A stretch of 64,000 bases of DNA, taken from assembly GCF_964204645.1 (NCBI RefSeq), contig NC_134027.1:9474485-9538484 (forward strand), in the 5' to 3' direction. This DNA comes from Tubulanus polymorphus (taxonomy: Eukaryota; Nemertea; Palaeonemertea; Tubulaniformes; Tubulanidae). Under the pieces are notes generated by a model that did not search any database, was not told the origin of the DNA, and worked only from the letters and a program-made list of their open reading frames with translations. Below, piece by piece: positions 1 to 64,000 of the stretch. Positions within the stretch are counted from its first letter, which is position 1; each line of letters opens with the position of its first letter. The position numbers and the translations under genes are program-made.

Positions 1-54
1 TTAATTTTTCATCAAATCACATATTGATAAAGAAACACACTGTCAATGGCATTA

Positions 55-172
55 TCTGAATTCCCCAAGTTTTCCAGGATTTAGGTAAAATCAGTCAAAT
101 TCCCTGATTTTTTCCTAGATTCTTCTGATTCCCCAAGTTTTCTAGATTTTCCAGGGCAGTAGCACCTCTCTG
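55..172. repeat. Family H dispersed repeat (TTCCCTGA / GGTGGCCACT)
   Basis: Degenerate run of CCCCAAGTTTTCCAGGAT and CTGATTTTTTCCTAG words ending in CCAGGGCAGTAGCACC. The same words recur at 24005, 25600 and 47395. It lies beside the last visible METTL24 exon and gives a false extension of that frame (a Leu/Glu/Asn-rich tail). Confidence 0.55.
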
Positions 173-202
173 TATTACTGTATTATGAGAAGAGTGCATT
201 AC

Positions 203-3200
203 CTGAGGTGCATCTTTCATGAAGTTAGTATTAACATAGACGATCTCCTTACAACACGGCTCCCTGCGACCGGTAATCTTCGAATTAAACCACCCAGTCG
301 GGTTCGTGTGCTGGTACCACAGCTTAAAACCGTATCGTTCAAGCGCCATGAATATTCCGATTTGATGACCGAACGATTTTTTCGAAGACGCACCAAACAA
401 TCCCACGTTTAGGTCGGGAAGGTGGTATTCGATTCCGAGCTGTTTGATTTTGCCGAAGGAGCCATCGGTAGCCATCGTTTTCAGCGTGTCCCATTCAGAG
501 AATTCGACGTCAATTTTGAAGTAGTCGATCGGTGTCTAGAAATAAAATAAAAGTTTTTTAAAGCACACGTCTGTAGGCAGCCGCTCTTTTCAGCAGGTGC
601 GAACATAGGTTTGTGATTTGTCAGCCCAACCAGCAATTGTGAGCGTTGTAGTTCTCAGTAAAGAAAATTTGAAGCGTTAGCGTTTTACACGCATTCCTCG
701 CCAATCTAAGAAATATTTCATACATCAAAAGCAAAAACCAATGGGAATCAAATGCGAGACTAAGCGAAATGTAGTCTGAAAATATTTTGTGGACAAAAAA
801 TAATGAACTCTGGATTTCGCCAGAACGTTCACCTGGGGCCGGTTTTATAGACTTTTATTATCTTTAACCCGGGGGCTAACTCAATTCATTTTCAATCGAG
901 TTAGGCCCTGGTTTTAAGATAATACCAGTCTATAAAACTGGCCCCAGGATGTAGGCTTTAAGCGAACAGTCAGCGATTGGGGGGGGGGGGGGTAGTGGTG
1001 TCTTCAGGGGCGATGCCACTCCACCTAATGGCCTGATGTTACTGTTTCTCATCACGTTTCTTTTATATAAATCAGATTTATCATAGTGAAAACCTTTATA
1101 AACGCTGAAAAATTAAACCCCTTAATATAGAGGTTCTGTCTAGCATTCTAACAATTCAACACATATTCAACATACGCTGTACTAACATATGCCATACAAG
1201 TAATTCAAGGACTGAAGCTAAGTAGTCATTCAATAGATACTTCACCTACATTTTCAAATGGAGACCCACTCTTTATTGAAAACTAAATATAATTAGGCCT
1301 TATTATAAAGGCTAAATTATATATTAACGTACTATTATTATATATTATATTCCTCAAAGGAAACAATGTTGTGGCCATAAAATGCCTCTATGATCATGAT
1401 AATATTATGAAATTGCCTAGTTATTTGATTGATTTAACTCATAAAACAAACGCGAATAGGTTATTCTAATGTGTCACAGCTGCATAAATGTCAGCCATCA
1501 TTTTTAGCAGGTGTCCTCATTGAATATCGGATTGTTCAACGCTACCGGTATACCCACCATATATGATATATAAACTGCCATCATATTCGTTGTCGTGGAT
1601 GAAACTAAACCAACGGCTATACACCATCTGGCTATCGAAATTTTTAAATATTGAGGAGCATTAGGAATGAAAAAAGGATTTCATTTTGAGGGCACTGTGG
1701 AAGCAAAGCTTAAGTGCACGACAATACGACTAAGCTGTATCAATTGTGGAAGGAATATTTTTCCAGTGTTTTTCATCTTAGCATAATCACTTAACTTGAT
1801 ATAAGAACCATAGAGTGCTGTAATTCAATAAGGCTAGATACCGTAGTCAAAATATCGTCCTAATTACCAAAGAATTACAATATACTACGCTTTGCTTCAG
1901 GTGTTACTTGTTCCTTATAATTCTTTCAGCGATCATTTAGCGATGTAATTGAAGACAAGTCTAAATTTTTAATAATTTATCTTAATTTCAGAATATCGAT
2001 CGTGAATACATGAGTAAATTTATTATTTCACCGGGTTTATCAAATATTGACGTATTCAAAGCTGGAAACTCTGTTACTATTGGATAAATGTTTACACAAT
2101 TTCCTGCATAAACACCACTGATGCATTGATGAACAGATACCAAAGCTGATTACTAAGCCTATGGCTATCTATATAAATGTATATCAATACGTATAACAAT
2201 GCCGGTATGGGATACTGCTCAAGTCTACAGGTTCCATGACAAACACGTACTTTATCGTGGTTCAGCTTTGTCATAATCGTTTTAACCGTATTCACGTTCC
2301 ACGATCCCTTTTTGCCGTCGTAGCCGGCGACTCCGAGATTATGGAAGAAAATCGACGTTCCTCGCTTGTGGTCGCCAACATTCATACTGTCGGAAAATAA
2401 ATTTCGGTTTATTACGACATGCTCAAGAACACAATAAAATGAGATTCAATGCGGAAGAAAACTATGATTCACCTCGGATCGAATGCATGCACGACGCAAT
2501 GTTTTTTATTCTGAACAGCATCGTCGAAGCTCCAGTCATTGTTTATACTGAAAATAAACATCATTTCAGCGTGGAAACGCATGTCCACCGAATATTTCTT
2601 CATCGATGTTATAAATTGTGAATTTCTAGCAAACTAGGCAAAGCCTTGATTCCTCAGTCAGGGCGCCGAAACATAACTCACCCGAAGGAATAAACTAGAC
2701 ACGGTGACGCTAAATCAAGCCCAGGATCGAGGCAGACGTTCCAGCCTCCATCGCCTACATTTCCGTATCTTATACTCTTCTTACACTGGTACGTCACGTC
2801 GGTTATTTTCCTAATACGAAATGGAAAAAACAATTGTTTGAATGCAGGCAGACTTTGATATGGGGCACAGAAAATGAAAAAGGGCATATAGAGCACCTAG
2901 CCAAACCAGGGTCGGGAAAATTGTGGAATTTTAATGCTATTATCTTCGGGCACTTGAGCGACATTAAACAAAATATAAAGCCTAGTCTTGGGCACAGTGG
3001 ACTGCTGCTCTATTGAGCGTGGGTCGAAAATTTGCCCGAAAAAAATTGCTGCTATGTTTCTAAAGAAGATACAGGATGATTGCGACCGGAGCGTGCGGTC
3101 CTTATGCTCCTATCCCCCTTTCCCACAATGAACTAGATGAGGTGGCATCGCTCCGATGCCCCCCGCTTCTAAGCTATGTCTACTAGACCAATTCTTCAGG

Positions 3201-5925
3201 AAACAATCGGGTAACGCTGTCTACACCAATTGAAAACACTGGGGTATTCTACCTAGGTAGATATATTATTTGGTTCTAAATGAACTTAACATTGGTGGCC
3301 ACAATTTAAGCAACAGCAACCAGAATTTAATAAGGAATGTACCTTGGACCATGTCTTACCTGTGTACCACGTTTCTCGGCTCAATCAAGGCTCTATCGTG
3401 CTTACTTTTTCCAATACGGCCCCCTGGTGGCCACAATTTATACTACAGCAACCTAATTTCATGTTTATGTCACCGTTTATTATGAAATGTCATAATCCTA
3501 GGTGAAATACTTCAGTAGTTATAGATGGATATAAATTAATTCTGCGGTCGCAGACAGACACGTCAAAATCTATATGCAGCCATCCCTCCCCTATCTAATG
3601 TCTGAGCGGGGGCATAAAAATCTACCGACAAGCTCAAGTGGTTATAACTTATTATTAGAACAGCTGCACAAGAACAAACTGTTGTAAAATGACTATATAA
3701 TACTTGAATGAACACTCGATGGATATCGAACAACGTTCAAGCTGTTTTCTCGTCTCCTCACGTGTGGAAATATTGCCCCTTAAATTCTATCCAGATTCCG
3801 TAAATCAGATAATTTTCATCACGTTTCACAGATTAGATTTTCCTTTTTCATTCACCTCATATATAAAATTGTAAGGTCAAGGAAGTAAAATTATAAGAAG
3901 CTAGAAATTCTTAAAGTTGACTTTTGTTAGGTCTTGTTGGTGCAAAAATGCAACGACATGTAAAGCTGTACTTACTAGAAAGAAATTCTAAATCATGGGC
4001 TAGCTGATAGCCTGTCTAATGCAGCTGTCAATCGGCTATCTGTACACAACCCCTCAGACGAACACATTTTTCACAGATGGTGAAAGTCTGTCTAAAAAAT
4101 GATTGTTCAGAGAGACACGACACCCTATTTCATTTTCATAGAAAAAATGCCCGGGGAACTGTCGCAGGGAGTGGCGATGCCTGGCCCAACATGGTTTTGG
4201 AAAATGATAAGGTGTCTGTTGGACGTCTGAGGGGATGTGTACGGATAGCAGGTTGATAGCTGTATTTAATCGGAGGATTTTCACTGATTATACATCGGTA
4301 ATAAAAATGAATCGGAAGCTGGCAAGTTGTTCACTTTTCTGCACAGTACAAAACTAAACCAGTCAGGCTTACAGATATAATAAGTCACTAGGTCAGTTGT
4401 TACAGGACCGCGTCGGTGGTTTTTATGCATAGCTACGCTATAAGGTATTTTTCTGGCACAAAACATACAGATACCAATAGCTTCACCAATGATGATTGGG
4501 CAATGTCTTCACTTGACCTTAATGACTTGACAAATGTAAAGAATGACTATTATTAGATAACGTATTATTTGCTGAGCTACAAAGTGCCACGGATCTCCCT
4601 GGATAAAAAATCCTCTCTATTTCAATCAAATCAGGTTTAAATCTGGAGACACAGGTGTTGTATAGTGATGATTGGGATCATTCATTTATTACGTACGCAT
4701 AAAATTTGAATTTTTCAACCCCCCTCCCCCTCTGTGCGCAAAAACGGCCATTTTTCATTAAGCATTACGGTACGCAATTGCACTGACCCCTCCCCTACCC
4801 TATTTGACACTAAATGCTCAAGCATACAGCTGATCAAGCATACAGCTAATGAATGACCTTGTACGCTCATACGCTAACAATTTGATACCAAGATATGTGC
4901 GTTATATAATATATACCATTCCCAGAATATGTTTATTGATTTTTTCAAGCGTGGTTTGTTCAACGACATTTTCTGTAATAATCTGCCCACCACCTGGTAT
5001 AGAAAATTTCCGAATCAAACGAAAACGTTTTCAGTACACAGGATTCGGACGAATTCCGTTGTCAAACCTACCTCGTATATAGTTCATATAGCTGTTTTTC
5101 GGAGAGACTGCTATCAGGGGCCGGAAGCTCCTTCAACGATATATCCGCCTGCAAGAATATCGAAACACATAGCATATCATCGTCGATTCATTTTCAATGA
5201 CCACGCTGGTATAGGAAGTCGAGGTAGCTGCTACGGCTACACTATTTTGAGAGGGATAACACTTGAATTACCCTACTGGAATTTCCAGTTTGCCTCGACT
5301 CGAGTGCAGATTAGTTTGTAAGAATTAGTTGATTTCCAATATATTTCAACTGTTTAAGAGTTATATATCTAATTAACTGAGAACCGTGAAACTAGATCGG
5401 TCAAAACTCCATTGACGTTTACTATATCCGTAGTTGATTTCATCATTTCAAGACACTGCACTGCGTTATGGTTAATGAATTCAAATCTAGGATTCGTCAG
5501 AGGCCAACTAAGGTAACTGCCATTTTCAGCAAATATGTCAATATTTCATCCATAAAAAGTTGGGTTTCATTTATTTGAGATTGGATTCTGACGGACGAGA
5601 ATGTAAATTGTACACTTTTTCAGGTTCATTTGAATAATCATCCTCGGTCGAATTTACTTACCGGTACCTTGACCGAGCTACTACTGGCCAAACTAGACGA
5701 TAATATAGTTTTCTGTTTCTCGGCGGTAGGTTTTTGTAGAGTCTTTTGAACAGATGGCAACGGGTTCGTGAACGATATTGTATCTTTCCGAATGGCAGCA
5801 TTACTTACGGATATAGTCGCTGATGGCCTGAGCTTGGAGAAGGCATCCGTATAAAATATTAATGCCACAATAAACGCAAGTACGAGTGAAATGACAAGCA
5901 GGGCAAATCGACGTTGAAGCATCAT
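203..5925 (-). CDS. METTL24: METTL24-like type II membrane methyltransferase, 3' end outside window
   Basis: Coding exons on the minus strand, 5' to 3': 5662..5925, 5072..5148, 2682..2810, 2473..2547, 2251..2386 and 203..535. All have GT-AG borders and compatible phases, giving 338 codons so far. Exon 203..535 ends at CTCAG/gtaatg, so a short last exon must lie in the first 200 bases or beyond the left edge. Residues about 7-26 are a hydrophobic signal anchor after a short basic start, followed by a Ser/Thr/Lys-rich stem, as in Golgi type II proteins. The catalytic-type region has the signatures of the METTL24 / Methyltransf_22 family: GDGGWNVCLDP, CLVYSFGINNDWSFDDAV, VHAFDPSM, and later IDYFKIDVEFSEWDTL. 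The vertebrate protein is about 366 aa, so nearly all of it is here. The substrate is unknown. A 5'-UTR intron acceptor probably lies near 5996. METTL24 is divergent from the V-ATPase gene to its right. Confidence 0.9.
536..2250. other. Last visible intron of the METTL24 gene
   Basis: AT-rich intron. It contains the foldback element at 832-948 and a G-homopolymer of about 13 near 980. I see no exon, RNA gene or other signal. Confidence 0.6.
832..948. mobile_element. Foldback/MITE, family A (CCTGGGGCCGGTTTTATAGAC ends)
   Basis: Nearly perfect inverted repeat: the left arm begins CCTGGGGCCGGTTTTATAGA and the right arm is its complement, ending AACTGGCCCCAGG. The arms meet at an AACTCAATTCATTTTCAAT centre. 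It has no coding capacity. Related copies occur at 36148, 39528 and 39681, with a fragment at 12831. Confidence 0.8.
2811..5071. other. METTL24 intron
   Basis: Intron between coding exons 3 and 2. It holds two similar stretches with GGTGGCCACAATTTA, near 3294 and 3426 (about 130 bases apart, same strand), and a MITE arm at 4674-4805. The short open frames here have no recognisable coding character. Confidence 0.55.
4674..4805. mobile_element. MITE, family D (GGGATCATTCATTTATTACGTACGC), one arm clear
   Basis: The left arm GGGATCATTCATTTATTACG continues into TACGCATAAAATTTG, then a C-rich stretch, and GGTACGCAATTGCACTGACC to the right. The interior matches the copy at 17050 read on the other strand. 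The far arm is lost. Confidence 0.65.
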
Positions 5926-6899
5926 GACCTCGTGGCCTTAACGTTTTACCAATGAAAATAATCGCTTCAAAATTCTCTTTCACTCGATAGAAACCTGTAA
6001 TACAAGAAAGATTATTAAATTAGTCGGCCAAAACGGGATAAATGTATTTGTTAACCTCTATTGCTTTCATAAGGACATTTTACGACGTCATCATCACTGT
6101 AGTTCGGACCTAGTTCAAAGATGGCCGACACTGTGAAATGCGTTACGACTGGTTATTAGCACCGACCTCTAGTTAACTAGCTATGTTCTGCCCAGTTTGT
6201 CCGCCGCGCAAGCCATAATGGGCGATATTTCTAAATAGCAAGAAGAGCAGTGAATCGTACTATTGCGCTATTCCACTTAAAACTTTCCGAACTATTCTAT
6301 AATATCTACATTGCTTTAAAATTAATATAGGCCTATAGGCTAAAGGATATTCATCTTAAAATCTGTCTTTTGTGTGTGTTGCTCGAGGAATAGCAGTTTA
6401 AATTGTTTTGAAAATGTCCGAGAATTTATCATAGATTGATGCATCCAGATATATATGACAAACTGCAGTCATCAAAATGGTTTCAAATCAATCTTCATAA
6501 ATCTAACATTTAGTTGTACATTTCAGTTGTACATTTGTGGTATCTGGAGGGCAAGTAACAACTAGATCTGTAGCCAATTCCACAGTAATAACTATAATCA
6601 ATGTTTGAAGGCACATTCTGATTTGGCCCGTTCTAAATTCCGCCCGTTCCAGCGTTTTCACTAGTGGTAATGTGAACGCGTCTCATGTGGATGGAGAGCA
6701 CAATAGAGCACAGGAGCGTGCAGATCATGTTGCTATCACGTGCTACGATTACAATCGTTAGAATGGCAGTACAGTTCATAGATAAGCACTGCAGTAATGT
6801 TTATAAAGAGGGGCACTACAATAGCATTAAATATCTAAACTAAAGACTATAAATGGCATACTTTCTAACCTTTATGATAACATCATTTCAACATAATCT

Positions 6900-7037
6900 G
6901 GGGCCAGTTGCTCAAAAGTTGGTTAGAGTTAATCAGTGGATGGTTGACATAGTGACAATTAAAAGTTCATTATTACTATGATGGTGTTTATCCACTGTTT
7001 GTTTATCTTTAACCAACCTTTAAGCAACTGGCTCCCC
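6900..7037. mobile_element. Foldback/MITE, family B (GGGCCAGTTGCTCAAAAGTTGG)
   Basis: Arms GGGCCAGTTGCTCAAAAGTT and the diverged complement AACCAACCTTTAAGCAACTGGCTCC enclose a centre with GTGGATGGTTGACATAGTGA. A second copy lies at about 10050-10163. Confidence 0.75.
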
Positions 7038-7108
7038 CCACTGATATTCTTACTATTCAAAATCATCACACCCCCCACCAGCTCCAGTTCAATCAAAAAA
7101 TGTTCTTA

Positions 7109-7615
7109 TTAAGCCTGGCGCACACGGGCGACAGTTTCGAGCAATTCTCGAGCAACCGGCCGAAATGCTTGGCGTCGAACGAAAAAATCACTCGTCTGCG
7201 GCAAGGGGCGACAGCGATTGCTCGTTGTCGAAAGGAATTGTTCCGTGTCACCCAATATCAAACATGTTTGATATTGGGCGACGGAAAATTGCTTGTCGCC
7301 GAGAAATTGCTCGGCGATCGCTCGGGAGTTGCCCGTGTGCGGTAGCTGGAGATGCCAAGCAACGAGCACCTCATCAACCCAGCCAATGACTAAACGAATA
7401 ATTATCATGTGATACTTCCAAATACGGCATCACCCGGGTTAGTCGCGTGGCCATCTTGACAAGTCACATGATAAAAACGTTTGGCGCGACAGATAATCGC
7501 CTCTCCGTCGCCAGTGGTCGCATACGAGCGACACCTAGCGATCGATTGCTCAACGGTTGCTCAAAAATCGGTTGCAGCAACCGGCGACTGAAAATTGCCT
7601 CGCGCCAGGCTTTAA
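7109..7615. mobile_element. MITE with central palindrome, family C
   Basis: Ends are inverted: TTAAGCCTGGCGCACACGGG at the left and CGCGCCAGGCTTTAAT at the right. The body is GC-rich, with repeated GCGAC/TTGCTCG words. An exact palindrome around AATATCAAACATGTTTGATA sits near 7251-7278. All open frames in this interval are by-products of the GC-rich repeat. Confidence 0.8.
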
Positions 7616-8697
7616 TCAATGCAGTTCCTGACACAAGGTCTACAGTAATTTCAGCTATCGTATCAACAATTATCTATTGACGACGAGAGAAATCCCAAAT
7701 GATTCAGCAAAATTCTTGGACAGAAAAATATATATTTCTGAGCAACGTTTCGGCTAAATAATATTACTATATATACTCAATATAGCCATCATCAGTCAGT
7801 GACTGTGTCATCCATTTTAAACCGAAATATTTATGTATCTTCTCGACTTATCCATTGGCATAGTTGTCGCGTACAATTAATGAGATAGGATTTAGATTTT
7901 GAGGAAAATAGACAACTTTTTCTAACTAAAAGGCAGGTGGTTTTTTCACGATCCTGATCGATAAACGTGCAGTCACACCGGTCAAATTAGCAATTCCCGG
8001 CCGGAATAACAAGGGAATACATAGTCAGTAACCTGTCTGTGGTTTAGTTTCACGATCGGATATTTTCACAAACCACATATATATATAAGCTGGTATATGT
8101 TGGTATAACTATAAGCTCATCCGATTATAAAAAAGCTTACCACCAACGATTAGGTAACTAACGAATACACTACTATTCTTCAAATTCAAGAATCAATAAC
8201 ATAGCTCAAAATCTAAACCAGCCTTCTTATTCTGAAAGGGGGAATAAATTAGCCCATTAAGGAAATAACGAACCTTTATTCCGCCTCAGCCTCAGTCAGT
8301 TGAGTTGATGAATAGCCAGTTGTTGTTGATGGAAACGCCGAAAGGCTCGGATGATACACGTCGTAGAGATGACGCTAATAGTATAGACTGGTTACCGGTC
8401 TATATGAATGGGACAGGCAACCAGTCTAAGTTTAGTGGTAACTGTTAGTAAATTTTTTAAATCTACTCTTCAAACAAGAAAACTGAATAGAAATTTTTTT
8501 CAAGCTTATGCTCTAATCTAAAAAGAGCATTCATCTCAAAGAAAAATTATTGTCTTGAAAAAAATTATGGGAAATGTGGGACTCGAACCAGTCGCGATCA
8601 ACGCATGACATCACATATTTTGTGTCATGTGATTAATGATGGTGGATCAATCGTAAATATACTTCGTACAAATAGCTAGCATTGAAAATCTGCGAAA

Positions 8698-11600
8698 ATG
8701 TCGTTTCCCGAATTATATTTCAACATAGACAACGGCTACTTAGAAGGTCTGGTTCGAGGGTTTAAAGCTGGTATACTGAGACAAAATGATTACCTAAATT
8801 TGGTGCAGTGCGAAACATTGGAAGGTAAAAATTGTGTGATTTTCAATCAAATTTAAATCAAAATGAATAATGAAGATACAAGGATGTCTTAAATGAATCA
8901 ATTGAATAGATAATAAATTTAATAAATGATCAAATAATTTCTTCAAGAATCATAAGTGGGAAGTATTTTAGGCCCTAAGCTACTAAAACCTGCTTGAAAA
9001 TCTGTGTATGATTAATTTTCGCTGTGGCTACTCGTACGGATTACTCTTGAGGCTATTCGTACGGAACTATACGCTAATTACTGTCGCTGATTGGCTGATT
9101 TACGCCGCGCATGCGCACAGAGGTGCGCGACTTAGAAAATTCAAGGAAAGTGTGGAGAATAGAGTTAGTGAAAAATAGAGCGGATCGAGCGAGACTCAAA
9201 CCCGAGCCAGTAAATTCCTAGCGCAGCGTCATACCACCAGAACACCGAGCTCGCTGACAGTCGGCTGAATGGTTTAACTAGATATAGCCTCACCGTACCC
9301 TAACCCTATCCCTTCCCGTACGAATAATTCCTGCGTACCAATAGCCTCTGGAATTATTCGTACGTGTCCGTACGAATAGCCAATTCGATTAATTTTGGCT
9401 GTCTTTGCTCCACTTGGTGACAGTCAGTGTCATTGATGATGGTGGCTGATTGATTGGTTGGGGGACCATAAAAATATTCCCTTAAAAAAAAGATTGATGC
9501 ACTTACACGTCTCTAATAAGGCCTAGGGTTATTAAAAGGATTTAAGTAAAATTTTAGGTTTAGGATTATGTAGGGCTTGAATTAAAGGGTTAATGAAGAG
9601 TTTTTAGGGTTAGGGTAAGTAATTATCACTAATATTTTCAGATTTGAAGCTCCACTTGCAAAGTACCGACTATGGAAATTTCTTGGCGAATGAAGCGAGT
9701 CCGCTAGCGGTTTCCGTCATCGATGATAAGTTGAAAGAGAAACTCGTCCTCGAATTCCAGCATATCCGCAACCAAGCCGTAGAACCACTTGCTACGTTTT
9801 TAGATTTCATAACGTAAGATTTAAATTCTAAACTCAAAGTTTGAAAAGTTAGTCAAACATACATATGAAAATATGTCTAGATTATCGTGTTTCTGAAGCT
9901 AACGCATTTGCAGGATTTTAATACTATTTGTCAATGGTAACCATTGCTAAGCCTAGTGTAAACCTGTGGGGCAATAACGATTCTACAACACTGTAATGAG
10001 ATTCTTCCCATGATGCCTAAGTGTATAATAGAGTCACAGTTCACAGCCATTTGATAGCCAAGAACAGTTGCACTAAAGTTGGTAGAGTACACAGTGGATA
10101 GTTGACATAGGGACAATTAAAAATTCATTATCTTCAACCAACTTTTGTGCAACTACTGGCCCACTGTAAACCTCGCCCAATTAAGACAAACTGGGACTGC
10201 CAAAAGTGATGAAGCGAAAGTCCTAGTTAAGGATCATAAAATATGTCGGGAGACGATTTCATTTTGGTAGGAGTCAGTCAAGATGAGTTGGCCATGTGGG
10301 AGTTAGACAAGGTTTACTTAATGATGCAAGCGAAGAATGGGCATGATCAGCGGTGTATATGATCAAATATTCATACCCCGGTAGTCTTTGTGAATTTTTG
10401 ATATGATACTTTTTTGTATACTTTAAATATACTTTTAGAATTTATTTTTAACCACCAGGTACAGTTACATGATCGATAATATTATTCTGCTCATCACTGG
10501 AACGTTGCATCAACGGTCGATCGCCGAATTAATCACTAAATGTCATCCGCTGGGAAGTTTCGAAACAATGGAAGCGATTCACATAGCTGCCACTCCGGCT
10601 GAGCTGTACAACGCCGTACTAGTTGATACACCTCTAGGTAATGGTGTCTTTTATGTAAAGCTGTGTTATCAAATTTTACTTCTGCTTTAGTACAAAACTA
10701 TATCATTCAAAAATGACGATGCTGTTGACACTTGGTTGAAGCTGTTATATCTAAAAATCATATTCATTTCAGCTCCGTACTTCATCGATTGTATATCCGA
10801 ACAAGATTTAGATGAAATGAACATTGAAATCATCAGGAACACACTGTACAAGGTAATAACGTGGTATTTGTTGTAAAAACCGTTGCAAAAACAACTTCCT
10901 ATCATAGGGGCATGAGAAAAATTGTGGAAATTGAACTATGAAATAAATTGCATCCTGTTATAGATAACGTCTTATGAAGAACAAATGAATTTGGAAATTC
11001 TTTATTTTTCATACTATTATTTAAGGATTTAAGTCTACAGGAATAACATTGATTAGAATGTTGTCTTCTATTTTTCAGGCATACTTGGAAAATTTCTATC
11101 AATTCTGCAAAGATCTTGGTGGACCTACAGCCGAAGTAATGTGTGAAATATTAGCGGTAAGTTCATTTAGGTATTTTGTGACTTTTGATGAATAAAAAAT
11201 GTTCTACACACAAGATTGTTATTTTGTGAACTTTCGACTGACTTGAGTTATGCAGTAACAACTTTATCTAATATTGCAGTAGGCTTGCAATTTGAACCTA
11301 ATGGTCTCTTTCACTATCATATTCGTTAATCCGAAAGTAAAACCAGTCTAAAAAACCAAACCCAAAACCAAATTAGCTAGTATTGTATTAATGTTCCCAA
11401 CTCCTGTTCAAGTATATTCTAATTTAATTCAATTATTGTTGATTCCAGTTCGAAGCTGATCGAAGAGCATTTATCATAACGATCAACTCTTTCGGTACCG
11501 AACTGACGAAAGACGACCGCGCAAAACTGTTTCCGGAATGTGGCAAGTTGCACCCGGATGGTTTGGCGGCCTTGGCTAGAGCCGATGATTATGATCAAGT

Positions 11601-12375
11601 TCGAGCAGTTGCTGAATACTACGCTGTAAGATTTATCTTTCTGAAGTGCTCTACTCAGTTTCCTATGTCGAAACATACCTATATTTTGTACACAGATTTT
11701 TTCATACCTGTAGGGAACAATAAACCTCTAGTTGTGATGATTTTATCTATTGAAGTAGCCCAGTAAATGTTTGAACACTATGCTATATATAGTAGATTCC
11801 ACCTTACTTCGTACCTTGTCAATGCAGCAAACCGCTTCTGTGGATTTAACTCGATTTATTTTACTTAACTTTATTTGGAAAATCGTCTATTACTTCCTGA
11901 TTTTCAACTCATTTACAGTCTCAACATTACCGATTAAGGCACAACGTACTCTTTTAAGATAGCAGTCTGTGATTAGTGAGATCCTTTTAGGTAAATTAAA
12001 GTAATAAGACATTGAACAATTGGAATTCTGTTTGCAGGAATATAGAGCTTTGTTCGAAGGTTCTGGAAATAATCCTGGTGAAAAGACCTTGGAGGATAAA
12101 TTCTTCGAACATGAGGTATGCTAGTTTACACCAATTGTGGTAATGGCTCGTTTTTCAATAAGGATTTGTTGCTGAGCTCTGCAAATGGTAATGTTTGGAA
12201 TTGTTTCTTCTAGGTAAAACTAAACATGAACGCATTCCTGCAACAATTCCATTACGGTATCTTCTACGCGTACATGAAACTGAAGGAACAAGAATGTCGC
12301 AACATAATCTGGATCGCGGAATGCGTAGCGCAAAGACATCGCGCTAAGATCGACAGCTATATTCCTATATTTTGA
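8698..12375 (+). CDS. ATP6V0D1: V-type proton ATPase subunit d (V0 sector), complete
   Basis: Eight exons: 8698..8824, 9642..9813, 10459..10637, 10773..10852, 11079..11156, 11449..11625, 12038..12115 and 12214..12375. All splice sites are GT-AG and phases agree, giving 350 aa against 351 in human ATP6V0D1. The protein starts [20 protein letters not shown] and contains [67 protein letters not shown] and the C-terminus [11 protein letters not shown], all diagnostic of the family. Subunit d caps the membrane c-ring and links it to the central stalk of the proton pump that acidifies endosomes, lysosomes and secretory vesicles. Animals may carry d1 and d2; the sequence resembles d1, but an invertebrate usually has a single gene. 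The stop TGA is at 12373-12375 and a long 3' UTR probably follows. Confidence 0.98.
9020..9395. mobile_element. Foldback element with TTCGTACG arms and an internal tRNA-like region
   Basis: The left part has TACTCGTACGGATTA and GGCTATTCGTACGGAACTA. The right part has the reversed CGTACGAATAATTCC and GTGTCCGTACGAATAGCC. Between them lies a tRNA-like stretch on the minus strand. It is in intron 1 of the V-ATPase gene. Confidence 0.6.
9186..9253 (-). ncRNA. tRNA-like sequence, probably a tRNA-derived SINE head or tRNA relic
   Basis: Read on the minus strand it begins CGAGCTCGGTGTTCTGGTGG and ends GGGTTTGAGTCTCGCTCG. Ends CGAGC/GCTCG pair, and there are B-box-like (GGTTTGAGTC) and weak A-box-like words. 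Length is about 68, but the anticodon arm is not convincing, so I do not call a functional tRNA. Confidence 0.4.
10050..10163. mobile_element. Foldback/MITE, family B, second copy
   Basis: Shares GTTGCACTAAAGTTGG, the centre GTGGATAGTTGACATAGGGA and the right arm CAACCAACTTTTGTGCAACT with the copy at 6900. It lies in intron 2 of the V-ATPase gene. Confidence 0.75.
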
Positions 12376-12830
12376 GTTACATTCGGGTAAAATATGGGTT
12401 TTATGAAATGATGAATTTGAAAGAGCATTGGACTATTATATGATGAATTGGATACGTATTCATATAGAGCAATTGCAAGGATTTGGCACCAGTTGACTCG
12501 CTTGCTTCATGATTTTAATGAAAGACGTGCCGCCTACCATGGAAAACTAGATGAATTGATCATTGATGAAAAAGTGTTTAAAATCAAACTTCCCAAGTAC
12601 ACTCTTCAAATTGTTGTGATCTGTGTTTTGAAAATATTGAGCCAGTACGTTGTCTTCTGCTCTTTCAGACTTGCATAGGTGTGTACAGAATGAGCATTCC
12701 AAACAAATTCTATAAACAGCAATTGTAAACTGCAGATATATTGTGGATCTCATCAGGGTTGCATTAATTTCCATTCTACGATATATGCATTCATATAGCT
12801 TAAAACCTGCTAGTAAAACCGACTTAATCA

Positions 12831-12888
12831 AGGGGCCAGTTTTGTAGACTGGTATTAACTAAGCTGGGTCCCAACTCAATTCATTTCC
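12831..12888. repeat. Half copy of foldback family A
   Basis: Shares GGGGCCAGTTTTGTAGACTGG, a diverged TATTAAC..GGG stretch and AACTCAATTCATTT with the full copies, but the second arm is missing. Confidence 0.65.
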
Positions 12889-13604
12889 ATATGTGATTGT
12901 AGACAAGATGATGATAATATATCTGTAATGTAGTGCGCATAGGAAAGTATGTATGCTGTACTAGAGTTTAGTCTTTCAGTGTTCATTCTGGGATCAGTTC
13001 AGGAAATGTTGTGTCGTAAAAATGTATATATAATTTAGAACAACGTAGATAGAATTGTTAATCGGTGAATAGTTTAATATATTAATACGTGTAACATATG
13101 ATGATTAAAATGTTCATGTGCGTAATGATGCAATTTTGACTGCAATAACCAGCATATATTAAGTCTACCGCATACAATGTTCGAGTAAATTTGGTATTTC
13201 TGTAATTGCGTTGGTCTTACAAAATTAGGGAGCTGAAATGCAAAGCTCTTTCATTCAAACCAAATGGTCTCGGTCAAAAAGTGAAGTTGGTATGAGTTTT
13301 GATTGTTAAACTTTCACTGCGGCCCAGCCGTAAGTTTGAGTAAGCCACAGCAGATAGCTACGCAGTAAACAGCAACATTTTGCTGAAAAGATCCAGATAA
13401 TTTCAATGAAGCGTTGCCACTAACCAAATGATTAGATAATCTTTCAAAATAGAATGATTGTTGTGTCTGAACAAATATTACCAAAAAATCTAGTCAAAAT
13501 ACTTGCAGGATTCTTGTATATTTAATCTTGTACAATGCGTATGAAATATCTACATGTATGAAATATATATTAAAGATTTATGATATATCTGTGCTCTGTG
13601 TTTG

Positions 13605-13610
13605 AATAAA
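13605..13610 (+). terminator. Candidate poly(A) signal of the V-ATPase d gene
   Basis: AATAAA about 1.2 kb after the stop codon, followed by a GT-rich stretch. This is the best canonical signal I noticed in the AT-rich 3' flank. An earlier, non-canonical site could also be used. Confidence 0.45.
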
Positions 13611-15417
13611 GCGTTCAACTCGGAATTGTGCTGTGAGTTTTCCTTCATTCTTGATTACTGCATTGAAACATAAATGCATGTACATATGAAGACCAGATGC
13701 TAATTAGGTTGGCTGGTTTGTAGCAAGTCAACTACAATGTAAATGCTACTTAGTGCAAGTTTTTGATTTGAACTTGCTGAAAAGCTATTTTCTCACAATC
13801 TGAAAAATATTTGTCACAGTAATTTCGTAATTGTGGATACTAGGTTTTCAAATAGTCAAGCACACATCTGGGCAATTAATAATATCTTTTAGAGTGAGAT
13901 AAGTGAAATTTATTGGTCCCATGAGAAGGAAAGTGCAAATTTCAATGTAAGCAAAATATTGATTATCATAATTTATAGTCTGAAAATCTTAGGGACTTAA
14001 TGTGTTTCAAGTTCCCTGTAAAGTGCCCCTGTGGCATGTGAGTCTGCCATCAATTCCTCATGTGCCACAGTAAAATACTGGCTCTCCAAAGTTCAGTGCT
14101 GCCCCTATGAATAACGATAGCGGAATATCCATGAATTAAGATAGTGGCACACCGGAATATTAATTGCATTATAATTAATAAATTCCTTTATCACGTACAA
14201 TACGGACCACTGTAGCACCTAGTTTCTAAAAAAAATGATATCGCGAAACCGTCCTAAGTTTTATGTGATTTTTCTTGTTTGGAACTATTAGCAACAATTT
14301 TCTTGCTTGGTACAGAATAAATTGTTCATTATATGTTTGAATGAGCATTTTCAACCTAAACACTAACTACAAAGTGAGTTTTTTTTTCATTTGTGAGAGT
14401 AGTTTGCAATCCAATATGCCGAATAGAATACAAATACTCGTCACCCTCTACCCAAGTAAAATAGAATTACCCCGATGCAAATTTCAAAACTAATTCATTT
14501 ATAGAAAAAATGCCAGTTGTGTAATTTCAGGGCTGTTTTTTTAAGAGTCCGAGAATATTCTCGGAATCCGGTCCGCAAATCGGTAAATAGTTTGTCCAGT
14601 ATGGTCGTTCAAGGACTTTGGCAAGCGAGTATTATGTTAGTTTCCAACGCTTTCCAACGCTATCGTTTTGCATAGGGGCAGCACTGGACAGTTGAGATCG
14701 CTATTTTATTTTGGCGGGATGATACGGTTTCAATTGCCAATTCCATCAACGCGAATGCTTTATTTAATGAAATGCTTTTCTTAAAAGTCCGTTTTGTAAG
14801 AAATTACTCCCATCTTATTTTTGTTAAAAGAATAAGTTCCAAAATGTTGCAAAGCAGAGTTTAAATTCAAAAAAGCTCAAATTTTCTAAATCATTGTAAG
14901 CTTGTAGAAAAGATGCACCCATTTGTTTGTCATGATAAGTATCACAATAACAGAGGTACAGGTATTTTACTGCAGTGCATGTGTACAGGGTCAGTTTCGT
15001 CCATGAAGGATGTGATTGATGATGATGAGCAGTTACATATTGCCGCAATTCACTAAAAATGGTAATCAGGCAATCTTGAAGTAACCTAGTCTCTGTATAC
15101 CATGAAATGTCAACCGTGCTGAGAATTCAGAAATAAATTTCCAACCAAAATTTCATGACCAAATCAGATGCTAGCGTAGATTCCTCCGTATTTGAATCCT
15201 TTCATGTCGAATAAATAATCAGATCACTGGACACTCTAATCCAATTCTAACACCATTGAAATAGAATATCAATATCAGTTACACTGTCAAACCTTCAAGA
15301 TCACCTAACAATCGAATAATACACACTGATTCTAATTGGAATGCGGAAGGTTAAAGGTAAAGCTTTGAAAAAAACAGACAACTGAAGAGATAATTTCTAT
15401 GACCAACAGCTGACATT

Positions 15418-15423
15418 TTTATT
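15418..15423 (-). terminator. Candidate poly(A) signal of GSE1
   Basis: AATAAA on the minus strand about 190 bases after the GSE1 stop codon. The spacing suits a short 3' UTR. Other AT-rich hexamers nearby make this only a candidate. Confidence 0.35.
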
Positions 15424-15607
15424 ACATTGTACAACAACAAATGATAATAATAATAATTCAGTGTTTCATATTCATAGTAATTAATGGATCATTAATAATA
15501 CGTAATTAATCAATTATGTTCTGCGATAATAATTTGTGACGAATAAATTAAAATTTAACCATGATATAGGTGGTACATATGCCAAGTTATATGTAGTATA
15601 CAAAAAT

Positions 15608-18600
15608 TCATAGATCGGATAGGCGCGACTTCAGTTTACCGATTGCATCGCGGGTAAGGCTGCATTCGGTATCCAGGAGCTGCTTGCGTCTGACTAAATC
15701 CTGAAACAGATCAGAAAAAGAACAAAACAATAGATTATTTGTCGTGTCAAGGTTGTGAATACTAGCAAACAATTAAATCGGAGTCAGCCCAAACCCGGGT
15801 GTCGTTGAGTCAGACGTGACATTTCTTGCCATGATGATAAATACTGGTGTTTCATCAGGAACACTAGAGCTCGTATCTGTGAATTTGTATGACGCCTGTT
15901 TCATTTAGAATATGTTCACCAGCGATTGAAGGTAGTGAAAACTCCATCTACATACGCTTTACAGAAAAGCAATGTTTCAGAGGTCTAAGTTTGGAGGAGG
16001 TGAATAGTAGCTTAGATCACCCAGTATCTCGGGTACTATATAGGCCGCCTATTTATAAAAAGATGTTTAATGTTCCGTTAGATAATATCTGGGATACTGA
16101 ATACTCTAAGATACTACTATACACCTCTAAATATCAAATACGAGCCTGTGGTACCAGAGAATAAAAATTTTCATGTTGACATATTCATACTCATTTTAGT
16201 TCATCCTTCAGTATACAAAGTAGGAGCAGTAATTGGTCCCATTATTAGCAATTGTATGAAATAATGCCTGCCATTTATAAGGATGTCTAGACCAGAATAT
16301 ACACCAAAATCACTAAATGATTGAAGGATCTTATAATATTCATTAAGGAATATCATAATATAACTTGGTAAAAATATATACAAATTGGGCTTCTTCAAAA
16401 AAACTGCACCGTGGGTGAAGCAGTACATTTTCCTAAATCGAAGAATTTAGGGATTGCCTTGTGACAGGACATGTTTATCCACTCGCACAAATTTGTGAGT
16501 TTAAAATGAGATGAGAATTCATTAAATAGAAAATAAGTCATGGAACTTAATCACTTACAAAATAAATGCAAATATTCACACTTCTAATTGTTTTTTTAAA
16601 TGCCAGCATTGATGACATAAGTGCACAATGACTAGTAAAATACTACCCCTTAAAAATAATGCACAAGTCATCAATTTATAAAAACATTTGGTTTTTACGG
16701 CATCAAAACATCAACAAGCACTAGAAAAATTAACTAGACAAATAGTACAAGACACCACAAAGCAAATCAATAGTATGATCTTGATTGCAAATAGAAGATG
16801 AATACAATCACAAAACTTATGCATAAACCAGTATAGTGGCGTAATAAATAGACAGTCCTTTAGCACCGTGAATAAGGGAAGAAATTTGAACAAGGGGTCC
16901 AGGGATACCATGCCAACTTGATGAAATGCTTGACGATCTGACAATTTTCAACACCCCTTGGTGTACACACCAGTAAGTAAACAATGAGTTTGAAACGTAC
17001 CTCAATCATAGGTACACATACCCACAAACTTGCCAAAATATTGATGGATAGGGGGTCATTCATTGATTATGTACGCATTAGGGGAGGGGAGAGGGGTCAG
17101 TGCAATTGTGTAATGTAATGCTTAATGTGTATGAAAGAATGGCCGATTTTGCGTACAGAGGGGGTTGAAAAATTCAAATTTTATGCGTACGTAATAAATG
17201 AATGATCCCTAGATGAAAAGTGAACACAATAGCCCGCTGGGAACAAAGTTCCACTGTGGGCTTAGAATAAAAGGGTAATATAGAGTGAGTTTACTGTGCG
17301 TCAAGAGAAATGGAAAAAGGTACAGATGATAGACAATGGAAGATGAAATATCTATACATTAGCATAGATACTAGTTTATAAATTCAGTTCAGAATCTGTC
17401 AGTGGAGCAGTTTAGGTTGCGAGTATAAGCATTGTAATCAATCTTGTTATTGTACGGTAATAGGTTTTACACTACGAATCACCATTAGTATCATCAAACA
17501 GGAGAGCAATTTTACGACAATCCACAACAATGCAAAAATCATGCACGCTTATTCATGCAATATGAGGCAAAACTATGCTGGGCTGGATTCAAGTATGCTT
17601 GTCTTTTCTATGTCCCTTGAAACTTATCCGTGCCCCAGTTTCTTAACATAAGTTTACGATAATGTTTCGGAAATTGGATGCTCTTAAATATTGAAGCTTG
17701 CTTTGCGTGATTGACCAAAAAATTTGTTAAGTTGGCGCAAATAGTTTGGTGATAAAAAAATTAGCGTTTCTGAGTATATATACCAGTTAAAAGATTAAAT
17801 CCACGAAACTAGAAGCATTGAAATCACTGAATCAATCTTTGATTTAAGCAATAATAGCAAGCACAGTTTGGCAATGAATTGACTGTGCATTTTAATACAC
17901 ATGTATAGGCTACATTACTAATAGCGATATATGAATGAATATAAGGCTTTAAGTATTATGGATTATGCGACTTACCGCAACATGCGAGCTCATTTGCTTG
18001 GCTTGCTTGTTAAGCTGGCGGTTCTGAGTTGATAGGTTTTGCCGCTGTTGCTCAAGGATACGCATTTCAAGTTGTTGATCTGAAAGGCACGAAAACCCAT
18101 CAAATCAACAACCTTTTTTTTCGATCGTACTTATGTAAAAATTCGATTCAATATCTCATTCCTAAATTGGGATCATTCTGCGATTCGAATATAAATTCTT
18201 CAGTCCGGAAGCAGAGCCAGGTTATTTTGATTGTAGAATAGCAAAGCTTATCATCTTAGAAATGAGTGTTTAAAGAGAATTATTATCATTGATTAAACTC
18301 CAATTAGAATTAACTAGACTATTCTGTTGGAATGGCTTAGCGACGTTTAAGAAAGTTAAGTTTAAGGAAGGAAGTGACTGAAGGATTGCATTTCGAAACA
18401 AAGCACAATCAATTTATGTTATATTTGGTTGCATATTACAGTTGGTTTTTCGTGTGCTTAAAAATGCATCCAAATTCTATGCAATTCTAGATCTGTTGGG
18501 AATATTTTTCGAAGAGTTGGGTGGAAGGAATATTCCGCGCCCTACTAGAAAACAATTCATATCATATTCGAAATGAAGTATTTCCTATCGGCCGTGCCGT

Positions 18601-21600
18601 ATGAGTATGTAAAACATGCCGTACTGCGTACATATCACAAACTAATTGTCAAAAAGAGAAAAAGATCAGATAGTAAAAGGAGAATAAAATATTCAGAACG
18701 AAGATTGAGGTGGTGATGGTAAAGCCCAACGCAAATCGAGCTCGGACGACGAAGAAACTGGATCGAGTACCGTTGGAAGATTAAACCTGGTGTCGTTCGT
18801 TCCTCTAATCGCTCGACGCACGTTAGGCTTGACCGATAAGTGCACGATAGTAACGGGTTGTATGTAAATAATGTACTGGTATAAGTCGTCGTCCTCGAAC
18901 CAGATAATATGATTAGTCACAACAGCTACGATCAAATTTCCATGCAATAAACTATAGAAGTGCTTTTTGCAGGCATTCACTGTTAGGAAATATCGCCGTT
19001 TCAAGCTTAAAATCCGAATGGAAAGGCGTGGTTGAATCGGTGAACATACATGATAAATCTACTCTCCTTTCACAGAGGTTATTATATACAGTGAAACCTC
19101 GTTATAACGATCTTGGATACAACGATTCATCGGATATAACAAATATGAAACTGTGTCCCAAGTAAGAGAATTCAATTAATTTCATACTGGATATAACGAA
19201 ACTATCGGTTATAATGAACAGACACTGGTCCTATGAAGTTCGTTATAACACAGTTCCACTGTATACGCTGTCGCGAAAATATCTTCGCCGAACCATGTGA
19301 ATGTGTTTTACGGGTAACGAGAAATATTTCTCAGCGTTAACTTCTGGGAAAGGGGAAAAGCGTTATCATCGAATATTGATTGTTTGCCGTACTGGAAGGG
19401 GATAAAAGTTCCATTCAGGTTTTACAGTTGAACTTACCTTCCATATGGCGTTGATAGGCGTCCATCAAAACCTCGATTCCCGGCCATCGGTACGCGAACG
19501 CCTGCTCGTTCATTTGAGCGCCGGGTGACGGCGCGCGGTTTTGTGATTCGCGCTCGTGCTCCCCTTTATTATCACACCTAGACGACTGGCTCAGATGATC
19601 GATGCGCATCGATTGCGGCAAGCTGATTCCCGCCTCCGACTTCGACGAGCTATCCGCGCCAACGCCACCGGAACCGCAAGACGATGCGATCAACGACGTC
19701 GGATCGCGCTCGCGCGGAGAATACAACGACGAACTATAGCCGCCGACGGTCCGTTTGTGATTCGGCACAGTCGGCAAAAATCGACTGGAATCGATATGCT
19801 GAAAACTGTTCTCCCGGGAATAATTCACAGCTGCTGAGTCTTTGCTATCTTTACTCACCGCGTTGCCGACGTCTTTTTTTAAACGATGCGATGACGACAA
19901 CGACGAGTAGTTCTGCTGCGACGACGACGAGTTCAGCTCGCTTTTCGAAGTCGACAACGTTGCGGACACCGCCAGGTGGCGCCGGTGATGATAATCGCGC
20001 GCCTCCTCCGTCTCGACTCGAGCAGCCATGATCGGAGAGAAACTGTAATCACTTTTGTTTAATAATGGACGCTGATGCTGAGACCGGCTGTCGTGACGGT
20101 AAGACGTCGGACGCGGGATACTAATTCGATCTTTCGAATAGGCGGACAAGTCAGTCGGTTGATCCTGTAGCACTCTGTCGTAGGGCTGTTTAGCAGACGA
20201 AGCTGTTTTATGACTAGGCATTTCTGATGGAAGAATTTCATTCCCTGAAACAACGAATTTCAGAAGTTTAGAAAAAACAAGCCCTAGTGAACACCAAAAT
20301 CAATGCATTATTAAATGAAATAAGCTAGAGTTGTCTTAACTACTTAATCTTCGAAAAGATAATCTTCAAATCTAGCAATGTTTAATCCTCGGGGATTATA
20401 CATTAAGATGAAAATTGAAATATTCAAGCCGATAAGATTCGATTCGATTCATTTACCACGGAAATGTTTCGTTCGTAGTTGTTCTTGTTGCCTGGTCGTT
20501 TTAAGCACAGATTCATGGAATTCCTGAGCGAACTCTTTCGAAAGGATATGTTTATCGATGGCACCTGGCACGTCGATTCCGCGTTCGCCGTTATTCGATT
20601 CGTCCTTCAATTCATCTTTAACGTCCGTCACGGTCGCTACTGGGCTGATGTCTTCGTATTTACGTTTGACACCGGCCATTAATTGACTTTCTACAATGAT
20701 TGAATGAACGAATGCTTTGTGTAATATAACAATACTTAACAGGTTCCTGACAAATCGGTCATTTTTCGATGTTAGGGGTTTTCAAGTAGTTTTTAAAAGG
20801 GAAAATTTCAAATTACAAGGAAGCGACTGCATCACTTTCATTTCCCAATTACTGTAGACACCTCCTAGATCGGTACCATTTATCTTGGTTAACCATTAAT
20901 TATGTGGATTTATAACCAAATTTCTATCGTTTGCACTACTGAACTTGGTTTCTTATTTGGTAAATGGCCAATTGATCACAACAGGCGCTGCCATCATGGA
21001 GTGTCATGTTATGTTTGCTTATTGGTTATTTGATCATGATTGTTCTTTCTATGAATACCAAACAGTTTAAGTACACAGGAAGAAAAACCATTTCGACAAC
21101 ACGAAATGCCTAGAAAACGTTTCGATCAAAATCAAGCACGTTTCGTGAAAAACATTTCTCTGTGTTTTGATTTTCCTAATCAAATTAGTTCCACTTAAAA
21201 CTTTAAAATGGCTTAATTATAGTTTGCGAATGTAAGTGGAACTGCAAATTCAGAAATGCAGAGAAGTAATTTTCCCTGTCAACTTACTTTGAATAGTAGC
21301 ACCATCTAGTTGTTGTTTGGTATCATCATTTTCTTCGTCAGGAACCTGACCAGATCGTCGTTCTTGAATGCTGTCGCAAGCTCTTCTGATTTCTTCGAGC
21401 TCTGATCAAATTAGAGAGGACATTCTTTTTTACCAAACATGAGTAAGATTAAAAATTCGAACATATATTAGTACATAATTTCCATTTTTTGATGCTGTCA
21501 AAACCATTACAAAAGTGTTTAATGCATCGATACCTAGTACGCCTTAATTAAGTGGTTCTGTGTGAATTGATGTACACTACGTCATCAACACTGGTGTTTC

Positions 21601-24600
21601 AAAAATAATTACACTTCTGAATATTGGCATTCATTTTGTACCAAGTTTATGTAATAACTCTTATTCTATTTTTGATAAATATGTGCGCTACATCATCAAT
21701 ATATCGGGGCTAGACTGGTTGGCGTTCAATTCTACTATCGATATACCAGTATTCCAATCCAAAATAACTTTCTTGATCCTAAATATTATATAATTATGAT
21801 TCATATTATATTATCTATTGTCAACAATAGTAAGCAATTATATACGTTATTTTTCAAGGTGTCAATTAACTTTTGAGTCATCGATATCAATAAGAGGAAA
21901 ATATTTCTACCTTTCCTGCCTTCAGCGCTGAGATGATTAAGTCCGATACTCGATAAGAACTGCGATTTCTCGATGAATTCCGCTTCAGAGCACGGTTTGT
22001 CCGCCAGCTTCGGCGTACGAGATGGAATGTGGAGCGGCTGTTTATTTTCGACGGTATCCTTAGTTGAAACTAGTTGGACGGGACTGACACTACCCTCGCG
22101 ATACAGGCGTCGTCGTTTACGCGTCTGCTCGTAGCAAATCGTGCGCTTACGTCGTTTCGTCACCAATCCGAGATATCTCATGTGACGGCGTTTCTCGGTG
22201 GAGGCGTCCGCCGACGACGGCAGCTGCGTCGATATCATGCTCAGTTTGTGGTTGCGTCGCGATTCCGCCTCGATCAGATCGTCCTCGAAATCCGAGTCGC
22301 TGTAATAGCTGCCGTCTTGACGAGCCGTCGAAATGCGTTCTTCCAAGATGTCCAGTTTGCTCCTTATCGTAACACGCGAGTCGAGACTCTTGAAGAATGA
22401 AATGTCTTTGAAATGATCGTGTTCGTGGCCGACGGATGTCGTGCCGAGCCCAGCGAACTGCAACAAGAACTCTTTCGCGCTCGGCAAAAAGTGGTTATGG
22501 TCGATATGACTTTTGTCATTCGAATTGGATAGAGTCGGCTTACAAATACCGCTGCCCGTCGGTTCCACCACCGATGATAAAGTATTCATATTATTTTCAT
22601 TCTTTTTCGAATCGTGAAGATCAACGGCGGGATGCCTCAGATGGCTGCTGCTAGCCATCAAATCTCGTTCACTCGTAGATGAAGGAATTCTCTCATTAGC
22701 CGTTGTAGCGTGTCGTTCTGCCTTGAGACTTGTACTTTGTTCGTAGCCGTTCATAAGTTTATTGCTCGTCGTCGGGGGTCGCTGTATCGCCTCGACTGTT
22801 TGCGTAATTCTCGCCGATGGTTCACCGATGGTAGGCGGTGCCTTGCTCTGGCTGCCGAGTTGTACGGGTTGTTCATGGTGGCTTCGCTTATCCAATCTCA
22901 AACTATGGTCGTATTGCGATCTTAGCTCGCTGTCCCTTCCAACAGACGCTTCCCAATTTGTCTGCATAAATAATAGATAAGAAAATATTCATTTTTGTAT
23001 TAAGGGACATTGATATATGGTACAGCCTGCAAGTAATTCAACGTAAACACATCAAGCATTTGTCAGGTTGTAGCATCTTCATTTTCAATAAAACGAAATA
23101 GAAACACATCAAACTAGTTACTATTGTATGTATCTCTATGAGAGCTGCAAAACACGTCTTAGCAATATTTTTACAAAGAAATTTCGAAAAAGTGTATTCA
23201 TGCCAAACGAAAATGAATTACAGCATTTTGAACGATATAAAGCCAAACGCAAACAAAAACTTAGTTAAGTTACTTTTAGGCTGTCCTGTAGTGTCATATT
23301 GCTTCGTTAAGGTTTGAAGCTTAAAAAATCGAACAAAATTGTAGCTAAGTGATCATTTCAGAGAATTTGAAAAGATGTCTCCAGTGATTACTATCCATTT
23401 GAAGCTATCGAGACACATCAAACCACAAAGAAGAAACCATCAGTAGCCTGTTCAACCATCCATTGAGACAATTACACACAAAGAATACATGAAAAATCCA
23501 TGAAAATAGAGAAATTTCATTTCATACCTGCATACTGGATGATAATCGATCATCCTTGTGAACATGTAGATTGAGAGGAGCTGTCTGCTGTGCAAGGTCA
23601 TCGATTCTACGGCTGCGTGAAGGTGAAGAATGGTATTTATCGGAACCGTGTGAATATCTATCTTCTGAGGGTCTCACGTGACTGTAATTCGGGTGTCCTG
23701 GAGAAATATACCGTAAGACATGTTAGTGACACTTAAGACATGCGGCAGGCTGCAAATCTGCCACCAAAATTCCGTACGTAAAATTCATTACAATGGTAAA
23801 ATTCATGGAACCTTGGAGGTTTTCGAGTTGACCGAGTGTAAATGACTCCTGACCAAAAGCAGGGAAACCACTTTCATTTGACTTTTGTTTTGTTTTTTTC
23901 TTTTTCTTGACTATTCCCTGAAGTGCACGTTGACTTGCTAAGAATCCAATCAATTTGCACAGTCAAATACGTAAAACATAGACAAAAACTGTTTGATTTT
24001 ACGCACGATCTAAAAATCTCAACAAATTTCCCTGATTTGTAACTTTTTTTTACCAAATTCCCTGACTTTTTCAAAAGAAAAGAAATTTCCCTGACTTTTC
24101 CCTGATTTCCCGTTAAGTGGCCACCCTGAAAAGTATAGCAGCTTTGTAAGTGTCACGAACGAACTAAATTGCACAATATTTACCACTATCTCTGGCTGAA
24201 TATGTTTCACGTTGATGATGATGTTTCAACGTCTGGCTGTCTATTCTCATCTGCTCTTCTTGCTGACACTTCAGTCGTTCGCGATCTCGTAGGCGCTGAC
24301 GTTCGAATTCGGCTTCCTGCTGATCGCGTTGGTGATCGCGTATGCGTTCCTGTTCGCGTTCGCTTGCTCGTTCTTGTTCTCGACGTAATTCCGTCTCTAA
24401 CTTTTGCCTGCGATAGAATACCCAGACAGTTTCATGGAAATGGATTAAAACGATGGAACTCAACAAAAATATATCAAGAAAGGGGTGCGGGCAATCTACC
24501 CATATGTTTCGTGAATACAATCTTTGATGACTGGTAGACAGATTACTTTTCATCTCAGTATTCAGCGTTCATAAGCAAAACCCACATTTGAAGATTTAAC

Positions 24601-27600
24601 AAGTTTTTACTCATGTTAAATTTTCCCTTTGACGCAGAAGTTTAGTCAAACCTTTTAACTGTCAGAATAAATTGTGGGTTTTGCTCATTTGGTCATCAAC
24701 TGCGGGTTTTGCTTATCAACAATCTTTGATATACCACGATTAATCCAAGAAAGTCGGACCTTTTGGGCGATACATTTAAATTCGAAGCCTTCTCCAGACC
24801 CAGTCAAAAATCTGCAATTATTGTCCTTATATTTTGTGAAATATTGCAAATTCAAATAATACCTTTCAGCGAGGGCATTTGGAGGAGATTTCCGATCAGC
24901 TGCAGTATCGCTTGGCGACAATAAAGGAAAATGGTGCTGACGGAATAAATCATGGGGATACTGTCCGCCTTGCAGCATCGGCGTCAACGCATGATGCGGC
25001 AGCAATCCCGGGTGGGGATAAGGCAGAAACCCAGGCTGTAACATGCGGTACCTCTCCAGTAATAAAGGATCGTCGAATCTGGAAAACAGAAAATTACAAG
25101 GATAGGAAACTACTTAGTGGCCACTTTTCGTCCATTTACAAATACCCTGGACCCGGTTCGACAGTTCTTGATTAAATCTGACTCAGAGTTAGTTTTTAAC
25201 TCAGAGTCAATTTTAACTTTGAGTTAGGGAATTCAACTCTGAGTTAAAAGTTAATCAAGAACTGTGAAACCAGGTCGTGAGTTTCCTCTGATTTTTCCAT
25301 GTGATTACATAAAATTCCCTGATGGAATCAGAGAAATTTCTAGGTTTAGAAAGTTACAATTCATTCATTTTTCGTTGAATCATGAACTGATGAAAAACAC
25401 GTGCTTAATGATGAAAAACACGTGAAAACACATGAAAAACACGTGGGCCGCAACTACGTCACAGCCGAGAGAAAAGCGTCAGCTACGTGGAGAAAATGGC
25501 GGCGGCCAGTCACTTTACAAAACCCTCTTTTTTGGATAAAGTATTAGATGAAATGTTTTTCTGCTGTTTTGAAAATGTATTTATAAAGGTTTCTAACACA
25601 TCTAGATACAAAAAAATTTTCACTACAGTTCCCCTTTAATAACAATATCCAAATTCCCCGAGTTTTCCCTGACTTTTCTGATTCACTGAGCTTTCCAGGT
25701 ATTCCAGGCCAGTAGCCACCCCAATTTTTCACCCAGTATTTCTTACCTGAATGCCGGGTGTGGAAAAGCGGCTGGCGGCAAGAACGCGTGGTGGTACGCT
25801 GCATACGCCGGATCTAGGAATGGCGGTGGTAGGGCGGCACGAACTTCATCACCTGGACGGTACGGCTGAAATCCTCGGGAATGTTCGAGTAGACCGAGTT
25901 TAACGGCGCGGTGGTCCTCCGCGGCAGCGGCGGCGGCCGCCGCAGCCGATCGTCGGTCGCGCTCATGCGACAACGACACCGGCGGCAGATAGTGAGAATC
26001 GTGTTTTAACGACGAGAGCGGTTCGACCGATGATGACGTGGAACTGTGTCCGGAATTGGGACGGTCTATGAGCTACAGACAGAAAAAAAATTAAGATTGA
26101 GAAACCCTTAAAATAAGCAAAATCATGACCAGCTGTATGATGTTTACTCTAGCATCTGAAATTGTTTATTTTCAACTATTATCATTATTACTATTATCAT
26201 TATTATCATTATGTATTATGACATATTTTAACCACTTATCAAGAAACTTTTTTTCAAGGGGCCTGAACATCCTAGTGAATTGTACAGCCTTTATGGTTCT
26301 GTTCAGGCCCCTGTCTTCAATCTACTAATTCTGTACGTTCTATGTATTCCTTTTGTAATTTTGTATTCCTTTTGGTGGATGATGAAACATATATCATATA
26401 TCATATTATATGATCATTTTAGGCGAAGGACAAAAATCAGCTAAGAATTGTGGAACTGGATCCAAAATTATACACTACAATCATAAGCTTATTCCCTCGT
26501 CAGATATGATACACATAAATGAGACATAAAGTTTGACTGACAGCAACTACAGCCATTTTATATGAATTTAACTCCGGGATCTGGTCCCGGATAACGGACA
26601 TTTCTTCTTTCTTTCAAAATGTTTTTTCTTTTACCTTGCGCTCCTCGTGAGACATTAAACTCTTCGACTGACTGGATAACGTAGGCGCGATGGTCCCGAC
26701 AGGCGGCGAAGAGTTCACAGCAGAGGACGACGTCTGCTGTTGTTGATTGTAGATCAGAGGAGGCGGGGGTCCCGGTCTTTTCTTCGGCGTCAACGAATGC
26801 GGACTAGTATTCGATGAGACAGGCGATATCTGCATTTGGTCGCGGACGACATCTGAAAAAGAGAGCATTCCGGTGAAAAACCTGTCCATCCATTCAACCA
26901 TACACATTTTTTGCATCCGCAAAATTGTTCACATGGAACAGTTATCTTACCGAAGAAGGGTATACGAGCTTAGGTATACAGGTATTCAATTCAGCCTGGA
27001 AAAAGTGTTCAAACAGGGTCCCTAAAGATCCTTCATTCCTGGATACGAGGCGTTTTCGAGGAGTTTTAAAGGAGAACATTTGAAGGAAGTATCTGCATCA
27101 CTTTCATATCCCATTTACTCTTCCTAAATCAATACTGTTTATCTCGGTAAACAATTAATTTTGGTTTTTTGGAAGCATTTACTATCCTTTACACTACTAA
27201 ACTCAGCTTTTAATTCGATAACTGCCTAATTGGTTAATAAAGAAAGAATCCCGGTCCCAACTTAACTAATTTAGGCGTAGTCTACTACTGTACAACTACA
27301 AACATTTCAAATAGCCTATTTTTTTCAAAATTGAAGGAGTTTTGGGCATTTTGCTCAAATTAAAGGAGTTTCAAGCACCTTTAAAAGCTTTTTCAGTTTA
27401 GCAGGAGTTTTAAAGGAATCAAGGAGTCGTGGGGACCTTGTAAACATTTACGATGACTTCATAACCGGGATTTGTAAAATTTGAAAGGATTCAATGACTC
27501 GAACTTCCAGTGAGGTAAAAAAAGCTATCGTTGAAAAACGTATCATACAAACCATTAGGATCAGAAGCTTGTTTGGCGAGTTTTCTCAAAGCGGCTGCGA

Positions 27601-30600
27601 AGCTCGACGCGCGCGTCGCGCTGATTGCATTGTTGCTGTTCATGCCGCTGTTGCTCGGCGAAACCTGGCTGAGCGGCGGCACCGTGGCGGTAGTTCGGCT
27701 GATCTTCGACGAATTATTCACCATACCCGCGAGAGGGGGCGGCTTATAGCCGTGCGACTGCCCTGTAAAACACCGACAAAATTCATCCATTAGAATACCG
27801 GGTAAAAAGCTGATTTTCAACAAAACCCCTTATCAGGGCCTTATAGTAGAAATAGTTTAACAAAATGAAAAAAAAATGTTCAATTAAATAGTTACATCTC
27901 TTAGAATATTCATACGAAAAGTGAACCCAAAAATCAAATACGCTCTCCAATCTAACCTGACAACATATAGAAACTTGAGATTTATCCAAGCCATTCATAC
28001 AAGAAAATCCTTTCTGAAATAGTCGGTTCATGTCAATGTGCTTTAGATTCATCCTTGGATTTATCTGAGCCATTCACACAACAGAATCGTTTCTGAAATA
28101 GTCAGTTGTGCTTTAGAAGCCATTCATACAACACAGAATCCTTTCTGAAATAGTCACGTCATGCCAATGTGCTTAGATTCGTCCTTGGATTTATCTGAGC
28201 CATTCACACAATGGAATCGTTTCTGAAATAGCCGCTTCATGGAAATGTGCTCTAGTTCGAGGAATATTGCTAATAGTCGGATAATTAGATTTAGTTTAAG
28301 GTAGGGGCACACGAGCGTATTTTTTCACCCGATCGCGGCAAATTTATAAATCGCCCGAAAAATTCGCTCGTGTGGCCACTCACGGCGACGACGATTTCGT
28401 CGGCCGACTCGATCGCCCGGTGAATCGCCCGTATCAAACATGTTTGATATTTTCGGCCGATTATTTACGCCGGCGATCGGATCGCCCGCAAATTCGCTCG
28501 TCTGCCCGCACTCGGCGAATTTCGCTGAGTGATCCATTTTTATCAACCAATAGGATGCATTGTTGATATCATGTGATTCGTTAACTCTCTCCCTCTTAGT
28601 GCCAGTCGCTGACCGAATTTCGGTTTGATCGCTATGTGTGCCCGCTCGTATCGGGCGTATAATTTCGTCGGCGAATTCGCTGGCGAATTTAATCGTCGCG
28701 ATCGGGCGAAAAAATACGCTCGTGTGTCCCTAGCTTTACATCGCCAATGTTGAGTATGCATGCTATCGGGGTTTAGAACAGAGTATTCAATAGTATGAAC
28801 AACAAAAACAACTTACTCTATACCACCTAACTTTATACAACCTATCTATTTATAAGCAAATACTTTCCCTGAACTTTTAACCTTAAACTACACATCAATA
28901 CAGATCCATATTTTCAACTAAAGCTTTCGACAGCATAGAACTCTATTTTTATGGTTCAAGAAAGCAATAGATTTATAGATTTTTTCAGACGTATCACCCT
29001 AGACCCCCTTATAGAAATGCACCTGTCATGAAATGGTGGTTATCGCGCATCAACTACGTAGGCTTTGCATTGAATATCAGACGCATCGAAATGTGAAGTG
29101 GAAACACGTAAGGGGTGCATTCAGCCCCCTGATATTTCAAAAGGAGAAAATGTTGAAAGTTACGTTACTAACTAGCATCCCTGACTGATCCAACATTGAG
29201 AAACAGTAACTTACAAGGTAAAGATGTCATTGTGTTTACTGTGAAACCGAACGCCAGGTAGAGAAACGATGAGCTCGGTTTGAGAGTCAGCTACACAAGT
29301 CGACCAGTAGTAAATATTACAACCGAACAGCAACAACCGGTTGAAGTAATGATAACCGCCTACAACGATCCCCCTCTAAACGCACGCAGAACACAGCGAT
29401 AAAATACATATAGACCGGCATCGATGATAATAACATTTCAACAATAACAACAAAACAACATCAGCAGCAGCAGCAACAACAATCACACATAGTATCCATC
29501 CATGATTGATATAGCACAGTACTATGTAGTGTTGGCAGTAGTGCATGTAGTGTAGTTGTAGGCCTACTCTCCTCCACGCAGGCGCTCTCTCGCTAAATAA
29601 CAAAGAAACTGATGCTACACATTAGGCACATCTGCTCAGCACTCAGCAGTACAGCCGTCAGTCGTCTCACGCTGCTGCAATGCTGCTGCGACCACAGCGT
29701 GGCTATTGATTGCAGCGCAGATGCCACACTGTGTGGCAGCACTGTGATGGAAAGAGGGATCAAGAGGAAAAGACAGTGGTGGATCCAGGCTAGGGGGTGT
29801 TCTTGGGGGGTCTGGACCCCCCCAAAAAAATGTTGAGGTCCCTTACAATTCATCCTCCAAAAATCAAAATTAAGACTGAGCAACTGAAAAACACTTTGTG
29901 GTTGTGGCAATTAGCTGTTTTACCAATTCTGGGTGATCTATATGATTGGGAGAGTAGATATTGAGGAGAAAAAATTGAAAGGAAGGACAATCTTGAAGAG
30001 AAAATGAGAAAGGGCAGAAGGCATAAGTATGACGACTACGCGTTACGAATACCTCGGGTGGTGACGTAGAAATTTCAAGCGCAAGACAATACACGTTCAT
30101 CCTACTTCAAACGATTGAATGTGTCTTTGAAACCGGAGATTTCAATCGGCGGGTGCTCGATCATACGCGGCGATACGACGCTAAATCCAGAGGAAATCGG
30201 GAAAGGGATTAACGCGCTAAGATTAAAACCCATTTTCGGACTGAAAACAGCGTTCTAATCGTTCGATTTTCTTGTCATGTTTATAGCGATAAAAATACTT
30301 TCGCAGAATCATCAGCCAGGAGTTGGATAGACGTGGAAGGAATAGTGTGGTCTTCGCCGATGTGGCTGAGAGCAAAAGGGAAGCGCGTCGACATTACGCG
30401 GAGACATGTATCATTAGCGTGACACTTACGACTGCACGCAATTCGTAATAAATTTGATACCATGATTCCGTGAATAGTGGCAAATTATGACAGCCATCGA
30501 TTACAACGGTTTATAACCTACACACACTACACGATAAAACTGCTCTATAATCGATGACTACGATCAAATTCATACAGACAGACGCACACAAACACACACT

Positions 30601-33600
30601 AACACACGTACAACGCCAGTCAGTCATTCGAAATTGTTCCCGAAAACTGTAATAGTAGAGAGTAGCCACACTCTGACGTGAAGAATATATACCGTAACAA
30701 GACTTAACACAACAGACGACATGTCAGGTTAACGATGATCTCTAATCTACGACATTGTGGCTGCTGAGCTGCTGAAGTAGCAAGGCTTTCGATCCCCACA
30801 GACAATTTAAGCTCTACATTGGTGTAATCTTCAATTTTTCACATCAGCTCAAAATATATTCCAAAGCAATTATCAGCATTGATAGAATATTAATATCCAT
30901 GCCCTGGTAGAGGGTAGAAGTCGTTTTACAAGGGTCAGCTCAGAGGGGTGGACGTAAAAATGAAAGGGGTGGCTGGCCCTCTAAACCGTGATGTGGAGAA
31001 CACTGCCAATGAGAGTTTGAAACATTGTGTCTTTTGATATTAATTTTTGATGAATAAAATTCGCTTACAATCTTTTAAATTTTGTGTAAAGTGGGTTTTA
31101 ACCTCAATAGGTTGGGCTAATATCGCAGATTTCGAGGATTTCTAGGTTGTGTGGACGAAACTGTGAAACATGAGCTAGAAAACGAGTTGCCTTAACTCAG
31201 CGTAATCTAATATTTTGGGACAGGGGAACTTTGACTTGAACTTGACGACTGCGATAATTTTCCGTAAACATGATAAGAATTTTCCATTCATCGAACAGAA
31301 CGTCGTTAAATGAACTTTAACCTGTCGACTTAAAAAGAACGTTGTAGTACTCCGTGAAGAGGTTTTCCATTTTCCTCTGCGAATGAACTTCACTAATTCG
31401 AACTGATAATCGAGTAACCCCCCATCGGCGCGCTTCCGAAAGGATGAGGCTTCTTTCGTGGTCTTCTCAAAGTTTCGAGATTTCTCCTTCTAGGCAATCA
31501 ATTCGATGAAATACAAATGAGAAATTTAAACAAATGAAATGATGAACACAATCTTGAAATCTTATGACAGATATTTAACTCATTCAAAACAGTTATCGAA
31601 CCCTATATAGACTATTGATCAAATCAAAGTGATGATTACGCAACGGGTCGGACATATCGAAATTCAAGGTCAGGCCAAAAATTGATACTTTGTTCCTTGC
31701 TTAGCGTTGGCCGACCGACCCTGTGCATTATTTTTTTTTTAAATTCATGATCAAGCAAGCCATAACAGATCTGGCAGTTATATAAATGAACTGATTGAAA
31801 ATTTTATTGCAGTTTACAAAATGACCCTGCCGATTAGGAAAAACAAGGTACCATCTCATTTCAGCCTTAATCGAAAAGTTATGAAAAAGAAAATATTTTC
31901 ACTATCTGGATTTCGGATCGTACCGATTGAATCCCTCCTCAAAACGCTGATGTAGGCGATACATACGACCGCAGATAAAACGAAATCGATATTTCAACCG
32001 TATTGATTCACTACTCACTACGGTTACCGCAGCGATTGTATTTATTAAAGTGTATTAAGTTGATATCGAATGATTAATGGCTGCATGTGTAACACCTGTG
32101 CAACAGCGCGCGGGCGCGCAGGGAAACAATACAATACGTAAACTATATGAGCACATATATATGCATAACGCGGCGAAAATACGAAAAAATCTTAACAAAA
32201 CAGCGCAATCAAATATTCATTGTATTTCATATACGTCAGTAGTAATATCGCTATGCGACCTAAAACGGCTTTATGCGTGGTCCGCGCTCCGCGCGAGAGA
32301 GACAGAGAGGGAGGGATATCGGCGAAATGAATCTTACGCAGAATTGAAAATCAATCCGTAAAAAGCCGGATGCGTAAACAGATCAAAATGTAAAACGCCG
32401 TTCCGCAAAAAGAGATGAACGATAGATACACTACGCGGTACGGTTTGTCTATATTTGACATCAGCCGAGTGGTTGCCCTCGCGAGATTTTTGTTTCCATG
32501 GCAGCACTCCCGATTAGCCTCTTGACACATGATGAAACACGCTGACGGAATGATCGCGCTCACTCACACGCGCGCGTCTAACATCGCTCTCGGGGACTAA
32601 TACACTTTACAAATACGTAAATGATTTTTTTTTCTATTTGCGTATGCGCTGTGACAATCGTGTTACTGATTTATTTACTCAAAATAAAAAATTTAAAAAA
32701 CGTGAACAACATAGGCAATGTTATTTGGAAACATGATTCTGTAGCGCGGATTTGATCAGCAGTCAGACCAGTTGCACAGTCATGACTTCGATCACTGACT
32801 TAGATTCAACCCGTCCCTGAAGAAATTCAAAATCATTGGGGCAACCATTCCAACTGTATCCCCACAATAATCATTCATTTATCCTGTCAACGTCCTCGCT
32901 TGACAGTGTCCGATTGCGTTCCGCTGCTCACACCGACACAAACCCTGGCCGCAGTTCGTTCATTGGTCTAATACACCGCCCAAGATTTCTTGGGCCGACA
33001 GGTTGCTGCTCAGTGGCCACCAGTCTAAGTATTAAGCAAATCAAATGTAGTGTTTTTTCAATAGCAGATTCACTCTTATCAATACACCTCAATGCATCTG
33101 ATTGGCTAGATATATAGACTGGTGGCCGCTGAGTGATCAAGATTTTTTGGGCCGACATGTTGTCGTTCAGTGGCCACCAGTCTAGGTATTAAGCAAATGA
33201 GATGCATTGGAAATGCGGCCAGGGTTTCGGCACCGGCTTCGGCAGAAGGCAATCAGACCCAGGCAAGCGAGGATGCCTCTGAAGGGAAAGGAATAGTCTG
33301 ATCGACATAAAGACAACACCCCGATAAAATCTACAACTAACGTAAGGATAACTTTTGATTTGTGAGTTTCTTGTGATATCGGTGATCACAACTAAATGAT
33401 AATCACCCTTCTGAAGTTCATATCCATACAATGTTCGTGGAAATATTCCATGGTTCTAAAACGTAGTCTATGGTTTTCAGTAATTAGAACGAATCGCACT
33501 GCTTTTCAATGAGATAATGAGGTAACCGTTCTAATCAGACCCTGTTGACATACATCGTCTATTGGACCATGGACTCGAAAGAGTGCGCAATCGGACCTAG

Positions 33601-34988
33601 GTCTAAGTCCTGCAATGCCTAATAGTTACACAGTTATTGATTTGTCAGGCATTGTCTCATACAGAGAATTCGAATGATAGGCATTTAATGCAATACCAGT
33701 CTCGCAAATCACCTTTAAACGAAGTCAAGGTCAAAGTAGACCCCGTATCTCATTTTTCCCCATCCGAAACATGGATACATTCTTTTTCGATTTTCACGCA
33801 TATTTGCTGCGTAATTGTAATTTTTTCTAACAGTATGGCGCAGTGTTGTGAACATGATATTGGATACGCGAATAAAAATATGCATATACATAGACGAATA
33901 CATTTAAATCGCAAATGATGGTAATGAACGCGACCGACCGACATGTCGCTGAAAGCCTCGAGTATATATCAAATTCGATATTGACTGCAATCGTTCTCGT
34001 ATCGAATATCAAAATGTGTGTTGCAAATTGAAGGACGCTTCCATCAATGGACGAATATTAAAAAGCAGTAAAATGTTCCGTCGGTTATCAAATCCATGGG
34101 AATCGGCCGGTTTTAAAGGTTAACGAATCCAGCTTAGAACAGCGTTCACAATGTATACGTCGCTTTTTGCGGAAATATCTACATTCTTTTTTTGACGCCG
34201 TTAAAACCGTTAGAATATCACTTCAATTCATTGATACCTAGTATGCGTTATACAAGGGTTCAGTGTGAGTTGATGTGCACTACGTCATTAATATTGGCGT
34301 TTCAAAATAACAATTATGATTGTGAATTTGGGCATTCATTTTGTAATTGAATATATATCATAAGTCTTATCTTTTATTCGATAAATTTTGATCATCATTT
34401 TGAGAGGATGTGCACTATGTCATCAATATATCGGGGGCTAGACGGCTGCAATTGAATTATCGATATATTCAAATCCAAAATAACTGTATCAATCCTTGGA
34501 ATTATACAATTTATATTATATTGTAATAATAATATTATACTGTTATATTATATTCAACTTTTCAAAATTTTCTTCAACTGTTTAGCCTGAAATAGCTATA
34601 ATTCCTAGATCGCAATGCGGTGTCGTGTGCCCTTATTTAGACATATTCTTCTTTCGTTGTCGAGGAATCAGTCACTTCCAATATGACTCAATTGAGACGA
34701 AGCAATTTAGTCACAAAAGAAATTTCGAATGTCCCCCTAGTTCATTTCCATCCGTCGCTGTCAAAGATGATACTTTATTTACATATAGGCCTAAGAGACA
34801 CTTTCCTTTCGCAAAATACGACGCCTTTTAAGCTTTTGACAAATTAGGCCTGTGGTGAAATCACTTTTCAAGTTTCCGCCTGATGTTTGAGACTTGTCTA
34901 GATTTGTAAAAGATTACGCTAGTAAAAGTTTATCTGGTAATTATGTTACGCAAGTGAAACATTTTTATCGATTTTAAAAAAGAACTAG

Positions 34989-35080
<92 letters not shown>

Positions 35081-36581
35081 GATTTACTAAAAGGTGGGCA
35101 AGCGTGCAATGACTTCCTTTTCGGATTCAATGAATATCTTAAGACATTTAACGAATTCAAATGATTCCAGTTAACGAAATACATGAAATGATAATTTTCG
35201 GATACGTATTATTGAGGTTATTTTAAAAATACAGTCTGGCATGCCATCTAACGGTATAATCGTAGATTAGCCCGGGCGTCGAGGGTTAAAATCACTTCAT
35301 TTCAAGCATACGGAGAACGATAATGAAACGAATGATTGAATCGAAGCTCACGATGATGAGCGATGAAATTTCATTTTCCACTCGCTCTTCGATACTTCAA
35401 CGATACCGCCTCGTCGAGTTTACCAAATGTGAAATAATCAGCTCGGGGGAGGGGGTGGGGGCTTGCGAATATTAAACTAGCAGGACTTTCAATTCTATAC
35501 GCAGGTCCGCCAATCTCTGGAAGTGCTATCAGTAACCAAATTGAAATTTTTATCAGTAATACTTCTTGAAATATTAAAGAAAATGTTCTCAGTAATCAAT
35601 AGTAGGATCTTCGGTAACATCTTTCCTTATATTTGCGTCAAACGAATCAATTCAGCATTTCTCGTCATAGAAAAGTAACAATTACTGAAAATCAGCAACA
35701 GTTGGCAGCTATACGTACATACAAGTCGCAAAAATAGCATTCAGCATTTATCCGTGGGTTGGTTTCACGGACGGGAGTATCAAATTCATCGCTAGGGATC
35801 GACTACTCGCTGATCGTCGACTATATCATAACCGTAAAATGAAAAACCATGAAAATAATGGATACACTTTTTTTTGCCCAGGGTTCAGCTTCGCGAAACG
35901 CTATAATCAAGTCGTCGAAAACGCGAAAGGTTGTCATTAGTAACTGATCATAATTTTGTTTGCGCCACCGGCGGCCCCTAGGGTTCACGCGTAACCCAGT
36001 CTACGAAACTGGCACTCGCGACGAACACCTCCCTGGTATTATAACAACCACAGGGTTAAGTAGCTAAACCTGAGGCGCCTATACACAACTGGCGGTTAGA
36101 AATTCATTTTCTTAAAAAACATTCCCCGGGAATGAATTAATACCGGAGTGCCGGTTTTATAGACCACTATTATCTAAACCCGGCCGCTAAATGATTGAAA
36201 ATGACCTTAGTTAACCCACGGGTTCAAGATAATACCCCAGTCAGTATCTTATCCATAAACCCAAGCCCATAATATTCAACTTCTCCCGCCCAACCTTTTT
36301 TTCAAAATCCAAATTACTATCGTTACTATCATCGATGCGCAAAAGTATTTCATCAAAAATGATGACTTCACAAATTTGGAATAACGTTATCATTGTTACA
36401 TTTAATGCCAGCAGCCGCCGCCGATCATTAGGCAAATAAAAAGCGCACTGCTTTAAAGATGACGCGGCGGTGATAGCTGTGGTAGTGTTCGGGTGCGTTT
36501 AAACACTTTACCTGGATATTGATAGATGGGAGGCATTGTATACGGGCTCATAAAAAATCCATTAAATCCATTGAGCGCCAT
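15608..36581 (-). CDS. GSE1: GSE1 (genetic suppressor element 1) orthologue, coiled-coil co-repressor protein
   Basis: Thirteen coding exons, 5' to 3': 36512..36581, 27553..27762, 26635..26852, 25747..26072, 24863..25078, 24184..24407, 23528..23697, 21911..22961, 21288..21401, 20457..20690, 19438..20223, 17976..18079 and 15608..15700. All are GT-AG and phase-consistent, giving 1271 aa (human about 1217). Family landmarks in order: RTTATVPPLS and SSFAAALRKLAKQA near residues 50-90; a polyalanine tract, then FLDPAYAAYHH and FPHPAFR near 245-275; a Glu/Arg-rich helix at 347-415; basic KRRKRTICYEQTRKRRR and LNHLSAEGRK in the DUF3736 region (about 740-828); EFAQEFHESVLKTT near 920; WPGIEVLMDAYQRHMEG near 1195; and a C-terminal coiled coil from 1207 to the end. 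Human GSE1 is a subunit of LSD1/CoREST/HDAC co-repressor complexes in the nucleus. ATG 36581 is the first ATG in its open frame. Introns carry several MITEs. Confidence 0.93.
17050..17211. mobile_element. MITE, family D, complete copy
   Basis: Ends AGGGGGTCATTCATTGATTA (then TGTACGCAT) and the complement ATGCGTACG ... TGAATGATCCCT. It contains a G-rich GGGGAGGGGAGAGGGGTCAG and TTGCGTACAGAGGGGGTTG, as at 4674 in reverse. Confidence 0.8.
19087..19263. mobile_element. pogo/Tigger-like MITE, family E (CAGTGAAACCTCGTTATAACGA)
   Basis: Inverted ends TACAGTGAAACCTCGTTATA and TTCGTTATAACACAGTTCCACTGTA, flanked by TA dinucleotides as expected for Tc1/mariner/pogo-type insertion. It has no coding capacity. 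Further copies are at 47946, 50770 and 51029. Confidence 0.75.
20741..20990. repeat. Family F repeat (GGGTCCCTAC element), degenerate, GSE1 intron
   Basis: Shares GCATCACTTTCAT, TAGATCGGTACCATTTATCTTG and AACCAAATTTCTATCGTTTGC words, in the same order, with the copies at 27015 and 41719. Confidence 0.6.
21491..21777. repeat. Dispersed repeat, family G, copy 1 (GSE1 intron)
   Basis: About 290 bases aligned in order and orientation with 34193-34510: GATGCTGTCAAAACC, GATACCTAGTACGC, GATGTACACTACGTCATCAA, TTGGCATTCATTTTGTA, ATCAATATATCGGGGCTAGA and AATCCAAAATAACT. It has no clear inverted ends and no coding capacity. Confidence 0.7.
24005..24135. repeat. Family H dispersed repeat, GSE1 intron
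   Basis: Words TTCCCTGATTTGTAAC, TTCCCTGACTTTTCCCTGAT and the end AAGTGGCCACCCTGAAAAG. Confidence 0.6.
25146..25276. mobile_element. Foldback element with CCTGGACCCGGTT ends, intron of GSE1
   Basis: Arms CCTGGACCCGGTTCGACAGT and ACTGTGAAACCAGGTC enclose the matching pair AGTTCTTGATTAA / TTAATCAAGAACT. The interior repeats ACTCAGAGTTA in both orientations. The terminal bases recall family A but the interior differs. A lone similar end is at about 60297. Confidence 0.75.
25600..25735. repeat. Family H dispersed repeat, GSE1 intron
   Basis: AATTCCCCGAGTTTTCCCTG, CACTGAGCTTTCCAGG and the end CCAGGCCAGTAGCCACCCC, closely matching 121-170. Confidence 0.6.
27015..27438. mobile_element. Family F element (GGGTCCCTAC ends), GSE1 intron
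   Basis: Begins AGGGTCCCTAAAGATCCTTC and ends GTCGTGGGGACCTT, giving short imperfect inverted ends. The interior has GGAGTTTTAAAGGAGAA, GCATCACTTTCAT and GTTTATCTCGGTAAAC. This is the longest copy, about 420 bases. Confidence 0.7.
27975..28258. repeat. Short tandem array, about four degenerate units of 70-90 bases
   Basis: The words GCCATTCA(C/T)ACAA, GAATC(G/C)TTTCTGAAATAG and ATGTGCTTTAGATTC recur four times in register. Units 2 and 4 share TTGGATTTATCTGAGCCATTCACACAA, suggesting a two-unit higher-order repeat. It lies right next to the MITE at 28302. Confidence 0.75.
28302..28732. mobile_element. MITE with central palindrome, family C
   Basis: Long inverted ends: TAGGGGCACACGAGCGTATT at the left, continuing TTTTCACCCGATCGCG, with the near-perfect complement at the right ending CGTGTGTCCCTA. 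The centre at 28432-28449 is the same palindrome TATCAAACATGTTTGATA as in the element at 7109. Located in the first GSE1 intron. Confidence 0.85.
29774..29830. repeat. Single end of the CAGTGGCGGATCCAGG-type element
   Basis: CAGTGGTGGATCCAGGCTAG followed by G- and C-runs, like the left end of the element at 54209. No matching right end was found nearby. Confidence 0.5.
32930..33250. repeat. Foldback region with nested direct repeats
   Basis: TTGGGCCGACAGGTTGCTGC... and TTGGGCCGACATGTTGTCGT... are direct repeats about 145 bases apart, each followed by TCAGTGGCCACCAGTCTA and TATTAAGCAAAT. Between them is the inverse ATAGACTGGTGGCCGCTGAG. Outer AACCCTGGCCGCA and TGCGGCCAGGGTTT are inverted. Confidence 0.65.
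34193..34510. repeat. Dispersed repeat, family G, copy 2 (first GSE1 intron)
   Basis: Second copy of the repeat at 21491, with TTGACGCCGTTAAAACC, GATACCTAGTATGCG, GATGTGCACTACGTCATTAA, ATCAATATATCGGGGGCTAG and AATCCAAAATAACTG. Confidence 0.7.
34990..35077. repeat. (AT)n microsatellite, about 88 bases
   Basis: Uninterrupted AT dinucleotide repeat. The Ile-Tyr run translated here is an artefact. Confidence 0.95.
36148..36244. mobile_element. Foldback/MITE, family A, diverged copy
   Basis: Arms with GCCGGTTTTATAGACCACTATTATCT and its diverged complement surround an AATGATTGAAAATGA centre. It lies in the first GSE1 intron, just beyond the first exon. Confidence 0.6.
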
Positions 36582-38350
36582 TGGTAGTAATAAAAGCAAA
36601 CGACTGTACCGCTTCGTCGCTGCTGCTGCTACTGTAGCTGCTGCTGCTGCTGCAGCGATGATGATGATGACAGAAACTGAAACGTCAACGACTGACACCG
36701 AGAACCGTTTTCATTCAAAACATCCGCCCGTATGTACGTAATTTTATCAGCGTCGATGCACACACACTCGCTAAGATCCTTTAACGTTTCGAAAGCATTA
36801 TACTATCTACGTATCATATGTCGCGCATATACAGTGTATTCCAGCGACACGGATTGACTAGCAGCCGCTGCTGCGGTGACAGCGGCTGACACACAAAAAT
36901 ATATTCAACGTCTGCCGACGATGAGTCCTCCTACCATATGTAGCAGCAGCGGCGGCGGTAGCGGAGGGTGCAGCTACGAGAGAGCATCGATCTTCCGTCG
37001 GAAAATTGATATAATTGTAGTACACGCCTAAAAAAAGCAGTCGCGATATACACACACACACACAACACTTCAAGCGTTTGCGGTTGTCGACAAAAACAAC
37101 AACGCCGCGGTTGCTGGAATCATTACGCTCTCCATTTATATTACAGACGCGATTATTATTTATTTACGCCGATGATCATCATCCGTATACTACTACTACT
37201 GAGTCAGCGCGCGCATAGTAGAGCTACTATTACTACTACGGAGAGCGAGGTGTATCATCCGCGGTGGCTATAAACAGATTATTTGATACAAACGGAGCGG
37301 TAGCTCGGTAGCTAGCTCGCTCAGCTAGCGCATCGTTTTTCGAGGTAACTCCCGACTGGCTTCGAATGTACGTACTAGAAAACAGCGCCGTCCTCCGCGC
37401 ATCACCAGAGAGAGAGATAGAGAGCGAGATATGATTTATCAGTCTAGCGCGGCGACTTTGACACCGAGAGCTGTTGATTGCGTCGTTGTCGTTGTCGTAT
37501 TCCTGGATTAGATCTTGACGGCAGTTGTTGTCGTGTAGCTAGTCCGCGCGTTACAGCCGCCGCAAACAAGCGCGCACACGCACATTCCGAACACCCGCGC
37601 GCGCGCACACGCTGCTGCAGGTAAAATTAAATCAGCCCTCTATCAATCGACCAGAGTTGTAGCAGCTGTTGTATTCGTAAATATGTTCAGTCTCTCTCGG
37701 GAAAGAGAGGTTCGCACGTGGCGCGAGCGACAAAATCAATCGAAAACGAGAAAACACGATCGAGGAGAAAGACGATCAATCTATACGCGCACGACAGCGG
37801 CGACGGTGTCGCGAAGTTTCATCGCGGTACGACTGAGTTGATACTACTACACGGCAAAACACACAACCTCGCTACAGCAGCAGCAGCATCGTGTAGGTAC
37901 CGGTACTGCAGTGACAATGATGACGATCATCGCTCATATCGATACCAGGCTTAATTACGCCGAGAAGAACCGAGAACAGCAGTTCAGCGTAAACAGGATA
38001 TAATTGATTCGTCGTTGTCGTTTGATTCAAAAGTCGAATTCGCACTCCGCTCGTACGGAGAATGGAGAACGACTGCGTGTGAATATACGCACACCACCCA
38101 CGTCACACACGAGATGGAATCACGCTAATTACCTCAATCCGACGTTAATTAATTAAAAAGGCCCGATGAGAAGAACGAGCGAGTGAGCGAGCGAACGAAC
38201 GAGATTTTCTACCAAGAATTCGAACGGTGAAATTCCGCGAAACTGAATATGATGATTAACTGAGATTTCGAACCGTCAGCGCGTAAAGGACCGGCGCTAA
38301 GGTGACGTTTTTAAATAAATGATACGGGAAGAGAGCGATTCATTCCACAT
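36582..38350 (-). promoter_or_regulatory. Putative promoter / 5'-UTR region upstream of the short GSE1 first exon
   Basis: This stretch differs in composition from its surroundings. It is richer in CpG and G+C and holds many short simple repeats: CTG/CAG runs at 36620-36655 and 36940-36960, GAGA runs near 37407-37430 and 37700, and CA and CG runs near 37050 and 37565-37610. No coding exon is convincing. A CpG-rich stretch just upstream of the first ATG is typical of an invertebrate developmental-gene promoter. No TATA box or transcription start was identified, and a non-coding first exon is possible. Confidence 0.35.
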
Positions 38351-38784
38351 TCTGGATTCAGATCGCGACAAAAAACTATCCTGCACCTAAACAGGTGTCC
38401 AGGAACAGATTCCTTCTAATTGAAAGGGCTCAGTATTCATAGTTGTTCTCGTAATAGAAAAAAAAACCTCTTTACTTATTGTTGCTATATTGTCTTACTT
38501 CATTGAGCGCTTGCCGATTTAACGATATGATTCTATTACGTGTGACATGTTTACTAGCAGTAATGCGAATTCCCAACAATTCAAGTCATGCATGTGTCAC
38601 CATGCATTTGAATAAGATTACCCAAATTGGCCAATTTTCCATTTAGAAATAGTCGAATTCACTTTCCTAATGACCAGTCATGCTTATTTGATTTGAGTTC
38701 CATAATGTGGCATCACATAGTTATAGGCCGAAGATCCAAACTGGTTAATGGTGCGCAGTATATATCGGAAACGGGTGCTTATAG

Positions 38785-38805
38785 CAGTGGCGGATCCTAG
38801 GGCCA
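38785..38805. repeat. Single end of the CAGTGGCGGATCC-type element
   Basis: CAGTGGCGGATCCTAGGGCC resembles the terminal repeat at 54209. No right end was found. Confidence 0.4.
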
Positions 38806-39527
38806 ATTTTGAAAGATTTCCAAAAAGGCAATAGGCTATTAGGCGCATTCCCTCAGTGAAATACTCCTATTTGTTGTTATTGACAAAATGAAAAAGGGCA
38901 CTCAAAAAATATTTTGACGAACTTGTACAAGCCTCACACGTTGCCCTGAGTGATCCATCCTTGTATTGTAAGGCCTATGCAAGTACTTCAGCTCTTCGTG
39001 TTTCGAGAATTTGATCAGAGATTTCTACGCCGAGATCCGTCATACTGAAGAACTGCGCCACGAAATGTAATAAGATGACATCCATATGATAAGTGCAACA
39101 TAAGCTGTTACCTTATGATGCCCAGAGTAGATTCATGAAATGATTACATGTCAAGAATCTATCAAAACTTTTTTCAATTCATCCTTTCGTCTCAGAATTA
39201 ATCGCGCAATCAATTTATCCCACATCAACCATCTTTAACCGTAACATTGGTGTCATTGTGCGAAATCGTCAAGGAGAGACGACCACGGATCCGTGATAGC
39301 AGGAATCTTCAAGTTCAATTTATCGTCATTTAATTTTCAGTTTTGTGCCATTTTCAAATAACAAATGCTATCTTTTCATTTGCCGTTGTTGAAGTGTTCT
39401 ATGCTAAAAATGACCAAGTTGGTAAATATGTACTTGCGACACTCGTTCGAACGCCTTCCATTCATTTACACTTTTGGCAATCTCGAGTGAAAACCATGTT
39501 GGATACTAGTAACAGATAAGAACATCA

Positions 39528-39639
39528 GGACCCAGTTTTATAGACTGGTATTAACTTTAACCTGGGGGTTAACTCAATTCATTTTCAATTTAGTTAACCC
39601 CAGGTTAAAGTTAATACCAGTCTATAAAACCGGCTCCAA
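39528..39639. mobile_element. Foldback/MITE, family A
   Basis: Strong inverted repeat beginning GGACCCAGTTTTATAGACTG and ending with its near-complement CCAGTCTATAAAACCGGCTCC. The centre is TCAATTCATTTTCAATTTAG. Confidence 0.8.
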
Positions 39640-39680
39640 GTTTATTGATGATTATCATATTTCAAACACATTTCAAGATA

Positions 39681-39808
39681 TGGGGCCCAGGACCCAGTTT
39701 TACAGCCTGGTATTAACTTTAACTGGGGGGCTAACTCAATCCATTCTCAATTGAGCTAGCGCCTGGTTTAAAGTTAATATCAGTCCACAAAACCAGGCCC
39801 GGGCCCGG
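39681..39808. mobile_element. Foldback/MITE, family A, tandem neighbour
   Basis: A second, more diverged copy only about 40 bases after the copy at 39528, in the same arrangement (GGACCCAGTTTTACAGCCTGG ... CCACAAAACCAGGCCC). Confidence 0.75.
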
Positions 39809-41466
39809 GATCATACAAAAATTTGTCATAACTCCCAATTAAATATCAATTCATCAAAACGTAGACGGTAAATAGTGGCGCGTTTGAATCGCGTGTATAC
39901 AACACATTTCAACTCGTACGATAAATGCTTTCAACGCGCTAACGATCCACAATTTATGTTAAGTTGATTCTAAGTCGTACTGTAAATCAGTATTAACTCA
40001 TACAGAGGGGGCTTTAAAAAGAATTCTGCGAAAGGCCTACCGATATTGTACGTATGCGCATATCAAATAAACATATAGCCTAGTTATGTTAGATATTTAG
40101 TTGCCAGTGTACAGTTCCAGAATCGAGACCTTTTAGCACTAGAGACAAATCATAGCTCATTTCACGAATTCTATAATCAAATCAAACACACCCATAGATA
40201 ATTAAGTAGAAGCCTACAGTTGATGACCAAACCATTTATTTAAACTCCATCATCAGAGAACCCAACTCTCTCGGAGTTTAGTCGAAACGCTGAAACGTGT
40301 CAGAAAATAAACGGCTTAATTATCATTTGACATTATTATTATGCAGGTTTTTACTTATTAACTCTGAATGCCGTAATATCGGTCGGCCAGACACACCCAT
40401 GCCTCTCCGGAACAAACATGATAGTTCGACTTACATTTAAACCAACAATAAAACCATTCAAATTGGAAACGAAAATCTCTGAAGGCATGGAAATCTAACA
40501 GGCAAAATAGCACTGGCGGCAACAATACCGTTCATCAATGAGCAATGATTAATCTATAGAACCACAGTCTCAGCACTCACATCAATTGCTTATATCATTT
40601 ACATTAAAATCGTCTGAATGTACTCAAAAGTGATTTTCTAGGAGGTTGCCTCTCCAGAGGTGGAGATTTTCCAGCGGTAATAATTCAATGAACAACTTAA
40701 GTTATTACACTTTTTTTGTAAATGCGCAATTACCATCTAACATGTTTTCTTATTAAGGGCCGATCTTGATACAACCAAGTTTGGTATGTTGGAGTTCGGA
40801 TAGATGATGGTCTAACGCATGAAATTTTACAACTTTATAGAATACATAAGTAATGATTGATATCAAACATTTTCCATAACGAAAAATCATTTTTATGCGG
40901 AATATTTGCCCGGAAAAATTGCTCATGTCGTAAGTTCCCAATTCTCTTTATTGCATCCACAGGATTCCCTCGAATTTTATTCCATTTGTATGACACATGG
41001 AAAATGGTGAAATCTAACTGATAGTGGCCAAATTCGGTATTATGGAAGACAACACAAAGAAATGAAGGCATTTTCCTATTTTTATGCCTTTTTTACCATT
41101 CGCTGTCATTCAGTGATTAAGAGGTAGCATGCATAACCGATTTTTGGGGATTCTATGAGTTGCGACGCGTTATAGCAGGCACCTAGACTGAATACAATCT
41201 TTACAATTATCTATAACATGAAGCACCTCGAACATTAACACAGCATTGAGCTATGCTTATATAAACAAAATAAATTGCTAGTAATCATCATGATCATTCA
41301 TAAGATTCCTCCTTGTTCCAAAATGGCGCAATCAAAAAATGCGAGAAACTGCTGAAAATGGCACGTGGATGAGATTAATCCAAAAATCTCGGTTTGTTTT
41401 ACATTTAAACACTCATAGGTCGCCAGCAACCATTAAGTAATGATTTCAAATTCAATGTACTCTTAC

Positions 41467-44284
41467 CTGCTGGTTGATTCCCGACGCCTTCGGGATAAGA
41501 TTTCTCATCCACAGTAGCTATTCTAGCAACAGATCTGTCGTCTTTTAATGATGAACTGCTCATCGGTTGGTCGTCAACCTGAAGAAATAAACAAGATTTG
41601 TCAACATCCTTACCCCCAAAATGATGTGATATAGCAATAGACCTCATGATAGTTTTATCATATTTGATTCAGGAGTCAGTTCATTTTTCACTCCAGTGAA
41701 ACACGCTTATAGGCTATAGGGTCCCTACAAATCAGTCATTCCTTGGATATAAGGAGTTTTAAAGGAGAAAATTTCAAATTTGGGGGACGCGTCTGCATCA
41801 TTTTCAGAACTCCTCCTAAATCGGTACAGTGTATCTTGGTAAACCTTTAATTCTGGGGTTTCGTAAGCAAATATTTATCCTAAACTGGGTTTCTAATTTG
41901 GTAATTGCTAATCGGGAAAAAACAAATCTTGGTCCCAACTGTACCAATTTAGGCATAGTTTACTGTACAACTACAAACTAGACAAAAATTTCTAAATGCC
42001 TATTACTCAAAATTAGATTCAGACCATAAAATGGAGTCTTTTTTCTCTCTTTCAAATGAATTAAGAAGACTTTATGGCAATCCTTCTCAATACAGTGTAA
42101 AATGGATATGAAAATGATGGTCTATTCAGACTGCACAGTTTCACTTGTATTAAGACCAAAGTGAAGTATGTCTTCATAAGATTAAGAGAAATATTCCCTA
42201 AACATCGATCCCAGACAAAAATAAATCGACTCTAGTTAAAAACGCAATATTTGTGCTAAAATCTAGTTTGATTATACCTTCTCAGTTTTGATTCCGTAAT
42301 GTTCTAAATACTTCTCTTTGCGAAGTTTCGGCGGCAGAACGACGTCGGTCGGAGTTTGCTGTGTCTCGTGCGTCGTCGACGTATTGTGACGCGATTTCAA
42401 CTTTTTCACGCAGATGACGCACACGACGACGATGATGCCGTCGTCCATGACGATTGCGCCGTCCGGCCGATTCAGCTCCTTCAGCTCGGGGTGGCGTTTC
42501 AGCGAGATCGCCTTCACGTTCTTGCGCGTTTCGATGCACGCGCACACGTAGCAGACGAACTCCGTCGTGTTGTACTGACGCAGCCAGCGATTATTGTCGC
42601 CGGGCTTCTTCGAGTTCTCGTACATGTGCCACTGCATAAGCAAACTGTGGTAGCAATAACGACAACACGACGCCGTACCCTGCGTCAAGATCGGCTCCGC
42701 GCCCGCCGCCGCCGACCGATTCACCAAGAACGGGAAAAACTGCTTCACCTCGGTCTGATATTCGGACTTCCCCTTTTCCGGATAAGCCGAGACGACGTGC
42801 AGCTTTTGCGCTTCGGTCTTCGTGCCGCAAACGAAGCAACAAGAGATCTTAACGCCTTTCACCTCGGCGCCGGACACAGACTTCTGCGTCGCCGCGTCGT
42901 TATCGTTATTATTCGCGTAGAAATTAAACGGACTCGCGATTGCTAGAAGGCCTTGATTCTGCTGCGCGGAAACGTTCGGCGACGGACTGCTGGATCCGAT
43001 ATGGATGTTCAACGGTTTTGTAACGTTGGCGTTGTCGGCGGCGACGTCGCTCGGTTTCATACGCGCTGCGTCGGAGGGTAGATTTCTATCTGACGATGCG
43101 CTATTCGGTAACGAGTACGTTCTCAGGTGTACGGGAATCGACGCGTCTTCGTTCGTGTGCCATTGGTGCTTCAACGAATTGTAGCACATACGACACGCCA
43201 TCACTCGCCCGTCACCATCCATTTGTCGCGCCTTCGACGGCGTTTTCAAATTGAATATAAATGGAAAATACATCGGATCCATGACGCCTTTATACGGCGG
43301 TTTTGCGTAAATGATTTTCAGCGAATCGCGGTGGTAGACCTGTCCGCACAAAAAGCACGCCTCTTCGATTCGTTTCACGTTACTCTGCAGCGGACTTTCG
43401 GTGCCTTTCAAAGGCGACGAAGCGATGACCGTTTGCGCATGCGTCGGCGCCGAAACATTTCCGACGTTGTAAATTCGGTTTTCTTCGTTCGTGCTGGTGA
43501 GTTCGTAAGCCTTCCACTGCGTCTGCAGCCCGTTCCAGCACGAGCCGCAAACTCTCGTCAGGCCTTGTTTACCGAGCGCCATCGCTCCGGTCGGCGGCTC
43601 GATTTTTTCCAAAAACGGGAAATATTTAACGGCGTCCGTTTGTTTACGGGAATAAACGAACTTCCCCGACGTCGACGGCGCCGTTTTTCCGCAAGTATAG
43701 CAAACCATCGTGCTAGCCGATTCTTCACTTGGCGCGATACCCGCTTCCGGGTAACCGTTTTGCGCGCTAGGTTTTGACGATTTCAAATTACCGGTAAGAT
43801 CCATCGCGCCCGAACTGTCGAAACTATCAGAGTTAACAGGCGCTGACTGCGACTGATTAGTAACGTAGCCGTCATCGCCGACCTCCGTTTTGTAGGTCAT
43901 CATGCCGGGCACCTGATTTGACCGTCCCTGGTCGTATTGGTTGTACGGCGACCGGTGGTGATGCAACCCGAATAGTAATGCGGCGTATTCACCTTGAGTA
44001 TTCATTTCGGCGCCGGTGTAAAGTCCATCGTCGGCGCGTTTTAACCAATATAAACGTTTTATTGGCGGCGTCTTAGTCCGTTCGAAACACTCCCACTGCT
44101 GGTTCAGAAAACTGAAACAGACCTTACACGACGGAATCAAGCCGCCGGGCCCCGGTTTTTGGCAGCCTTTCGGTGGATCATGGTGTTCGAGAAACGGAAA
44201 ATACGAACCCTTTTCGCGAGGTTTTATATGCAGAGTCGAGGTAGCCCCTAAGCTACCGCAAACAAAACACACGACTCTACTCAT
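41467..44284 (-). CDS. Protein with five repeated CxxC...CxxC (FPF/QW) modules; 3' end unresolved, possibly an alternative 5' part of GSE1
   Basis: Exon 42278..44284 (669 codons from ATG 44284) ends at GAGAAG/gtataa and joins in phase 0 to exon 41467..41578, which ends in phase 1 at a good donor (CAG/gtaaga). The long exon encodes four very similar modules and a fifth, shorter one: CxxC pairs at 6/9+53/56, 195/198+246/249, 310/313+364/367, 483/486+541/544 and 578/581+622/625. Modules 1-4 carry an aromatic FPF motif between the pairs (YFPFL in 1 and 2, YFPFI in 3, FFPFL in 4) and QW about seven residues after the last Cys. Module 1 continues into RLYWLKR. The pattern suggests four-Cys metal-binding folds, one zinc per module. 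Linkers are Ser/Asn/Pro-rich and disordered. I do not recognise the family by name. The phase match to the GSE1 exon at 27553..27762 suggests the two may be one gene. Antisense open frames over this exon are shadows caused by its high GC. Confidence 0.8.
41719..42012. mobile_element. Family F element (GGGTCCCTAC ends), right end missing
   Basis: Begins GGGTCCCTACAAATCAGTCA and follows the 27015 copy through AAGGAGTTTTAAAGGAGAAA and CTCCTAAATCGGTAC to GGCATAGTTTACTG. It sits in the intron between the two CxxC exons. Confidence 0.7.
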
Positions 44285-45859
44285 ACTGCATAGCAAATAC
44301 TGGCTTCAGCGCACGAGTAAGGCTGAATACTTGAAAGATTCGGTGGTCCCTTGTAGATATCATTTTGGTTTATCTGAAATACGTTAATAAAGTTGAATCA
44401 ATCACGGCTTTTAATCCACTAATACGTGTATTAGACTGAAATCTACTTTAATGCAAAATGCAAATGATATATACTGATGAATGTATGATAAGGCTTAGCA
44501 TCAGTGCTGTGGATCCCTAGCCTAAATATAATTAAAATCATAAAACATAGTCATAGGCAGTTTGCTGTAGGCCTAGGCCCTCTGTAATGTAGCCGTTTGT
44601 ATATTTACAATTACGTAATCATCACAGGAACTTTAGCGATAATTTATTACAAACATCTGATCCAGGGATAACCCTAGTTTGGATAACAGCCAATGTTACC
44701 ACTCTCGGCTACAATGGCTACATGGGCATAGGTAGTCCGGCATTGGGATGCCTAATTTAGGTTCATTCCACTACTGAATCAGTGACATCATAGGCCTAAT
44801 CATAAAATACACGAATACTCAATTTCATAGATTAGAATTGCTTTTCCACCTTTGTAAAGATCACTCAGTGTGACCCTTTATATCGTATTACAGTTAGCTA
44901 TCAGTTAATTAACCCCCACATTGTTACAATGTAATTAATAAGTGTTCCTTTTGCTATCAATCAGAGCCAAGTTTTTATCTTTTGTTTCTGACTGTTAACC
45001 AACACATAGCTGAGGCTATACCAGCTACTTAAGGGTCACACTAGAAACGTCGATCTACGAAAGAAATTGGGAAATATTCGGGCCGTTTTTCCATCGGTTC
45101 CAAAAAAGTTTTTTGACAGAAATTTTTAGAGGCAATTTAATTTAGGCCCGATATATGTGTCCTTTAAATTCAACATACCACATTGAATCGGTTCATTTTC
45201 ATCGTCAACATTACAGGGTTCATAACAACGCGTTTATATTAGCTGAGACCGGTTTTAACATGGTTTAAATCGTTGATTTGTCGTATTAGTCACATCAGAG
45301 GAAAACACAAAGGCTACTACAAATCAATTCAATCCAATCTTTATTTCAAATCGATCGATAATTCTAGAGTAGTCGTAAACATGCCGCGAGAGGCTCCGAA
45401 ATCTGAGTGGACTAAAACTAAAAATCGAGAGCGACATTAAAGAAATATTTTGGTATTTCTTATGTAATGAATGAGTTTTCGATCTTACGTAAGCACCACA
45501 ACGTTAGAACCCTACGGCCTAAGAAAAAAGAATTATATAGCCTGGTATCGCCCTGTGATCATGACTTGCATTTTTGGCACAAGAAAAAGCTTTGTTTTCC
45601 CCATCTAATAATAGACTAAAATGAATGAATAGTAACGTTAGAAATAGAAGCCACGACTCAATATCGAATTAAAACGTAACCTTTCGATTCAGTTCCTAAA
45701 TGGCCGAGACATAATATCGAAAATGCATTTGCACGTGACAAATGAATATTGACCAAAGTCCAAAGAATTATCAGGATTCGAACCTGCTTGATTCGCCAGT
45801 AACGACTACGATTGGATGAGCACTATCCAATCACGCGTTGCGTATGCCGGCACGGTGCG
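44285..45859. other. Divergent intergenic region between the CxxC gene and AHCY
   Basis: About 1.6 kb holding both 5' flanks. An intron acceptor (ctatgcag/T) lies immediately before ATG 44284, so a non-coding upstream exon of the CxxC gene may lie here. Antisense to AHCY, near 45780-45800, is a perfect tRNA-type T-arm (CAGGTTCGAATCCTG) without the rest of a tRNA. Confidence 0.45.
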
Positions 45860-45866
45860 TATAAAA
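45860..45866 (+). promoter_or_regulatory. TATA box of the AHCY gene
   Basis: TATAAAA lies 83 bases upstream of the AHCY start codon. A start site near 45890, in the pyrimidine-rich CGTCCTCTGTTT, would give a 5' UTR of about 60 bases. This fits a highly expressed housekeeping gene. It is the only clear core-promoter motif I found next to a gene start in this window. Confidence 0.6.
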
Positions 45867-45948
45867 CTGAGTGGCTTGACTAACTCGTCCTCTGTTTCAG
45901 TAAAATCCTTTCGGTATCTGGATCTACGAGTTTGACAACTGCTGCAAT

Positions 45949-50293
<4,345 letters not shown>

Positions 50294-50610
50294 AAAGTTT
50301 TTCTGTCAACAGAAGCACCTAGTGGACGATCTATTAAAACTAATTCATTCGCAGTTGAAAGCGTTCGAACAATTACCAGACGCAGGTGCCAGAATCTTGG
50401 TTTTAGCGGCTTGTGATTACAAAAACCGAGCTAATAATTTAGATCGTACAAGGAAAAAATTTATCTAGTTCTTTACATCATGTTGTAAATGGCCATTGTT
50501 CGTTTTTTGCCTGTTACATCATTCCATATCGAGTTACATGTGACTATCGAATATATTTTTGGGTAAAAGAAGATTAATGTACACATAAATGTGCTGGTTT
50601 TTAACTGTTC

Positions 50611-50616
50611 AATAAA
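50611..50616 (+). terminator. Poly(A) signal of AHCY
   Basis: AATAAA 318 bases after the AHCY stop codon, followed by a T-rich stretch. It is well placed as the cleavage and polyadenylation signal. Confidence 0.6.
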
Positions 50617-50769
50617 TTTACTCAGAAATTTTCTCTAATGGTTTGCGTATTGCTTTGATGTTTTGCTGTTTGATATTTTGCGAGGAAATTATGGTGGTCT
50701 TTAGTGGAATGACCACCCTGGGACTGGTTTCCTGCCTTTGGTAGAAGCGAGTTGATACATGTGCGCGAT

Positions 50770-50910
50770 CGAACCTCATTACAACAAACTACAGAATATA
50801 TTCAACCGATGGAATTATTAAAATTTTCCTATTTAGGAAAAAATCACTGGTTAGTAATAACCGGTAATATTTGTTGACTGGTCATGTTATAACGGTGTTC
50901 CACTGCAGTG
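50770..50910. mobile_element. pogo/Tigger-like MITE, family E, degenerate
   Basis: Ends CGAACCTCATTACAACAAAC and GTTATAACGGTGTTCCACTG. Lies just downstream of AHCY. Confidence 0.6.
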
Positions 50911-51028
50911 CCGTTGTAGGCAGTACCATAGTGTAACTGAAAATTGAGGAATGGACCACAGAAGATAATTGATGAACGTTCTGTGAAACTAGACCTAAAT
51001 TGAAAAACCTGACTGATGTAGCCTAGAC

Positions 51029-51151
51029 GCGGAGTGCAACTTCGTCATTACGACCTCGGATATAACGGTTATTGCAAACCTAGAATTTCAGTTATGACGA
51101 ACAAACGGCTATTATCTGGCCTGAAGTTCGTTATAATGAGATTTCACATGG
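51029..51151. mobile_element. pogo/Tigger-like MITE, family E, degenerate
   Basis: Contains CGTCATTACGACCTCGGATA and GTTCGTTATAATGAGATTTC, close to the copy at 50770 and in the AHCY-URAD spacer. Confidence 0.55.
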
Positions 51152-51640
51152 ATACGGCCAGGCCAGCTTCTCGACGTTTTCTTCTTTTATAAGTAAAAAT
51201 AGAATACAATCGGACGGGTATAAGACTCGTGTTATTAGTGTCGGGTATATTTTTACGATCGGTGCCGTGGTCAGAGCGCTCGTTGTGTAGTTCGGCAGAT
51301 GGGCTAGGACTACACACAAATCTTTTGGGTGGGTCATTAGTTTATGCGTATCTTGGTATTTATTTTTCAAATATCAAAAATCATTTTGATGGACTTCGTA
51401 GTCTTGAGAAGTATCTTTTTGAGCATGAATCCTGATAATTTCTGTTATCTCTTTTATTTTATGACACCGTTTTAATCCTGATTTGCACAATTTCAAAAAT
51501 GAAAAAAAATGTTATCATATAAACAAGAACAGCCAGATTTCCACAGCAGAAAATTTCCTAATCAATAATTTGAAATTCAATATGTCTAACAATGTTTTGT
51601 ATTACTGTAATCGGTGAGTTATTGATATACGTATTACGAG

Positions 51641-53379
51641 CTATAACTTAGCTTCCCTTTCGCTACGGATTGTCGAGAGGGGTTCTGATGCAGATGATTC
51701 GAAAATAATATTTTTCAGTCTTATTTCACATATCTTTTTCACCTCTTCAATACCCGTCAGTATTTCGGTAATTTTGTCATTTTTCACTCGGGCCTCTATA
51801 CCGCTTAAGATAGCATTCTTTTTATTCTGCTTGGCACAGATGACAAAAGGGAAACCAAACTTCTCTCTGTAACTACCATTATGGTTGATCAAGATGTGGC
51901 GTTCTTGTTCGGTTAGCGAGTGGAGACCGGCAGCATTTTGTTCATCAGTTGACTCCGAAGAAAGCAAGCCGGATTGCGCCACTTTCCCAGCCAAATCTGG
52001 ATGCAAGCGAAGCACACCCTCTTTACCTGGCAGAAATAAGAAAATTGGTAATGATCCTGTATTCAAACGGAATTCAGAACTATTCTTTTTAACATGGCAT
52101 TCAACCAGCATGCCTAGTTATGATGAATAGCAATACAAAAGAATCAATGACCTTTTCGTTAAATATCTTTAACATATAATGGCTGGTATCTCTAGGCAGA
52201 ACGTGATTGTACATTTAAAAAGGACGATAACATTAGAGAATATTGCTACTGATTCTTAAATTAGTTATAAATCGGTGGCTTTAATGTCACTCTATTATGG
52301 AATACCTCAAGGGCCATACGACTTACGAGTTACGTTTTACGACTTACGAGTTACGTTTTACGAGTTACGATTTACGTTTTACGAGTTACTTATACATTTC
52401 CTTGAATATTCGTTACGACTTCCGTTTTATGAGTAAGTTTTACGAATTACGAGTTACGATTTTTACGAGTTAAGTGTTGGAGTTTCGGTTCGCAAGAGTT
52501 CAAGGACAGTGGCCACGTGGTAGGTATTTCACTGTGTGGGTGGATGTAATTATTAGACGAATAACTGTAACGATGATGGATGGCTGTATGCAGCCCAGTG
52601 TTTTCAAAAAATAAATAAATTTTTTCTAAATTGATGAATCTTGTTCTAATTATCAAAATCATTTCCAGCTAAGATCTATTGAAATATCGTCTATTAAAAT
52701 CATCGTGCACGTAACGGGGCAGTCATCAGTCAGTGTGAAATGTATTGTCAGCATTTAATAGATTTTGAGAAGGTTCGCACAGCAGATGGCCAACACGCAG
52801 ATTTTCTGCCCTGTAATAGACCACTGCAGTCGAGATTGATTCACTATGTACAATAAATTACTCTTATTATGCTGTTTGAAATGACAATTCGACTTCATTT
52901 TGAAACCCGTTCTTTGAATAACGCGCTTCGGATATCCGAAGCCAATTAGTGAAAAACGTGTAATTCGTAAAACGTAAGTCGTAAAACGTAATTCGTAAGT
53001 CGTAACGTATTGTAGGAAATGTATTAGTAACTCGTAAAACGTAAATCGTAACTCGTAAAACGTAACACGTAAGTCGTATGGCCCTTGAGGTATTCCATAA
53101 AATTGCGAAAATTGATACGGTGTTTCTTGACATTCTCCGCGTAGTAGACGCTATAGTCTCGGAGACTAAATCGCTCATGTAGACGAGACTTGCGGACTTA
53201 CCCGATAGCGGTAGCTCGTCTATGAAGGCACATACGAGTTGATGTATGTGATCAACATTTCTGAAAGGTCTGTATGAATATATCGCTGCTGAGCATAGTT
53301 GACAAAATTCGACGATGTTTCCGAACACTTCTATAAAGCGATCGGCATCAAATCGATTCACCTCCTCGATCGAATACAT
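51641..53379 (-). CDS. URAD: 2-oxo-4-hydroxy-4-carboxy-5-ureidoimidazoline (OHCU) decarboxylase, complete
   Basis: Two exons, 53202..53379 and 51641..52026, joined in phase 1 (CTATCGG/gtaagt to ctgccag/GTAAAG), giving 187 aa. The enzyme performs the last step of uric acid breakdown to (S)-allantoin, after urate oxidase and HIU hydrolase. Family features: an N-terminal helix with VNRFDADRFIEVFGNIVE, HPDLAGK carrying the catalytic histidine, LTEQERHILINHN, YREKFGFPFVICAKQNKK, and a final helical segment with an acidic/basic repeat. The last three residues, AKL, form a peroxisomal targeting signal type 1, the compartment expected for animal uricolysis. The single intron contains an 0.8-kb foldback element. 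URAD converges on AHCY with about 1.35 kb between stop codons. Confidence 0.94.
52295..53100. mobile_element. Foldback element with ACGAGTTACGTTTT-type subterminal arrays, URAD intron
   Basis: Ends are inverted: TTATGGAATACCTCAAGGGC at the left (continuing CATACGACTTACGAGTTACG) and CGTATGGCCCTTGAGGTATTCCATAA at the right. Inside each end is an array of TACGAGTTACG / CGTAACTCGTA words. The unique centre is about 450 bases and includes an unrelated open stretch. Possible TA target duplication. The element fills most of the single URAD intron. Confidence 0.8.
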
Positions 53380-55835
53380 GCGTGCTACTTTTTCACTAAA
53401 TACCGACAGTGAGAAATAAACTGGTTTATACTACCGGTATATCGTGTACATAAATTACAATTAATCTCTAGTATACGAACATTCGTATCAAATAAGGTCA
53501 CCGGTGGTTTTCGACTTAATCAACCAGGCCTCACCGGTTCATTCTTGTTCGGGTTCTTGTTTGGCCGATGTTTCGAATGTGATGATCGTTTTTAAGCGAG
53601 CCGAGTAAAATCCTGATAAAATTAAACATGTAAAACATCGTTCTTGTTTTATCTGTACATCAACTTTAATTTCTACCTGAAGCGCATTATATACGTAGAT
53701 ATATATATAATTAAATAATATCCTATATAAATACATTTTTCTATTCATATATAATATGTGTATTAGGTTCATCTCGTTAATTTGCAGCGGAAGGAATTAA
53801 TGTTCTACGTAAGATAATCCAGCAAAAATTAACAGAAAAATAATATACTTTTTCTGGGTTCCTTATGAATTCTAACAATCATATTCGAACAATACACGTC
53901 AAATCTAGAGGTTTAGATTTTATATCATTTACTGTTTAGATTTACACATCCATAGTGAACGGATTAACTTTTCGATAAAACAGAGATATTCATATATAAT
54001 GCGTGTGATAAGGTTAAGACTATGACACGTGACCACGTATATATAGCTTATTGCTTTCTATTAAAATGGCACCTTATATGCGAGATGGGTTTCATTTTAA
54101 GATTTGTTATATGTACTCAAATATCCATATCGATTATGATATCCAGGACCCAGTTCCTGATGAGTCGTGAGTTGAAATTTGACGCAAAGTAAACTCATCG
54201 AAAATGTACAGCGGCGGATCCAGGATTCCATGGAGGCGGGTGCACAAAAATTTTTTTCAATTAGATGCGCGGAGACGCGTTCTGGGCACGATCAGAGTAT
54301 GAAACGACATGAACGATGTAGGACTGCCGTAAAAAAAGCGCTGGTAATTGTAAACGAAGACATAAGCTTACGCATTTTCAGGTCGTTCTCATGAAAAGGT
54401 CAGTTCATAAAAAATTAGCGAGGACTTTAGGGGGGTACACGTGGCCCCTGTGCACCCCCCTGGATCCGCCGCTGATGTACTAATTTTAAATCTTACCGAA
54501 AATACATACCTCGTTATGTATTTTTCCTCTTACTCGCAAACTGTGGAACCGAATCCTGTCGATTTCATAAATATCGACGTTTTTTTGTAATCACAGCCCA
54601 CTCGTGTTATTATAGACATAACTATGTATACGGGAAATTCAAAGATATCACAATTTTATCACAATAACGTTTGATAAACGACTTAAAGATTATCAAGTTC
54701 ATCATCGGTGTCAAACCCCGTTTTTAGTCACCGATCATTTGACTATCGAATACGTAATGTTTTCTTCTAATGAATCGAACAAGATTCAGATATGCTCAAT
54801 AAAATGTATCAATTGGGGATTCTTCGAATAACAAGAGTGAAAACAAATCCCATGCACCTTAAAATATCTATATGTATCTGATTCAAAAATTTAATTGATG
54901 TTTATTACCGACAATGGATGGTGACTGCATGTTGGTCACAGCCGAAACAGTTTCCTCCAATTTCAACACGGGCGTCACCAGCGGGGGTCGGAGGTACCCC
55001 CTTTTTAGATCAAAGTTCTGCATTTTTTGGTTCCACCTTTTGTTTTCTTTTCATATTCCGGAAATTCAATAGATATATTTTGCTTTAAAAGCTCCAGAAA
55101 ACGCCCGTTTATAAGCTCCGAATTTCAAAAATTATTGGATTATTTACGAAAATTCAAGCAATTTCAAGGATTTGGAAATGCTCGTTTGCCTTCGGCGCTC
55201 GGCGGACGGTACAAAGCACATAGTTCCGATTGTATTAATTCTGACCCCCTTTAAAAATTCTAGTGAAGTTCGTGTTCAACTTTTGGAATGCATGTACACG
55301 TATAGGCCTAATTTCTGAAATCTTGGCGTGGTAGTTTTTCTTTTCACTATATTCTACATGAATTAGTCGTTTGTTCATCGATTGTGTCAAGTATATACCA
55401 CATAAATACATATTACAAATATTCATACATATCAAACTGCCGAGGGTAGCATAACACCAGTCGCATTATTAAACGATTATATGATACATAATTACTACTG
55501 GTTACGTTATCTATTTTAGAGTTATCGCTAATATCTATTACATAGCATCTCCGAGAATATATGGTTTATTGCGATTGTATATTTCGGGTTATAATTCTGA
55601 TCTGTTCAATCGGAAATTCCTTCAGAAACCCATCTCAAACTGTTAAGCCAACAGTACGAAGGTGTTTTGTTTAAATACATTTATGCTCAGGTTTTCTCAT
55701 GGATAACTAGAGGCTGTAAACGTTTATATCCAAGTGCTTTCCATGTTTCTTATGTAAGTCACTTTCTTGCTGACGTGTGTTCACCTTGGGGGGATCAGTT
55801 CGGCTGTAGTTATGTAGCTTTTCTAATTATGTATA
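53380..55835. other. Intergenic region between URAD and the KIAA0513-like gene
   Basis: AT-rich spacer that contains one complete hAT-like MITE (54209-54473). No gene recognised. Confidence 0.5.
54209..54473. mobile_element. hAT-like MITE (CAGCGGCGGATCCAGG ends), intact
   Basis: Ends CAGCGGCGGATCCAGG and CCTGGATCCGCCGCTG are perfect complements and are flanked by ATGTA on both sides (54204-54208 and 54474-54478), a direct duplication. Next to the ends are GCGGGTGCAC and GTGCACCCCC. It has no transposase. Confidence 0.85.
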
Positions 55836-58800
55836 CTAATGTTCCCGCCATCTTTCTACGTTTTCGCGAAGCATGCTAACCTGTTCTGTAATGGCAGAAT
55901 AAGAGTCGTTAAGGCGCTTTTGCACACGATGTCAATAATGCAATGAAAACTGACTGAAAATGAAAGCAAGAGCGTTGAAAACTGCTTTGAATGAATGAGC
56001 CCTAGACACAGAAATAGAGATCGAAAAAAGAAAAATCACGAGAAAGCATCCCCGATTACCGTCTTTCAAATTAGCGATTGTCGCCTGTTTTCGAAGAAAC
56101 TCGATGCACTGATCTTTACCAAGGCCGAATGCGCGCATGTTGCACGTAAAAGTTCTGAAAATAAAACGAACCGCAATTTTTATGACGGATGAGTTTAACA
56201 ATGATATAGAACACAAATTCGAGTCCAGAGACAATGCTGATGAGTATTTTCATTCCTGTATTATTGATACCCTAATTGTCCGAACGTAATGTTTTCTTGG
56301 AATTCCTTGTCCGTGTACCGTTCTTCACTACCGCCCGATCTACAATGCGATTTTAAGAAGTATGTATGTATATTCCATGTACGTACAAGCGTTTAAGGCC
56401 TAGTTTTTCTTATTACTCGGAGTACGGATTTTTTAAGAAAAGAGCGGGAGGGAAAAATGATAAAGATTTGAAAATTCAAAATGGAAGGGAACCGGGAAAA
56501 AATTGAAATAATCATTCTTTTATTACATGAGTTTTTCCACATAAAACCTCAGAAAGACTGCAGAAAAAATCATTGAGATGAATCTAATTCAAATGATAGG
56601 TGAAATGAAAAAACTAACTCGTTTTGCAAATCATGAGATTGAAAAGTAAGACGAACATAGAAAGAATATGTTTTATTGTAAAAACACGGTGGACTAAAAA
56701 ATTCTATTCTAATATGATGATGTTTGCAGAATTCTGGGAGGCGGATCCGTGCTCCAGGTAATCAAAATGGCCTAACGATGTAGCAAGGAAAGTTATGTAT
56801 GTTAGAATTTATGAATGTAAGATTCTATACCTGGTTATCAATGGTTTACGGCTTCGTTCGCTTTGAACGGCGTCAAAGAAAGCGGCGTTCCAGAATCGCA
56901 CCGACTGCCAAATCGGCTGATCCCGCAAATAACTGTACAGAAAATATTTCATTGGACGTCCGTTAGTCAACTTAGCTGAAAAAAGTACAATTGACTATAA
57001 AGACACTTACCGACCTCTAAGATGATGAAATGGATTGATTATAGGTTATGGATCGTTCAATGAGTACGTACGCAAAGAATACCCGATCCTCCCTCCCTTC
57101 CTCCCTCCCTTACACGCAACAGAATTTTTTAACCACCCCTACCCCTACCCCTCAGATAATGATTTTTGAGAACATACTTATTAATGGATAACAAACTCAT
57201 TAATGGTTATACTTACCGTTGTATCTATGAAGCCAAGTGAAATATGCAAGATATGAAATATGTAGGTGTCGAACTGCATCAGATCAGAATCCACACTGCA
57301 TTTTTCTAAATTCAGCCGATGCGGCCATCACGGTGATCGTTTATAGAATAACCGAACATTGAGTTATAGCACATTGTAAAACAATATCATTGTTATTCAA
57401 TGCTGTATAAAAAAGGCATCAACTTGTTCGTACGTAGTAGGCCTGTTTAGATCCCCTCCATTCCCCATACGCTCGCATTTTCACTAACCCCCTCACTCCA
57501 TATCGCGCGTACGTGCTTATTGAACGATCCCTTGTTAGAATTATCAGATATCGCTATATAGAATTTCCATTTAAACTCACTTTCGTAGTAAAATGTGAAA
57601 CACATGTTCATTAATGACTTGGCTGGCGAGAAATCTTCGGCGTCGTGACATTCAAACAGTACAACGGCGAAATATTGCACCAAACGATAGAATATTTGTT
57701 CGTCGACTTTCTTCTGGTTCACGCGCTACAAGGGGAGAGAAAACGGCCAGATCATCGCAAAAAGTGACCAATCGAAAATACGAAAACGATTAATCACATT
57801 TATACGAAGGCTTAAGATGGACTGCATATTAATTTTTACCACAACTTAAGAAAAGTTAAAGTCGGGTGGAATGTGGGTGTTTTTTTAATCATCTTTTTTT
57901 AGATCTTCAGAAACCTTTGGTATTGCGTCCAACGGGATTGGATATAAAATTGATGAATCTATACACATGTGTTAATATCATCATGCGAAATCCTTTTGAA
58001 GTTTGAGAGACGTAAGACTCTCCTCAGTCAATCTGATTAGTGGCAGCCTTTTACAGAATAGAACATTTAGCGTCGAAGCCAATATACGATCTAATTAGAC
58101 CGCCGACGAAGACTCTTATCATACCTACCTGGCTATTTACGCTCCTGGCAAACCATACCCGACCGGGTCCCTGTTGGGTAATCTCGCCGAATTTAGCTTT
58201 ATCCGTTTGGGGAATTTCGTTACTAAAAGTAATGAGGTTCATTATGGAAACAACATGGGCGAATTCAGACTATCCTCGAAATGAAAATCTATATTTCCCA
58301 AATGAATGATTGGTTATTCTTTAAATCCGTGGAAAAAGGTTTCATGTGACAATCATTCATTCTAATTCTCGATTCCCTGAAAAAACATATTTTCCCCCGA
58401 TCGAAGTCGGCGTCTGTGACGTTTGAAATCGATTTACTATATGTATGTGTGTTAACATATCTATATTCAGTAGCCTCCGCCCAAGTCGGATCCTATCAGC
58501 TCGGATATACGTATGGGATGTTTTTTTGAAACATTTTTTTCCTGACACTATATATGAAATACATAACAACCAACTCAGATATCACACAAGTCGGATACAT
58601 TTGTATGGTCCAAAACGATCCGACATAAGCGTATAGTCTACTCTACATATATACATCGGGATTCTGGAAGCAATCGTAAGTGTGATGCGAATGCGTTTTA
58701 GATCGATTTGAAATGTCGGACGTCAGTAATAATAACGACCACGAGCTATCAGGAAGTCATTTACTGAAGACGATGTCATCATTAGATCAGGGAGAGAGTG

Positions 58801-59864
58801 CGGCCGCGAATTATCAATTACACCGGCTATTATCACGATCAATAATTCAAACGGTGTCTGTTCTAATCTGCTTACCTCGTATCGAATATCTTGCCGACGA
58901 ACATCGTCATGAATTCCTTGCACGACTCGGAAAATTCGTCCATCATGCTTTCCGAACTGAAAACGGAATTCCACGACACGTCCGAACACTGGGATGGCGA
59001 TCGTTCATACACCGGGTTGCCGCCATATTCCGAATTCGAACTGATGCTTCCGCGTCGTTCGTCGAACGCTTCGTCGTCGAAGCTGATCAGATCGCCCATC
59101 GCGTGAATGATTTTCCGTAGTTCAGTTTTTCTCTGCGCAGTTTCGGGCAAGTCGGATATCTCCTCGACGCTCTCGGCCGCACACTCCGGCGACGAGTCCG
59201 GAGAAAGTTGCCGCTCGCAAACGCCACCGCTACCATTGCTCGAGCGTCGATTCGACGCCGCGTCTGCGTCGTCGAATCCGAAATCTTCGACGATGGATTC
59301 TCGACGGTAGGGTGGTTCGTTTTCGATATCTTCTACGATGGAATGTCTACGGATTCGGAACGGTGGGTCACGCGGATCGCGTTCATCGCACGTCGACATT
59401 CGCCCGGCGGAATCGTTACTAATTTGATTACCGGCCGTTTTTTCCATCGGATCTTTTTTTTCGGCGATGCTTTCCTTTGAACCCTGTCTCTGGTACAACG
59501 GTTCATCAAAGCTCATGTTGGCAGCAGAAGGTCGGTTGAAATCACCGTCGTTGTTGTAATGTTTCACGGTACCGTTTTTGACATTATTAGCGTGAGATTC
59601 TCGCATGAGTTGCCGCCTTTCCCTGGCTATTTGCTGTGCCGGCACCAGAGGGTTCTCTGCTCGGGTACTGATAGCCGAATCGAGCTTCGACGAAATATCG
59701 CTAAACAGTCCATTTTTCTTTGCGACGACCGAATCGAATATTTTCGACGTCCCTTCGGATATACTCGATCTGAGAGATCGCGATGTTCGATATTCCCCGA
59801 CAGCCGGTATAGGGCCGTCCTCTGTACCGGCGTCTTTTGAGTTACGCCGAAATATGAAATCCAT
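55836..59864 (-). CDS. KIAA0513: KIAA0513-like SBF2-domain protein, complete
   Basis: Seven coding exons, 5' to 3': 58876..59864, 58129..58222, 57581..57725, 56831..56975, 56271..56339, 56060..56154 and 55836..55885. All are GT-AG and phase-consistent, giving 528 aa. The large first exon codes a charged, Ser/Arg/Asp-rich disordered region of about 310 residues, ending in a conserved helix ([16 protein letters not shown]). The rest matches the SBF2-type region of vertebrate KIAA0513: [89 protein letters not shown] and a C-terminal helix ending WREH. The same domain occurs in the myotubularin-related MTMR5/13 proteins, but no phosphatase or DENN domain is present here. The molecular role is not established. 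The 50-base last exon is easily missed by gene finders. A 5'-UTR acceptor probably lies near 59888. Confidence 0.88.
57050..57531. mobile_element. MITE related to family D, in an intron of the KIAA0513-like gene
   Basis: The left end GGATCGTTCAATGAGTACGT and the right end ACGTGCTTATTGAACGATCC are inverted. Interior includes a C/T-rich CCTCCCTCCCTTCC stretch. The ends share the ATC(G/A)TTCA...TACGTACGC pattern of family D, but the interior is longer. Confidence 0.65.
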
Positions 59865-59889
59865 CGTCGATTGATTTTACTAATCACCT

Positions 59890-62486
59890 GAAACAGGAAC
59901 AACAGACGAATTCCCAAAATGACCGAAATTAATTTGGAATTGGTTCGTAGCTCCAAATCATATATATGTATAGATTATATACCTGAAACATCTATCAAAT
60001 GGAAAGCAAGATTGATATTTACGGAGATGACACGACTATGCTACTATATTATCATTAGGCTAATAAAATATTGATCACATGATCTATAAATGACGCTCTC
60101 GCGCGTCACATTGATTATGATCAATTATCTTTTATATCCATATATAACATAATACGAAATTTATAGCTGAAAGCTCGGTGAATGGTGAAAAAGGATTATA
60201 TCATGGCGAGTGAAATGTCAAAGATGGACGACGAAACAGTCTATATACCGGTATAGAATTAATGGAAATGAATTCTAAATGAAAGCGTCCTAATCCCTGG
60301 ACCCGGTTCCAGCGCTGTGGATTTTATTTCAAATTAATTGGCGCATTTACACAATAATTATTATCACGAGATACCCATACTTTGCCGAAATACATTACAA
60401 GTGAAGGTTTGGAGTCGGTCGAGTTCAACGCATGCCCGGTTAAGTAACTGATCACCATTGTTATCATTTCATTACCTGACTTTCTGTTTGCGAGTCGAGA
60501 TATCTTGTAGGCACATTTTCTACAGCATTTTCTTCAATGTTGATGATAATTACAAGCCCTGGTCCAAAGATTTCGCCAAGAATGGCGGTAAAAATCTGGT
60601 TTGCGACATTCACATAGAAAATTCCAATAGGCTACAGTGTACTGGTGGTCGTATTCCTCAAGCGCTGCAAATCAATAGCCTGTTATTTATGAGAGCGTGG
60701 GAGATCAATACAGAACCGTGTATGGGAGAAGCAAGATAATTCAGCATCACAGATGACGTCGACCAGTAATCAGTGTGGGTTCGTACCACTCGCGTCGTTG
60801 GCGAAGGGATGACAGCTATTTTGTCACTGTTACTGCTGCTGCAGTTGCTGCTGCTGCTACTGCTATACTTGTTGCCGTTGAAACTGCAATTTCTATCAGT
60901 TCGAGATCGCAATTTCTATCAGTTTGAGATGGAGCCATCATATCACTCATGAGTGGTACTTTCTAACTAACATCGTGACGCGATGGGCGAAATGAATTGT
61001 ATGGTTGCATTTTGAAGAGTACTGATATAGAACAAGTCATTCTCCATTTATGTGGCAAAGGCTGCTTTGTGGCAAATTGTCGTGGCCAGTAAAGACTAAC
61101 GAGCCTCTTCCAAAATTGCATATGTTATATATGTCTCATGAAGCAGTTGTCAGGGTAAACTTCATTTTTCATCGATTAAAAATACTTTATAAAACACATT
61201 CATAAAACTATATAGTCAGGCGAAACCTTTTAATTCCGACCTGGAACGTCGTATCGGATTACGGCGTTCAATCTTTTAGAAACTACTCTTTCCAAACCCG
61301 GCCAGCCGCACTCGAGAACATACAACGATACAGGAGGTGCCAACACCACTTCGCACAAGTCATGTTAATTTTGAATGGTATTTTGGAGAGTCGATGGGGT
61401 TCGCTACACGACGCCGGCGCCCCTTGTCAATCGCGCCCGGGGGCCGGGGCTCATTACCCGCGATTGACAAATCGCCGTCGTGTAGCTGCGTCCTCATTCA
61501 AAGGGTGGTAGCCGCGTTCAATCATGTTTCCCAAATAAAACCAAAATAGTGGTACGTGCTGATCAGTCACAGCATAGAAGTGTGACGAATTTACTATGGT
61601 CACAGAGCTCCGCAACCGTTGACTGTCGCCATTTGGGTACCCTGATTGGGATACTCTCGGAGCTACCCCTAATCGCAAATTCAGTTGGTGGCGCCACATT
61701 ACGACGTTCGTTCAATTCAATATAATTCAATTCAATACTTTATTACAACTTAAAAGTTTTGGGATACTATATATGCAACAAACAAACATTAACAAGCGTA
61801 AACCATCGTACTGATAAATAAAAGTAAACAAATACGCATCTGAAAGTCGAAAGACAGCATTTCTGGCTGTGCTACCGTGAAAGTATTAGAAGTGACGGAG
61901 TGGCAGACTCTGTGGTACTGGTGGTCAGTAGTCAGTAACTTGTCAATGACAATGTCAGGACAGTAGTGTATAGTCAGTATCTCGACTCTATCACTCGTCG
62001 ATCTGATCTGTCTGATATGACAATCAATTCAATCAACTGAACTGTCAGTACCTACTAGTGAGTGTCAGTCAGTGTGTCTGTGCAGTAGCCTACCGCTGTC
62101 TCTGCCTGAAGTAGATTCACGATCAGATTTTTTCACTATATTGATAGACATTTGGTAAGGCAGATTACCACTGATAGTTACTGATACTGACATACTGGAG
62201 ACGAGCAAGTCTATTTGTTTTTCTTATTCGGATTATAGCGCCTATAGTAATTGGTTACTGCATGATAACGTCCTCGCGGAGGGAAGCTTCGTGTGTGGCA
62301 CATACTACATAGGATAGGCCTCAAGACTACAGGCTTGGATCTGGTTGATTTCGACGTGCGTACAACTGTTCAAATTATACGAGTGACTGTTCTGATGTGC
62401 TTCGTCTTCTTCTTCGATAATTTCCGGTAGCCTACTTTTGAATTCATATTTTCTTATTTCGGCAGTCAGTGAGACCTGATGATATC
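59890..62486. other. Divergent intergenic region between the KIAA0513-like gene and the dehydrogenase gene
   Basis: Contains CTG-type trinucleotide runs near 60830-60865 and a GC-rich hairpin at 61402-61487. Open frames here are short and show no conserved features. The dehydrogenase promoter should lie in the last few hundred bases. Confidence 0.5.
61402..61487. repeat. GC-rich imperfect hairpin
   Basis: GCTACACGACGCCGGCG and TTGTCAATCGCG are mirrored by CGCGATTGACAA and CGCCGTCGTGTAGC around a GGGGCCGGGGC-type loop. It could be a small foldback element or a structured transcript. It is isolated in the spacer upstream of the dehydrogenase gene. Confidence 0.6.
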
Positions 62487-63698
62487 ATGTCCCGGCTTTT
62501 GAGATTGAACCCGTTCCGAGAGGTGTCTAAGTACGGCACGAACCGAAATGGATTAAGATATTTATCGAGTAACGCTCCTGATACCGCCAACGCCGCTGCT
62601 AATATCGATGTCAGCGGCAATAATAGCAAGAACGAATTTCCAAGCCATGCTCAGGTGGTCATCTGCGGGGCGGGCGTGGTCGGTTCATCGGTAGCTTATC
62701 ACTTCGCTGAAAAAGGATGGACAGATGTTGTCGTGTTAGAGCAGGGCAGGTCAGTATTATGCTACATACAAAAAGAATCAAGCCCTAAAAGCTTGTTTCG
62801 GGCCAAGTTACTCAAAATATCAACTTGCAGATTAATCCCATTTCTGACAATTGAAATTGAGTTATTTATCTGCTTATCAACTCTGACTGACTTAAAGACT
62901 TGCCCCAGACAAGTTCAATGATGCAGAATGTAGCTCAGCCTTTGTTCGGTATCTTGGGTCTAATATTTTTTATTGCATTTTGAAAAATTTCAGCATAGGA
63001 TCGGGTACAACTTGGCACGCTGCTGGTTTACTCGGTCGTGTGAAGGCCTCTAGTTTTGAATGTCATGCGTCAAGGTACAGCGTTGATTTGTATAAAAAAC
63101 TGCAGGACCAAGGCTATGCCACAGGTATGTATGCCTAATGTCTAATTGATCTCAGCTTGAGAGGACGGCGGGTGACCTAGCTCAGTCAGTTTTGGTACTA
63201 CCTATAGGTCATTAAAGCACCCCAATGAACTGGCAGTTGAACTAAAACATTAATCTTTAATCCATTTTATACTCTAATGAAGGATTGCCAAAAGTCTCCT
63301 TTGAATGGGGTTACAAAGAGAAAAGTGACTCAATTAAATTTGAAAGTTAAAAAAAATATGTTTCCGTGCCTACATACCATAATTTTTGAAACAAAAAAGT
63401 TGAAATAGACCCTATCTAATTAACTTACTTTGAGTAGACATACCCCATGTAATTTCTGATTGCCTGTAGTCTATTTTCTGTTCCCTGTTGGATATTTTGC
63501 TCAAATTTTGGAACACATAGGCCTACCTCAAATTATTTTTAACATGGCCAGGGCTGGTAGGCCTATGATTGAACTCGGTCACATGAAGAATGAGGGTATA
63601 ACGCAATATTTTGTAGGTTTAAAGACTTGCGGTAGTTTACATCTTGCGAGGACTACAGATCGAATGACGTATTTCAAACGTAACCATTCACTATGCAA
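62487..63698 (+). CDS. Mitochondrial FAD-dependent sarcosine/dimethylglycine dehydrogenase-like enzyme, N-terminal part
   Basis: Exons 62487..62749, 62994..63124 and 63617..63698 are GT-AG and in phase. The third ends at TGCAA/gtaaat, so the gene runs off the right edge with about 158 residues visible. ATG 62487 starts an arginine-rich, acid-free presequence ending RYLSS, typical of mitochondrial import. Then comes the FAD/Rossmann segment [20 protein letters not shown] (about residues 58-77), with VVVLEQGR closing the beta-alpha-beta fold. [13 protein letters not shown] follows; in the DMGDH/SARDH family the histidine of this motif carries covalent FAD. Pyruvate dehydrogenase phosphatase regulatory subunit belongs to the same family but, as I recall it, lacks this histidine, so a true dehydrogenase is favoured. 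SARDH versus DMGDH cannot be decided without the C-terminal folate domain. Such enzymes demethylate choline-derived methylglycines and feed one-carbon units to folate. Confidence 0.82.
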
Positions 63699-64000
63699 GT
63701 AAATATCAAATCATAACAAAATTTCCCTTGCTTTGCCGTATGGATGATTCCAGTACAGATGGAATATCTCTCCCTAGATAGCGTATTGATCTAAGCAATC
63801 AGATCCAGTTAAGTGATTGATTCGTAATTTCCTTGGGTTTAAGTGCCAGTAGTAAAAGTCTCATGGTGCAATGATGACGATTTAATGCAGGCAGCCATCT
63901 GGAAGGGTTTAGGCTCCTATGATACATTGAAATAACGTTATTTCCGCGTGCACCAAAAAAATGTTCATTTAATTTAAGATCATGGGATCTGGAGAGTCAT

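Follow-up and report, generated by a model that had tools for sequence, protein, structure and literature searches.

Five CxxC modules are most likely encoded at an alternative 5′ end of the adjoining GSE1 gene, as judged from splice-site anatomy

To which gene do the exons encoding a run of CxxC modules beside GSE1 (genetic suppressor element 1, KIAA0182; Pfam family DUF3736, PF12540) belong? An earlier note on this DNA had suggested that they may form an alternative 5′ part of GSE1, and we analysed the locus within a 64-kb window, the whole stretch of DNA considered here (contig C3, 9474485-9538484), of a 267.8-Mb, 77-contig genome. Splice-site anatomy indicates that the five-module run is most likely an alternative 5′ end of the adjoining GSE1 gene. 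Passages of PMC10681733 describe mammalian GSE1 as forming a complex with HDAC1/CoREST, and GSE1 is named as a complex subunit in a passage of PMC12143397.

The minus-strand gene is firmly identified as GSE1 by the DUF3736 match of its predicted protein (E = 1.3e-16; 61.3 bits against a cut-off of 22.6; profile positions 5–141 of 142). Its likeness to vertebrate GSE1 comprises this domain, an ER-rich stretch, a coiled-coil-type end and the SSFAAALRKLAKQA motif, the latter three having counterparts in vertebrates. The 19-aa motif is probably conserved with vertebrate GSE1 and occurs at one place in this genome, exon 27762-27553. At the 3′ end, the probable terminal exon starting at 15700 is the best phase-0 candidate in 17960-9000, at 14.5 bits versus 7.2 for the next. 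The eleven internal exons read without a stop for 1,239 codons when preceded by a short exon beginning MALNG and for 1,922 codons when preceded by the CxxC exon pair. Adding the terminal exon closes both frames with just one stop, the terminal one, at 1,269 aa for the short model and 1,952 aa for the long one, in agreement with the forms of about 1271 and 1950 aa proposed earlier. This openness is partly by construction, because the exons were picked to keep the frame.

Table 1 Predicted features of the GSE1 locus and its CxxC exons, in window coordinates
Feature	Position	Strand	Details
Putative 5′ leader intron	44374..45178	-	acceptor 44373 (8.5), best upstream donor 45178 (7.8)
Large coding exon, five CxxC...CxxC modules	42278..44284	-	2,007 nt, ATG 44284, ends phase 0
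Module 1	44039..44278	-	CxxC pair spacing 47
Module 2	43451..43711	-	CxxC pair spacing 51; modelled, pLDDT 89.4
Module 3	43109..43366	-	CxxC pair spacing 54
Module 4	42563..42847	-	CxxC pair spacing 58
Module 5, divergent	42365..42562	-	CxxC pair spacing 44; retains both CxxC, lacks FPFL and QW
Second CxxC-side exon	41467..41578	-	112 nt, phase 0 in / phase 1 out; acceptor 12.1, donor 12.1
Alternative short first coding exon (MALNGFNGFFMSPYTMPPIYQYP)	36512..36581	-	70 nt, phase 1 out, donor 8.9
Junction exon common to both predicted forms (GSE1 exon 2), with SSFAAALRKLAKQA	27553..27762	-	acceptor 12.9, 49.7 bits
GSE1 exon	26635..26852	-	
GSE1 exon	25747..26072	-	
GSE1 exon	24863..25078	-	
GSE1 exon, ER-rich	24211..24407	-	
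GSE1 exon	23528..23697	-	
GSE1 exon with DUF3736	21911..22961	-	PF12540
GSE1 exon	21288..21401	-	
GSE1 exon	20457..20690	-	
GSE1 exon	19438..20244	-	
GSE1 exon, coiled-coil-type stretch by eye	17976..18079	-	
Probable last exon of GSE1, 30 aa followed by a stop	15608..15700	-	closes frame

Upstream, the minus-strand open frame 44305-42272 gives a 670-codon reading from its ATG (P0001, 670 aa), the final codon of which lies past the splice donor. The start lies 1,665 bp from that of a divergent gene that we take, from its protein reading, to be AHCY-like. The large CxxC exon has a log-likelihood ratio (LLR) of +90 bits over 669 codons under a codon model whose training exons came solely from the AHCY-like gene and GSE1 and did not include it. 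Other candidate donors for a leader lie at 45783 (6.2) and 44849 (6.0). Ten CxxC motifs, at residues 6, 53, 195, 246, 310, 364, 483, 541, 578 and 622 of the encoded protein, pair into five modules; modules 1, 3, 4 and 5 align with module 2 at 29–34% identity, and C4, C7, P32, C55, C58 and L62 are invariant across all five. The protein maps to one place in its own genome in a single-protein search, a method that would overlook distant copies. An AlphaFold monomer model of module 2 has a C2C2, treble-clef-like fold in which a long helix is predicted to follow the second Cys pair. The ten motifs and this confident model fit the earlier description of the modules as zinc-type, whereas zinc binding itself stays a prediction.

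The AHCY-like gene and GSE1 supplied 17 donors and 17 acceptors for the splice-site scoring matrices, to which a prior based on consensus tables was added; these training sites were placed by eye with the known proteins as a guide, and one further donor string, which was not found, was left out. Sites 41578, 41466 and 42277 lie outside the training set and 27762, 27552 and 36511 inside it, and ranks are taken among all GT (7,123) or AG (6,537) sites on both strands of the window. A terminal exon may be shorter than this scoring can handle. Acceptor 41578 ranks 8th of 6,537 and donor 41466 (CAG/GTAAGA, exon boundary after CAG) 6th of 7,123, bearing out the claim that this exon ends in phase 1 with a strong donor; donor 42277 ranks 125th of 7,123. 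Exon 41578-41467 is the sole pair of an acceptor and a donor each scoring at least 12 at 30–400 bp in the window, on either strand; none turned up in 20 further 10-kb stretches of the genome (400,000 strand-bases) or in 2,000,000 simulated bases (order-1 Markov). It is open solely for incoming phase 0, the phase that the exon ending at 42278 gives. On the strength of the unique splice pair and the matching phase, we take it as a real exon although the codon signal of its 37 codons is small (+2.9 bits).

This exon weighs against a reading in which the modules form a stand-alone protein of ~670–730 aa, ended by the TAA at 42274-42272 or by intron retention at 41407, with the join to GSE1 minor or absent. 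Donor 42277 (AAG/GTATAA) is indeed the lowest-scoring of the three CxxC-side splice sites, and downstream lie an ATTAAA (41851) and two copies of AATAAA (40981 and 40952), but the AATAAA motif has a density of 0.84 per kb in the window. We regard such a protein as highly improbable: it would leave the strong, phase-matched exon 41578-41467 unexplained, and donors similar to 42277 (AAG/GTATTA and AAG/GTAGAA) are among those placed in GSE1.

Where, then, does exon 41467 splice next? Acceptor 27762 tops the 640 AG sites from 41436 to 27701 (runners-up, 10.0 and 9.8) and ranks 6th of 6,537, and donor 27552 ranks 293rd of 7,123; GSE1 exon 2 starts at 27762 directly after TTTTACAG. The total score of this exon as an internal exon, in which it formed part of the training set, includes a codon part of 31.2 bits, or 27.4 when the exon is left out of codon training. 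Internal candidates with other acceptors reach at best 19.6 bits (phase 0) and 15.9 in phase 1. The best of 82 phase-1 terminal candidates with acceptors of at least 4 scores 11.2 bits, against the far higher score of the 27762 exon, and is two codons long. The earlier note had found no convincing terminal exon for 41467 and had named 27553..27762 as the next convincing phase-1 exon; both statements hold, the latter exon having the highest acceptor and being the only well-supported coding exon opened, and its coordinates, phases and junction peptide (NQPA-G-QSHGYKPPP) were reproduced with the frame intact.

A separate CxxC gene, divergent from the AHCY-like gene, would instead end in a short or non-coding-looking terminal exon between 41466 and 27763, with GSE1 starting only at 36581. 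Terminal exons may be short, candidate acceptors are available at 40478 (7.0, 41 codons), 33278 (9.8, 7 codons) and 32816 (10.0, 2 codons), and a plausible proximal GSE1 start exon is present. We nevertheless consider this arrangement unlikely: acceptor 40478 is the best in the nearest region, 41436-38500, and the exon it opens has a codon LLR of -17.4. Use of acceptor 32816 or 33278, both situated past the proposed start of GSE1, would make a separate gene overlap GSE1 in the same orientation. The terminal exon at 40478, which looks non-coding and is followed by AATAAA at 40240, was rejected as an improbable candidate.

The join of the CxxC exons onto GSE1 exon 2, predicted from splice-site anatomy, is in our judgement probable. 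It is favoured over every scored alternative by strong sites outside the training set, the correct phase and a lack of any rival terminal exon near the score of the GSE1 exon. Phase agreement is weak evidence here, since 7 of the 12 placed GSE1 acceptors are phase 1. The proposal that the CxxC exons are an alternative GSE1 5′ part is partly supported by splice sites, phase and terminal-exon scores, and the join keeps the standing of a prediction.

The MALNG exon provides the proximal start and, as had been noted, ends in the same phase as the 41467 exon and likewise supplies P-G at the junction. Its donor 36511 ranks 43rd of 7,123 (within the training set), and its codon LLR is negative (-7.9 bits). 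The intron offers five phase-1 candidates running from an ATG to a donor of at least 7: the MALNG exon and reads nested inside it account for three, and the remaining two are 3 and 4 codons long. GC content is 0.47–0.52 in windows from 36.5 to 38.25 kb, exceeding most neighbouring windows on both sides, and the CpG observed/expected ratio is not distinctive and gives no clear promoter mark. We also tried and rejected a longer MALNG exon through acceptor 36649 (6.6, phase 1, open through MALNG), which is weak and lies in a CAG-type repeat, and a start at 29249 (ATGACATCTTTACCTT then GTAAGT, found by eye), which is absent from the five candidates with donors of at least 7. A third form could arise from acceptor 36649. 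The predicted arrangement, with two starts joined to one shared second exon, resembles a general kind known among transcription regulators, alternative-promoter isoforms that differ in an N-terminal domain; by contrast, the optional part predicted here is a five-module array.

What are the modules? Insect ZAD domains are among the weak best structural matches of the module 2 model. ZAD (zinc finger-associated domain, zf-AD, PF07776; structures Grauzone 1pzw, M1BP 7po9 and Pita 7pok) forms antiparallel homodimers, and the ZAD-like fold is known mainly from insect C2H2 factors. Passages of PMC5509000 describe two invariant Cys pairs ~50 aa apart and a globule around zinc with a long C-terminal helix 2. 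All five modules likewise have two CxxC pairs (spacings in Table 1), and their similarity to ZAD in profile, like that of the module 2 model in fold, is weak. No module reaches a curated Pfam cut-off: the best zf-AD score, 15.7 bits (E = 0.019), misses the gathering score of 28 bits, two of the five modules match zf-AD at E ≤ 10, whole P0001 scores 13 bits and one module matches zf-BED (E = 0.012). Among ten shuffles of module 2 with the cysteines fixed, none matches zf-AD and one matches an unrelated family (E = 0.011). BLASTP finds no match between the modules and the zf-AD sequence of the same genome, and hhalign aligns the two with both Cys pairs in register at a P-value of 0.09 and a probability of 0.6%. 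In ZAD-ZNF proteins, according to a passage of PMC7655104, an N-terminal ZAD is followed by a C2H2 cluster; by contrast, neither the 1,952-aa nor the 1,269-aa model contains a C2H2 pattern, and Pfam finds no C2H2 family in P0001 or the five GSE1 stretches scanned.

No relative of the CxxC protein turned up in viral contigs, and prokaryote genome contigs gave 18 pattern matches, none of them confirmed; for a gene of an animal, neither collection is a fair test. The NCBIfam search gives no match, PDB sequence matches are weak (best E = 0.56 for P0001 and 0.14 for the module profile) and Rfam gives nothing at gathering score within 27000-46000. BFVD holds no match to the module model at E ≤ 0.001 (best E = 0.16), and many of the named matches among 50 of 113 listed are phage HNH nucleases. 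No title among the GSE1 literature matches listed, a coverage mostly outside subscription papers, concerns a long GSE1 form carrying zinc modules. The predicted long form adds a ~670-residue N-terminal CxxC array, which described vertebrate GSE1 is not known to have.

In the mechanism that we propose, a single minus-strand GSE1 gene would have two alternative 5′ ends, both spliced into exon 2 (27762). The distal end would supply five C2C2 treble-clef-type modules (44284-42278) and a 37-codon spacer exon, giving ~1,952 aa, and the proximal end 23 residues (36581-36512), giving ~1,269 aa. The exons, phases, splice-site strengths, DUF3736 match and confident module model are direct results of the analysis; we infer the 41466-to-27763 splice, the two promoters, zinc binding and function alike. 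Both forms would keep the GSE1 body, HDAC1/CoREST-associated in mammals, and the distal form would gain an array of ZAD-like protein-interaction modules, possibly self-associating. With the modules on the distal form only, choice of start would set tethering or multimerisation of a corepressor subunit. More tentatively, and with considerable doubt, GSE1 may exist in this lineage, and perhaps since the ancestor of spiralians or bilaterians, as a two-form subunit whose distal promoter adds an oligomerising ZAD-like zinc array coupled to LSD1/HDAC1-CoREST. Little is understood of GSE1, a subunit of a major corepressor complex; if the joined gene is real, its N-terminal zinc-module array would suggest how GSE1 gets targeted or multimerised, and a fold resembling ZAD, which is typical of insect C2H2 factors, would sit in a different protein context.

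The zf-AD domain, to which the CxxC modules have been likened, is carried by a dispersed sequence family in this genome. At least 50 places in the genome matched zf-AD (a lower bound), with 35 of these 50 scoring above the cut-off of 28 bits and nearly equal scores for most places. In the sole family copy scanned, L023, a zf-AD match of 27.1 bits, slightly below the cut-off, lies N-terminal to a P-element-like transposase with a TNP-like RNase H match (E 2.1e-26).

Within the window, a MITE-like element inside the GSE1 intron is bounded by inverted repeats of 40 nt each, 93% complementary and 359 nt apart; the intron also holds a long TA dinucleotide run.

Features located in the window and in one zf-AD family copy
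Feature	Position	Strand	Remarks
zf-AD + P-element-like transposase copy	L023:1495-3174		profile matches
Possible symmetric 1-1 exon	36512-36649	minus	acceptor 36649 + MALNG exon
MITE-like element	28298-28736		inside GSE1 intron; terminal 40-nt inverted repeats
Further inverted repeats	39528-39637, 39684-39806
TA dinucleotide run	34990-35080		intronic

The minus-strand GSE1 exon 19438-20244 encodes DQPTDLS, a PxDLS-type motif of the CtBP-binding kind, and AMDLTGNL is present in the CxxC exon (44284-42278, minus).

On the minus strand, a phase-1 acceptor scoring 6.6 lies at 36649, and its frame is open across the MALNG exon, the proposed first coding exon of short GSE1; the long GSE1 form could therefore include a symmetric 1-1 exon.
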